DNA of 63,551 nt, taken from contig JAMDHS010000109.1 in assembly GCA_029717555.1 (NCBI GenBank), positions 1 through 63,551 of the forward strand. The letters are read 5' to 3'. Below, one piece after another: positions 1-63,551 of this stretch (position 1 is the stretch's first letter; every line of letters begins with the position of its first letter). The notes under the pieces are model-generated. The model was not told the origin of the DNA. It saw nothing but the letters and a program-made list of their open reading frames with translations, and did no database searches. The stretch is from Peribolospora baueri (lineage: Eukaryota > Basidiomycota > Peribolosporomycetes > Peribolosporales > Peribolosporaceae). Made by a program: the position numbers and the translations under genes.

Positions 1-34
<34 letters not shown>
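1..34. repeat. Poly-A run at the window's left end
   Basis: Thirty-four A residues followed by GTAAGC. They lie inside the expected intron of the Zn2Cys6 gene (poly-T on the coding strand). Could be genuine or a contig-end artefact; a shorter A run also ends the window on the right. Confidence 0.6.
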
Positions 35-38
<4 letters not shown>

Positions 39-115
39 GCGAGCGAGCGGACATCGGAGAGGCCGCGAAACGACGCGACTCGACTCGACTCGACTCGACG
101 TGATGCTGTGCTCAC

Positions 116-2838
116 GAATCCAATCTTCCTCCACGCGCTACTGTCGTCAGGCTCTCGCCAAAAGCAAAGCAATAACAACGCCTGAACTGTCTCCAAGCAG
201 GATGTCGCGTCGGTGCCCATGGCGTGCTCCACGCCCTGTCGAGCCGAGGCGAGCAGGCGCGGGTAGAGGTCGAGGCGGGTGAACTTGGACGAGACGGCAA
301 GGAGGGCCAAAAGAAGGAGGTCCGAGTGCGGTCGTCGGTGAAGGCGGGAGAAGGAGTGTAGGACGGGGTCTAGCAGCGCGACGAGCGGGTTGAGCCGCTC
401 GAAGTAGCTTTCGGTCGGGGAAATGGGGAAGCGAGTCGCGGGGAGATAGGAGATCAGCGAGCCCGCGACGACCATGTCAGGACAGCGTGGGGCGTGGCGA
501 AAACAGGTTTGCGGCCACTCACAATTGGAAGAGCTCCCTCGCCTCGGTCGCTTCCAACGCGACCTCAGGAAGTCTACCGAAGGGGCTCTCGACTGGCCGA
601 TCCTGATCGGGGGGGATTGCGGTGGACGAGCTAGCGGCGTACGGCTCTGGAGGCAGAGGAGGTGGTAACGGGTTGAGGACGCTTGCGAGGGAATGCTTGG
701 CGTGGCTGGACGGCATAGGTTCGCTCATGCCGTCTCCAGCGTCGATGTAGTATGGAGGAGCGGAGGTGGGGTGAGGAGGGAGGGTGGGTGGAGAGGCCGA
801 AGTGGGTAGAGGACGGGAGACGGTGGGATCCGAGGGCTTGCCTGGGGAAGCTAGGACGGGAGCGAACGAAGAAGATGGGTCTGTGGGACTACCGAGATGT
901 GGGTGCAAAGGCGGGGAAGAAGGCGTCGACGCGGACGTAGACGCGGTTTTGGGGCGAACGAGCGTGAGCGCGCCGGAGGCTGACTCGATGCGACCTGAGT
1001 ATGGTGCCGGAGTGTGTTTAGGGAAGGGGAGCATCATGAGAGCGTGTTTAGTGAAGGGGAGCATCATGCGTCGCGCGTCGAGAGAAGCGGAGCGGGACGG
1101 ACGCAAAGGTAGAGAAGAATGCATAGAATGGCAAGCCAAGGTTGGACAGATTGTCAGGGCGGACAAAGCTCGTGTGAATGTCGTGGAAACGACAAGGAGG
1201 TGGTAACCAAGACTGCTCACGGCTTGCCTTTGAGGCGGAGGTTGAGATTCTCAAAGGAGCGCATACGTAGAGACCATGTCAGCGTGGCGCCTGTGGTGTG
1301 CTCCGAGGCATGTGCTTCGGTCCAGGAAACCGAAAAATATAAAACGACAGGGACAAAAACAAAAGAGGAAAAATTAAAGCACGTTTGCTCACTTTGCGCC
1401 GGGCTGTCGGCCGCGTTGGTGTTCTGGCACGACGCAGTCCATGTTCAGGCGGACGCACCGGGTGCAAGCCTTGCTGCCTTCGGCTGCGCGTGGGGATGGG
1501 AAAAGAGGAGGATCAGTGGAAAGAAGGTGGACATTGCAAAAGGGTGGAGCGGCGGGAAGGAGAAGGAGGATAGGACGAGGGATATCGGTTGGAATTTAGG
1601 CGGGGTCGACGTCAGCGAAGAGCAGACAGAGCCATCTGCCCCATCCGACTATCCGCTGTCCTTTCCGAAGCCATACATAAAGGTAACACAAATACGGTAC
1701 TCACGAATATTGCATCGGACCTGCGGTGTTGGTGATAGAAGGTGGCAAGGCGATGAAGCAAGCCAAGAGGGAGCGACGTCAGCCAAGGAGAAACCGACCC
1801 GACTCTAGTCTACTTCTGGGCACAGAACCGCGCATGTGTAGATGCGGCGAATAACTGGAGAGAAGGAAGGAATAGAAGGAGAAGGGAGAATGGGCGGGTA
1901 CGAAGACGTAATCGTCCCAGCCTGACTTCCTCGTACGATGTGAGTCAAAAAGCGGACGGGACAAAAGACGAGACGAGACGAGACGAAACAAGAAGGGAAA
2001 AGACGCAAAAGAGACGAAAAGAGAAGATAACCGACGAGAAGACGAGCCGTCCGTCCGTTCCGTCCTTATTCAGAGCCGGAAAAAAAAAGGAAAAACACGA
2101 CGCGCGTTGCCGGGCGGGCGAGGTGGTGTAGGCAAGGCAGCCTCCGCTGGCGGAGGTAGGATTGTCAAAATGGATGGAAAAGGAAGGAGGCGGCGGAAAT
2201 GGAGGAAGACAAAGAAGCAGAGAAGGAAGGAGAGGAAGAAAGGAAGAAAGGAGAAAAGCCGACGGGACTGATAGGGACGATGAAACGACATGAAGGAGCA
2301 CGACTCGCGCAACCGTCCAACGCCGGCAGCCACCACGGGTCATTCCAACTCGCCGGGACGCTCGACTCGACTCGACTCGACTCGCCTTGATGGACCGACA
2401 ACCGAGGCAGGCCCTCCTCTGCGCGTACTCGCTGCTGGACGAACGGGTTTTCCGCTTGCCCACCGAAGCCCGCGTCCCGGTCCCGGTCCCCGCCGTTGTT
2501 GCTGTTGTCGTTGTTGTTGTTGTTGTTGTTGTTGTCCGTTGGACTCGGACTCGGATCCGGTCGTCGCGAGTAGGGTCGTCGTCGGACGCGGGCGGGCGGG
2601 GGGATGGGGGCAGGGACGGGTACGACGGTGATGGCGGTGGTTGCGATGGACGTAGACGAGGGCGGGCGCGGGTGCGGGTGCGGGTGGGTAAGACCCAGGA
2701 AGGGCGGCGGGCGGAGAGGGAAGGAGGAGGGACATGAATGCGGGAAGGAGGGGGAGGGGGGAAAGAAAGAGGAGCGGGGAAGAAGACGCGGCGGGAAAAT
2801 GGGAATGATAGCCTTTGAAGGGTAGAAGTCCGGCACAT
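116..2838 (-). CDS. Zn2Cys6 fungal transcription factor (partial, cut by left edge)
   Basis: Exons I place: 2838-2386, 1720-1705, 1483-1393, 1249-1221, 1168-523, 407-116, then a donor at 115 leading off the window; phase holds across all junctions. The spliced N-terminus has a full Zn2Cys6 cluster at residues 144-173 with spacing C-x2-C-x6-C-x8-C-x2-C-x6-C (CLGCRSIKVRC, then CTRCVRLNMDC), followed by a basic linker RGRQPGAK. A Thr run coded by (GTT)n precedes the cluster and a Pro/Ser-rich linker follows it. The last two exons carry the start of the fungal-specific regulatory domain: LFQFYFERLNPLVALLDPVL, a SSKF segment, ETVQALLLL, and WREPDDSSAWRKIG, reminiscent of Aro80-like regulators. Expected role: sequence-specific nuclear regulator; target unknown. 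Intron 1 (2385-1721) uses a GC donor and exon 2 is only 16 nt. The start at 2838 is the only Met in the exon, so an upstream exon is possible. Confidence 0.85.
1721..2385 (-). other. 665-nt GC-AG intron
   Basis: The donor reads AAG|GCGAGT instead of GT, and the acceptor is CAG before a 16-nt exon. The next GT in the donor region would shift the frame and destroy the third cysteine of the zinc cluster, so the GC donor is required by the protein. It is much longer than the other introns in this window and I see no gene inside it. Confidence 0.7.
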
Positions 2839-4285
2839 GACCGTGGACTAACTCTGCTAGCCAGACAGACACACACACAGACATTCACGCACACGCTCCT
2901 TGGACGATACGCGCGGGTGCGACGCGGCTGGTCTCGAGACGTATTGTCTCGTCGTCTCGTCTGTCCTAGTCTGGTCTGGTCCCAGTCTGGTCTCGTCTTG
3001 TTAGGTCTATCTGGTCAACCGGCGTATGCGCCTTTGCCTGACCCACGCACGGCTCGGAGCGGCACCTGCTGCCGTATATTCACGTACGATTCAGCTATTT
3101 CGCTTCCGTCCTGTGCGTGCACGCGCTGCCCGTCCCCGTTCCGTTCCCTTCGTCCTCCCACGGCACGGTCTTGGTCTCTTGCGTCGCACAGCAAGCCCTG
3201 CCCTGGCCCGTCGGACGAGGCAAAGGCAAAGAAAGGCGTTGGTCGGAGAGGAAGGAGTGCGTTGCGCAGCGAGTTGCGAAACACGACCGAAAGAAAACGT
3301 CCGTCTCGCCGCCGCTGTTGCCGTTTGCCCCGGCACGCTGGCTCTGTCTGTCGCACCGTGTCCAGTAACCGCGCTATGCAGTCGCTCGCTGCAGTAACGA
3401 CCCCACCGATCTTTTACGCAAGAGCCCGCTCACCTCGCTACCGTCGGCGTTGAAACAAGGAGGACACCGATCGCCGGTCCGGTCCCGTCTATCGGCGTGT
3501 TTGTCCGCCCCGGCCCCGGCCTCCAGCCCGACCTGTCCAGCCCAACCGGCCTCCGCGCTTCCTTCCACCCGCCTCGCCGCGTTTTCTCAGCCTCTCCCAT
3601 CATGCGTCCAGCAGTAGCAGTGGTAGCGTAGCAGTAGTAACGAGCTAATTAGTCCACCATTTAAGGAACGGACAGACGCCGTGTCCTCCGAGCCACATTC
3701 ATACTCGGCGGCTCCATGCACCCAACCGACGCGACGCATGCGATGCCATGCCCTGCCCTGCCCTGCCCGGCGCGATCGATCGACTCGTGCGTTCGCCCGT
3801 TCTCCCTTGACGCTCGCTCGCTCGCTCTCATGAGGCGCGACCATGCAGGAATGGACAGCCTCTCTCGCTAGCTCGTACACCCCTGCGTGCCCCCCCGCCG
3901 ATCTCTGGCACGACCCAAAAAAAAATAGGAATGAGAACAAAAGCGTAGATCCATGTCGACCGCCACACCCAGGTCACTCCCACTCAGTTAGAGAATATAG
4001 ATGTCATGTAACGTGACCTGTCACGTGAGGAAGATCTTTGTACCTAGACCAACACGAGGTCCACTGGCTCCTGTGAAGATAACTACGACGAAGTATACAT
4101 CATCAACACAACGTCTAATAACTCACTCCCCTCGTTCGAGCCGCCGTTGTCGGTCATTCTGCCGCAGCACCGCCGCTCTCACGTGCTTCCGCCCATCCTC
4201 GTCCTCCCCGCCTCGATCGGGGTTCGCCGCCGCGCTTTGTCTTCGCATCGACACCACCTCCGCGCAAAAAGAAGCCAGGCCAGAC
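2839..4285. promoter_or_regulatory. Divergent intergenic region (transcription factor / PTPA)
   Basis: About 1.45 kb between two divergent starts. It contains CT/GT-rich stretches, repeated GTCTGGTCT-like runs near 2950-3000 and a GATCGATCGACTCG palindromic stretch near 3774. The reading frames here lack intron signals or recognisable protein motifs. No RNA gene seen. Confidence 0.4.
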
Positions 4286-6351
4286 ATGACTATGGCCTCT
4301 TCGCCGCCCCCTCCCTCCTCCACCTCTTCGTCTTCCTCCTCCTCCTCATCTTCCTCCTCTCCTCTCCCGAAACTGTACCGCATACCCGACTCCGCACGGT
4401 CCAAGGCATCCGTTGCGGAGAAGAGGATCCGCTCCGATCATGATATGCTCACGTGGGCTCACTCGCCTGCCTACGCTCGTTATACGCTCTTCGTTCGTAG
4501 GCTTAACGAGGCTGTCGTCGATAGGCCTCTCGATGAGGAAACGCACGTCGGAGAGGTGAGTCCCGGGCACCGTCCCAGAAGGGCCAAGAAGAAGGGACGC
4601 TTAGTTTCCCCCTTCGTCGTCCGCGCCCACAGTTCGTCCACCGTCTTCTCCATCTCCTCGACGAGATGTACGCATGGGTAGACTCCATCCCGCCTCTCCA
4701 GACTCCGCAGCGGTTTGGAAACCTTGCGTTTCGAGAGTATGGAAAAAAGGTTGAAGAGGTGGGGTGGCCGTCTCCTTTTGAGCAATTATTTAATTTCTCA
4801 CCAACTGCTGGTTCGCAATTGATCGTCCACCTCGTCCTTGATCCCCATCGCCGCCTCGCGTCATCGCCCCGCCGCCTCCAGTCCGCCCTCGACCTCCACC
4901 GCTCTTTGCTCCCTTCCTCCCTCCACCCGCTCATACCCGAGCTGATCCCGTACTTCACCGACTCCTTTGGCTCCTTCGTCCGCATCGACTACGGTTCTGG
5001 CCATGAAATGTCCTTCGCCGCCTGGCTGGCCCTTCTCTACATGGCAGGCGCCTTGGAAGAACGAGATGAAAGGGCACTCGTGTCGCGGGTGTTTGTACGC
5101 TACCTTGACCTCGTCTGGACCCTTCAAAGTACCTACCAGCTCGAGCCGGCTGGTAGCCATGGCGTGTGGGGGTTGGTGAGTGGCGCGCGCGGGACGGACG
5201 AACGAACGAGCGGACGATGGCCTCTGATCTGCGGTTTCGTTTACGCTCCTTTTGCTTCTTCCTCGTCATGTCGTTGCTCGTTCGCAGGACGACTATCACT
5301 TCTTACCCTACATTTTCGGATCGGCGCAACTCCGACGTGGGCATCCTCCTCGTTCTATTCCTTCTCCGCCCTCCGCTCACACACTCCTCTCTTTTGCCCA
5401 CCAGACCATCCCACCCTCCTACCCTCTTCCGTCCTCTCCCCGCTTACCGTCTCCGCCGAAGCACGCACGAACCTCTACTTTCGCTCCATCGCCCGCATTC
5501 ACGACCTCAAGCGCGGGCCGTTTGCCGAACACTCCCCCATCCTCAACGACGTCGCCACCTCCGTACCCACTTGGTCCAAAGTCAACTCGGGCATGCTCAA
5601 AATGTACGCCGCCGAGTGCTTGGGTAAACGGCCTGTTGTCCAGCACTTTCCCTTCGGTGCGCTCGGATTTGTGTGGGGTGTGGCGCCAAACGAGGACGGT
5701 GATGGCGAGGGAGGCGGCATGCAGTCCTCGGGCAACGCTGCCCCACCCCCGGCGACCGTGCCGTCGCGAATGCCCGACCGCCCTTCGCCTTCCTCCTCCC
5801 TGATGAGCCTCACAGCAGCGCCATGGGCCCTCGCCTCCGGATCGTCCTCCGTTCCCATCATGCCCGCTGTCCATCCGTCCGGCGGAGGCGACATTGGTCG
5901 ATCCGCCGAGGCGGGCGCCTCCAAGTCCAAGAGGGTCTTCCCCTTGCCTTCCTCGTCCTCCTCCTCGTCCTCCGCCGCGTTCACGCCCGCAGACGCGAGC
6001 TCGGGCTCGTCGGAGCCTTACACCGTCTCCGGGCCCTCTCTTCGTCCCCCTCGGCCCACGCCCACGCCCACGCCCACGCCCACGCCCACGCCCACGCCCA
6101 CGTCCTCGCCCGCCCCCGCCCCCGCCCCAACGACTCGCTCGGCCACGGCCACGGCCACACTCGCCGATACAGGCTCCGCCGCGGCGGGGTCGAGTCCGTT
6201 CGGGAGCATGCCCCCGCCGAGCGTGCCCGTGGGAGCCAGGAGGTCGCCCGGCGGTGGGACGCAAGAAAGGAGACGATGGATGGACGGTGGCGGCGGGGGG
6301 GAGCGGTTGAGGAAAGTCGACGCGGACGCGGACGCGGAGGAGCAACGATGA
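4286..6351 (+). CDS. RRD: Serine/threonine protein phosphatase 2A activator (PTPA, peptidyl-prolyl isomerase type)
   Basis: Exons 4286-4555, 4633-4758, 4882-5175, 5288-5336, 5405-6351 give 561 residues. PTPA proteins bind and reactivate the PP2A catalytic subunit and were described as prolyl isomerases. Family blocks in order: the N-terminal helix ending in LNEAVVDRPL; WVDSIPPLQTPQRFGNLAFR; the core RIDYGSGHEMSFAAWL; GLDDYHFLPYIFGSAQL; then KRGPFAEHSPIL, TWSKVNSGMLKMYAAE and RPVVQHFPFG. About 220 low-complexity residues follow the PTPA core (Ser/Pro, a (PT)n tract from CCCACG repeats at about 6055-6102), so the protein is much longer than the usual 300-400. A poly-Ser tract also lies near the N-terminus. 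Whether it is Rrd1 or Rrd2 cannot be told. The second intron (4759-4881) is 123 nt, divisible by three and stop-free, so its removal is inferred from family alignment. Confidence 0.92.
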
Positions 6352-6794
6352 TGGGTTCGAATCGAAATCAAGATGGACTCGGGACGTTCGTGGCGTGTCG
6401 TGACGTGTCGTGTCGTGTCGTGATGATGAACGCAATATCACTTTGACGACACGCTACTCGGTTGCCGTCGTCCGTCTCTAGCCTTTTGCTCGCACGACCG
6501 ACCGCAAAGGTGTATAAGAGCGTGAGGGCAGATAGATTGAAGGACCGGGACGTGGGGAAGGCGGGGTGGAGAGGAAATCGCAGAGTCCAGAGCGGCAGCG
6601 ACGGAAACGATGACGACGGACGGAATGGAATGAACGAGTTAAGACGACGTCCATTCTTCCTTCATTCACGGCGACGACACCGACCCGTCCTCCTCCTTCT
6701 AACTTGCACGACTTTAGACCGCTTCGGGGAAACCTTAGGGGCGTCTGGCTGCGGTTGGTTCGGCGCATGCTACCAGTTCGCTTTGCTTAGTTTC

Positions 6795-6845
<51 letters not shown>

Positions 6846-7435
6846 CTCTCTCTCCCTCTCTCCCTCTCTCTCGTGCTTTCCGCCCGCTCGTCCGTCCGTC
6901 CTTTCTTGCCAGCGCCTCTTCTTGTGTGGCTCCTCGCTGGCAGACGGGCGCTCGCGGACGGGCGGCGTGTGTAGTGTAAGGAGGGCGCTATCACTATCAC
7001 TGTTTCGGCGCGACGCGATGAGACAGACCCGTCTTAGCGAGATGTCCCCCCTTCGTCGCTAGTGGCTAGATTAGTATAACCCCTCCCGACGGGACGGCCG
7101 CAGCCAGTCTCGATCATGACGATGACGATTACGGCCACCTTCGTCCGTCCGCGTCTGTCGCCCGCACGTCCCTTATCTGTTAACCTTACCCCCGCCGTCG
7201 AGGGCCACTTTTGTTTTGTTTTTACTTTTTGTTACTCAGCCCTGACCCCTTTTTTTCAACATCCCGTGTGTAGAAGAGGCCGTACAATATTCTAAGCGGC
7301 GAACGAACGAACGAGGTAGGCACTTGCCGCACCGTCCGGTGGTTATCGCGAATCGGATCTTTCGACCGCCGCCGCCGCCGCCGCCGCCGACAACGACGAC
7401 GACGACCGCTCCTTCGACGTTCACTTCAGGCGAAA
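6352..7435. other. Intergenic region with long CT microsatellite
   Basis: Holds a nearly pure (TC)n tract at about 6797-6870, shortly upstream of the next gene, and a (GCC)n then (GAC)n run at about 7366-7405 in its likely 5' UTR. CT-rich blocks before fungal genes often mark promoters; here that is inference. No other gene seen. Confidence 0.5.
6797..6870 (+). repeat. (TC)n microsatellite
   Basis: Near-pure dinucleotide tract with few interruptions, continuing more imperfectly to about 6880. Confidence 0.9.
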
Positions 7436-9580
7436 ATGACGACATCGTCGGAGCCTCCCGCTTCTTCACATCCTACTTCCTCTGCCGACCCCTCATCGGA
7501 CCGCCCGGCCACCACGTCATCTTCCCGCCCACCCGGCCTATCACCCATTTCCGCTCCCGCTCCCGCTCCCTCACGATCTCCCTCTCCTGCCTCCTCTTCC
7601 GGGACGACACGCAGGCCGTCCTCAGGTCGGGGAAAGTATCTGCTCTTGGTAGATCGGGAGTCGGGAGAGGCGCACGAGGTCGTCCTCGACCCTCATCCCT
7701 CGGACCCATCCTCGTCAGCCGCGCCGTTGCATGCGCTCTTGCTAGGTAGCGACGGCGGCGGCGGCGAAGGCAGTGTAGGAGTCCTTGGAGATCGCGCAGG
7801 AGGGGGACAAGGCGAGGAAGACGAGCTGCCGCCTTCGTACGAGAGCGTCGTCTGCGCCGGCACCCGGCGTGGGGACGGAGCGCGAGCCCGTCGTGCGTCC
7901 CACGACCGCGCCCCGTCTTCGTCCTCCCCTGGGCCCGGAGGATGGGCTTTAAACGCCGAGCCCAGCTCGAGCACCGGGCAGGCGGCCAGCTCGGTTCGAC
8001 GACCGTCGGCGATGACGGCGGCCAGTGGCGAGCGCTCTGTCACCACGACCCCCTCAGCTGCGGACGGGGACGGTAGACGGCAAGGGCGAAGTTCGTCTAC
8101 TAACACGGCGAGCGAGGAGCTGATCATCACGCCGGACGGAGACGTCATCGAGGTGGTCCGACGACGAGAAGGTTCGCGGCCTTCGAGGCGGGTCAGCGGC
8201 GCTTCCGTGCGCTCGCTCGGTGACGCCGCCGGCGGTGGGGCCGGGGTGACGGTGGAGCAGCTCGGTAGAGTACGAGGGTTCGCCCTGTCGCGCTCGAGGT
8301 CGATGGGCGGCAGCAGCAACAGGAGACCCGCAAGTCTTTCCGACCTCGTCCCGGCGGCGCCGCGGAGCATTGACTCTCTCCTCGCCGGCTCTGGTCCCAC
8401 CGAAGCGGACGGGCCCCGAGAGTATGAGCTCGACTCCAGCAGCCGCCCTTTGCCTCCTTCGTCCGCGCATCTACGGTCCCCGTCGTCGCGCCGCCGCCGA
8501 CGCTGCACCTCCTGGTCGATGAGCGCCTACTTGGCTCCGGCGACGTCTCGACAATCCTGGCTGAGTCTGTGCCACCTCGTGGTCATCAACTTTCCCCTCG
8601 CCCTCTTCGGATGGGTGTTGCTCTTCGTCGGCACGCTCGCCGGCACCGGTCTCTTGGTCACTTTGCCCATAGGGTGCGTCTCCCTTACGTACCGTCCTCG
8701 TTCGTTCTTTCAGAGCGCCCGCGTGCTCCCTAGGACGACGTGCGCAGGGTGGAACTGAACATTTCTTTCCATCTCCTCTCCCTTCCCGCCTCGTCGCGTG
8801 CGCAGAGCCATCCTCTGGCTCTTGACGTTGTACATGTCCAGGTCCCTTGCGCGGTTAGAGGTGCGTGGCCAGGGCGAATGTCGTTTACATGCGACTGACG
8901 GACGTAACGCTGGGCGGCCGTATGGCTCACCGAGCTCGTTGGCGGTCCGCATCTTTCTCTTTCCTTTCCACCGTCTTTGTCCCCCTCCCTCCCTCCCGCG
9001 CCCGCCAGCTCGCCACCCTGTCTTACTTCCATGGCTCGCTGCCTTCCCGACCAACTTCGCCGCCGCCGCCGCCGCCGGCGCTCCGACCCGTCTTCACTCG
9101 ACCGCGACGCTCGTCGTCACGACGGGCCGTCGTCGGCCGAGAGGAGGGTGGCGTGTCCGACGTCGGTAGCGGAGGCGGAGGCGGAGGGGGGGAGACAGAG
9201 CCGCTCCTGGGAGGGCGGGCGGCGCGGGAAGGAGAGGAGGAACAGAGTTTCTTGAGCAAGTGCTACGAGATGGTGACCGACGATTACTCCTACAGGGTGA
9301 GTGGGCGCGGGCAGCGGAGGTTGGGATTTCTCGCCGACGGACGGACGGGCGAGCGCTGACTGGGACTGTGTTCGCCTCGTCGGCCCGCCCGGCCATTGGC
9401 GATCAGACTCTGTTCTACCATCTCCTCATAAAACCGGCCCTGACGCTCCCGCTCTCCATCCTCCTCGTCCTCGTCGTCGCCGTCACCTTTCCCCTCGTCT
9501 TCACCATCCCGCTGGGCATGCGCTTTGTGCGAGAGGCGGGAAGGATGACGAGGGATGTGGGGTGGGAGTTTTTGAGATGA
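7436..9580 (+). CDS. Multi-pass membrane protein with putative-sensor-like domain
   Basis: Exons 7436-8673, 8806-8860, 9009-9296, 9407-9580 (phase consistent, 584 residues). The first ~360 residues are Ser/Pro/Arg-rich and probably cytosolic, with a PPSYESV motif near residue 133 that resembles a PPxY ligand of Nedd4-type WW domains. The C-terminal part has a hydrophobic hairpin (WLSLCHLVVINFPLALFGWV then LLFVGTLAGTGLLVTLPIG), a helix LYMSRSLARLE, a Gly-rich loop containing ETEPLLG (a dileucine-like sorting motif), and a final hairpin ending near the C-terminus. This layout recalls fungal proteins annotated with a putative sensor domain, but I name the family tentatively. No enzyme motif seen. 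The start is the first Met after the (GAC)n leader. Confidence 0.7.
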
Positions 9581-10646
9581 TCCGTCCCGTCGTGCTCGGC
9601 CTGGATGCGTCATATGGATGGGGATGAAGGAGGGCTTTCTTTCATTCATTCTTTATTTGTATTCTCTTTCGCCGGCAAGGAAAGCAAAGCGAGCTGGCGT
9701 CGTCCGACCGCATGTTCGTTCGTTCGTCTGTCTGGTCGTCTGGCCGTCTGTCTCGTCCAAATAAGGAAAAGACAAAGATGCGAGATTGATTCCGCCGCGT
9801 CGATCAGGCCTCGCTCGTCTCGTTCGATGCGCCGTTTCAGGCAGGCCGTATGCTCTGCGTGGAGTAAAAGGGGGGAGAGGAATGGAGGGTACGATAGGGT
9901 ACAATGCATGCTTCAAGCCGTTGGACGTTCGATTTGCTCGCGTGAGTTGTGCGTGGCCGATGCCGCCGGCCGGCTCGAGTTCGTCGTCGTCGGTTCGGTC
10001 CGGTGCGCCGGCCGGCGGCAGGACTAAGACTTTGCGAGTCTGTTGTGGGGGCGGCGGCGGAGGAAAAGGGGATTGGATGATCATCAGTGACGGAGGAAAA
10101 AGAGAGATGAGGATGATCGTCGGTCGTGCTCTTTCATCCATCCTCTCTCTCTCTTTCCAACGACGGCGAGCGAGAAAGGACGTCGTAGTTACGACCTCGC
10201 CCCCTGCACACGTTCATGTCGCTCGTCGCAATGATGTCTCTCTCCCCCCTCTCTCTCAGGCACGCCATGTCATGTCATGTCATGCCCATTGTTATGTCCA
10301 TGTCCATGTCCATGTCCCCGCCGCCGGCATGTGCGTCATGTGAGCTGAGCTGAGCTTGCCTCCGCCGTCGTCTGCGAGCAATGTCGGCCTTTCCCTCTTC
10401 TCTCTCTCTCTCTGTGTGCCTGAGCCAAGACGTCCTCTTTCCCTTCCTTCGTCATCGCCCCCCTTCTTCCTTCATCTCCACCATCTCGCCCTCTCCACCA
10501 TCCCCCATCCCCCGTCCTCCCCCACTTTGCACCTTGCGCCTTGCACCTCCCTCCCCCTTTGACGATCCACAACCCCACGCTCCTTTCACGCCCACATACT
10601 CCCTCCCCCAGGACTCACCACCATCGCCGGCCATCGGCCACGCACC
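9581..10646. other. Intergenic region before beta-mannosidase
   Basis: About 1.07 kb. It shows GTTCGTTCGTCTGTCTGG-type short repeats near 9716-9745, repeated CATGTC units near 10265-10312 and a CT/CCC-rich leader directly before the start codon. No coding sequence or RNA gene that I can support. Confidence 0.4.
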
Positions 10647-13600
10647 ATGCGCTTTCTCGCCGCCCTCGTCGGCTCGTTCCTCCTCGCCGCCGCCTCCGCC
10701 TCGGCCACGGAGCACGTCCGGCCGAACACGCTCCCCCGCCCCCTCCACCGCTCCTCCTCCTTCGCCCCCGCCAGCCACGGGCACTCCCCCTCCCGCTCGC
10801 GCCGCCAGTACGTCGACCAGCAGAGCCCACTCTCCTACGCCGGCCCCATCTGGAGCCTCGGCTCCAAGACCAACCCCAGCGGCCAGTCCGACCCGCACGT
10901 CGTCGGCCTCCACTGGCACCTCCACAACCACAACCGTTCCGTCGCCGTCCCCGCCCAGTTCCCCAGCTTGGCCCACCTCGATCTCATTCGCGCAGGCGTC
11001 ATCGCCGACCCAAACGTCGGCCTCAACGAGGGAACAGAACGCTGGATCATCTACGACAACTGGACTTACACCGCCGACCTCACCCCGCTGATCCAGCAGA
11101 CCAACTTCAAGGACTATGACACCGTACGTCCTCTATCTTTGCTTCTTCTCCTTCCTCTTCCCCGCTTTTTCTTCTCTTTTTTCTTCCTTTCCTGCGCGTA
11201 TGCCTTCTTTACGCTGACGACCTTGGACGCGCTGACCCTCCTTTTCCTCTCGCAGTACATTCTCGTCTTCCAAGGCCTCGACACTGTCGCCAATATCACC
11301 ATCGGCGGCAAGGACGTCGCCTGGGTCAACAACCAGTTCCGCCAGTGGGAGTTCGACGTCACCCAACAGCTCAACGCGGCCGCCTCCTCGCCCGCCCACC
11401 GCAACCTGACCATTGAATTCGAGTCCAGTTACCTCTACGCCAAGAACGTGTCCGAACAGCCCGGCCAAGAGTACTTCCCCACCTCGCCCATCGTCACCAC
11501 CCAGGTGTACGAGTTCGAGTACAGGAACTTTATCCGCAAGCAGCAGAGCGATTTCGGTTGGGACTGGGGCCCGGCTTACATCCCCTCCGGCCCTCACAAG
11601 CCGGCGTACATCGTCGGTCTCAAGGGCTCCTCGTCGTCCGGCAACTCGAAACGCCTGGCCGACGACGGCGACCGCTTCGCCCAGATGCAGCTCGACAGCC
11701 GCGGCGAAATGTGGGACGTCCGCGCGGAGCAGACGGACGACTGCGAGGAGATGGACACCACCACCACCACCTCCTCCTCCTCCTCCTCGTCTTCTGCAAA
11801 CCAAGGCAAGGCAGAGACCGTCTTCATCTCCGAAACCTCCGTTGACATTTATCGCAAGGGTCAGGTGAACAACCTCCCGCCGTCGCAGACGGCCAACTGG
11901 ATCGTCAACGTCTCCCTCGCCCTTCACTCCACCGCCTCTCACAGCTCCCCGCACGTCTACCTCTCCCTCGACGGCACCAACCACGCCTCCGGCGCGCTCC
12001 CCGTCAAGTCCATCGTCAAGGGCTACAACACCAACATCACCGCCTCCTTCGAGATCCCGGGATCCGGCAGCGACACCCCGGAGCTCTGGTGGCCCAAGGT
12101 GTTCGGCAACCCGAAGCTGTACAACCTCTCCATCGCCCTCGACCTCGGCTCCGGTTCGAGCCAGGGCGGTGGAAACAACAAGGTGGAGATCAAGAAACGC
12201 ACCGGCTTCAGGACGATCGTCGTCGATCAGGAGCCGTACACTTCCCAGGAGGTCTCACAGGGAAAGCAGCCGGGTAATAAGTTCCAGATGCAGATCAATG
12301 GACGGCCGTTCTTTGCTCAGGGCAGCTCGTGAGTCTGGTGCGGTGCGGGGTGTCAAAGTGGACCCGCGGTCTTACCGTTCTTCCTTCTTTGCTCTCCTCT
12401 GCCTCTGCTTCCGTGCTCCCTCTGTTTGACCTCCTTCCTCTCTTCTCCAGCATCATCCCCTTCGACACCTTTTACCCGCGCGTAAACACCTCCACCCTCC
12501 GCTGGCACATCCAGTCCGCCCTTCACGCCAAGCAGACCGTGCTGCGCGTCTGGGGAGGCGCTAGCTACCAGAGCGATGAATTTTATGACCTCTGCGATGA
12601 GCTCGGTATCCTCGCTTGGAGCGAATTTATTGCTGCTTGCTCTATGTATCCTGGTGGGTCGCCATACCGTTCCGGAGGGAGGGAGAGATGAGCTGACACG
12701 TCTGCCTCCTCGTACCGCCTCGTCGCAGTCGATAAGCCCTTTGTGGAGAACGCGGTTGCTGAGCTCAGTCAGAACGTCCGGCGCACGAACAGGCACCCCT
12801 CCGTCGCGCTCTGGGCCGGCAACAACGAAGGAGAAGGTCCGAAATCAGATTTCATTCGACCCCCGTTCTTCTTTGCCCGCCTTTTTTCGACATGCCACCC
12901 GTTCGTTGTTCGCGCTGACCGCCCCCGTTTCGTTCCGTTTGGACGTGGGCAGGTTACATGCTCAACGCTGTGGCTCAGCTGAAGAACGGCTCGATCTACG
13001 AGGTGCGGACGAGGTGCTCCTCTCGCTCTCCCTTCCTCTCGTCGCGGCTCACCGTGAGATCCTCCTTGCCCCGGTTCGCGCTCCCGCAGGACCAATACAA
13101 CTACCTGTTCAATGACGTCCTCCGCAACACCGTCCTCGCCAACACCAAGGCTATTAGCTACATCCCCTCGTCCACCACCGCCGGTTACATCTCCCTCAAC
13201 CCGTACGTGCCTCGGTACAACAACAAGACTGCCGGCTCGAACTACGGCGACCAGGAGCACTACGACTACGACGTTTCCGTCGCCTTCCATCTGTCCACCT
13301 ACCCCGTCGCCCGCTTCGTTAACGAGTTCGGCATGCACTCCATGCCCTCCGTGTACACCTGGGACCGCGTCCTGACCAGCCCCGCCGCGTACACCATGAA
13401 CGGCACCGAGGTGGCCAACCACGACAAGCACAACCCGCCCGGGTCGACGGAGTACCCCTACTTCCCCGCCGACGGACAGGCGCAGCTCACTGAGGCCGTG
13501 CAGGAGTACTACCCCACCCCAAACGTGCTTGGCGACGTACGAAAGACGTTTGCCCAGTGGGCCTACTCCACCCAGGTCTTCCAGGCCCAGTACATGGCCA

Positions 13601-14939
13601 GCCAGATCTATTACTATCGGTGGGGCCCGACACCGACGGTTGAAACATTCTCTCACCGTCTTTTCTTTTCTTCCCCTTTGGCTGACAAAGCCCTCCTCCT
13701 TCCTTCCTTTCCTGCAGGCTCGGCGCGAGCCGACCGGAGAACAACCTCGGCGCGCTGTACTGGCAGTAAGTGACGCGTTTTGGCGCACCGTTCGTTCGGG
13801 ACGGCGAGTCATGGGCATCTGCGCTGGCCGCTCAACTCACATTTGCCGCTCGCTACTTTCCGTTCTCTTCCCTTCCCATCCCCCGCTCGTTCGTGCCTTT
13901 TTCTCGCAGGCTTAACGACATTTGGGAGGGTAGCACTTGGTCGTCCATCGAGTATGGCGGCAGGTGGAAAGTGTTCCATTACGTCGCCGCCCGTGTACAG
14001 TGAGTTTTCGACGTGTGCCGACGTGCCGGTCATCGTAGACGTGTGATTCGGGATGGGGGATGGGGGATGGGGAGACGCGGTGACTGACGTGATCGCCGCC
14101 CTTCCCCCTCTTGGCTTTCAGGGACCGCGTGATCAGTGAGTGACCCGGAAGATCCAGCTGCGCTCCAAGCCGGGATACGACGCTTACCCGCCGCCTGCCT
14201 GCCTGTCCTTGCTCGCTTCAGTACACCCGACTTACTACGCCGAGAACAAGACTCTCGAGCTCTACGTCACGTCTGACCTTTGGCAGTCGGCCGCTGGCAC
14301 GGCCACCTGGACGTGGTACGACTTTTCGGGCAAGCAACTTGCCCACACTACCAAGCCCTTCACCGTCGGCAGCCTCAGCTCGCACAAGCTCTACACCTCC
14401 CCATCTGGCTCGCTCCAAGACCTCGTGCCCAAAGGCGCGGACCCTACGAACGCCTGGCTCCATCTCGAGGTCCAAGCCAAGGACCAGAGCGGCAGGTTGT
14501 ACTACAACGAGCAGTTCTGGCAGCCGGAGTACCTCAGCAAGTCTCCGCTCCAGGACCCGCACGTCCAGATCAAGTCCCTCGGCGGGAACAAGTTTCAAGT
14601 GTCCGCCACCGGAGGCGTGGCCGCTTGGGTCAACGGTGAGTTTGGGACGACGGTCTCGATCGGTCGGTTGTGCCTCGCCATCCATCCATCCGTCCGTCCG
14701 ACGATGGGAGCGCCCCCACGCGTTCGCTCACCTCTATTCCATCCTATCGCATCGCAGTCGAACATCCGCCTGGCGTCACCGGCTACTTCTCGTCCGTCGA
14801 TCACGGCCTCCCCTCCAACGACTTCTACCTCCGCCCCGGTTCCCCTCGCGTGCTCCAGTTCAACGTCTTCGAGGATACCACTGGCGGCGCTTGGGCCAAC
14901 CACCTCACCGCGCGCAGCTTCTGGGACAACACGCATTGA
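10647..14939 (+). CDS. Secreted beta-mannosidase, glycoside hydrolase family 2
   Basis: Eleven exons: 10647-11123, 11256-12328, 12451-12653, 12729-12836, 12953-13002, 13090-13619, 13718-13765, 13910-13999, 14122-14135, 14222-14635, 14758-14939; 1062 residues. Beta-mannosidase (EC 3.2.1.25) releases mannose from the non-reducing end of beta-mannosides, for instance in mannan or N-glycan breakdown. A signal peptide (MRFLAALVGSFLLAAASASA) predicts secretion. Family marks: NWTYTADL, FQGLDTVANITI, SDFGWDWGPAYIPSG, LRVWGGASYQSDEFYDLCDE, acid/base Glu618 in WAGNNEGE, nucleophile Glu716 in FVNEFGMHSMPS, and LNDIWEGSTWSSIEYGGRWK. Several N-glycosylation sequons are visible. Exon 9 is only 14 nt, yet needed for phase. 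A poly-Thr/Ser insertion lies near residue 325. Catalytic residues are intact, so it looks functional. Confidence 0.96.
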
Positions 14940-15432
14940 TTCGTCCGATACGGGAACGCGTGCACATTTTATCTCCCTTGCTTGTCCGCACTGCCGGCCA
15001 ACACGAAAACGCGTACCGACATTCTTAACTCTTCCCTATCGGTTTCCCCCCGCAACAATCCTATTCCTTCCTAGGCATCGTTCACCATCTGGACACGTCC
15101 CCTCTTTGCCCATCGCTCCGATCCGAGTTCGAGCAGACGCGCCCGTTTGTTTGTACGCTAGCCCTACCGTGAAGGAAACACGATTCCCGCCAAGGTGCCG
15201 CACGCCTTCACATGTACCGCGCAACCTTTGGCCGTCCATCCATCCGTCCGTCCATGCATTCCTGATGATATTGGTCGCTGACAGCTTTCGTATGGCCTTT
15301 TTTCCGTTCATTCCCCGCCCTGCTCGCCTGCTTTCCATCCCGTTCCGTCGTCCCCTTTTCACCCTCGCCCCACCGTCGTCCTCCGTAACGCTTTCCTTCT
15401 TTCCTTCCTTCCTTCCTTCGTTCTTTCACCTC
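14940..15432. terminator. Convergent 3' intergenic region
   Basis: About 490 bp between two genes that end towards each other. It contains a (CTTC)n run near 15391-15424 and CATCCATCCGTCCGTCC repeats near 15236-15253. It must hold both polyadenylation regions, but I see no clear AATAAA. Confidence 0.4.
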
Positions 15433-18400
15433 TCACTCCTCTCGCCCATCTCGTGCCTCGTCCACCAACCGGCCGTCCACGGCAGGCGCCACCACGGCCA
15501 GGTCCCCATCCTCCCTCCTCAACGCCGCCTCGTCCACATCCATCTCCTTCCGCTTGCCCTCCGTCTCCGACTCGTCCGCATCCCCCCCGTACCCCTTCGA
15601 CGCGCGGTCGTGCATCGAGTGGCGCTCGTTATCGCCCACGTGCAGCGCGTCCGCGATCGTCCGCGGCGCGTGGTCCACCACCAGTCGACGCGCCGACGCC
15701 GACGCCGAGGCGAGCTTAGCATCGTCGACCGTCGAGTTCGCACCGCGACGGATGGCATTTGGCGAGGTGGGAAGGGACCGCGTCTCGTCGCGAGCCGTCT
15801 TGACGATGTCGCTCGTGCGTGAGGAAAGGTGGTCGTCGTCGTGGTGCTCTCGGAGCTGCTTCAGGCGCCAGATGTAGCTCGCCCCGATGAGGTACTTACG
15901 TACCATCGTCGACATTAGAACGCCTGAAGTTGCCGGGAAAGACAAGGAGAGCAGCGGGAGCAGAAGCGGCGCCGTGTCAGAAGGAGTATCCATGGCTACT
16001 CGCGCGGACTCTCGATCAGTCTGCCAACCTACCATTCTCGTCATCACTGCGGTTGTGGAACATCAAAACACCACAAATCAGAGTCCACGTTCGCCCTATA
16101 CATCCTGGAGGGCACGGAACCGAGCTCACATGATGTACCTGCCCGTCTTCAGCGCCTCATAGCCGTCCCAACCTTGTGCCACTGTTAAAGAGGAAGGTGT
16201 GTCGTTTAGCACATCTCTTTGGCTACTCCATATCGCCAGAGTCGTTCACGTTACACACGCACTGTATTCTCTGGTGACGACCCTGTACGTGTCCTCCTTC
16301 TTGAGCGGACCCATAACCTTGAGCGGCAGTCGCCGCACCTCAATCGTACACCCTCCGTCCTCGTTGGGACGATGGTTGTGCACCTCGTAGGAGCAGCCGT
16401 TGTCAATATCCTGCGCCTCGCGGTGGTTCCCATCGAGCAGGTCGACGGAAAGGACTCGCGAGCCTGGAGGCTTGGTGGAGTCCCAGCGGACTTTGAGACC
16501 GGCCACGACGGGGAAGCGACTAATTGGAGAAAAAAAAAGTGCGGTAGAAATGAGCGAATAGGGACAGCACGAGGAGACGCTTTTTGAGACGCTCGAGGTC
16601 GAACTGACCGCTTACCCTTCTTGAGCAGGATACTGGCTAAAGCCGTTCTCAAGGGCGTCCCAAATCGCTTGACCGCTTAGCTCCTTCACCACTATCGGGT
16701 CCTGGGGGTTGAACCGTCAATCGAATGAAGCCGAGTGGAAGAGAATGTCCTAAACGCTCACTTCAAAAGGAAGTATTTCGAGGATGTCGCCGATGGAGAC
16801 CAAGCCGGGCCCGTAAACGCTATCTCCTCGCAAACTTCCGCCGCAGATAAAGGCACAGTCCACGTGCCTCGGCCGCTCATCCTCATCATCCTCGCCGGCC
16901 TCTTCTTCCGCCGCCTCTTTCGCTTTCTTGTTCCCGTTACTGAGCGTCTCCTCATAGCTCGCCATGAGAATGTCTGCGACCAGGTCGCCAAAGGCGCTTT
17001 CGCGAGTGCGGACGATGTCGCTGCGCACGTCCCATGGCGTGAGCGTCCAGCAGACTGGCTGGGAGGTGGACTTGCTGATCTTGCGCAGGAGATCGTCAAG
17101 AAGCTTCTGAAGGTGCGGAGATGAGGGGTCTTCCGGGCGGGTTCGGTGGCGCTTGACTGGATTGAGACGTTCGTGAAGGGGAAGAGACAAGGAATATCCA
17201 TGAGATGAGGCGGGCCGTCGTTCGGCAGGTCGTCCAGCAGGGGAGAGAGAGGATCTGGCATAACGCTTATGCTCACCGTTCAGTGCCTTTACCTTCGCTC
17301 TCCCTTCCCCGCTCTCCTGCAGAACCAACTCGATTTCGCTCAAGTCCCTAAAGTCCGTCCCGCTCTTAACGAGCAGTGCATCCTCATCCTCCTCCGCTCC
17401 TGCTACGTCTTGGTCGAACGGTTCGCCTTGGTACTGTGCGGCTTTACCGACATAATACATATGATCGTGGCCACCTAAAACTAGATCAATTCCGTAGGGG
17501 TGAGAACGGGTCGCATTGCAAAATTGGACGTCCTGAGAAGATGAGATCACAAGGATTGACGATAGCGTCAACACCAATAGCCCGTCTGCCTGCTGATGTA
17601 TGGTACTTTTCACAAAGAGGCCAACGTACATTGGGTAGCCGAGCGTGAGTGAGAGCAATGACAACGTCGCAGCCATGTTGTTTGCGGAGCTCTTCGGAGA
17701 GCTCGAGGCCGGTGTTGACCATGTCTTTGTACTTGAAGTTTGTAGGAAAGGAGGGGATCGTGGCTATCCATTCTCTGGGTTGACGTGGGGGTAGTCATGC
17801 AGGATCAGCCAGACGTAGAAATCACACCCTTGTCCGTACCTCCTACTCACTCACTTCTCAACAAGGCCTATCACCCCCACTTTAACGCCGTTCACTTCCT
17901 TGACTAAGTAGCGTTGAGTACCTTGCACTTGTCCACGGCGCTTAGGATCGTTGAGCACATGGACGTCCACCATGTTAGAGAACAGCCAGGGAAAGTTGCA
18001 CTTGGCCATTACCTTAGTCAGATGAGGCATTCTTTCAAGACGATGATGTCGTTGACGGCGGTTGGTCGGGAAGAGGCGTCAGTGTGGACTAAAGTGAGCT
18101 TTAGCGACCTAGTGGTCGTGCGCCGTTTCATGTCCTCGTGCTCACCCAAAATCCATATCATGGTTGCCAACACAGCCAGCGTCAATAGTGCAGGCGTTCA
18201 GGACGGGAATCTGCAGAAACGCAGCCGGGAGCAAGTGACATGTCAGCCTGATATCAAATCGACGCACAGCCGCGCGAGGATCTTCCACCTACTTACCATG
18301 TGCTCCCCTCTCGTGACACTCTACAAGAGGGAGAAATTAAGGGATATTTTCAAATTTGGTTCCACCCGAGAGCAAACCAGACGCCGCTGGAAGCTACTCA

Positions 18401-18632
18401 CCGACTCCAGACTCGGGTTAAGACTATCCCCCGAAAAGAGCACTAGGCCATCGCCGCCGTCTTGCTTCCATCTCCTCCGCAAGTTCTCTATCTTGGCAGC
18501 AAACTGGTCCGCCTGAATAAAAGTCTCCTTGGGTTTGCTCGAAATTTTCTGTCGCACCCTGTACACGTCGTTGAAGTGCGCTATGCGCTGCGAACGCGAA
18601 GAGAAGACGGTCGAGGAGAAAGTGCTCGTCAT
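15433..18632 (-). CDS. 5'-nucleotidase-family metallophosphoesterase (cytosolic)
   Basis: Twelve exons: 18632-18402, 18320-18297, 18210-18146, 18031-17855, 17774-17630, 17532-17277, 17156-16762, 16701-16616, 16519-16263, 16181-16130, 16046-16033, 15923-15433; phase holds throughout, 730 residues. Calcineurin-like metal-binding blocks appear in order: HFND at 19-22, SGDSLNPS at 67-74, GNHDMDFG at 100-107, THARLPN, and GGHDHMYY. A 5'-nucleotidase C-terminal domain follows, with KPVCWTLTPWDVRSDIVRTR-type sequence, FICGGSLRGDSVYGPG and GDILEILPFE. No signal peptide is visible, so cytosolic action on nucleotides or another phosphoester is likely; substrate unknown. The C-terminal ~130 residues are hydrophilic and poorly conserved. 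Exons of 24 and 14 nt are required. Splicing is inferred. Confidence 0.9.
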
Positions 18633-18838
18633 TTTGACAGCTCCTCAGTGTCGCGCGTCCAGCAGGTCGTAACTCACAAGCGTCTTAGTAGCCATTCCGA
18701 TCCGGGATGATGCTGGGATGGACGCAGAACGGTGCCACGGGCCGCCGGCATTGATCGTCGCGGGCGACTCGCCGCAGCACGACGAACCCACCATCTATCC
18801 ATCCCCGCCCGGTCTGCTTGTCATCTGGTCCGCCAAAC

Positions 18839-20152
18839 ATGGCGACAGCATCACCACAGCCGCTGCTCCCGACGGACCCCATCTACCGCCGTCCTTCCTA
18901 CTCCAGTTCCTCAGCTGCTCCGTCTCGCTTTCGCCACCGCGGTACGGCAGAGCAACTGCGACATGACCGAATCAACGTCGCCAGGCTGGTGGTCAACTTG
19001 GAGAGGAGCGTGCAGGAGCTGGCTGCAGAGCGGAGGTTGGACGAGCAGGGGAGCAAGCGGAGGTGGTGGGATTCTTTGAGCCTTTTAGCCGTGAGTCAGG
19101 CTGTCCTTTTTTTCTGTTTCGACGGACTGTACGGGCTGGTCAGGCTGGATTGACGAGGCTCGTGTCGTCAACGTCCACAATCGCCGGCTACAGGAAGTGG
19201 AACATGCTCAAGGACTGCTCGTCAACGTCAGGGAGTCATCTGGGTCTGCTGGTTCTTCGTCTCCGAGGTGAGAATCCTGGGTGTTAGGTCCAGCGTGTCG
19301 CCTATGGTGTTGAACCTTTTAAAACCCGCTTTATCTGATCGTACCTCTCCAAAACCAAGCTCCTCCTCATTGAGGCCGGCGCTTGAGGACCTGGAAGCGC
19401 GGCTCGCCCGCATCGAAGCGAGTGCTAAGATCGCTCATGACAACTCGACTCGGCCTGTGGCTCCCTCCGCACCCTCCATCACGGCCCGAGTGCGACGCAA
19501 TCTGCTCAAGCCTCCCCCCGCTGCAGTGGCCATTCCTCCTGCCGTCCCTTCTCCAGAAAGGGACGACGTGCTCGGCGCGACGTCGACGAGCGAAGATGCC
19601 TCTGTACCTGTTTCCGAGGGTACGGAGCTCAACTCTCCCCTTCACAAGCGCTCGCCTTCAAACTCTCCCAGGTCTTCACCGCCGGTACCTGTCAGTCCGA
19701 CGCACATGCGCGCGCGTTCCCGCTCGGCTCGTGACGACTTGCTCGGAGGGGATGATGCCTCCGGCGCGCCCACTGCGGTTCCGGGCGCCGGCGATTACAA
19801 ACCGGCGGGGGTGAGGAAAGGGGCGACGACGGACACGACGCCGCGGAGCATCGACACGCTCCTCCAACACCACCGCGAGACTCAGGACAGCCTCACTGCC
19901 GACCTGGCGCTCATGGCGTCTCGTCTGAAAGCGAACACGCTCGCCTTCTCACACTCGCTCGATGAAGACAAGCAGGTGCTTGAGGATGCTGCAGGGAAGC
20001 TGGAGGGCAATCTTACAAGGATGCAGAAAGAGGGAGGGAGGCTGAAGACATATACGGGCGAGAACAGGGGGACGACTTGCTTGACTTTGGGCGCCATCGC
20101 CGTCGTCGTCATCGCTTGGTGCTTCATGTTCGTCGTCATCCGCATCACCTGA
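18839..20152 (+). CDS. USE1: SNARE protein Use1 (Golgi-to-ER retrograde transport)
   Basis: Exons 18839-19090, 19158-19267, 19360-20152 (384 residues). Use1 is a Q-SNARE on the ER that pairs with Ufe1, Sec20 and Sec22 to fuse COPI vesicles. The C-terminus shows a SNARE helix starting LTADLALMASRLKANTLAFS, with the heptad hydrophobics continuing through VLEDAAGKLEGNLTRMQ, then a GTTCLTLGAIAVVVIAW tail anchor. The N-terminus has the helical block RINVARLVVNLERSVQELA typical of this family. The middle is Ser/Pro-rich. The third exon may instead begin at 19375 (both acceptors keep frame), and an in-frame Met exists at 18818, 21 nt earlier. It runs divergently from the nucleotidase with only about 200 bp between starts. 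Confidence 0.88.
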
Positions 20153-20637
20153 ACTCGCAAGGCAATCGCTACTGATTTTCCCCGTGCATGACGGCGAAGG
20201 CAGACGACAATCTCATGTGCTCAACAGTCCCGAGCTGCGATCGCTGCACCGCTTGAATGCTACGCGCTCGGTGACCGTCACTGAGAGGTAGAACTGGCAG
20301 CGCTTAGTTTATTGTAAAATAGAAATGTTGGTAGGAACGTTGCAGCGAAGACAAGGAAAGAAGGAGGGGGAAAAGAGAAAAAAGAAAAAGAAGAAGAATG
20401 AACTGCAGCATTGAGGATTCCCGCGTGGTCCCCCACCGCAGTACTGACTCAACGGTACCATGCTTAACTTTGCAGATCGGACGGGATGCAGTGCTTTCAT
20501 GGTCCTATGGCCGCAGATAAAGATACACATTCGATCAGCCTTCATATGCCTCTCTCCACCGCCGCGCTGTCCACCTCGATCGCCTTCCTCTGCTCGCTAG
20601 CAGACGACACCTCCTCTTCCAACCACCCTCGCCCGCC
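20153..20637. other. Intergenic region Use1 / Emc10
   Basis: About 485 bp: 3' region of Use1 and promoter of Emc10. A purine-rich run lies at 20355-20400. No gene seen. Confidence 0.35.
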
Positions 20638-21887
20638 ATGCGACCTCCATCCCCCCCTCGCTTCTCCCCGCTTCCCCTCTTTATCCTCTCCCTCCCTCTT
20701 CTCGTCCTCTTCGTCCGCGCAACACCTTCTTATACGCTACTCCACCGCCTCGCCCCTGCGCCATACACACCCCGAGCCCATCTCCGAGTCGGCTCGGACG
20801 GTGACGATGCGCTCTTCTTCCAGAACCTCGACGGCATGATGCCTCCTCATTCTTCTGCCGGCGTGCCGGAGGGAAGGGCAGATGGGTCTGTGAAGGACAT
20901 GGGAACGGGCGTGTATCAAGTCAAGCTGGTGAGGGGAGAGGTGAAGGACAGCGATATGGTCGGCGACGACGTCCAGGGCCCAACTGCCTTTGTGACAGAG
21001 GTAAGTGGGTCCGCGTTTGCGTGCACAGACGGGCGGGCAGGCAGGCAGGCAGTCGAGCTTGCACTCGGGTCGAGGAGACTACCAGTCCTTCCCCGTCGCT
21101 CCCTCTTAACCACTCTGTCTCCTTCGTCATTTCACGATGCAGTGCCTCCTCCGCCACGCCGCCTCGCCCGACGGCCAGCTGCATGACCTCCTCACGCTCT
21201 ATGTCGACCGCGGCGACGTCTCTGCCATCGACTACCACATCACCGACCCAGGCGCGCAGTACAATTGCACCGGCACCGACGCCGATGGAACCCCGGTGAG
21301 CTTCCATTCCTTTCTCTTCGTCTCACCTTGCTTTCGGCATCGCTGGCTGACTTGCCGTGAGGGCGTCTTTCCATGTCTCCGCGTATATCCTGCTGAACCC
21401 TTCAGCTCGAGAGGGCGCCTAGGTTCGATACCCAGGTCGCTCTCCGCTCCCCGAGCCAGCCAACCTTGTGAGCGTCTTCCTTCCTCCTCTCCTCGTCCAA
21501 GTCGAACACTACTTCTTTATGGCCGACACGGCTAACGCACGCTTTCTTTCTTCTGCCCTTCCTTGTCTCTCTCCCCTCTGCCCCTTCTCCCGGACTGAAC
21601 CTCGCCTTCCCTTCCCTTTATTCTTCCTCCCCTCCCGCAGCCCCCGTCTTCAAGAGCCCGTTCCAGTAAAGCCAGACGGCCAGCCGAAGGAGCCAGAGGT
21701 GCAGAAGAGCTGGATCCAGCGCAACTGGTACTACCTCGTCCCCCTCGTCGTGCTTTTGCTCATGCCCGCCCAGCCCGCTGAGGAGGGGCAAGGCGGCAGC
21801 GGTGGTGGGGGAGGAGGAGGTAGAGGAGGAGGAGGAGGAGGAGGAGGAGGAGGTGGTGGTGGTGGTGGTGGTGGGTCCAGGCGCTGA
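20638..21887 (+). CDS. EMC10: ER membrane protein complex subunit 10
   Basis: Exons 20638-21000, 21143-21295, 21406-21467, 21641-21887; 274 residues. EMC10 is the lumenal-domain subunit of the EMC insertase, which inserts tail-anchored and multi-pass proteins into the ER membrane. A signal peptide (PLFILSLPLLVLFVRA) is followed by the lumenal beta domain with YQVKLVRGEV, then CLLRHAASPDGQLHDLLTL, the LERAPRFDTQVALRSP block and a Pro-rich spacer (VKPDGQPKEPEVQKSWIQ). A single membrane segment YYLVPLVVLLLM comes next. The third exon (62 nt) restores the conserved RFDTQVALR strand. The protein ends in an unusual tail of about 30 residues that is almost pure Gly, coded by GGA then GGT repeats at about 21800-21873. 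Confidence 0.87.
21805..21873 (+). repeat. (GGA)n/(GGT)n microsatellite coding poly-Gly
   Basis: Trinucleotide run in the last exon of EMC10, first mostly GGA, then GGT. It sits in frame and codes a cytosolic poly-Gly tail, so copy-number change would alter tail length without a frameshift. Confidence 0.8.
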
Positions 21888-22450
21888 TCGTTCAATTCGA
21901 CGGAACGACCTGCGTCAGTGCTTATACCAATTTAGAGCGTCACCGCCCCTTTTGGGGGGTTGGGGGGGGGGGTGGCAATTTGTAACGACGCCTGTCGCTC
22001 GCTCGCACGACCCAAATGGAATTCATCCCCCCATCCATCCCTCTCAGGCCGGCCGGTCTTTCATCTTCCCGTCTCTCTCTAGTTTAGTTAGGACCGACAG
22101 GCCTGTCTGTTGCATTCGATCGATTTCGAGCTATCCATCTCTCTGCCGTTCGCCGTCTCTCTCACCTGTCGTCATCTCTTTCGCAGCCGGCTCGAGAGAA
22201 CGACGACTTGACAGAGCAAGGCCGTCCGTCGTAATATTGCAGATGTAACCCGGTCGCACCTGCTCACTCCTTTCGAGGTATACCAGACCAGCTCGGGGCA
22301 ACGCTCCGCGGAGGGAATTTCTCGTTCGGTCGACACACCCACCGGAGCATGACGTTTTTTTTTCTTGCAATTCGCCAGTGACCCCTACTTCAACGCACCC
22401 CATCCACCACCGTCCCGTCCCTCCATCCCTCTGTACCTCCCGTCCCCTCC
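21888..22450. terminator. Convergent 3' intergenic region Emc10 / Nup120
   Basis: About 560 bp between convergent stops. G-run (21953-21971) and pyrimidine-rich stretches are present. No gene recognised. Confidence 0.35.
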
Positions 22451-25400
22451 TCATCTGCTCCAGGTGGACAACGAGAACCTCTTCTCCAGCACTGTCTTTA
22501 AGCGGCCGCATAGCTCGCGCGTTGTCATAGACGTCGGCACGAGTTCCGGGTTTTGAGCGACGCTGAGCAGCTCATCGAATAGCGTGTACGGCAACCAGGT
22601 CGCGAGCGACGCTTTCGCAGTGGGCAGCGGCGTCTGAGCGGGAGCGACGGACGACCGAAACGAAGAGGGGGCGGAACGGATCAGTTCTATGTTCCTATCG
22701 TAGTGTCGGCTCCCCCTCTTCACTCACCTTTTCAGTCAACCGAATGGACTGGTCCAAGGCCTCGTCAATCAGGCCGTACCGCAGATACAATCGGATGAGG
22801 CCCGCCGGGTCATTATCGTCGAACCAAGCCAGCAGCCACCGCGGTATCCGCACACGTCTGCCCTCGCTCAAGATCCTCTCGAGAACCACGTGTCGGTAGC
22901 GGAACTGCGACCTCGCGCCCTCGTCATGCTGTTCCAATAACAGGTGCAGGTAATGCCATGCGCGCTCCAACGTCGTCCCTTCCCATGTTGCCACCCGTGG
23001 ACAGGACACCAGCCACTCCGCTTCTGGTCTGAGGGCGCATAACACGATACCCAGCGGTCGGTAGTCAGCACAGGGGCCAGACAGATAGCCGATGAGGCCG
23101 GAGAGATCGGAAGAGGCTGCTCACCCATCCTCAGCGCTAGATGTAGCCAATGCGACGCATCGAGCCGTTACATGCTCAAAAATGCTGGACATGTCCACCT
23201 CCAAAACCCTCGCGAGCGTGGTTGCTTCTTCGAACTTGTCCATTTGCGATAAGAGCGAAACTGCGTCTATCGGGTTCATTGTCATGGCTAGGGAAGACGG
23301 AAGAACGTTTAGGGTGAGCCAATCAGTCAGGGAAAGGAAGCACGGATCGAACGGCACGTAAACGCACTGGACTGCGCTAACTCCGGATACCTGCTCGCCA
23401 GCTGCAGCCGTGCGGCTACGAGCTGGTATTCTCGTCGCATATCTTTGAGGTCGACGACTTGAGTCTCCTTCGTGCTGAGAGCCCAGGTACCCTTGGGTAT
23501 GTAGTGGGACAGTTTCCGACGTTGTCGCGGAGGCTGGGCTGAGAAGCCTGCGCTCTGGTAAGTGACCCAGGCGTAGCGCTTGTCAACGAGAGCGAGCGCA
23601 TTGATGGCGGCAAGATAGCTCCGAGCCTGCATGATCGTGGCATCCATGAGTGTGCCTGGTCGAGACGGCAGGTCTGTGAGCAGTCGAGCTTGCTCATACA
23701 TTGTTTGGGCAGCTGTATGAAACCACGCACAACAGGTGGGTCGACAATTAGAGATCAATGCCCGTCCGTAATTCCTGAGATGGACAAGGCTTAGCTCACC
23801 ACTTCGATAGTCGCCCCTGAACATGTAATATGCATAGAGAACCTGGTGATAGTTTGGGTGTGAAAGAGCGTCCCTATTGCGAGCCCTGAAAGACAACATT
23901 TGCTCAACGTAGGCTTGGAAGCCGGAAAACGGCAGCCTTGTGAGGAGGGCCACCTCGCTGGTCTCGCACATGACCGAGACCAAGTATGTAATCGCCTCTC
24001 TTTTGCTGCATGAACCGGGACAGAGTACGGACGAGGAAAGGTCAGTTTTCTGCCAGCATAACATGAAGTTACTACTACCAGACTCACAGATCCTCATAGG
24101 GTATGTCCATGGCCGTCAAGTACGCCTCCTCATATCGCCCGAGGGCGACTTGCGCGTGGAACAGCTTTCGCCACGAGCTCTTGACGCCTTCATCATCGAC
24201 AGGTACCATCTCTTCCCCTCCGTCCGAGACCTCCTTATTCGCCGCCTCGATAGCGAGCTTTGAGAAGTAGGCGATGTACTCGTGCACGCCAACTTCCTCG
24301 AAACATCCGGAGACGTGTCTGTAGTAAGACGAGAGGCCCGCTTGGACGGATAGAGGAAGCAATCCAGCGACGGTGGACGGGTCGGAGGACAGTATCTTGT
24401 CGCCGACTGGAAGGCGACCGCAACGAGCATTGGTTGAGAAGTTTAGGCAAGATTTCGTGACGTGACAAACCAATCGAACGCTTACCAAGTGTCGCCGCCG
24501 CGTCCTCGAAATTCTGGCGCGCTTCTTCCCACTTGCCCAGCTCCACTTCCAGCCTAGCCTTGATGTACCATCCGCCGCCAGTGTTGTCGAACAAGGGATA
24601 CATCGTTATCAATTGCAGAGCAGGACTAGCAAAGCCAGCTCGCCGCATCTTGTCTGCAAGCAGGACGGACGTTCCGGGCACCTCGATGATGGAGGGAAGG
24701 TCGGCTTGAGAGGTGACCAAGTTGGGAGCTACCGTCCTGAGCAGGGCCGTGGAGAGGTGATATAAAGCATGAGGGAGCATGCGCTGTACATCATCTGATC
24801 GTTGCTCCGCGGTCAAAGAGACCGGCCAGTGGCCTGACTGAAGCAACCGCTGGAGCAAAGCTATCGTGGCAGAAGGGAAAGATGTAGATTCGAGAGCTCG
24901 CGCGTTGCCCACGACGCTCAGACTGCTGAGCTGTCTCGAGAGGCCCTCATCCCCGCCGGCCTCACTGTTCGCCCTCGTTCCGTGCAATTTGAGACTGCTG
25001 CCACCCTGTCGTACGAGCCAGTTGAGGACGCGCAGCTGATGCCAGTTGTTGAGAGCCCGGGAGAGCAGTGGGACAAGCGAAGGGACGAGGTGAACGGCAT
25101 CGGAGCAGGAGACAATGAACAGCAACAGGACAACATGCCGAACGGCGAGGTCATAGCGGACTGCAATGGCTTGGCTGAACGAGTCTGTGAGGAAGGCCAG
25201 CGTCGCTGGACTGCCCTGGGTATTCGTGTTGACCGGCCCGGCCTCCGTCCCCTCGCCGTCTTCTCTTTCTCCTTCCCGCTCTTGGGATGCCACCTCGACG
25301 GACGCGATCAGGTTCTCTGATAATCTCAGCGCCCGCTCGAGCGCTTCACTGCCCATCCTCTCCAACGCACCTTCAACCTTCTTTCCCACGCGCTCGATGC

Positions 25401-28058
25401 CCGCCTCAGAGGCTGTCTCGTCCGTCCCGACGCCGACGTAAGGCTCTAACCATCGCCCACCGAGGTCACTGAACATGTCCTCGAAGGAGTCGCTCATCGG
25501 CGCTGAGCAGACAGATCCGAGTTCGGCAAGGAAAGCGTTCAGAATGGCGGGAGGTATGGAAGAGAAGATGATGGAGGACAGGTGGAAGAGTCGCAACAAG
25601 TTGGCGACGGTCGTGGACTCCGTAGGCGGAAGATGGCACCTGGCCAAAGTCGCCGAGAGGAGCCCTGTGAGCCGACTCAGTTGGGTCGAAGAAATCACAC
25701 AAGACTCGTCCAAAGCTGGACGGTCGCCTGTTTCTTCTTCGTTGTTGGCTAGGCGACTCAAGAACTCCAACTCGTCCTCCCGCACGATGGTGCCCACCCG
25801 CTCTCGGCAGAGCCAGAACAGAACACCTCTGCGCTCCTCAATGGCGAGAGCGAGTCCCCACTTCGCTTGCCTCTCGAGCGCCTCACAGAGCCATACGAGC
25901 CGTAGCCACTCCATCTTCACGCGTGTCCTGAACGACTCGTAGAGAAAGGCGCCCGTCTGCGGGCTGGTCTCCAGCGAGACGTGACAAGCCACGATGCTAG
26001 CGACGCGTTCGGCCAGGGTTGGATATCCGACAAGCAGGGCAGGGGGGCATTGAGAGCCTTCATGTTCGGCCAAGAGAAGACGCTCGTACTCCTTGATGGC
26101 CTGCTCGATCGTGAGGGCAGAGTAACGACCGGGCTCGAAGATGCGTTCCATGAACACCTCTGAGACGTCTCTTGTGCTGTCGTGCTGCAAGACCTCATCG
26201 AAGTACACGCCGTCGAGGATGGCCGGCCTGCCCAGCACGGCCGATGCGGGCGAAAAAGGAGATACGGTCGTGGTGGCAAATGACGGGGCGATGGTCGTCC
26301 AGACGTCCTGATCTGCATAGGTCGTAGATTTGTCCTCGCCGACCTCCTCGATGGTCGTCTCCGCGAGAAGGCCTGTCCTCGTGCCTCCAAGGCCAGCGAG
26401 CGTAGCGAACTTGATGACCGTGCGATTCTGAACCTCCCAGAGGGTCCAAAGCGTCCAGTCGCGCGATGAGTCCGTCTCTTCTCCTCGCCCATCCGCCCGT
26501 ACATCCTCGTCCACCTGGCCCGCGGTAGGATTGAATCGCTTGATCTGGATGTCCCTCAGCTCTGCGCCACCCCCCTGCACTTCCTCATCGCACGTTTGGT
26601 CCCACTGAAACTCCATGTCGACGAGTTGACCGGAAGAATCTGTGACGAGACCGTAGCACACGAAGAAGTTGGGGTTCGCGGTTGTCGTCAAGGGTTCGGG
26701 GGACCCGCCGCGGGTGACGGTGAGGACCGTAGAAGGGATGAAGACAATGAGGTAGTGGCTGAATGGGCTATCCTCGTCAGGGTCCGAAGTTATGATGCGG
26801 AGCAGAGGTCGCGCGGTGGGCGGGAAAACCGATGCCGCCTCTTGAAGCTCCTTGCCGCTGGCACCTGCTCGGTCGAGCTGCAATCTCCACTCGTCCTCTG
26901 CTAGGTCCGGCTTGGTGGGAAGGTCAAACTGGCGTAAGCAGTTCTCTGCGTTCAGTGCCCACACGCGGAGCTTGCGATCGCGTGAGACGGTGAACGCGTA
27001 GCCAGGCTTCTCTTCTACGGTCAGAGATGTCATCGAGAGCACGTGTGTCGGTGCAGATGTGAACACTGGAAGAAAAGGCAGGATCGGAGACGTGGCTACC
27101 ATGGACTGGCTCTTGGAACCAAAGGGCAAAAGCGATCGCACGCCGGAAAAAAGCGAGCTCGATCGGAGGTGTGTGACCCGGAAACTACCTGTGCAAGGAC
27201 AGGAAGAACGCACAACGATCAGCAAATTAGAACCCATGCGCGACAAGAATTGCGACGACGCGCACTTTTATAGAAATGAAGGTGTCCGTCACTAACGAAA
27301 CCTTCTTTTGATCGCGCCTGGTCGATCTTGACGAGGCTTCCATCAGCGCAAGCCACGAGGACGGAGTCGATGCTTGAGGAGGTGACGAGCGTCGGTACCT
27401 TCCCCTGCGAACCAGCCGCGCCTGGTAAAGCTGCCGTCGCTCCAGCACCCGTCGCGGACAATGTTGAGACATCGAGATCCATGCCCACGCCTTGGACATC
27501 GTATTCCTCCCACCAGTGCGCGGGTAAGGGTTCGGTGTAAAAGAGGTGAGGCCGAGGGAAAGAGAGACGGTACAGCTGTCCCGAAGCCGTAAAGGCGAGG
27601 ACGTGAAGGGCGGAGGCTTGTGCGTCAGAGTACAGAGCGACGTCGGGTACGATAGGGGATGGGAAAAGAATGCGGACCGGAGGAAGGGGCGGCGCTTCGT
27701 CTAGAGAAGGTGAGAATGCGGATGCGCCACTCTCGTCCTCCAAAATTCGCGCGACGGCGACCCCATTGGGGGTGGACGGTTCTTGAACAGGAACGCCAAG
27801 GTTCATCCACCTGAGCTCGAGGGCGTAACCATTTTCGACAAGGCGTACGAGAACGAACCCCTCCGCAGAGCTGGTGCTCACTGGGGGGAACCACGTCGTC
27901 ACATATAGGGCATGATCCGGGTGGACAAAGTCGGAGGACGGCCGACGCGCGCTTGAGGAGGACGCGCGTCCGGATGGAATGATGTGAGGAGAAGCAAGCT
28001 TGAGGGGGGAGAAGGAGTCGAGGTGTACGGACGACTGCCGGAAAGTGAAGGTGGTCAT
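22451..28058 (-). CDS. NUP120: Nucleoporin Nup120/Nup160 type (Y-complex of the nuclear pore)
   Basis: Exons 28058-27293, 27188-24486, 24406-24088, 24005-23800, 23712-23368, 23287-23125, 23028-22728, 22633-22451; about 1661 residues. The protein is an outer-ring scaffold nucleoporin that helps build the nuclear pore. The N-terminal half looks like the Nup120/160 beta-propeller: VACADGSLVKID, a LRSSSLFSGVRSLLPF block and FTVSRDRKLRVWALNAENC (WD-like). The C-terminal half is alpha-helical, with YEEAYLTAMDIPYEDL, YHQVLYAYYMFRGDYRS, YEQARLLTDLPS, the long ALVDKRYAWVTYQ helix, LLAWFDDNDPAGLIRLYLRY and a final small domain. The upstream Met at 28178 adds 40 residues unlike the family, so I chose 28058. 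The first donor is ambiguous (27293 keeps phase; a GTTAGT four bases away does not). Confidence 0.85.
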
Positions 28059-28808
28059 CGTTGGGTGAAGACAAAAGAGGCTGCTTCGCTTGCCCAGAGA
28101 GGCTGGAGTAAGGCAGCGCGGACAGAGGAGCAAATGGCCCAATGCTCCCCTTGTTACACGGTAAACCGAGGGTGACAAAGGGCAGCTGAGCGCTTGCTCT
28201 TGCCGAGCAGCTCGGTGAAGTGCGGCAGGGAGGTGGAAGTGTGATGGATGGGTGGGTGGATGGAATGAATGCGACGAGCGGCCTTGGAATTCCTCAGCGG
28301 TGGATTATCTCCGCGTATCGACGTCGATCATCCTCGTGACCTCAGACGACTGGACCGAGCGGCAAAAGATCGCGACGGACCTTTCTACACTTGCGAAGGC
28401 CTTCTCGAACAAGGACAAGCAAACCCGTCGGATTACACTCGAGGAAGACAACCTCACAGGCGTAGAAAGATGAGGTAAACTGGGCGTCGACGACGGCAAG
28501 ATGAATACGTCAAAACCGGAAGCATGAGCTAGGCTAGACGGGGTTCGTTACAGGCGTAAAAGGGAAGAAGAAAATGTGTGTACGGCCGGACTGACTACAT
28601 GCGTGGGAGGACTCATTGATGACAGGCGAGGGAAGGGAGGGAACAAATGAGACAAGACGGAGAGGGTTAGGTGGGGCTAAGCGGGCTGATGGGGGGGTGA
28701 CTAGTGAGCAGCTGCGCAACATTTAAGGAAATGAGGAAAACGGAATGGAAACGGAGAATGGAGAAACGAGAGGCAATAAGGGCAGAAACGTCTTCAGACC
28801 CCTTGATC
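28059..28808. promoter_or_regulatory. Nup120 promoter / RanBP1 3' region
   Basis: About 750 bp between the Nup120 start and the RanBP1 stop, both genes on the minus strand. No repeat or extra gene that I can support. Confidence 0.35.
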
Positions 28809-30002
28809 CTACTCCTTCTTCTCCTCCTTGGCCTCGGACTCCTCCTCCTTCTTCTCCTCCTTGGCCTCGGACTCCTCCTCCTTCTTCTCCTCCTCCTTAG
28901 TCTCCTCCTCCTTAGTCTCCTCGGTAGCTCCGCCGGCCACCGAGGGCGCCTCGCCCTCGGCAACGGCGCCCTTGAGGCCCTCGTTAAGCTTCTGACCCGC
29001 CTCGAACTGCTCCTTGAACTGGTTGGCATCTGTAGAAGAGTGATGGGTGAACAAAGGGGATCAGACGCTTTGGCATAGAAATGGGTCGTTGCCCCTCTCC
29101 CGGGAGAGGACAAAATTGACGAGGAAGAACGGCATTCACTCTCAGAGTTGGCGAAGCGGATGGCAAGCGTCTCCGCGCTAGCCTCGCCATCAGCGACGTC
29201 GGCGGCGACGTTCCACACCCAGGAACGGTCCGAGCCAACGTTCGGGGCCAGCTTCATGTCGGGGGTGACTGTCTCGTCAGCAAGAGTCCATCCAATCAAG
29301 AAGTATGATCCGTAAGTCAGCATCCGTCCGCGACGCAACAACCAGCCTGCCCGTAGTCTGACCGCGAACCGTGCGTCAGCGATCAGGCGAGATCAGAGGC
29401 GACGCGCTACTCACGGTAATGGTTAGCGCACACCTTGAGCGTCTTGTCTCGGCGCATGACAAGGCGGACCTTCTTGGACTCCTTGTGCTGGAGCAGCCTC
29501 ACGTCGCCCGTGCCGCGCTCCTTCCATTCCTTGGATTCTTTGGCGAAGCGGAAGAGCTTGGCGCGCCTGGTGGCCAGAAAAAGGGATGGCGGAGAGGGTA
29601 TAGGTGAAGCATGAATCGAAGAAAGTAGCACGTAAGCGAGGATCAGTCGTAAGAGTCGACATCGTTTAGAGTGTTGGCTTCCACTCACATCTTGAAGAGC
29701 ACGTCCTCGTCCTCCTCGTGAGTCTTCGTCTCGACCTGGTCGAGCTTGACAAGAGGCTCAAAATTAGGGTCATTTTCAACGTTCTCCGCCTCCTCAGGCT
29801 GTGTCATAGAAAACAACAGTGGAAAGATAATGCAAAGTTAAAGGCTGATCGAGCGTAAAGATGATAAGGACGCCATCCAGCTCCGCACTAGCCCGGTGAA
29901 GCGTCCGTCGAACGAGCAGCTCCCACGGCCGATTCAAGCACCTCCATTTGCCTTTCTCACCTTGGCGGCGGCGACGGGCTCCTTGGGCTCGGTGTCGGCC
30001 AT
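28809..30002 (-). CDS. YRB1: Ran-binding protein 1 (Yrb1), Ran GTPase co-activator
   Basis: Exons 30002-29961, 29798-29689, 29566-29415, 29268-29140, 29029-28809; 217 residues. RanBP1 binds Ran-GTP, releases it from importins and exportins and stimulates RanGAP in the cytoplasm. The whole RanBP1 domain is present: [40 protein letters not shown], the [11 protein letters not shown] strand, [39 protein letters not shown] and [20 protein letters not shown]. The C-terminus is an acidic Glu/Lys tail with an internally repeated [11 protein letters not shown] unit, read from TCC/TTC repeats at about 28809-28920. The short first exon codes [14 protein letters not shown]. It lies head-to-head with the p24 gene, 379 bp apart, and tail-to-head with Nup120. 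Confidence 0.95.
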
Positions 30003-30381
30003 TTTTGATGTGGCAAAAAGAGAAGGGTCTAGTGGTATACGGGGGCGTGAGGAAGTGAAGGAACGAAAAATGCAACAAGGGGGATATGCCCGTGGTGGGA
30101 GATAGTGAGGTCCGCCTCCACAGTCAACTCTTCCCTTTCACCCCCATTCGACCAGCAGCCGAGAAGCAAACGCAGGCGCACGCGGCTAACCCTAACTGCA
30201 GATACTGCTGCGGCCGCTGCGGCGGGCGAGTCGAGCGGTCTTCGACGGCCAGCTCAACGCACGCACGACGAGCCCCATCCCGACCGATCACGACCAGCGA
30301 GCCACTTAAGTCACGCCCACGGTGGCACCGCGGCCCTCACGACGACAACCCATTGCCCCTTTCATCCTCTCCTACTCCTTC
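30003..30381. promoter_or_regulatory. Divergent promoter RanBP1 / p24
   Basis: A 379-bp divergent spacer that must hold both promoters. It includes a telobox-like CTAACCCTAAC at 30186-30196 and a CGGCCGCTGCGGC GC-rich stretch just after it. Confidence 0.5.
30186..30196. promoter_or_regulatory. Telobox-like motif CTAACCCTAAC
   Basis: Interstitial telomere-type repeat (one and a half TTAGGG units) roughly central in the divergent promoter. Teloboxes bind Tbf1/Teb1-like factors in several fungi and are common before translation-related genes; binding here is inference. Confidence 0.45.
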
Positions 30382-31600
30382 ATGCTCTTCCTAGCCGTTT
30401 TCCTTGCCCTCCTCGGGCTGTCTTCGCTCGCGCGGGCGCACATGATCGAGCTCCCGCCAGCAAGCAAGGAGTGCTTCTTCGAGGACCTTCATCAGGGTGA
30501 TCAGGTGTGTTGATCTGCAGAGAGTGCTCCATCGTTCGTGCTCGGGAGAGACCGCGTTCCTCAAATTTGTTTGAGAGAGAGTCTTTGCTCAGCTGAAATG
30601 AATGAACGTGTATCGTGTTGGTGTCTCCATGGCGCAGATGACGCTCACGTATCAAGTCGGAGGAGGAGGTCATCTCGACATCGACGTCTGGGTGAGCATA
30701 TCTCTTCTTTAGACCCTTTTTTTCTTTGCATCGGCTCACAGGGACATTTTCTCTCCGGTTCCGATTCCATTTGCGCAGCTCCGCTCTCCACAAGGTTATG
30801 ACATGTTCAAGCAGTTGAAAAAGGACACGGGAACATACTCCTTCACGGCTTCCGACGATGGTCGATACACCTACTGCTTTAGCAACGACTTTAGCACGGT
30901 CAGCGATAAGACTGTTAGGTGAGTTCGACCCATCTATGATATGGCGTTGTTTGTTTGGCAATGAACTCAGAAGCTGATGCCTCCTTCCGCTTCCCCCTGT
31001 TTACTCTTATCCCTTCCATTGCGGCCATCCTGCTTTCTTACACGTAGCTTCAATGTGCACGGAATTATCTACGTGCCAGACGATGGCGAAACGCTACCGA
31101 TTGAGAAGGAGATTCGGGAGCTGGCGGCGGGCTTGCAGACGGTCAAAGATGAGCAAGAGTACTTGGTCATCAGGGAGCGGGTGCACAGGAATAGTGAGTT
31201 ACACCGTCTCCTTCAACGTATTAAAAGGCCCTCATATCGGTCCCATCCCTTCTTGGGCGTGTGGGTCAACAGTGGGCGTGCTGACTGACTGATCTATGGT
31301 TTCCTGGGATCTTGCGGTCTCTTGCTTGCTCGTGTCCACTTTAACCAGCGGCCGAGTCTACCAACGCGAGGGTAAAGTGGTGGTCCCTCATTCAGGCCAT
31401 GATCCTCATTTGCGTGTGCTCATGGCAGGTCTATTATCTCAAGCGGTGAGTGGGCCTGCCGGTCGCCCTTCAACAAGCCAACCACAGCGGCAGCTCGCTC
31501 GTGTACGAACCGTCCTTCGCACGTCTGGGTGTTGATTCATATTTCTTGGTCCGTGTCTGCTCTATTCCACAGGCATTTCGAAGTCAAGCGCATCTACTGA
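30382..31600 (+). CDS. EMP24: p24 family cargo receptor (Emp24/TMED2 type)
   Basis: Exons 30382-30504, 30638-30691, 30779-30918, 31048-31193, 31349-31445, 31573-31600; 195 residues, the usual length. p24 proteins cycle between ER and Golgi in COPII/COPI vesicles and help load GPI-anchored cargo. Order of parts: signal peptide ending ...SSLARA; GOLD domain with CFFEDLHQGD, MTLTYQVGGGGHLDIDV, LRSPQG and GRYTYCFSND (the two conserved cysteines); a coiled-coil region EKEIRELAAGLQTVKDEQEY; TM segment SLIQAMILICVCSWQVYYL; short cytosolic tail KRHFEVKRIY with an aromatic plus basic sorting signal. The last exon is 28 nt. The GGGGHLDIDV stretch favours the Emp24 (delta/beta) subfamily. Confidence 0.94.
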
Positions 31601-32128
31601 GCTTTGGTTCTTCCTACTCGATACCACCTCGTTTACACACCGAGCTGGCTCATATGTCGTACTATTCGCACTTTAATAGAGGCTGGGCAATGGAAGTCGT
31701 CGTTGATCCGCTTCACACGAACGTATGGACGAGAAATCTAACAGCTGGAAAGAGAAAGGGCGCAAGCTTGAGGCTGGTCTCGAAAGGTCCAACGTTCGTG
31801 CGGGAGAGAGAAAGAGCACGAAGCGGGGCCGAAACGAGAGCGCTCGTGCAAGAGTACCCGACCAGAGACGTGGATTGCTGCACGCCGAGAACAATCGGCA
31901 ATCTCTGCAGGAGGGAAGGAAAAGCCTGGTTTTACAGCGTCTGTTATTAATACGAACAGGAAGGCGGCGTTCGGTTTGCGGACGTCCTCGTAGTTCTGAT
32001 GCACGTGACTGGAATGGAAATTGACCTCGATCGTATTCGCCTTCGTCTTCCTGGGCAGTTCTGGAGGAAGGAAACGTCCTTGTCTATCCATGCCCTCCGT
32101 CGCTCTCCTCGAAGACGCCACTGTCGCC
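31601..32128. other. Intergenic region p24 / Lto1
   Basis: About 530 bp, promoter of the following gene. The open frames here show no family features or splice logic. Confidence 0.35.
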
Positions 32129-33037
32129 ATGTCTGTTCATACATCCTCCCAAATTACATCCTTGGCGCCCACGGGAGCGGCAGGGCTGGCGCCACCGCCG
32201 CCGATGCTAGGCGACCTCGACGACCTCAATCACCTCGAAGAGACGTTCTACCGCACAGGTTACGACGCAGGGTTCGAGCACGGAAAGCTCCACGGGACGT
32301 TTGAGGGGAGGGAGCTTGGAAGGCAGAAGGGCTTTGACGTTTGGGAGGAGGTCGGGTACTACGAAGGCATGGCCGAATTTTGGCTCGCCATCGCAGAGAG
32401 TGGCCGGCAGAAGTGAGCCTGTGTGCCCTGTCCAGTCTCGCTCAAGGCATCTCTCTTTTTCTTTCTCTTAACGTGTCCTCCCAATGATGGATCTATTTCT
32501 CATTCGATTAGCCGAGCTTCTCAAAGACACCTCCGCCATATTGGAGCGCTCCAAACGCTCATTGCACGCTTCCCCACCGCCAATGACTCCTCCGTCCTCG
32601 ACTCTACGCCTGCTCACAAAGCTGGCGAAAACGACGAAACCATGGCGGTCGATTCGAGCGCTGTACCGAATGGAGATGTCCGAGACCACAAGGACGACGA
32701 AGACGCAATGATGGGGGATGGCGAAGGCGCAGACGGGTCGTCGGAAGGAGACAAGCAAGGCGACATTTCCACTCAGCTTGAACGCATCCGCGCTCGATAC
32801 CGTCTCCTGTGCTCCTCTCTTGGCGTGAGACCACGCTCAACCGTTCCGGAGGATGTGGGGCTGGACGGTGCACTGGCTCTTCCCGAGGATGGTAATGACA
32901 ACACCGGAAGCGGAGACCGAGTGGTAGGGCGGAGGACGGCCACGGGGAGGGGTGGGGAGGAGACGGTACAGGGCGGAAGGGATCGCAGGGTGTTGATAGG
33001 TGGCACGATGGTCGATACTCGCAAGCTCGCGTACTGA
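32129..33037 (+). CDS. LTO1: Lto1/Yae1-family protein (deca-GX3 motif), Fe-S cluster targeting adaptor
   Basis: Exons 32129-32412 and 32512-33037; 269 residues. Lto1 with Yae1 recruits the cytosolic Fe-S assembly machinery to the ribosome recycling factor Rli1/ABCE1. The N-terminal half carries the diagnostic helical repeat in which Gly recurs every fourth residue: GYDAGFEHGKLHGTFEGREL, then GRQKGFDVWEEVGYYEGMAE. The second exon gives LQTLIARFP, an acidic spacer (DDEDAMMGDGEGADGSSEGD) and a short helix ERIRARYRLLCSSLGVRPR. Length is somewhat above the yeast protein because of the acidic and Gly-rich spacer. It ends in LAY; the yeast complex is known to use a C-terminal aromatic signal to recruit the targeting complex, so the C-terminus may be functional. 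I chose 32129 because upstream Mets add non-conserved sequence. Confidence 0.85.
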
Positions 33038-33427
33038 GGGCCAGCGACCAGCTCAGATGACCAAGACCAACATTCAGACCGGCGAACTTTTTTTTTGTCA
33101 CCGACTCTTGTCGTCGGCGGCGACTTCAACCTCTGGGGCGAAGCCATGATACCTATGCTTGAAGCGCTCGAGATGGCTACATTACGACCAAGACAGACTA
33201 GGAGAAGAGAGATGACCGGGAAGAATACGAACTAGGAGACGAGGCGTGACAGGCGTGGATGTGATGGCGATGCTCACGAAAGGGAGAAACGCCACAAGCC
33301 GACAGGAAGGCTGAGAGGAAGGCGGTGGGAGGCGGTCGCCGTAAGCGAAGGCCCTTGTTTTGCTTCTTTTTGCTCGTCATGGACGCGGCTCGGTCGAGTG
33401 GACGCTAACCGCTTTCTTCCCCCGCAG

Positions 33428-33680
33428 CTCGACCGCCAACGCTACCTCGTCCAAGAGCGCCTCCGTCGGTGACTTGCCTGTCCCACCCTTCTCCACCTCC
33501 GACGCCCTTGCCTGACCTCTATCCACCTCCCTTCCCCCACCGCCCAGTCTCCTCCTCCGCCACCGCCTCCTCCTCCCACAACGCCGCACCCGCCTCCAAG
33601 CTCCCCTTCTCCGCCTCCGGCCCCGTCGCCGTCCAGCTCGGGCCCTTGGTGTCGCCGCCGGCGTCGCCGTCCTCTTCTGA
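33428..33680 (+). pseudogene. Inverted 3' part of the CFEM gene (Ser/Ala-rich GPI-type tail)
   Basis: Plus-strand block with its own splice logic: a GTAAGC donor at 33341 and CCCCCGCAG acceptor define an 86-nt intron; exon 33428-33468; a GTGACT...CTGACC...CCCAG intron 33469-33547; exon from 33548. Translation gives STANATSSKSASVV, SSSATASSSHNAAPASK and then a hydrophobic end, ALGVAAGVAVLF, that reads like a GPI signal but sits one base out of frame with the Ser-rich part. The phase after exon 2 of the minus-strand CFEM gene (two bases, GG) fits the first base of this block. No CFEM domain precedes it on this strand. It cannot be expressed with its domain in the present orientation. Confidence 0.55.
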
Positions 33681-33682
33681 TC

Positions 33683-34050
33683 TCACCCGGTGACGTTGGA
33701 GCACCCCTGCTGCAGGAGGGCGAGACCGGCCTGCTGGTTGGCGGCGGAGCAGCTTGCCTGGAGGCAGGTGCTAATGGAGGTCACGGCCATGTTGGTGCAG
33801 ATGCAGGTGAGGTTGGCTGTATGGGAGAGTTGGCGGTGAGCGTGAGTGGTCGTGTGGGTCTCCGTCTATCCATCCATTCGTCCATCGCACACCGCGTCGT
33901 CGCGCCGCCGGCGCCGCTGGGCTACTCACTGACGGACGTGCAACTGAGGAGGGCTTGGTTGGTGCAGCTGAGCACGCACGGGGGCACGTTCTGGGCGAGG
34001 ACGCCGGAGAGGGTGGCGAGGAGGGAGAGGAGGGGGAGGGAGACGAGCAT
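33683..34050 (-). CDS. CFEM-domain protein, N-terminal half (exons 1-2)
   Basis: Exons 34050-33930 and 33816-33683 code a signal peptide (MLVSLPLLLSLLATLSGVLA) followed by a complete eight-cysteine CFEM domain: VPPCVLSCTNQALLSC, LTCICTNM, STCLQASC and LLQQGC. CFEM proteins are fungal surface or secreted proteins, some of which bind haem. If exon 2 is read straight through it stops after NVTG, giving an 84-residue protein. However, the sequence ACCGG|GTGAG also looks like a donor, and the Ser/Ala-rich GPI-type tail one expects next is found on the opposite strand immediately downstream (separate entry). I infer the gene has been split by a local inversion, or by an assembly error. The acidic residue usual before the CxC is Asn here. 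Confidence 0.8.
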
Positions 34051-34335
34051 GATGGGCGGCGAGTGTGGGGCGACTAGGTGGGAGTGGTGGGAGGAGAAGA
34101 GGCGAAGGGAAGGGAAGGCGCTGGCGTGGCTTTATACGTATCCCCGGCGAGCCGTGCGTGCCTCAAGCGCAAGCCAGTCCAGTCGTCTTTCTTGTTTTCC
34201 TTCTTTTCTTGTCTCTCTCCCTCCTCGCCTTCTTCCTTCCCCCTGCCAGCCTCACCCGCGCCACCCCTGTTTCTGGCCCAGACGAGACAATCAAGGCAGG
34301 AGGAGGAGGAGGTCGACGGCGGAAGGATACCATCC

Positions 34336-35667
34336 ATGAGCCCTTCGCCCGTCTTTTGTTGGTATTGGCGAGAGGTAAGAGCCCCCGACTTCGAGATCAC
34401 CCTGAAGCAGAAGGACCCCAAGAACCCCGTTCTCACCCATGAGAGCCCCTCGGAGCTAAAACGACTCGTCGAGGGCGCCCTTAAGACACACCACACCCTA
34501 CCCCCTTCCTCCACTGACGCCAAAGTCCGCGCCGTCAGTCGACACGCTTCTAAGGACATCCTGATCATCTTTGAATCCGCTGAGTCTGTTTCCTTTTTGA
34601 GGGAGCGCAACGGCTGGGTGGCAAAGCTGGACGGGGGTCTCCTTATCACACGTCCGACCTTCCCGATCATGATACACGCGGTCCCCCTCAGCTTTGACCC
34701 GGAGAAGGATTTGGGAGAGCTCGCGGACTCCAATGCACCCATCTTCAGGGTTGATGAGGCTAGCACAATAGAGCGCGCTGTCTGGGCCAAAAAGAACTCC
34801 CTCAATGACCCCACGAAGTCCCGCTCCTCTCTCATTGTCTACCTCTCATCTCCCGACACCGCTAACCGCGCTATCGACCGCGGCGTCGTCTACCAGAACC
34901 ATCTCCTGCGGTGTGAGAAGGCTCTCCGTCCCCCCCGCCAATGCTACAACTGCCAGCGCATGGGGCATACGTCTGACCGGTGCACGGCACCGCCTACATG
35001 CTCTCGGTGTGCTGGGTCCCACGAGACCAAGAAGTGCCCTTGCCCTAATGACCCCCCCTGCACCACACCCCGGGAGTGCACCCACTACTCACAGAGATGC
35101 GCTCTCTGCAAGTCAGTGGAGCACGACAGCTCTCACGATGACTGCCCCTTCAAAATCCGAGCCAAGACGCACCAGACTCTACTGAAGGGCCCCGGCGACC
35201 TCTACCTGGTCCCCCCCTCTCGCCGTTCTGAATGAACAGGTCGCTCCATCTCCCTTCGCTGCGCTCACCCACCCCCTCTCCGATTCCCTCCCCACAACCT
35301 ACTTCTCCCTCCCCCGCCACCACAGGGCCCCCACCCCCACTCCCTCCCCCTCCTCGCCGAACATCTACATCTCCTGCAATACAACCTCCACCACGACCGG
35401 GCATCCACCCACTCCCTACTCAATTCGTCATTCTCCGAACTGCTCGACCTCTTACTCGTCACCGAACCGTACCTACTCCCCAACTCATCCACCTCGCCAC
35501 CCTCCCACCCCTGTTGGCGCCCCTTCCTCCCCACTCCCCCTCCTCGCACACCACCCAACGCACGCGTTCGATCGGTAATCTTCGCCTCCCATAATCTCTC
35601 ACCCAACCAGGTCACCCCCCTCCCTACCCACTCCCTCGACATCTCTGCAATCCGCCTCTCCATCCCT
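34336..35667 (+). mobile_element. LINE (non-LTR retrotransposon) 5' fragment: ORF1 plus start of ORF2
   Basis: ORF1 (34336-35235, 299 residues) is gag-like: a central region with a FPIMIHAVPLSFDPEKDL block, then three cysteine knuckles, CYNCQRMGHTSDRC, CSRCAGSHETKKC and CALCKSVEHDSSHDDC. About 100 nt later a second frame (from about 35320) shows the beginning of an endonuclease (exonuclease-endonuclease-phosphatase fold): LLQYNLHHDRASTHSLLN, DLLLVTEPYLLP, SVIFASHNLSP. This order fits Tad1-like fungal LINEs. The match stops near 35667, before most of the endonuclease and all of the reverse transcriptase, so the copy is 3'-truncated, which is not the usual 5' truncation of dead LINEs. It lies directly beside the split CFEM gene. 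Confidence 0.7.
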
Positions 35668-36030
35668 GACTTGCTGAAAGGTCTCAGGGACCTCGGTGCA
35701 CACACACGCAGACAACAGACTAGCGACCAATCTGTGGGCTGTCTGAAGGATGCGAATAGGTGTGACTTGAGGGGAGGAGAGCAAGAGTGGGCAAAGCGTT
35801 GCCAGCTCATCGCTCTCTGCGCGCGCAAGTCTGCGCACGCACCCCTCGTCACACGACCGCCCGCTCGCATAAGGCGAGCGGCAAACTACGTACATGTCCC
35901 CGGTGTCTCGCCCAAGTCCCCTCTCACTGACCCCGGATCCTAACACCCTCCCCCTCTAGGCCGGCTGCCGGCCGACCTAAGAACTCATAGCCTCGTCCGT
36001 GGGCGCAACGAGGACCTCCGAAAGGGGAGG
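35668..36030. other. Unassigned repeat-region DNA between LINE and Ty3/Gypsy remnants
   Basis: About 360 bp. An open plus-strand frame runs through it as a continuation of the LINE ORF2 frame but loses family resemblance. It includes a GGCCGGCTGCCGGCC near-palindrome at 35959-35973. I cannot assign it. Confidence 0.3.
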
Positions 36031-37400
36031 GAAAATTTGCCTCGGCCCAGAAGGGTCGGCCGAGGGGAACCCGGGATTAGTGACGGGAGAAGGTCAGTGA
36101 CCCTCTTTGCGCCGAGGCAGTTGCTTCGGCGTGGCAACACCCATAAGCTCCAGATAGCGATCCAGAGCCTCAGTGTCGTCTACTCCCGAGAGTGGCTCGG
36201 GTGTAACACCTCCTACAGTCCATTGGACGAAGAGGAACAACGAGTTGCCGCGCCACTCATGGCCGACAATCTTGTCGATGAACCATTCCTGGTCCGACAT
36301 TTTCACGAGATCCTGGGTCATCTTGGATTCAGGAAAACATTGGCAGCTATCTGCACTCAAGTGTGCTGGCCGTTAATTTACGCAGATGTCTCTGCGTTCT
36401 GCAAGTCATGCGCGACTTGTGCGATGATTAAATCATCGACTCAAGCCCCGCTTGGGCTTGCTCATCCTCTCCCGGTACCGAGGGTACCTTGGGAGGTCAT
36501 TGCCATGGACTTTGTGGGACCCTTCCCACCGTCACATGGATTCGATTACCTCTGGGTGATCGTCGACAAGCTGACCAGCATGGTCCGGCTTGTTCCAACT
36601 ACCACCCGGGTCACAGCGAAGGAGCTTGCTAAGCTCTTCCTGGACCAGGTGTGGAAGTTTCACGGACTTCCGAACGCGATCATCAGTGACCGCGACTCGA
36701 AGTTCGTCTCCAGGTTCTGGAGAGAGCTCCGTCGACTCTTGGGCACGCAGCTGCTCATGTCGACGGCCTACCATCCCCAGACGGATGGCTCCTCGGAACG
36801 GGCGATTCGCACCGTTTCGAGTATCCTCCGAGCGTTCGTGAGCTCGGATCAGACCGACTGGTCTGACAAGCTCCCGCAAGTGGAGTTTGCCATCAATTCG
36901 ACGGTCTCTGCAACCACTGGTTGCACGCCGTTTGAATTGAACTACGGGTACACCCCATCTTCCCTCCGCCTCGTCGCGACGGAGGTCTCGTTCCCTGGTG
37001 TCCGCAAGTTTGCGGAACAGGCCAGGCTAAACTTGATGAGAGCGCATGACGCTATCATCGAGTCTCGAACGCGCTCTACAGCGCGTACTAACTCCTCTCG
37101 ACGGGAGGAGAAGACTCCGTTCAAGGAGGGAGACCTAGTCTACCTCTCGACGGAGAACCTGGCCCTGCCGAAAGGGAGAGCCAGGAAACTTTCTCCCAAG
37201 TTCATTGGGCCCTTCCGGATCACGGAAGCACGACCGGAGTCGTCCAACTACACGTTGGCACTGCCTCCGGACTTGGGGAGGATTCACCCCAAGTTTCACT
37301 CATCTGTGCGAAGTCGTAAGCCTTGCGCGAGTCCCGCGCAGGGAATTTCTCATCATCGTTCGGCACGTAGGGCCGAAGCAACGCCGAGGGATTCATTTTT
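36030..37400 (+). mobile_element. Ty3/Gypsy LTR-retrotransposon fossil (integrase region, chromodomain-like piece)
   Basis: Fossil of the Ty3/Gypsy (chromovirus-like) family. On the plus strand, about 36290-37330, an integrase region is recognisable: HH-CC zinc-binding module, catalytic core with the retroviral integrase fold signature, and a GPF-type C-terminal module. A chromodomain-like piece (WFIDKIVGHEWRGNSLFLF) reads on the minus strand at about 36097-36300, so parts of at least two copies or a rearranged copy meet here. No protease, reverse transcriptase or RNase H region and no pair of LTRs is seen in the window. It is broken. The integrase stretch is fairly well kept, suggesting moderate rather than great age. 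Confidence 0.85.
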
Positions 37401-38019
37401 GCTGTTCTTCAAACGCCCTTATTATAAAATGTTTTATGTTGTATTGGAACGATTAACTGCCGCCCATACTGCTCAAGGACGCCTTACCTACAGGGACTGC
37501 CCAGTGAGCAGTGGCTCCTCGTCGGTTGTGGCTGCGCCAGAGAGACGGCTTGCAAACGACCGGACTCACAATCAAAAGGACACCGGCAAGTCATGTAGTT
37601 CAAAACTGCTTCACGCGGGGGAAGACTGTCCGTACCCCAGCCCTTCTCGAAATGGTGATAGGTACACCGCTGCGCGAGTACCATCGTACTCCCAGTGCCG
37701 CTGACCTGAAGCCATCTCAAGACGCCCATCGTCGTGCACGCCGGGACAGGAGGCGGGCGTTAGGCCTCTCTATCAAACGCACATAGATTTATAAATAATA
37801 CATCAACTATACTAAGTGTATTATTTGGCCATTGGCCGCAGTCAGAAGAGATAAATAGGGTTAGGGTCAGACACGGCGATTCTGTACAAGACCTTCACAG
37901 GACGACTGCGGAAGTGCTTCCGACTCGCCAGATCTTCCACGGACCCTCTCATTGTCGCTCAAGGCAGCGCGCAAGGCACCAATCCATCAAGGCAACTTCT
38001 CAAGCCAACCCAAAAGAAA
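37400..38019. other. Intergenic DNA between Ty3/Gypsy fossil and uS5 gene
   Basis: About 620 bp. The left part may still be repeat-derived. An AT-rich patch lies at 37784-37830. The right part, from about 37840, should be the uS5 promoter and 5' UTR and contains a telobox. No gene seen. Confidence 0.4.
37856..37867 (+). promoter_or_regulatory. Telobox TAGGGTTAGGGT upstream of ribosomal protein gene
   Basis: Two telomere-type units about 155 bp upstream of the split start codon of the uS5 gene. Telobox motifs before ribosomal protein genes are known in fungi as sites for Tbf1-type factors; use here is inferred from position. Confidence 0.6.
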
Positions 38020-39389
38020 ATGTGGGTTCTTGATTATGTTGGGCGGATTCGCCAGAGTGTGGTGATTTGGTTGATCTGACGGACGGTACTATCGCCGCTC
38101 CACTCGGCTTTGCGTTCGCTCTCGCTCAGGTCTGAGGCTCCTCGTGGTCGCGGTGGTTTCGGTAGGGGCAGGGGTGGCAGGGGCGGCCGAAGGGGCCCCC
38201 GCCGCGGCGGTCGCAGGGATGAGGAGAAGGAGTGGGTTCCCGTGACGAAGCTCGGCAGGCTGGTCAAGTGAGTGTAGTCGTCAGATGGCATGCCCAAGTC
38301 GCGATGGATGGACGAGGAGGGCTGAGCAACGGCTAGAGGCTGAACGAAGTCGTCTCTCTGGTAAACAACGACGCGCTCACGCTACAGGGACGGCAAGATC
38401 AAGTCTATTGAGGAGATCTACCTCTTCTCCATGCCCGTCAAGGAGTACCAGATCATCGACTTCCTCCTGCCCAAGCTCAAGGACGAGGTTATGAAGATCA
38501 TGCCCGTCCAGAAGCAGACCCGCGCCGGTCAGCGCACCCGCTTCAAGGCCTTCGTCGCCATCGGTGACTTCAACGGTCACCTTGGCTTCGGCGTCAAGTG
38601 CGCCAAGGAGGTCGCTACTGCCATCCGCGGCGCCATCGTTCTCGCCAAGCTCTCCATCATCCCCGTTCGTCGCGGTTACTGGGGTAACGCTCTCGGTGAA
38701 CCGCACACCATCCCCATGAAGGTGTCCGGCAAGACCGCCTCCGTCATGTGCCGTCTCATCCCCGCTCCCCGTGGTACTGGCCTCGTTGCCGCTCCCGCGT
38801 CCAAGCGCATGCTTCAGCTTGCCGGTGTTCAGGACTGCTACACCCAGTCTGCTGGTCAAACGTGAGTCTTGTTCAGCTGAGCGTCAGCTGCTGTTGGGCT
38901 TTGAAGGATTTCATTCCTGACGGCCCTTTCTTCCTTCAATTCAAATTTTCGGGTGCCGACAGCGCGACTATGGGCAACTTCGTGAGCAGTCTTGTGATTT
39001 ATGGCATCCGCGATACAGAGCTGACTTTTTCGTCTTTACGAATATTTTCCCGCTGGAACGACGTCTTGCGATCTACAGTTGAAAGGTGAGCATGCTGTCG
39101 CTGTCTTCGTTAGCATGATCAATCCTCGATCGGCTGTACTGACTGTTATCCCTTTTTGCTCCTCGTCGCAATAATAGCCACCTTCGAGGCAGTGTCCAAG
39201 ACGTACGCCTTCCTGACTCCCAACCTCTGGCGCGAGATCGCTCCTCCTCCGGTGAGTGCTAGAAGTCGTGTTGTTCTAGGCGTTTCCTATGTGCTCATGA
39301 CATCCGTGCATCCCTCATGATCCCTGCAGGCGCCCTACGACGAGTTTTCGACCCATCTTGCTCAGGCGGGCAAGAAGGCCGTCTACTGA
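38020..39389 (+). CDS. RPS2: 40S ribosomal protein uS5 (S2)
   Basis: Exons 38020-38021, 38130-38267, 38388-38861, 38963-38981, 39079-39085, 39178-39251, 39330-39389; 257 residues, the normal size. uS5 sits at the mRNA entry channel of the small subunit and aids decoding fidelity. N-terminal RGG-rich tail ([15 protein letters not shown]), then [33 protein letters not shown], the S5 signature region [20 protein letters not shown] and [40 protein letters not shown], and [18 protein letters not shown]. The first intron interrupts the initiator codon (AT|G), and exon 5 is just TTGAAAG, needed to write NFLKATFEA. Both are inferred, but no other choice keeps frame and family sequence. Codon use is strongly biased, as for a highly expressed gene. 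Confidence 0.93.
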
Positions 39390-39497
39390 GCTGCTCTCGG
39401 TTCCATATAGGCTTCCTCTCGTCATGTCACACTAGCCATTTTCTAAATGCATTCGCTTCAGATCCCATCCGATCGGATCCGTTCGTCTCGCATCCTC

Positions 39498-40345
39498 TCA
39501 AGGCCAGCCTACAAGCTTGAGCCAGGCCCCCAACTTGTCCACGCACTGATCCTCTTCCTCATTAATCAGGAAATGTCCCGTCTCGTCGTCCGATGGCGTG
39601 ACTCTGGAACGCCTTGGGATCTCTCACGAAGTCCGCCCACACGCGGTCGACGTCGAAGCGGCGCCGGAGGTGGGCGGAAGAGAGGATAAGCGTGGGGCAC
39701 ACGATGGGTGGCTCGGCGGGGCGGAGGTGAGGAGCGATTGAGGAGGACAGGTCATCGTGCAAGTCGACCGTGGCGCCAGCCCGATACTGGAAACGATCAT
39801 GGGTAGAGTAAGGCGTGTCTGAAAGAAAATGGCGAAGCGCTTTATGCGCAGAAAGAGAGCAGGACCAGCGCTCACGTCTTCACATGCGCCTTGAATGCAC
39901 TAGGGCGCATCGATATAAGGTCGCGAGGCGTCTTGGATGGCCTGTTCGAAGTCGACCTTGCGCTCCATCTTCCACCTCGCCCCAGCCCACGACTGGATGG
40001 TGAAAAGCAATGTGCCCTCTCAGGCTTGCCTTGAATGAGCATTTCGGCTGCTGGGCTGGCGAGGAAAATCCAGTGGTAGCTCTTCATCATCTCGCCCCAT
40101 CACCCCCCTCCCATCGAGCCTGTCGCCCGGACCGCTCTCCTTGGCGACGCCGTCCATGGCCGCCCAGACGTAGCTGCCCGGCACAATGTCTAGGAACACC
40201 ACGCCAGCGACGCGCTCGGGGAAGGCGACAGCGAGGTTATAGGCCAAGCGACCGCCGCGATCGTGTCCCAGCGCGATGAACGGGAGCCGAGGCCGAGGGC
40301 AGAGATGAGGTCGACAACGTCCTTTGCCACCGCGCGCACGAGTAC
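39498..40345 (-). pseudogene. Haloacid/fluoroacetate-dehalogenase-like alpha/beta hydrolase pseudogene
   Basis: Minus-strand remnant of an alpha/beta hydrolase. Family pieces: VAKDVVDLISALGLG, then LGHDRGGRLAYNLAVAFPER (the HDRGGR motif carries the nucleophilic Asp of haloacetate dehalogenases), VFLDIVPGSYVW, SYHWIFLASPAAEMLIQGKP, the helix VDFEQAIQDASRPYID, IQGACED, YRAGATVDLHDD, LRRRFDVDRVWADF and DDETGHFLINEEEDQCVDKL. The reading frame breaks near 40275 and near 39598, and a stop lies at 39900-39902 before IQGACED. The N-terminal part upstream of about 40345 is missing and is replaced by a different gene fragment on the other strand. One intron-like boundary (acceptor before YRAGATV) remains. 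Looks recently inactivated because the motifs are well kept. Confidence 0.75.
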
Positions 40346-40784
40346 CGCAAGTACAAGCTCCGGGACAGCGTGAAAAGGCTGTGGCTCTATGAGGTCAAGC
40401 CTGTCTCCGCCATTACGTGCGTTTTTCCTTCGGTCGATGATCGAGACCTAGTGCCTCATCCTCTGTCGAGAGTCTCGCTGGCAGCCATCCTGCCAGCTTG
40501 CGACGATCTGACGACTCTTCGTCCACCACAACCTGATAAACAGCCACGTTATCGAGGTTGGCCCTGCAAGACGACCGGGAGAAGTGCGCGACCCGAGCGG
40601 AATAGGGAACGACGACTTCGATGCGGGACGTAAGTTATCCAAGTACGGCTATCCCGTGTTAGGCATGTATCGACTCGATCGGCCCCTCGACTTGCGCGTG
40701 CTCAAGGAGTGGCTCGGCGTCGCGCCGCCGCAGGCGTTCATGTACGTGCCGAGTGAACTGTGCGAAGGCGTGAAGGTGTTTTGA
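40336..40784 (+). pseudogene. PUA/ASCH-like domain protein fragment
   Basis: Two plus-strand pieces, 40336-40416 and 40544-40784, joined by a good intron (GTGCGT...AACAG), encode HEYRKYKLRDSVKRLWLYEV, KPVSAITHVIEVGPARRPGE, GNDDFDAG, YGYPVLGMYRLDRPLDLRVL and APPQAFMYVPSELCEGVK. This resembles fungal proteins with a PUA-like (ASCH/EVE-related) RNA-binding fold, but the assignment is tentative. No start codon or N-terminus precedes it: upstream DNA belongs to the antisense hydrolase remnant. It therefore looks like a 5'-truncated piece dropped into, or exposed by, a rearrangement. Confidence 0.45.
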
Positions 40785-41844
40785 TTCGATGGGGCCACGG
40801 TCGGCCATGAACTGCATCATCTCTCTCGTGCACCGATGACTCTTCTGATACCCCTTTGGAACGCCCAATGCAGCGTTGTCAGGGGCCGTGTCCACCAGGT
40901 CGAGCTGTACGACCACCTCGAGGCCGGGCCTCTTGTGGAGAAAGGCCCAAGCAAGATGGAAGGCGAGCGCAAAGCAAATAATCGTCCCAGCGTGTGGCGA
41001 GCTGTTCTGCTGAGCGCCGATGTGGAGCATCGATTTTCTCGACTCGTGTGAGTCATTTGTCTCGGAGAGAGACGCAGGAGCCACGCGAGTGTCTGGAGGG
41101 ATAAACCGACGAGGAGGAGCGAGTCGATGAAGTCGCGCTTCCATACGTAGCCTCCCAAGCCCAGGGGGTTATGGACGGCATAGTCGTGTTAAAGAAGTGG
41201 CATTTTGCTGGTGTCAGGGCGCGCGCTTTAACAAGGCATTTCGGTAGCACTGTTATTCGCAGCTGAGACCGGTTCCCTCATACTCCGGTTACGAAAGTCG
41301 GCAAGCCTCGTAGATGCAAAGAAGCAGGTGTTGCCTTCGAGAAGCAAATTGCGCATCGACCTGGACCTGCGATGAAGATCGGGAATGGCTGAAGGAGTGC
41401 ACACACCTGTGAGAAGAGTGGTCGAAGAAGGAGGAAGCTCGGACTGTCTATAAGTGCCCCGAGCTCGCACTGCAAAACATCTTTATGAACACCCAGACCC
41501 AGTTGATGGGGATAGAGAGTCGGACTGAGCCGTCCTTCCCGCGCACCGGCCACGCGACCCGCCGCGCAAGAAAGTAAACGCCCGTGATACGCACGTGATA
41601 TTTAAACTGCGGCGATCCTGCTTACATGGCCCTTCGATCGCGCGTGCCATCTCCGAGCTGGATCCGCGTCTCGCTGTCTTCGAGCTCGTCGTTCGTGTCA
41701 AATCCGTCCCTGGCCGGGATCAAGGCAAATAGGCACCGTCGGCCGTCGTTGACCCTTCTTTCTCTCTCCACCGCTCGACCTCATCTCGACAGTTCTCTGG
41801 CATCGCACAGAGAGCGCTCTAGGTCAAGCGAGAACTGATCCATC
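40785..41844. other. Degenerate intergenic region with unassigned minus-strand coding-like pieces
   Basis: About 1 kb before the PhoD gene. Minus-strand translation shows short plausible pieces, e.g. HNPLGLGGYVWKRDFIDSLL and LLVGLSLQTLAWLLRL near 41085-41185 and LDLVDTAPDNAALGVPKGYQ near 40847-40905, but no continuous or spliceable gene that I can name. The right end is the promoter of the PhoD gene. Confidence 0.3.
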
Positions 41845-44800
41845 GTGGCCAAGAAGAAGAACAAGGGTGACCAGAAGCGCGAACGCTCCTCCGCCCCCGG
41901 CCTTCACGCGTCCCCCTCGCCATCGCCGTCGCTGGGCCCCGCGGAAGTGGACCTTCAAATCGGCGTTGGCATCGACCCGACCCTGTCGCCGGCCTCTGTC
42001 AGCCCGCTACCCGCTATGCCATCCGAGCCAGTGCCTCCACCCAGGGAGGTGCTCGACCTCCCCGTGCCCATGCTCACCGCGATTCGCTTCACCGACGTCG
42101 CCCAAGCCGTCGTCAGCGTCGTGTATCGCATTTTGGTTTATCTTTTCTTGAGATGGGTGAGTGAGCGCGCACGGCCCTTGTATTCTATTTACGGACATGT
42201 TTCCTGCCCCGTGGTTTTATGCGCCGCGTCGAGACGACCTGCTGACGTCGTCTTCGTTCGACCTTTGGCGATGACAACATATGCAGATTCCCGGTCGCTT
42301 CGGCCCCAAGCTCATCATCCCCCTCTACATCCTCTTCCTCGTCTTGTCACTCTACCACGACCAACTACTCCTCTCTTGGACAGCACGCGTAGTTGCCGCC
42401 GCTGGTCTTGACACCAACCGATCGGCGGACCCGATCGTGAAGGAGCTGGCTGAGCGCGTCGAGGTCGTGGCCGGTACGTTGGAGGGTAAGGAGGTGGATG
42501 TGGCGGTCGAAAAGGAGGTAATCGGTATAGAAAAGGAGGATGAAGGCATTGCAAAGGCGGAGAAGCCGAGCTACGCTGCCGTGGCCAAGGCCGGCACCTC
42601 GGAAGATCTCTCTGCCGAGAAGCCCAAGAACGGGGAGGAAATCGTCATTTCCAAGGAACTCGCCGTCGTCTCTCCCGCTCCGCCTCCTCCGGCTCCCGTC
42701 GCTCGCCCGCCGGGTCTGTTCTCAGGACTTCTGGGTCTACCCACCCTGTCTCGCCCGTTCAACATGTTCGTCCTGCTCTTGCACAGCCTTATCTTCCTCG
42801 TTTTCCTCGACTCCCTCCTCTCTCCTGTCTTGCCCTTCACCGCTCCCGGAGGCTATACCACGTCGACCAGCACGCTCACCTTTGCCAGGACTGGTGGCAT
42901 GGGTCCTCACTGGGCGCGCATTCACGTACGCTACCCTTTCTTCGAGACCGCTCTGATCGACCAAGAGGACGTGGAGGACATGCGCATCGCCGAGGACATC
43001 GAGGCCGAGATCAGCGGACGCGACAGGGAGCTCGGCGAGCGGCGCCGGGAGGGCGTGAAAGTGGTGTATAGGGAGAGGAACAAGGCGAGCGCCAAGTGGG
43101 AGCTCGGCAAAAGCAAGCATGATCAGGTGGCTTGGGTCAGTCCGGAAACCGACTGGACGGGCTCGGTGAGGTTGGATGGACTGGAGCCGGCTACGGAGTA
43201 CGAGTACCGACTCGCGTTCCTCAACAACACCTTCGCTCCGTATCCCGTCACATCGCTCACCTTCGTCACCTTCCCGGACCCTCGCGGTTTCACGATCCTT
43301 CCTTCGAGAGAAAAAGCCGTGCCCTACGGCCCTTTGCCGAACCCGAACCCTGTTGACGATCCGGCGCACTTCAGTTTCGTCGCCACGAGCTGCACCAAGC
43401 CCGACTTCCCCTACCCTTGGATCCCCAGCTGGGTGCCTCTATTCGGCAAGGGCTCAGCGGGGAGGAACGTGTTGCATGGCGCAGCTCTCATGGCCGAGAA
43501 GCTCATCGAAGGGATCGGGAAGGAGACGGACGGAGGGAAAAGAAGAGGAAGCGCGGTCCGGTTTTTGTTGTTCCTTGGGTGAGTAGGTGGAGGTCTCTAA
43601 ACTTAACGATTGATTCGATTAGCCTTCCCAGGAGCATGCGCTAAGTGTGCGCTCTATTTCTCTTTCACAGCGACTTCATCTACGCGGATGTGCCCTTCTT
43701 CGCCGGACCGTCGCTCGAAGCCTATCGCCGACTGTACCGCAACATGTTCGCCAGTCTGAGTTTCCGAAGGATTTATGAGCGGATACGTGAGCAGAGGAGC
43801 TAGGGGGCCACTTTCTTGGATTGTTTCGTTTCGACTGGCTGTGAGATTAAGTTTTCTCCGACTTCTACTCCGTACAGCCGTCCTGTCCATCTACGACGAT
43901 CACGAGATCAGCAACAACTACGCCGGCCTCGGCAACGACACGTCCCACGCAGAGTTCCGGCCCGCTGAGCGAGCTTGGAAGGAGTATCTCGGCCAGGCGA
44001 ACCCGGAGCCTTTGCGGGAGAACGCGAATTACTACACTTTCCGGTGAGCGTCGGCGTCTCACTCCGTCGACGAGATGGATCTCTGTAGTGCTCACGTCCA
44101 CTTACCACTCGCTCGGACCCACAGCTACGGCGACACAGCGTTCTTCGTGTGGGATACGCGCCGCTACCGCTCCAGCGCCTCCGCTCCAGATGACTCGTCC
44201 AAGTCGATGCTGGGCCAAGAACAGAAGGAAGATTTCCTGCGGTGGCTCGGGGCCGTGAACTCCACCGCCACGTTCAAGTTCATCGTGTCTTCCATACCTT
44301 TCACTTCGATGTGGAAGGGCCCTGACGGACACAAGGACACTTGGGCCGCGTACATGACGGAGAGGAATGAGCTGATGGACGTGATGCAATACGTGCCCAA
44401 CGTCATCGTCCTGTCGGGTGATCGGCACGAGTTCGCCGCGACCTCATTGAGGGACACGGGTGAGTTTCTCTCTGCTCGTTGTGGGCGCCGTCATCCTCAC
44501 TCACCTCTGACCGGGCGACAAAAATTTTCCCCGTCCTTTGTCGTTCGCAGTCCTCGAATTCTCTACGTCGCCACTCAACCAGTTCTACGTGCCCGTCAGG
44601 ACCATGAGCGAGAATAACTCTCTGGGGTACGAAGGAGAGGAGAAGGTGCTTAAGGTGAGACTGGATCGGCGACGCGATGTCCGGTGCACGTACGTTCAGA
44701 GAGACGGATTGCCCGTGCTTATCAACCGTGCCACGATTCCCGCAGTATTTGCCCGACGGGAATGTCAAATGGACGACTTTCGAAGTCGACACACGCGACC

Positions 44801-44961
44801 CTCTGGAGCCGGTGCTGCGCGTCAAGGTGACTATTGACGGCGAAGACAAGTGGCACGTGGACGTGGTTGGCAAGCCCGTCAAGGAGCCCAGTGTCGCCCT
44901 CGGAGGGTTGAGCAAGACGCTACAGGAGCTCCTAACCTTTTTGCCTCGCCCGTGGTTCTAA
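41845..44961 (+). CDS. PhoD-like metallophosphatase, membrane-anchored
   Basis: Exons 41845-42156, 42287-43578, 43671-43786, 43878-44043, 44125-44459, 44551-44654, 44746-44961; 846 residues from the GTG. PhoD-type enzymes are Ca/Fe-dependent phosphodiesterases or phosphatases. Three hydrophobic segments at the N-terminal side (VVSVVYRILVYLFLRW; LIIPLYILFLVLSLY; MFVLLLHSLIFLVFLDSLL) suggest membrane anchoring. Then an N-terminal Fn3-like PhoD domain (VRLDGLEPATEYEYRLAF) and the catalytic domain: FVATSCTKPDFP, DFIYADVPFF, SIYDDHEISNNY, YYTFRYGDTAFFVWDTRRYR, LGQEQKEDFLRWL, FIVSSIPFTSMW, VIVLSGDRHEFAA. No ATG exists upstream in frame: a TGA lies at 41836-41838 with no acceptor between. Initiation must be at GTG 41845 or ATG 42016, which would remove the Lys-rich AKKKNKG start. 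Confidence 0.88.
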
Positions 44962-45991
44962 ACGCCCCCACGGGCTTGCCCGGCGGGCGACGAAAGACGC
45001 GGAAGCGCCGGTCCCAACAAGCGAAGATAAGAGGCGAAAAATGGAATTTTGTCCACACAAGCAACGATCCGCACTAGCTTTTCCCCTTCGTATTATTTTC
45101 CTTCCGCTTTTGCTCCCTCGTTTTTTTTTGGTCTCTCGCTCGTACGTCCACCCTAATGAGTCCTTCTTGATCCATCTGCCTACCCACGTTTGCTGGCTTA
45201 AACGCCCGAACAGAACCGTATCTTTCAGGGGTTCTGTATGTCGTTCTCGAGTTGCGTCCTGTCCCTTCTTCAAGTCATGCAAGTAGATGATGACGAAATG
45301 CCCTGGCCGAGCCCCCATCTGACGGACGCGAGAAAGACCGGGTGCGCCACGGACCTGTTCCAGTCAACGTTACGTGTCGAGGGATAGTCGAGAGATACCC
45401 CATCATCGAAAGGTGCGGCGGGGTAACCTCGCCCGACTGTCAACGGGGAACCTGCGACATCCGCGACCTCCACTGCCTCTCGTGTCGCGGCAAGCAGTTG
45501 ACATACAACAGACATACATACGTACATACATACAAACAGACAGACAGACATGGGACACGGGCAGACCCTGCGCCGCGCACAGAGGCTTCGCACTTGGTTC
45601 GTGAAGGGTGAGGGGGCAAAGGTCATAAAGAGGTAGCAGGCGTCCGCTCCGCGTCCGGTGGGCGGGCGGATGAGGGAGAGAGGGGTGGGGGCAAATCGGG
45701 ACGCGGCGAAGGGCCCGCGGCCCCCCGCCCACACTTTGGTTTGCTGGTTTGCAGGCGCGCACGCGCGCGGTCCGACTAGTTCCGTCAGAGTTGGCAAAAC
45801 ATGGGGCTTTCGCGAGACGTATGATGATATGACATGGATATTGCGAAGACGAGGGAAGAAAGAAAGGAAAAGTACAGAATGGGGCTGGACTTCGGAATTC
45901 GAGGAGAGGCGTCGGACTTTTTTCCTGTTCAGTGAGCGATGGGCATCCCTGTCTCACGCAAACCGAACCGAACGGAACGGATCGAGTAAAG
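44962..45991. terminator. Convergent 3' intergenic region PhoD / MFS transporter
   Basis: About 1.03 kb between convergent stops. It contains a (CATA)n/(CAGA)n microsatellite at about 45501-45550 and a run of Ts at 45120-45128. No gene that I can support. Confidence 0.4.
45501..45550 (+). repeat. (CATA)n/(CAGA)n microsatellite
   Basis: Compound tetranucleotide repeat in the convergent spacer between PhoD and the transporter gene. Confidence 0.8.
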
Positions 45992-48654
45992 TCAGACGAG
46001 AGAAGACTCATCGCATAGGACGAGCTGATGGTCCGGGAGAGAGAAGGGGCATGGAGAAAGAAGAAAGAGGCAAAACTCGCCTTGCGCCGCTCGGAGCCTC
46101 TTGCCGCCGTAGACGAGCCCGATGAACAGGGAGAATCCGAGAACGACGTTGAGCACGGTTTGTGTGACGAGCGATGCGATGTAGCCGTCCTTATCTGCCC
46201 ACTCGACGCTAGTAGAGGCGAGGCGAGGCGAGCGAGCGACGAACGAACGAATCACGACGGGTCAGCGCGACGACGACGACGTCGGTCTCAACTTGCGGAG
46301 GACGACGTGGGGGCATCCTACGTACTAGAAGTACGGCACGGCAAACGCAAAGGCGCACTTGACAAAGTTGAAGCTGTGAACGAGCGAGAGGTGAGGAAGG
46401 AAGACGGCGAAGAGGAGGAAGAAGGAAGGTGCCTCTTGGCTCACATTGCCACGCCGTTCATCGACTCGCTGACGTACGTGTCAACGATATAAGTCTGTAA
46501 CAGCGTCCGAAAAGACAGCCCGTCAATTCCGTTCGGGCGAGCGGCGCGGCACGGCGCGGCGCTTACCTGGACGACGCCGGCAGCGGCAACGCTTCCGACC
46601 CAGTAAATGGCGAGGCCGACGATCGGCACCGGCCACTCGAGGCGCTTGGCGACGCCGACGCCAAACATGAGTAAGCCAGCGGCGAGGAAGGGGAGGATGG
46701 GTAGCTGTTGGACGAAGAAGCGAGAGAGAGGGGCGAAGCGCGTCTCGATCGATCGATCAAAATCAACTCTTCCTTCGACCTTCTTTTCGCACTCAACCTC
46801 GAACTCCGCGCCGCGAACTCACGAGAAACCACATCCTGTACTCGGGCTCGCGAATACCGCCATTGCGTCGGACGAGGCGGGCGACCAGCGAATCGGCCAT
46901 GACGCCGCCGCCAATCTTGCCAATGACGCCTCCGATCAGGGCCGATAAAAAGAGGAGGCCGACCATGCTCGACTTGAAAGCGTAGGGCGGTTCGGCGAAG
47001 ACGAGTGGAATGGCCACGTTGACGCCTACGCTCCACCCAAAGACGAGAGAGTACCACACGGAGGGCAGGAGGATGGGCAGGTAGGTGAACATGACGAGCG
47101 GCCGGAGCGTCATCATAAGAAACTGGCGACGCAGGTGAGATCTGGTGTCAGGCCAGGGTCGTGGAAAGTTTCACGGAAGGACGTACTCACCGTTTTGGGA
47201 CGGTGCCAAGGCATCCACACCGCTCCGAGCTTTCCAGTGTAGGTCACAGGGGACAAGTCGGCACCCTCTCCTGTGCTCCCACTCGATGTCATACGACGGG
47301 TGTACAGAGCTGATGGCCAAAGGGACGACAAAATGAGAAGTGACACAAAAAAAAACTCGAGAACAGACAATCGGCTCCTCACTTTCCGGGACGAACAAGA
47401 CGATCAGCACCAGGCTGGCGGCGGCCAAGATGATGCCGAAGTAGTAGAGCCATTGCCAGCGCAAATGCTCAAGCATGAAGCCGCCGATGACGGGCCTGCA
47501 AAAGTAGAAGGGACGGCAGGGATCAGACCGTGTTTAAAGCAAGGGGGGGGATGGGATCGGAACTTACGCAGTCACCGGGCCGCCCGCAACAAACAAAGAC
47601 CAGAAGGCGACGGCGAATCCACGGTGCTCCTTGGAGAAGATGTCGGAGGCGGTGGTGGCGCCGAGGGTCAGGGGTGCCGCTCCTAAAAAGCCGATGACGA
47701 AGCGGGAGGCGTAGAAAGAGGCAAAGCTCTTAGTAAAGGCGGGCCAGAACATGGTCGCAAAATACAAGGTGGCGGACAAGATGTCTGCATGATGAAGGAC
47801 GGCTGGCCGTGAGCGGAAGGTCGGGCGGGCGCCGCGCGCGCTACGACGACGAGACGTATAGAGGGAGGGAGGACCAAACAAGCTTACAAGTGGGGCGACG
47901 GCCTACCGTCTTCGAAAGGGGGCCGTAGAAGAGAGGGCCAATGCCGGTGCCAAGAATGGTCAAGCCTTGAACGAAAAATTGGCCCACCGCGGGCGGGTAA
48001 GAACGGGGCCAAGTCGAACGCGCTCGGGGGATATGCAAGTTTGCAGCAGCGTCAAGACCCCACTCACCGAGCGAGTCGGCGCTTGCGGGTATACTGACGT
48101 GGTAATACTTGGCCACCTGGGGACCCGAGGGTCAGGGCGAGTGCGACAAGGTGATCAGCCCGACGGCGCGACACACAGCCACAGCCACGTCCGCCCGTGT
48201 CTGAGAGCGACGTACGGGTACAATAGCAATGATGTGGGCCGCGGCGCCGTAGTTAACTTGGGTGGCAAGGGAAGCGTCGGCACGACTCGGTCAGTCGTGG
48301 TCGGGTCGTTCGAGAGCGAGCTATGAGAAGGACTCACCGGAGGCGGCGCTGAAGGAGACGATGAACAAGATGAGAAGCTTTCGCCAAGTGGGCATGTTCT
48401 GCCGACCGGGGATTAGAATATGTGTCAGGATACGGTCGGGGCGACCGGGGAAGGCCAAACGGCCCGCCTGTCTCCCTTCCGGTGCTCCCTTCTCCTTGAC
48501 TTGTCCCCGGGCGACTCACCTGGGGATCGGCGGGATCATCGCTGACGACGTCCGTTCCTGGGTCGATGGCAATACCGCTGTCACACGCCTGAGGAGTCTG
48601 GGACTGGGTCAGGCTGCCCTTCTCCGCGGCGTCTGCGGCTAGGGAAAGGGACAT
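45992..48654 (-). CDS. MFS transporter (DHA1-like drug/metabolite efflux type)
   Basis: Thirteen exons: 48654-48520, 48398-48338, 48256-48216, 48116-48068, 47965-47888, 47784-47568, 47495-47383, 47309-47191, 47122-46823, 46704-46567, 46494-46445, 46373-46326, 46208-45992; phase holds, 521 residues. Twelve-helix major facilitator layout: TM1 KLLILFIVSFSAASVNYG, the loop-2 motif GPLSKTVGRRPT, TM4 SRFVIGFLGAAPLTLG, then DIFSKEHRGFAVAFWSLFVA, GGPVTAPVIGGFMLEHLRWQ (motif C region), VLIVLFVPE, a cytosolic centre RRMTSSGSTGEGADLSPVTY, and C-half helices such as LPSVWYSLVFGWSVGVNVAI, VGLLFLSALIGGVIGKIGGG, VGLAIYWVGSVAAAGVVQ and TYIVDTYVSESMNGVA. Probably a plasma-membrane proton antiporter. It is divergent to the adenylate-forming reductase, so export of that pathway's product is a reasonable guess. 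Exons are unusually small and numerous. Confidence 0.88.
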
Positions 48655-50604
48655 GTTGAGTGAGCTGTAGAGGGGTGAAGGACGAGGGAAGGAGAAGAAT
48701 GGGGGCTGCTCCGTTGCGGGGGGGATGCGGGGGCGTGTATAAATGTGAACAAAAACGCGGTCCCCTTCCTCCGTTTCTCTCGCACAAGCAAGCCTAGTCC
48801 GGCGGTGCGTGCGGTGGCGATCTGCTGCAGCCGTCCTCGCAGGGGGATGGAGATTAGGAGGGAGACGGCGTGCGTTGTATTGAAGAGCAGAGCCGACTGT
48901 CGAGACCCCGTCCATCCTCCTTGCTCGCCCCTCCGTCCTTGTCCTTGGCCTTCTCACGAGGATGCATGGCCGGACCGACGGCGATGCCAGGAACGAGCAG
49001 AGCAGCACGGACGGATGGGCGTGCTCTGTCGAGGTCGAGGGCGCGGCGAGTGGGTGGGGCGTGGCGTTGAAGACGACGTTCGGACGGCCAGCGAGCGCAA
49101 GCCCGGCGTGGACACGGGGGCCGGTCTGGACAGGATCGGGATCGACTCGTTGAGGTGATATGGGAGACCATGACCATGACCTGACTGACGTATGGACGCT
49201 GAGAGCCAGGTTGGCGAAGGAGTCGGCTCATACTCTGCCAGCGGGAGAACGATCGCCCTGACGCTGTCCCTCGAGCCCGTGACCAACTGGGCCGCCCCGC
49301 GCGGACAGCTCAGAGGGACACGGAGGACACCCCGTGCGCTGCGCTTGCCTTGCGGAGGGAGAGAGAGGGACGACGATGGCCAGTGAATGGGTGGGTGGCT
49401 CGTTTATGAGGCGGGCGTTGTCTCGGACGGCCAGGGTCGCCTCCGACGCTCCTATTTTGCCATTATATTGCGGGCTCGGAAGAATGGAGGCGAGGCGGAT
49501 CGTGCACGGTCAGTCGATGGGTCTCTCTCTTCGACGCTCTCCTCCGCTGTATATAACAGGGCCCATCGTCCAGATGCAGATGGAGACGACCTGACCTGAG
49601 AATGCGCTCCACGACGGGTGTTAAGTAGGCGCCGGGGGCTTAGGATGGATGCCACCTCTGCCGCCCACAGCGCCAGCCAAGCCAAGCCCCGGCCGGACGT
49701 GCGCGTTTGATAGAAAGCTAAGCCGAGAGTCCAAGTCGGCATCGACGGACATAGTCACGTTTGGTCCGGGCACGTTATTAACCGTCTTGCTATCCGTGTC
49801 CGGCGATCGTGTCATCAGTATTAAAAAATCGCATGTTTCACTCCACTTCCCTCGTCGCCGCTTACCATTGCTGCTTAGCTGTTGTTGCCCGTCGTGTTGC
49901 CTCCTTTACGCCACTGCCGTGCTCCGCGGACACCGGTGCCGACAGACGGACAGCTTCCGCCTTCCGGAGACTCCACCACAACTTTCCTTGCACACCACTA
50001 GCCCCCCGCCGCCCGGACGCTGTGCGATGAGGACCGGTCGGTGCCTGTCATCGCCGCGCTGTCAGAGGCCTTCCACATTCGTTCGTGTCGCCTTCCGTCC
50101 GCGATCAACGGCATCCATCCATGCCGCCAAGTCGTCGTGCCGTCGTTCTTCTTTCCGCCGTATCGACCACCGTCGCTTGCTTACGTCCTCAGCCTCACGC
50201 ATACAGTACGTGCGTCGCGTCTCCGGTCCGCCTCATGCTGGCGAGTGAGTCTGCGGATCAGACCAACGTCGGTCCACACCAAGTTCGAAGGACGCACGGC
50301 ACCAGACACCGGACTTAGCTCTTGGCCGTGCCCTGATGCTAAATAACGTCGGTGCCGGACCATGTCCGCCCGTCGTCGGGCTAGCACTGAACCGATCCTA
50401 CCCTGCGAGCACTATATTAAGGGAATGGGGGCCTCGTCTATATCCTCTTTATCTCTCGTCCTCCTTCCTCCCTCTCATTGACGCTTTCTTTCCAGCGCTC
50501 TGACACGTCCTTTCTGGCGCTCGCTGCGACTACGCACCGGAACGCATCACCTCCGCTCTCCTCCCGAGTTGCTGGCGAAACAAATAAAAACGCTTGAACC
50601 GGAA
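48655..50604. promoter_or_regulatory. Divergent intergenic region MFS transporter / reductase
   Basis: About 1.95 kb, the longest gene-free stretch in the window. Likely carries promoters of both genes: a TATTTA-like element near 48737 on the transporter side and TATATTAA at 50413 on the reductase side. Open frames inside are GC-driven and show neither splice structure nor motifs. No transposon or RNA gene recognised. Confidence 0.45.
50413..50420 (+). promoter_or_regulatory. TATA-box-like element TATATTAA
   Basis: Lies about 190 bp upstream of the reductase start codon, followed by a CT-rich (GTCCTCCTTCCTCCCTC) stretch typical of a transcription start area. Confidence 0.45.
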
Positions 50605-53600
50605 ATGGTCGCGGCTGCCATCAACCTCCCGACATCGTCCCTACCCAACCAGCATGGCATCTCTCCGGACAATCGGACCTGGACGCCGCCTGACTTCAGT
50701 ACTGACCCTGATCCCCTCCAGCTCGTTGACTGGCACGCGGAGAGGAGCCCAAACCATGTGCGGCACGTCTGGGAGGCAGCCGAGGGCGATGCTCAGGCTC
50801 AGAATGGATTGAGGCGCATGACCAACGCCGAGTATCGCAGGGCCGTCCATCGCTGCGCACGCTACCTCGCCTCGCACCTCGGCCCGAATTCGGGGAATAA
50901 GCGCTACACCATCGCCATCCTCGCCGCCATCGATTCGCTCACCTATTCCATCCTCTATTTCGCCATATGGCAGCTCGGCCACGTCTGCTTCCCCATCTCG
51001 TCCCGCAACTCCGCGCCTGCCGTCGTCCACCTGATCACCAAGGTCGGCGTGACACATGCCATCGTCGGCGGCGGCTCGATGCCCGACCTCTTTCAGCAAG
51101 TCGAGCAAGCCTTGGCCAAGGAGAGCAAGCAGGCGACCATCCAGGTCATCGAACCGCCGACGTTCGAGACCATCGCTCCCCAATATGGTCCCAACGGCCC
51201 CGACGAACCCGACGTGGAGCTCTTGTCGCCTCCGAAGAAGCCCGAGATGGAAGAACCGATGCTCATCTTGCATTCCTCCGGTGCGCTTGCCCCTTCCGCC
51301 CATCCTATCCTTCCTTTCCTCTTGCTCTGTGCTCTCCGACTGCCACGCTCAACCCTTGCCCCATCGTCCCGCCGCGGGGCACACAGGCTCGACCAGCTTC
51401 CCGAAACCCATCATCTATCGGTCCTTGCACCTTATTCAGTGTTTGGCCGCGCCCTGGTACGGTGAGGGCGACGCCTGCGGCTCTGGTGTGTCTTCTTTTC
51501 GCAATACATCCCACCCTACCCTCGCCCCGCTTTGCCGTTTTCTTGAAGACCCGTCGTTCACGCTGCTTTCGCCTTCTCTTCTCCGCTAGTCATCGGTGCG
51601 ATTGGCATTCCAGCCTTCCACGCCATGGGCGTCCATCAGCTCGTCTTGCAGCCGCCTTCCACCGGAGCCATCGTGGCCGTCCACCGCCCGACCTCACCGG
51701 TCATGGTCGCCACACCGGAGAACGTCCTCGCCGGCGTTGAGAAGACGCGGTGCGATAGCATGCTCGCCGTACCCGCCTTCTTGGAGGTGAGTGCTCGCTC
51801 GGGCTTTGACCTAAGTAAGGTGCCGGTCCGACTAACATTCGTATTGGGCGTGTGTGTTTGTTTTAAGATGTGGTCAAAGGACCCCGAGGCGATCAAGGTC
51901 CTCGCAAAGGTCGAAAACGGCGTGGTGAGCGTCACTTCTTCTGGGGTCTCCTCTAAATGCCTCTAGCCATCCCTTTGCAAGCCCCCTCGCTGATCGCGAA
52001 GATACCTTCCATCGTTTGCCATCTCAGTACTTCGGCGGAGGGCCCCTCAGCCGTCCTGCCGGCGACGTACTCGCAAGCCACGGGGTCAAGATCGTCAACC
52101 TGCTTGGAATGACCGAAGCATTCGGCGTGACGAAGTACCCTTGCAATCCCACTGGCGGCGCCGAAGACTCGGCCTGGGAGTACTTTCGCTTCGGAGACTG
52201 GGCCTGCATCCGATTCGAGGCGCAAGACGATGGTTCTGGCGTCTATGAGCTCATCTGCTGCGTGAGTGACATTCGAGATGACGACGATGCGTCGTGACAA
52301 CCTTCGTTCGTGGCCCCTTCAGACAGCTCAAATCGCGGTTCTTTCTACTCATCGGGTTTTTTTTTTTTGCAGACGAGCGACATCTACAGGCCGGCGTTCT
52401 TCAACGTGCCCGAGAAGCAAGAGTTTGCCACAAACGACCTGTTTGTCCAACGTACGTATTCTCCTCGCCTCTCTTCTTTTGTTCTTCTCCACCGGCCCGG
52501 TCCGGTCCGGCCCGGCCCGTCTGACCTTCCCCAACCCTCTCTGCAGATCCGAAGGACCCCACGCTCTGGCGTATGGTCGGACGGAAAGACGATCAGATCA
52601 TGCTTTCCACCGGCGAAAAGGTGCGACGACGACGACGACGGTCTTGCGCGTTTGCTGCGCCTCGTTGCGCCCTTCGCTCACCGATTCTTCGTCTGTCTTT
52701 TTTTTTTCTTCGCACAGACCAACCCTGGGCCCATCGGTAAGCAGAAGCAATACGACGCGGCCTAACTCCTTATCTTGCCTCGTATCCATCCCTCATCCTC
52801 ATCCTCATCCTCATCCCGTCCACGACCCATCTCAAGAGGGCATCCTCAAACAAAGCCCCTTCATCTCGGAAGCGGTCATGTTCGGACGGGCAAAGGAGCA
52901 GAACGGCGTCCTCGTCCAACCGGCGCCTGGACACGAATTCGACCCCAGCGACGAGAACAACTTGACAGCCTTCCGGAACAAGATTTGGTGAGACCCAAGC
53001 GCGAGCCCGACGGACGGGCCAGAAGCGGCGGCACCAAGACGGAGAGAGAAAGAGAGAGAAGCTTACAACCCGCCGTCCTTGACTTTTTGCAGGCCCAAAG
53101 TCGAGGAGGCCAACGCGTTCGCCCCGCAGCATTCGCGCATCTTCAAAGAGGTGAGCGGGAGTTCTCTTTTCTGCGAAGTGCGACGCGGCCCTCGCTCGCT
53201 CGCTCGCTCGCTCGCCGCATCGGTGTTGTCGTTCCTGTCTTAACTTTGAGCGCCCTACGCCTCGGACCTCGGTTCGCGTTCTACAGATGATCCTCGTCGC
53301 GAAGCCGTCAAAGCCTTTCCAGTTCACCCCCAAGCGTACCGTCCGGCGCAAGGAAATGATTCGCATTTATGAGGACGAGATCGAGGCGTGTTACAAAGCC
53401 GTCGAGGTATCATCCCGCCTCTCTGCCGGCATCGCTGCGCCGACATCGTGGTCCGAGCCCGAGACGCTTGGCTTCATCCGGACGCTCGTCGGCCAAATCC
53501 TCCAAAGCGGCGGGAGGCGATCCGAGGTGGCAGACGACGCGGATCTGTTCTCAAACGGCTTCGACAGGTGAGCGGCCACCGCACCGCATCGCATCGTGCT

Positions 53601-55336
53601 CGGCCGTAAGTTGAGCCGTCCCCCGTCCGCGTCGCTGACCGTCTCTACCGGCTCGGCTCATCCTATCCTGAAAAAAAAAAGCCTCCAAGCGACCCACCTC
53701 CGAAACTCCATCCTTTCCGCCATGCGCGCCAGCGGCGTGAAGACGGTCCAAAGCGTCCCCTCCGGCATCGTCTTCCAACACCCCACCATCGCTTCGCTCG
53801 CCGCTGCCATCTCTGCCGTCGCTCTCTCCGCCGCCGCCGCCGTCGGAAACGGCGTTCACCCATCCACCCAAAGCCCGGCTGCCGCCAAAGTGCGCGAAAT
53901 GGAAGCACTCGTCAAGGCGTACACGACCGACCTTCCCGCTCACAAGCCGGATCCGGCCCGCGGTGCGGCCGAGTCCGGCAAAGAGACCGTGCTCGTCACG
54001 GGAACGACGGGCGGCCTGGGATCTCACCTGCTCGCTCAACTCGTGGCGATGGAGTCGGTCGAGAAAGTTTATGCGATGAACAGACGCGCCAAGGACGGCC
54101 GGAGCCTGATGGAGAGGCAAGAAGCGGCCTTTACGGAGCGGCTCGGCAGCGCTGCAGCGGCTGGCAAAGTGCTGCAGAGCGCCAAGCTGGTGCTCGTCGA
54201 AGCCGCGACGGAGAAAGAGGACCTCGATGTTCAACCGGTCCTGCTGGAGGAGGTGAGCATGGGAACTTGCTCTGTCGCTTCTGCAGATCCCACCGGACTA
54301 ACCCCTCTCCGCTCCATCCCACCCCCCGCCCACTTCCCCCGCACCAGATACGGTCTTCAACGACCCTTATCATCCACAATGCGTGGCGGCTTGATTTCAA
54401 TCTTGCCTTGGCCTCGTTCAAGCCGCAGCTCGACTCCGTGGCGAACCTGGTTCGCCTCGCCCTGGGCTCTTCGCGGTCAACGCCACCTCGTATCGTGTTT
54501 ATTTCTTCTATCGGCGTCACGTCCTCGTGGACATCCCCTGGGTTCGTACCTGAAGAGCCGCTGCCGGACCTCAAGATTGCCGTCGGCGGCGGGTACGGCG
54601 AGGCCAAAGCGACGGCCGAGAGGATTCTCGAAAGGGTAGCAGAAACGACGGCTGTGAAGACGCTCAACATACGAGTCGGGCAGCTCGCCGGCTCCACGTG
54701 CAGCGGTGCGTGGGCCACGACGGACTGGCTACCGATGCTGGTCAAGTCGGCTGAAGATCTTGGCTGCTTGCCGGGCGGACAAGGGGTGAGTTGAGGGAAG
54801 AGACGGCTCGGACATGTCGTGGAGACAGAGAGATGCAGCCCCTGTGTTGCCGTGTCGCTCACCCTCGTCTCGTCCCGTTGCATCCTTTGCAGTCCATCAC
54901 TTGGCTTCCCGTCGACATAGCCGCCTCGGCCATCCTTGACTTCCGTCACTCGGCTTGCCAGACCCTTCATATCGTCCATCCGAACCCTTGCCCGTGGTCG
55001 GAGGCGGCCCGAGTGTTCTCGTCCTCCCTCGGCGCTCCGCTCGTTCCCTACGCCGAGTGGCTGCGCCGCCTGACGGAACGAGCAGACGATCCAAATGCCG
55101 CTGCGACGAATCCGGCGGTGAAGCTGGCTGACTTTTACGGGCACGGCACGACAGAGGTGGACGGCGAACACGAAATCATGGGCCTCCCCAGGCTCAGCAC
55201 GGACAAGGCCACGCGGGAAAGCGCCTCCCTGAGAAACGTTCCTCGCCTGGACGCCGAAGACGTCGAAAGTTGGATCGCCTTCTGGAGGCGCACAGGCTTT
55301 CTTCGTCCGCAAGCGGCGGACGTGCGGTCAGGTTAG
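50605..55336 (+). CDS. Adenylation-thiolation-reductase enzyme (NRPS-like carboxylate reductase)
   Basis: Fourteen exons: 50605-51280, 51387-51461, 51590-51786, 51868-51924, 52028-52261, 52373-52451, 52547-52620, 52718-52736, 52837-52987, 53093-53150, 53287-53567, 53682-54252, 54348-54785, 54893-55336; 1117 residues. Such enzymes activate a carboxylic acid as an adenylate, load it on phosphopantetheine and release it as aldehyde or alcohol with NADPH. Adenylation domain: ILHSSGSTSFPKPI (phosphate loop, about 220-232), FHAMGVHQLVL, YFGGGPLSRPAGD, NLLGMTEAFGV, WRMVGRKDDQIMLSTGEK. Carrier domain: DADLFSNGFDSLQATHLR with the pantetheine Ser634 split by an intron. Reductase: VLVTGTTGGLGSHLLAQL (NADP loop, 741-747), FISSIGVTSS, Tyr907/Lys911 in YGEAKATAE, and LPVDIAASAILDF. 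No condensation domain. Not Lys2: the N-terminal part and the 1117-residue length fit basidiomycete adenylate-forming reductases. Substrate unknown. Confidence 0.93.
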
Positions 55337-56218
55337 GTTTCTGGGCTGAGCGACACCGCCGACACGTGCAGAAGGTTAGATTAGAAAAGAAGACTTGTCC
55401 CGGTACAATGGATCTCCCATTGACGATAGAGTCCATCATATCATCGCCCAATGTGGGGAGGCATGTAGACACGCACGGGACGTGCTCTTCTGTTTTTCTT
55501 CATATATAACTGCAACGTCTCCTTTCGCCCGCCTTTGGACGAGCTCGCTCTCCTCTCTCTCCTTTTCTTTCTCTCGCCCCGACGTCCAGTGTGTGAGCGA
55601 AGGGCGGACAGAGTGAAGCACGTGACGCTCCTCCTGGGCGACAGTGGTCGCCGTGTGCGGAGCCAAGCCGACGTTGCGTTGACAGGTCGCTCGGCAGCTC
55701 GGGCTTGGCCGATCGGCCTCCGCCCGGCAGCTCGGCACACGAAAGTGCCGCGGGCGGGCGACCGACCACCTCCACCTCCACCGGGAGTGAATTTTTATGT
55801 CGTCGGATTCGATGCGAGCATGAGGGACTCCTTCTCGTTCCACCACGAGCACCCTCGTCGCAACTGTCGGTGCCGTGGAGATTCCTTTGCCTTTTTCCAT
55901 CACAATTGCCCGTCGTCACCTTTCCCGCCGTCGCCTTGCTCGCCGTCATCGCCTTTCTCGCCGTCGCCCTTCTTCCTGTCCCTCCGCTGTGCCGCTCGGT
56001 TTGAACCCTGGAGGGACGGAAGGGAGAGAGAGAGTTTGGAGATACAGATACGTATGTATGGGTAGCCGCTCGTCATCCAATCGTCTTTTGCGACTTCAAC
56101 CCCGGCGCGCCACACTCGTTTTGCTCCTTTCCTCCGCTCGTCTTGCTTCTTTTCCGCCTGCCCCGTTTTCTGCCTCCACCCCGCCGGCCTTCTCTCATTT
56201 CTTCGGTCGCAGCAAGCT
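55337..56218. promoter_or_regulatory. Intergenic region reductase / second MFS transporter
   Basis: About 880 bp, tandem orientation, so it holds the 3' end of the reductase and the promoter of the transporter. Repeated GCCGTCG(CC) units at about 55923-55975 and a GAGAGAGAG run at 56024-56032. A TATATA element is at 55502-55507. No gene seen. Confidence 0.4.
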
Positions 56219-58346
56219 ATGAACGACCTCGAGAAGCTCCCTGTTTCCGCCCGAGACTCCAATCCGCTCACCGAACATGCTTCGCACTCCAGTGGTGATG
56301 ATGGGGACGGGCAGAAGGACGCGAAGGAGGACAATGGCAAGGACCGCCTCCTGGTCGACTGGGACGGCGACATGGACCCGTCCAACCCGCTCAACTGGTC
56401 CGAAACGAAGAAGTGGGCGGTCATCGTGGCCATCTCGACGGCGAGCATGTGCGTGACGTGCACGAGCAGCATGATCGCCCCGGCGTTCGCCGGCATCGCC
56501 AAGGAGTACCATGTCGGTACGGAGGTGGCCATCCTCGGCCTGTCGCTCTTCGTGGCTGGCTTGGGCCTAGGGCCGCTCTTCCTAGGGCCCCTCTCCGAGT
56601 TCTACGGGCGGAATAGGATCTACTACACCTCCTACATCATCTTCCTTCTTCTCAACTTGCCCGTCACGTTCTCCAACAACGTCGCCGTCTTCATGATCTT
56701 CCGCTTCGCCTCTGGCGTCGCCGGCTCCTCCTTCCTCTCCGTATCTGGAGGCTCCGTGTCGGACCTGTGGCCGAGGCATCGGGTGGGCAGGCCAATGGCC
56801 TTCTACACCGCGTCGCCATTTCTGGGACCCGTCATGGGCCCTCTCATCTCCGGCTTCATCAACCAGAACACGACATGGCGATGGACGTTCCGCGTCATCC
56901 TCATCTGGTGCGCCGCCGAGCTTGTCATCCTCTTTCTCTTCATTCCCGAGACGTACGGTCCGCTCTTGCTCAAGAAGAAGGCACAAAGACTCAGGAAGGA
57001 GACCGGCGATCCGAGGTGGAGGGCACCGATGGAGGAGAGCGAAAAGAGCGTCTTGAGGACTGTGCTCATCAGCTGCACCAGGCCGTTCAGTGAGCGTTTT
57101 CTCCTTTCACAGCCCGTGGTCCGTGTGGTTTGCGCTGACTCCCGGCTCTTTCTCCGCCCCATGCGCTCCTTGCATTGCAGAGCTTCTCGCCTTCGAACCC
57201 GTCCTCTTCCTCCTTTGTTTGTGGAGCGCCATTATCCTCGTGATTTTTTTTTCGTCACATTCCATCCGTTATGCCGTCCTTCCACTCACAATGCGCCTGT
57301 TATCTTATCGTCCAATCGCAGGGCATCCTTTACCTCTTCTTCGAAGCGTTCCCGATCGTTTTCCAGGAGGGGCATGGCTTGTGAGCACTCGGGTTTTCTA
57401 TTCACTCATGCCAGCCTTTAACTTTTGCATTTGCATCCTCACACTTGTGTCCCCTGGACTCCAAACAGCAACGTGCAATGTGGCGGGCTCGCCTTCCTCG
57501 GCATCGGCGTCGGCCTGATCCTGGGCCTCTTGAACGCATTGACCTTCTGGAGCACTCGTTACGAACGAGTCGTCAAGGCCAATGGCGGCTCGGCGCCTCC
57601 TGAAGCGAGGCTGCCCATGTGCATGCTTGGTGCTCTCCTGGTTCCGATAGGTTAGTGGAGATGGAGTTTCTGCGTGATAGGCTCGCGTCGAGACGAACGA
57701 ATGATGTCGCAGCTGGATGAGCTAATCCTCTTCCGGTGAAATGGGTGCAGGCATGTTCTGGTTCGCCTTCACCTCTTACCCGGCAGTCCACTGGATCGTT
57801 CCCGTTCTATCCGGCGTGCCGTTCGGCTGGGGAGTCATCATAATCTACATCGGCGTCTTCACCTATACCATCGATCATTACCGTATCTTCGCCGCGTCCG
57901 CTTTGGCTGCGAATAGTTTCATGCGGAGCAGCTTTGCGGCCGGCTTCCCGTTGTTCGCCACTCAGATGGTGAGTCGAGTCGTCGGAAATGGGAAAGCGAC
58001 CGAGTCCGACTGACGCAGCTCGGTCGGCCTCATCGAGTTCGGCGGGATCTGATGATGCGTTTACCGCTTTCCATGGCTGTGCTCGTTGCTCGACAGTACG
58101 ATCGCTTGGGCACGCCGGGCGCGTCCGCTCTCTTGGCTGGTCTTAACGTCCTCATGGTACCCCTTCCGTGAGCACTCTTTCCATCCCAGAGTAGCGAGGC
58201 CTCTTGGACTGCCATCAAGCTACGACAGTTTTCCCTCCGACTGACGCTTTCCTCTTCCTTTGCCCGTCTTCCACCCCCACTCCCGCAGTTTTCTTTTTTA
58301 CAAATACGGCCCCGCCTTGCGCTCGCGCTCGCGCTTCCTCTCGTGA
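56219..58346 (+). CDS. MFS transporter, DHA1 family (polyamine/drug antiporter-like)
   Basis: Exons 56219-57089, 57181-57239, 57322-57380, 57469-57650, 57751-57968, 58097-58167, 58289-58346; 505 residues. Order: acidic cytosolic N-tail with VDWDGDMDPSNPLNWSETKK (the DPxNPxNWS motif of fungal DHA1 exporters such as Tpo1/Flu1), TM1-2, the GPLSEFYGRNRIY loop, SGVAGSSFLSVSGGSVSDLW, ASPFLGPVMGPLISGFINQN (antiporter motif C), FIPETYGPLLLKKKAQRLRK (the PETY motif and central loop), ILYLFFEAFPIVFQEGHGF, and the C-half signature IDHYRIFAASALAANSFMRS then AAGFPLFATQMYDRLGTPGA. Likely plasma-membrane export of small molecules. It follows the reductase in the same direction 0.9 kb downstream, so a role in product export or self-protection is inferred. 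The C-terminus is short and Arg-rich. Confidence 0.93.
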
Positions 58347-59175
58347 TCTTGCCCATCATGTCATCTCTCGGCCTCCTTCCCTCCCTCCCCACTCCCCCTG
58401 TCAAGTTCGGTTTCATTCTCCATTTTATTCATGCTTAGACGGACTGGCCATGGCAAAATGTACCACACCATACATAGGCATTTCCAGTCGTCGCACTGGC
58501 CGAGCACTGACTGACATCGCAACAAGGCCCTCCCTTCCGCCCATCTCCGATCTTGCTTACGCCGCGTCGCGTCGATCCCGGAGATAATCGTCCGAACTGC
58601 TGCTATCACCAACTGCGACGATCCCCCAGCCTCGTCGACCGCTCGTCCCGTCTCGTCAGCATCACCGCCATGTCGAGTCATTACGAGCGGCCGGCTGGCT
58701 CCATTCCCATCCGCTCGACAGTGTTCCATACCAAACATCAGCATCTCCAGTCCATCCATCACAACTCACTGGCCGAGCACCGACATTGTGCGAGATGACC
58801 TCCGCCCATTTCCGATCTCGCTCGCGCCGCGTCGCCGCCGCACTCGGACGTATTCGTCCGATCTCCTATCGTCCAGTGCGGGGGACGGGTGGGAGGGAGG
58901 GGAGGAGGGGCAGGTCGTCCGAATATCCATGATCACCGCAACGTCGAGTCAGAGTCAGGGAGAGTAGCTAGCCAGCTGATCACTGCGCTGCTCGACCGCT
59001 CGTTGGCGTCTTCCAAAAGCCATACGGGTCGAGGTCAGAAGGCCGTCATAGAAGGAGACGGGCACTCAAGTTTAGATTCTTCGAGCCGTCTCTGTTCGCT
59101 TTTCCTCTTTTCTGCCTCTAGAGCTCGTTCAAAGAACGGCGGTTTTCCCTCCTCCTCGCTCCATCGCCGCTCCTC
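58347..59175. other. Intergenic region containing a diverged tandem duplication
   Basis: About 830 bp between transporter and methyltransferase. Its middle is a two-copy direct repeat (separate entry). The open frames across it are repeats of each other rather than genes. Confidence 0.5.
58461..58870 (+). repeat. Diverged direct tandem repeat, two copies, period about 263 bp
   Basis: Copy 1 (58461-58607) and copy 2 (58724-58870) align over about 147 bp. Both run through CCATACCA/CCATAC, GCATNTCCAGTC, CACTGGCCGAGCAC, CCGCCCAT(C/T)TCCGATCT, CGCCGCGTCG, and AT(A/T)(A/C)TCGTCCGA to CTATC. A second shared block, ATCACCGC then TCGAGTCA, recurs at about 58663-58682 and 58928-58947, so the duplicated unit probably exceeds 220 bp. 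By eye about one in four to five positions differs. Confidence 0.65.
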
Positions 59176-60454
59176 ATGGGATCACTCGAGCAGCGCTCTG
59201 CGGACGGCTCGCAAGACCGCCGGCCCGACGCTGGTGAGCGCATCCCGGCCGGAAAGACGTGGTCCACCGACGCCTATCGTACGAACGCGAGCTTCGTCTA
59301 CGACGCCAGCCACTCTGCCCCCGTACTCGGATTGCTGGACGTCCGGCCGGAGGATGACGTTTTGGAGTGAGTCCCCGATCGGTGCCGAGGCGATGTCTGA
59401 CGGCGAGGGGGTGTCGCGCTGGAGGGGGGTACTCGTTTGACCTTTACCTTTTGCCTGCCCCTGCTCATCGTGCACCAGTCTCGGGTGCGGCACCGGCGAA
59501 CTAACTATCCAGCTCGCCCGCACGGCTCGCTCCGTGGTGGGCGTGGACGCTTCAAAGGAGATGATCGCCGGCGCCCAGTCCCTGCTCGACCAGGTGCGCT
59601 CTTCCGTCCCCTCGGCTTCCACCACCGCCGCCAACGTCTCTTTCAAAGTCGTCGACGCGCAGCGCCTCGTGCCAGATCTGCTGCTGCAGCCGCCATCGTC
59701 CGCGTCCGCACCTTCTGTTCAGCCTTCGATGGAAGGAGCTTTCAGTGCCGTGTTCAGCAACGCGGCGCTGCATTGGATGACGGACGACCACGCAGAGGTC
59801 TTGAGAAGTGTCAAGATGGCGCTCAAGCCGGGAGGCAGGTTCGTGGGCGAGATGGGAGGGTTCGGAAACGTGCAGGGTGAGCGACGGGCGGTGTCGAAAA
59901 TTGCTTTCCTGCATTTCATAAGCGTCTGACCTGACCGGACCGTCCTTCTCCGCGTCCCGCTTGACGTTTTGCAAATACAAAGGTGTTCGAGCTGGCCTTA
60001 TCAACGCCCTCCTCACCCGTAATCTGCCTGGGCCGGACAGGGATCCTTGGTTCTGTGCGTCTCTCATGGTTTCGGAAATCGCATCCTTGGCGCCATGTAC
60101 GAAAATGCTCACACTTTCCCCTCCCCCGCCCATCTCGCCCTCCACTCAACGCCACTCTCTGTGTCTCTCTCAGTCCCGACGACGAAACACTACGCCCGTC
60201 TGCTTACTGAAGCGGGCTTCAACGTGTCCAGCATATCGCTCATCCCGCGTCCTACGCCTCTGCCCACTGGCGTCATGGGCTGGCTGCGCACGTTCGCGAG
60301 CCCGTTTACGGAGGGGCTGAGCGAAAAGGAGAGGGAGGAGGTGTACGAGGAGGTGTGCGAACGCGTCAAGTGGGATCTCAGGGACGACGAGGGACAGTGG
60401 ACGCTCATGTATGTCAGGCTCAGGTTTGCCGCGACCGTCCCGGAGATCGCCTGA
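59176..60454 (+). CDS. Class I SAM-dependent methyltransferase
   Basis: Exons 59176-59366, 59479-59876, 59983-60054, 60174-60454; 313 residues. Motif I is VLDLGCGTGELTIQLART (about 62-79), with its Asp codon split by intron 1. Then VVGVDASKEMIAGAQ (motif II acidic residue binding the ribose), VDAQRLVPD, FSAVFSNAALHWMTDDHAEV and LKPGGRFVGEMGG. The C-terminal part PWFFPTTKHYARLLTEAGFN followed by a SPFTEGLSEKEREEV helix is like trans-aconitate methyltransferase-type O-methyltransferases (COQ5/Tam-like fold), which methylate small carboxylic acids or phenols. No signal peptide, so cytosolic. It is the third plus-strand gene after the reductase and second transporter; a tailoring role in the same pathway is inference. 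All catalytic motifs look intact. Confidence 0.9.
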
Positions 60455-61222
60455 GTGGAACGAGGCGGATCGAGCTTGAGCAAGTCGAGGCAAATGCCTA
60501 GTTCCTTGGATTCTGGATCGCATCGTCCTTTCTATTATTTTAACGTTAAAATTCACATACGAGTCAGACTCTGCCTGTCAGATGCGAGCGGGCGGTGTGC
60601 TTTGTTTTGACGTCGTGTGGACAAAGAGGACACATGCGGTCGATCGGTCGCTAGTCATCAGGACGCTCGGTGGCCGTCTCTCTCGACGAAGTCACGGGTG
60701 GTCTCGGTGGACTTCTGGAGCTCGAGGACGGTCGCAGTGAGGGCGGTGAGCTTGGAAGACTGCTCGGCTAGTTGGGCAGTAACGGAAGTGGAGTTGAGGG
60801 AGCGGGACGCAAAGGTGAGGAGGGACTTGAGGTCGATGAGCTTGTTCATTTCGATTGAGCGAGATTTGGTTCCAGACCTGGCGCCCTCGATGAACTGGGT
60901 TGCAAGCTCGAGCGCTTTGACCATGGCTCTTGGGGGACTGGGCAGCGGCTGGGAGGATCCGGGAGATTCGCAGGGTGGAGGGCGTGGGGGGGGGTTGGGC
61001 GAAGGGGTTGGGGATGTTGATGGGCACGGCGTTGGGTCCTTGGGCGGGACTGATGTCCTCACTCCTGGGGCCCGCCGCCGTTCGACGAGCGGACATATAT
61101 ATGAGTAATGTCGAGTAGAGGGAAGGGCGATTGGGTATGAGGCTGACTACGTTGCTAGAAGGCGGTCTTTGTCTGGAGAGATGATGACCGTTGAAGGGGG
61201 GGAGTTGGGACGGGCATGAGTG

Positions 61223-61330
61223 GGTAGCTGTAACGGGACGGGCCTGTCCAACACCCATCCTGCCACTTGGCCATAAAAGGCACAATATCCCGCTGGTGGG
61301 ATACTTGGACAGGCCACATATATAGCTACC
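61223..61330. repeat. Nested inverted repeat (hairpin-forming, 108 bp)
   Basis: Three nested complementary pairs: GGTAGCT (61223-61229) with AGCTACC (61324-61330); GGCCTGTCCAA (61241-61251) with TTGGACAGGCC (61305-61315), an 11-bp perfect match; and TATCCC with GGGATA around 61286-61303. Could be the end structure of a small DNA element or a cruciform. Confidence 0.6.
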
Positions 61331-61401
61331 AGGCAGATGGATTGGATGATCTGATGGACTGGATGACGCCGCTCTGGGCACGGATTGGTACGGAACTCGG
61401 A

Positions 61402-61423
61402 TGTAACGGGCTGGACCGTTACA
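61402..61423. repeat. Perfect 8-bp inverted repeat TGTAACGG-N6-CCGTTACA
   Basis: Arms TGTAACGG and CCGTTACA flank GCTGGA. The same 8-mer TGTAACGG also occurs at 61229-61236 at the edge of the neighbouring hairpin. The AACGG core matches Myb-type binding sites. Confidence 0.55.
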
Positions 61424-61509
61424 GTAGCTCAGCAGAGTAATTTTTGGTTGGCAGTGGTTCTCTGCATCAGTGAACGATGCAATCAGGCCACCCGAACCAT
61501 GGCGTATTC

Positions 61510-62622
61510 TCAGAGATTGATGTAGTCACTCATCTGACCGACTCCAGCACTTTGGGAGCGAGAACCTAGATGCTCTTCCGGAGCCTGGAGAACCTTGGGC
61601 GGGTCAGTGGCTGTTCTCAACAACTCTCCAGACCTGGAAGGATGTATAAGCGTCAACAGCTTCTCTGAAGTTTTTTGACGCCACAAGGCCAGCACTCGTG
61701 AGACATGGTGTCCCAGAGAAAAAGATAAAAGAAGCAAAGCATGAAAGAGCCCAATTATAGAGAAAAGGAGCCAACACATCATAACCCATGAGTCACCTCG
61801 ACCTCCTCTGTCTCCCTCATAATCTCGACCCACTCCAACTTGCTCCACCTCTCCGGCTCATTCTTGGCCATCTCGAAATGCTTGCACGCCAACGCATACT
61901 GGTTTGCAAAGCGCTCGGGTGAAATTTTGCCGACCCTGGTGCCGAGGCCTGGCATGAGGATCGTGCGGATCATGCTCTCCTCCTGCCCCTCTCCCTCTCC
62001 TGCTGTTGGGTCCAATCCTCGAGTGGCGGCGGGCACGGATCTGCTGTTGTGCCGGTCGACGGCGACCAAGAGGCTCCTGAACAATTCCACGTAAGCTTCT
62101 TCTCATGAAAGGCAGGAGATTTTGTATGCACTGAAGCAAGGGCCTTACTCACCAGACGCAGTTATAGACGACCTCCTTGTTCCACCGCACATCCTCAGGC
62201 GTCCTCATCGTCGGCAGACATGCCACATATCGACACCCAAACGGGTTGACACCGCGAATCTCCTCTGGGATCTGTACAAGCGTGCACGTCCCCGGCGGAG
62301 CATAGCCCTTCCACTCCTCATAAAGCTTGGCTTGCACCGCGCGGGTGAGGGCAAAATAGTCTGAGCGTGGGCTGAACTGGAGCGAGATGGAGTGGTCGAA
62401 AGATCCGTCCATTCTTCCGTAGGAGTTTGCTGGGGACACGATACAGTCAAAGGAGGAGATGGGTGGGGAGAGCCCGAGGAGGGCGTTGAGGCGCTCGTTG
62501 ATGAGTTTGAAGCGCGGGAGGGAGGTGGGTGGGAGGTGGGTTTGTAAGGCGGTGGCGCAGGCGGCAAAGAGGTCGTCGTCGGGAAGGCAGAGGAGGAAGG
62601 TGGGTTCGGAAGAGTTGGGCAT
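61510..62622 (-). CDS. Macro-domain-like protein (ADP-ribose-binding fold)
   Basis: Exons 62622-62153 and 62076-61797, with a probable last exon 61584-61510; about 274 residues. The first exon gives FDCIVSPANSYGRMDGSFDH, close to the macro-domain core that binds ADP-ribose (the INVVVSPANS-type strand and the following Gly-rich turn), then GTCTLVQIPEEIRGVNPFGC and RYVACLPTMRTPEDVRWNKE. The second exon continues through VYNCVWSLLVAVDRHNSRSV and IRTILMPGLGTRVGKISPER, another conserved strand and loop, then FANQYALACKHFEMAKNEPE. Such proteins bind or hydrolyse ADP-ribose derivatives. The 3' end is uncertain: reading on from exon 2 stops at 61779, whereas splicing a GTGACT donor to the 61584 acceptor adds an APEEHLGSRSQSAGVGQ tail. 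Confidence 0.72.
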
Positions 62623-63146
62623 GACTGCTAGTGGAATCGTGAGCAAAGATATGGGTAAAAGGATGAATTGAGAGATTGTGAGAGGCTCAAGAGGGAAAAG
62701 GGAACGATCAAAACGAGAGTCTTCTTATGTGCGGCCAAGAGCACACGTTGACGTCTTGAGCGAAACATTGCCACGTTGAATTCGGCCAGGAAAACTTTCC
62801 TTTACACCGCCTCTCCCGCCTGTCTCCACCTCGACGACGTCTGCACGGTGCCCAAGTTATATCGAGCCATGCGAAACTGCTATCTATCAAGCGTAGGCTG
62901 CAATTCCGCGAGTCGATGCCTCTGTGAGGCCAAGACTGTTGGAAGCTTGGCGAGCAGGTCAAGCTCAGTGACCCTCTCATCTGATAATCTCGACAGTCGC
63001 CCTTCCCAGGCTATTTCAAAACCACAATCTTCAACCCGAATAAGAAACGCAACCTGCCCATCTCTCATGCCGAAAACATCTCTAGCACAGCTTCATCCGC
63101 CCTCACCCCTTCCTCAGCCACTACGCATCCTCTCTGTCTCCTCTCT
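62623..63146. other. Intergenic region macro protein / Srp40 3' end
   Basis: About 520 bp. A 62-residue minus-strand ORF (63068-62880; VAFLIRVEDCGFEIAWEGRL, then LLAKLPTVLASQRHRLAEL) has some protein-like character but no partner exons or family I recognise. I do not call it a gene. Confidence 0.3.
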
Positions 63147-63459
63147 CTAATCGAATTTGATCGAGTTGCTCTTCATCTGTCGTCCCATCCTCGCGTTAGA
63201 CAACATCCACCATGCATCTTTCTCTGCCAGCCCTCACACCCTTCCCATCCCTCCTCCTGAACCTTCTCTACCCCCTAGACTCACCGTGATCTCCCCGCCC
63301 CTGTAGCTCCCCCTCTTCTTCTTGTTCTTCTCCTTCGTGAACGCCTTGCCGCGGGTGACGATCAGGTCCTTCGCTGCGCGGGCTCCAAAGTCGTTTGCCG
63401 AGAGGCCGATGCCTTCAAACGAGTTGTCGCGCAGGCGGTCGTCGCGGAAGGTCACGTCT
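63147..63459 (-). CDS. SRP40: Srp40/Nopp140-type nucleolar protein, C-terminal exons (cut by right edge)
   Basis: Two exons, 63459-63285 and 63176-63147, encode the conserved C-terminal domain of Srp40/Nopp140: DVTFRDDRLRDNSFEGIGLS, ANDFGARAAKDLIVTRGKAF, TKEKNKKKRGSYRGGEIT, then the last ten codons MKSNSIKFD and stop, the typical end of this family. Srp40 is a phosphorylated nucleolar chaperone for snoRNPs involved in rRNA and RNA polymerase I/III function; the acidic Ser-rich repeats that normally make up most of the protein would lie to the right. The final exon is only 30 nt. From 63460 to the window end the sequence is intron-like, ending in a poly-A run on the plus strand. Confidence 0.9.
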
Positions 63460-63551
63460 CTGTTTGAGTTTTTGTGGGGGGAGGGAAGACCAAGCAGAGA
63501 GGAAGGTGAAGAGGGAGCACTGAGAAAGGTGAAAAAGGGAAGGCAAAAAAA

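What the first reader, a model, noticed from the sequence alone, without database searches (positions are those of the whole stretch)
45992..60454. Candidate compact metabolic gene cluster around an adenylation-thiolation-reductase enzyme
Seen: an NRPS-like reductase (50605-55336) with intact phosphate loop, carrier serine, NADP loop and Tyr/Lys pair; an MFS transporter diverging from it; a second DHA1-type MFS transporter 0.9 kb downstream; and a small-molecule methyltransferase 0.8 kb further. Known: fungal adenylate-forming reductases turn carboxylic acids into aldehydes or alcohols, and fungal pathway genes often cluster with transporters and tailoring enzymes. Inferred: these four genes make, methylate and export one product. 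Basidiomycete yeasts have few such clusters, so this set may be undescribed.
Basis: partly seen in the sequence, partly recalled or inferred. Interest (0 to 1): 0.75.

Follow-up and report, generated by a model that had tools for sequence, protein, structure and literature searches.

The report
Fungal carboxylic acid reductase, ordinary neighbours
The stretch holds a complete fungal enzyme gene that probably turns an acid into an aldehyde, next to two transporter genes and a methyltransferase gene, and nothing found here shows that the four work together as one pathway.

Summary
The central one (50605-55336) splices into 14 exons and a 1125-residue A-T-R protein, best matched by basidiomycete proteins of this kind (47% to Tulasnella sp. 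330). The five residues found essential in Neurospora carboxylic acid reductase (CAR) have counterparts, so it probably reduces an unknown carboxylic acid to an aldehyde.

The cluster claim is not supported. Five other places in the genome carry the same adenylation end. Flanks of the four testable ones held no relative of the transporters or methyltransferase; the only non-reductase match to any window ORF was 23 residues long, 18 kb away. Named fungal relatives of the reductase, the divergent transporter and the methyltransferase are mostly from different groups; in the one species on two lists (Cristinia sonorae) the two genes lie on different contigs. Spacing looks ordinary, shared upstream words are not clearly above host DNA, and no further biosynthetic enzyme was recognised in the ORFs scanned. 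Expression and real cross-species synteny could not be tested, so a lineage-specific cluster stays possible (about 10%).

Verdict: a new member of a known enzyme kind with generic neighbours; its one oddity is a divergent A5 motif.

The parts
50605..55336 (+). A-T-R carboxylic acid reductase (adenylate-forming reductase), 1125 aa, 14 exons: 50605-51280, 51387-51485, 51590-51786, 51868-51924, 52028-52261, 52373-52451, 52547-52620, 52718-52736, 52837-52987, 53093-53150, 53287-53567, 53682-54252, 54348-54785, 54893-55336
   Evidence: hand splicing, independent spliced alignment of P0001, Pfam, 620 database hits
53998..54021 (+). NADPH-binding loop TGTTGGLG of the reductase domain
54594..54608 (+). 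catalytic Tyr915 (codon 54594-54596) and Lys919 (codon 54606-54608), aligned with Tyr844/Lys848 of Neurospora CAR
   Evidence: phmmer alignment to 8aep_A; codons checked; residue roles in PMC5826065
53566..53682 (+). carrier serine Ser642, codon split by an intron (exon end 53567, exon start 53682)
   Evidence: PP-binding match
45992..48654 (-). MFS transporter 1, 521 aa, 13 exons as modelled, transcribed away from the reductase; ends and some borders unsure
56219..58346 (+). MFS transporter 2 (drug-efflux-like), 505 aa, 7 exons as modelled
59176..60454 (+). class I SAM-dependent methyltransferase, 313 aa, exons 59176-59366, 59479-59876, 59983-60054, 60174-60454

Best explanation
The central gene encodes a working basidiomycete carboxylic acid reductase. 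The adenylation domain activates a carboxylic acid with ATP, the phosphopantetheine arm on Ser642 takes it as a thioester, and the NADPH-dependent reductase domain releases the aldehyde (mechanism inferred from homology; substrate unknown). It is one of several divergent copies in this genome and acts on its own or with partners elsewhere. The two MFS transporters and the methyltransferase are members of broad families that happen to lie beside it, each with its own history; no shared pathway is shown.
For: Full A-T-R architecture and end-to-end similarity to basidiomycete relatives. The five residues reported essential in Neurospora CAR (H237, E433, S595, Y844, K848; PMC5826065, passages) have counterparts H269, E471, S642, Y915, K919. 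Six places in the genome carry this adenylation C-terminal domain, the window included. In the flanks of the copies on C11, C90, C115 and C121 no relative of the transporters or methyltransferase was found, while the same search finds the transporter-1 paralogue on C130 at E = 2e-60. The nearest Pfam-recognised genes around C11 are a DPP-IV gene and a kynureninase-like gene (7 ORFs scanned there). Named fungal relatives are mostly from different groups: reductase (Agaricomycetes, Dacrymycetes), transporter 1 (two smut fungi, one Beauveria), methyltransferase (Rhodotorula, Sporobolomyces, one Cristinia). No P450 match on C10.
Against: Two transporters beside a reductase is unusual for a random gene: 26 MFS places by hand count in 22.1 Mb, a lower bound. 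Fungal CARs are known inside clusters with MFS genes (HerB in Hericium, PMC11643632, passages). The closest paralogue is only about 51% identical, so unlike neighbours there do not rule out a cluster here. Transporter 2 was not searched against the protein database (cap). One 23-residue match (E 1.9e-8) of an ORF at window 4001-4678 lies about 18 kb from the C11 copy. Seven-letter words shared by all four upstream regions (8) exceed every one of 40 dinucleotide shuffles, and those in at least three of four (53) are reached by 2.5% of shuffles; against random host stretches 29 of 400 sets reach 8.
Confidence: 0.75

Rival explanations
1. A small lineage-specific cluster: the reductase makes an aldehyde or alcohol, the methyltransferase methylates it or its precursor, and one or both transporters export it.
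For: Physical order and the presence of two transporters beside a CAR. Hericium herB lies in a cluster with an MFS gene (PMC11643632, passages). Slight excess of shared upstream words over shuffles.
Against: No relative of the transporters or methyltransferase at four paralogous loci. Mostly non-matching taxonomic profiles. Cristinia sonorae has relatives of the reductase (P0018, contig 646172) and of the methyltransferase (P0135, contig 103288) on different contigs; only its listed proteins were compared. No P450 match on this contig and no PKS, terpene synthase or second core enzyme among Pfam matches of the ORFs scanned (39 of 86 ORFs of 150 aa or more outside the finding).
Confidence: 0.1
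2. A partial association: the reductase and one transporter (transporter 2, 0.9 kb downstream, or the divergent transporter 1) work together, for example to expel a toxic aldehyde or take up the acid; the methyltransferase is unrelated.
For: Adjacency. Both transporters match drug-efflux-type MFS models, though below the curated cut-offs.
Against: The transporter-1 paralogue on C130 (52% identity in its longest stretch) shares no other window ORF with its surroundings, so transporter 1 is not tied to a CAR there. No listed MFS match lies on C11, C113, C115 or C121, and the nearest on C90 is about 21 kb from the CAR (lists incomplete).
Confidence: 0.15

Closest known systems
Basidiomycete (type IV) carboxylic acid reductases, e.g. 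TvCAR of Trametes versicolor (named in PMC5826065); in the search list, a protein named carboxylic acid reductase of Boreostereum vibrans (P0044, 39% identity)
   Same: A-T-R order, length, the AMP-binding_C_3 end, catalytic motifs (tested against P0044 and the other hits, not against TvCAR itself)
   Different: Divergent sequence (best hit 47%); A5 motif LGMTEAFG instead of YGxTExG, with one extra residue
Neurospora crassa CAR (type III; reductase domain solved as 8AEP)
   Same: Essential His, Glu, Ser, Tyr and Lys; reductase domain aligns over its length (E 1.5e-49)
   Different: Different fungal CAR type; substrate preference cannot be carried over
HerA/HerB cluster of Hericium erinaceus (orsellinic acid PKS plus CAR; PMC11643632, passages)
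   Same: A basidiomycete CAR with an MFS gene nearby
   Different: No PKS, monooxygenase, SDR or aldehyde dehydrogenase was recognised beside the reductase here; herA and herB were shown by expression
Lys2 L-aminoadipate reductase
   Same: A-T-R architecture
   Different: The window protein scores only 76.8 bits against the equivalog model, cut-off 1030.1; a gene on C162 holds the strongest reductase-domain match in this genome and is my guess for Lys2, not tested

Membership tests
Carboxylic acid reductase (A-T-R, adenylate-forming reductase) | Adenylation, carrier and NAD(P)-binding thioester reductase domains in one chain, in that order | tested here: met
   Pfam matches at 42-382, 462-587, 612-685 and 747-992 of 1125 aa
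Carboxylic acid reductase (A-T-R, adenylate-forming reductase) | Essential residues His (PxxH), Glu (GEK), carrier Ser, Tyr and Lys (GYxxxK) | tested here: met
   H269, E471, S642, Y915, K919; alignment to 120 hits; Tyr and Lys also by alignment to 8AEP; roles from PMC5826065 (passages)
Carboxylic acid reductase (A-T-R, adenylate-forming reductase) | Adenylation motif A5, G(S)TExG(T) | tested here: inconclusive
   T372 and E373 kept, but the residue before the Gly is Leu (Tyr in 113 of 120 hits, Leu in 3) and one extra residue follows where 119 of 120 show a gap
Carboxylic acid reductase (A-T-R, adenylate-forming reductase) | ATP- and NADPH-dependent reduction of a carboxylic acid | not testable with these tools
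   needs purified protein
Type IV (basidiomycete) CAR | Groups with characterised basidiomycete CARs and apart from ascomycete types | tested here: inconclusive
   Groups with basidiomycete hits, but no ascomycete CAR was in the trees and TvCAR itself was not fetched
L-aminoadipate reductase (Lys2) | Equivalog model TIGR03443 over its cut-off | tested here: not met
   76.8 bits against 1030.1
Biosynthetic gene cluster | Neighbouring genes conserved together across loci or species | tested here: not met
Biosynthetic gene cluster | Co-expression and one product | not testable with these tools
   no RNA or metabolite data
trans-Aconitate methyltransferase | Equivalog model over its cut-off | tested here: not met
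   41.7 bits against 297 and 38.1 against 320; relatives carry that label in some sources

The most novel reading that the evidence does not exclude
A lineage-specific yeast cluster in which a CAR with an altered A5 substrate motif reduces an uncommon acid, a methyltransferase caps the product and the flanking transporters export it, giving a metabolite not yet described.
Probability: 0.08. Interest if true: 0.5.

Novelty: new member of a known kind. Interest (0 to 1): 0.2.

Why it matters
If the enzyme is active it adds a divergent basidiomycete CAR, with an unusual adenylation motif, to a group used to make aldehydes. For the genome scan it is a caution: a reductase, two transporters and a methyltransferase side by side are common gene families, and adjacency alone does not make a pathway.

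Tried and rejected
A lesion in transporter 1 was considered because its fifth exon needed an acceptor that skips a stretch that looked like coding sequence. Alignment of the Testicularia relative shows no residues missing there, so this was dropped. In that alignment exon 46445-46494 is missing and 47191-47495 is read as one exon, with frame marks, so borders there are less sure; the first exon and the last 30 residues have no support from the relative.

The first methyltransferase splice was out of frame. The corrected exons were first joined by eye, and the typed letters were later confirmed against the window.

Shared upstream words: 8 seven-letter words in all four 700-base upstream regions against a shuffle mean of 2.1 and maximum of 7. 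Random host stretches (not chosen to be upstream regions; the pool includes C10 and the CAR loci) reach 8 in 29 of 400 sets. No eight-letter word is in all four. No motif is claimed.

Host identity could not be named.

Literature: (open-access library only, listings) showed no paper on this gene set that I recognised; (CAR with Tulasnella) returned none. Papers seen: PMC9605436 abstract and two sections; PMC10168641 first of four parts; PMC11643632, PMC5826065, PMC10107818, PMC12866564 and PMC10422843 passages only.

Full report
What is there. The window is all of contig C10 (63551 bases) of an unnamed 22.1 Mb genome of 178 contigs. The four genes of the finding are real. I spliced them by hand; the methyltransferase exon ends were then corrected to 59366 and 59876 and checked. 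A spliced alignment of the Tulasnella relative P0001 returned the same internal exon borders for the reductase. For the methyltransferase the relative's alignment agrees except for one extra short intron; for transporter 1 it differs at two exons and covers neither end. Transporter 2 was not checked by a relative.

The enzyme. The 1125-residue protein has, in order, AMP-binding, AMP-binding_C_3, PP-binding and NAD_binding_4 matches. The protein search found 620 hits among the 7993 best-sharing candidates and listed 120. The best is Tulasnella sp. 330 at 47% over 98%. 112 of the 120 rows carry organism names, all Agaricomycetes or Dacrymycetes by my knowledge of the genera; 8 are unnamed. Five residues were reported essential in Neurospora CAR: H237, E433, S595, Y844 and K848 (PMC5826065, passages). 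Their counterparts here are H269 in PAFH, E471 in GEK, S642, Y915 and K919. Tyr and Lys were placed by direct alignment to 8AEP, the others by motif. PMC10168641 (first of four parts read) gives the three-step ATP/NADPH mechanism that I adopt by homology. PMC9605436 (abstract and two sections) sorts 84 fungal CARs into seven clades, one mainly basidiomycete; I could not place this protein in that scheme. The substrate is unknown.

An oddity. The A5 motif reads LGMTEAFG. The residue before the glycine is Tyr in 113 of 120 hits and Leu in 3, and there is one extra residue where 119 of 120 show a gap. The Thr and Glu are kept. This may alter substrate choice; whether it does is not shown.

Copies in the genome. 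AMP-binding_C_3 matches at six places: C10, C11, C90, C113, C115 and C121. C113 looks like a PKS hybrid. In a tree of 125 rows the window protein and C11 form a fully supported group with five Tulasnella rows (FastTree). A 36-row IQ-TREE (36 of the 125, C121 and P0030 among those left out) gives 100/100 for window, C11 and four Tulasnella rows. The place of C90 differs between the two trees. On how rare such genes are: passages of PMC12866564 report 335 NRPS-like clusters among 824 in 96 yeast genomes (ascomycete yeasts included), and passages of PMC10422843 report one per genome in three Cystobasidium species and three in Naganishia kalamii.

Is it a cluster? Four tests. (1) Paralogue neighbourhoods: window ORFs of 60 aa or more (stop to stop), plus both transporters, were searched against the flanks of C11, C115, C90 and C121 (about 7 to 19 kb a side) and the C113 piece at E up to 1e-4. 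Apart from frames overlapping the reductase, the only match in these was 23 residues long (E 1.9e-8), about 18 kb from the C11 copy, from ORF 4001-4678, which carries a weak match to the start of PTPA. The same search found the transporter-1 paralogue on C130 at E = 2e-60. A laxer search (E up to 0.1) with the three neighbour proteins and 22 relatives found nothing in smaller flanks. C113 flanks were not really tested, because the fetched piece is mostly the gene. Around C11, 7 ORFs were scanned with Pfam: two matched, a DPP-IV gene about 5 kb off on one side and a kynureninase-like gene about 2.4 kb off on the other, with unrecognised ORFs between. (2) Taxonomic profiles: transporter 1 has named fungal relatives in Testicularia (40%), Pseudozyma (38%) and Beauveria (28%) (80 hits, the rest bacterial or unnamed). 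The methyltransferase list has 9 named fungal rows of 120 listed (7964 hits), eight from Rhodotorula or Sporobolomyces and one from Cristinia sonorae, the rest bacterial or unnamed. The only named species shared with the reductase list is Cristinia sonorae, where the two proteins come from contigs of 646172 and 103288 bases. These searches score only the candidates sharing most words and list at most 120, so absence from a list is weak evidence. (3) Spacing and other genes: gaps are 1.95, 0.88 and 0.83 kb. Of 86 ORFs of 150 aa or more outside the finding, 39 were scanned with Pfam, plus one inside. Matches over the cut-off were PTPA, GH2/mannosidase, Use1, Nup120, RanBP1, ribosomal S5, PhoD phosphatase and retroelement integrase domains; weak ones were a transcription factor domain and a 5'-nucleotidase domain. 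No P450 match lies on C10. (4) Upstream words: above dinucleotide shuffles (none of 40 reach the observed 8) but not clearly above random host stretches (29 of 400 do).

How telling is the adjacency? MFS places number 26 by hand count, a lower bound, since only 9 of 138 first-look candidates were scored. Two beside one gene is unusual for a random locus, but the locus was picked after the fact, and other close MFS pairs may occur (C120, C129). The methyltransferase has no other match in the genome, is under the cut-off of each of the 25 NCBIfam models shown of 39, and its best solved relative by sequence is 3ccf (E 1.2e-38).

Verdict. A probably active divergent basidiomycete CAR with generic neighbours. 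The cluster is possible but unsupported.

Noticed in passing
P0001-P0004, P0030 against window 50605-55336 and C11 (L009): One set of Tulasnella CARs groups with the two yeast copies at full support, apart from other Tulasnella CARs (P0008, P0040), suggesting old gene duplication or transfer between lineages.
   Followed up: partly
L014 (C113:110000-119900): Neighbouring frames with CAR-like adenylation end, carrier, ketosynthase, acyltransferase, second carrier and thioester reductase domains: a likely adenylation-PKS-reductase hybrid, perhaps a better natural-product candidate than the window.
   Followed up: partly
window 34078-37701: Retroelement-like frames: zinc knuckle (weak), integrase zinc-binding, integrase core and Tf2-1-like SH3 matches.
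   Followed up: no
L029/L030 (C130:98300-100202): Paralogue of transporter 1 (52% in its longest stretch) whose surroundings share no other window ORF.
   Followed up: yes
G000 C115:56054-56557: A P450 match about 7 kb from the CAR copy on C115.
   Followed up: no
window 2-724 (-): Weak match to a fungal transcription factor domain at the contig end (22.1 bits, cut-off 23).
   Followed up: no
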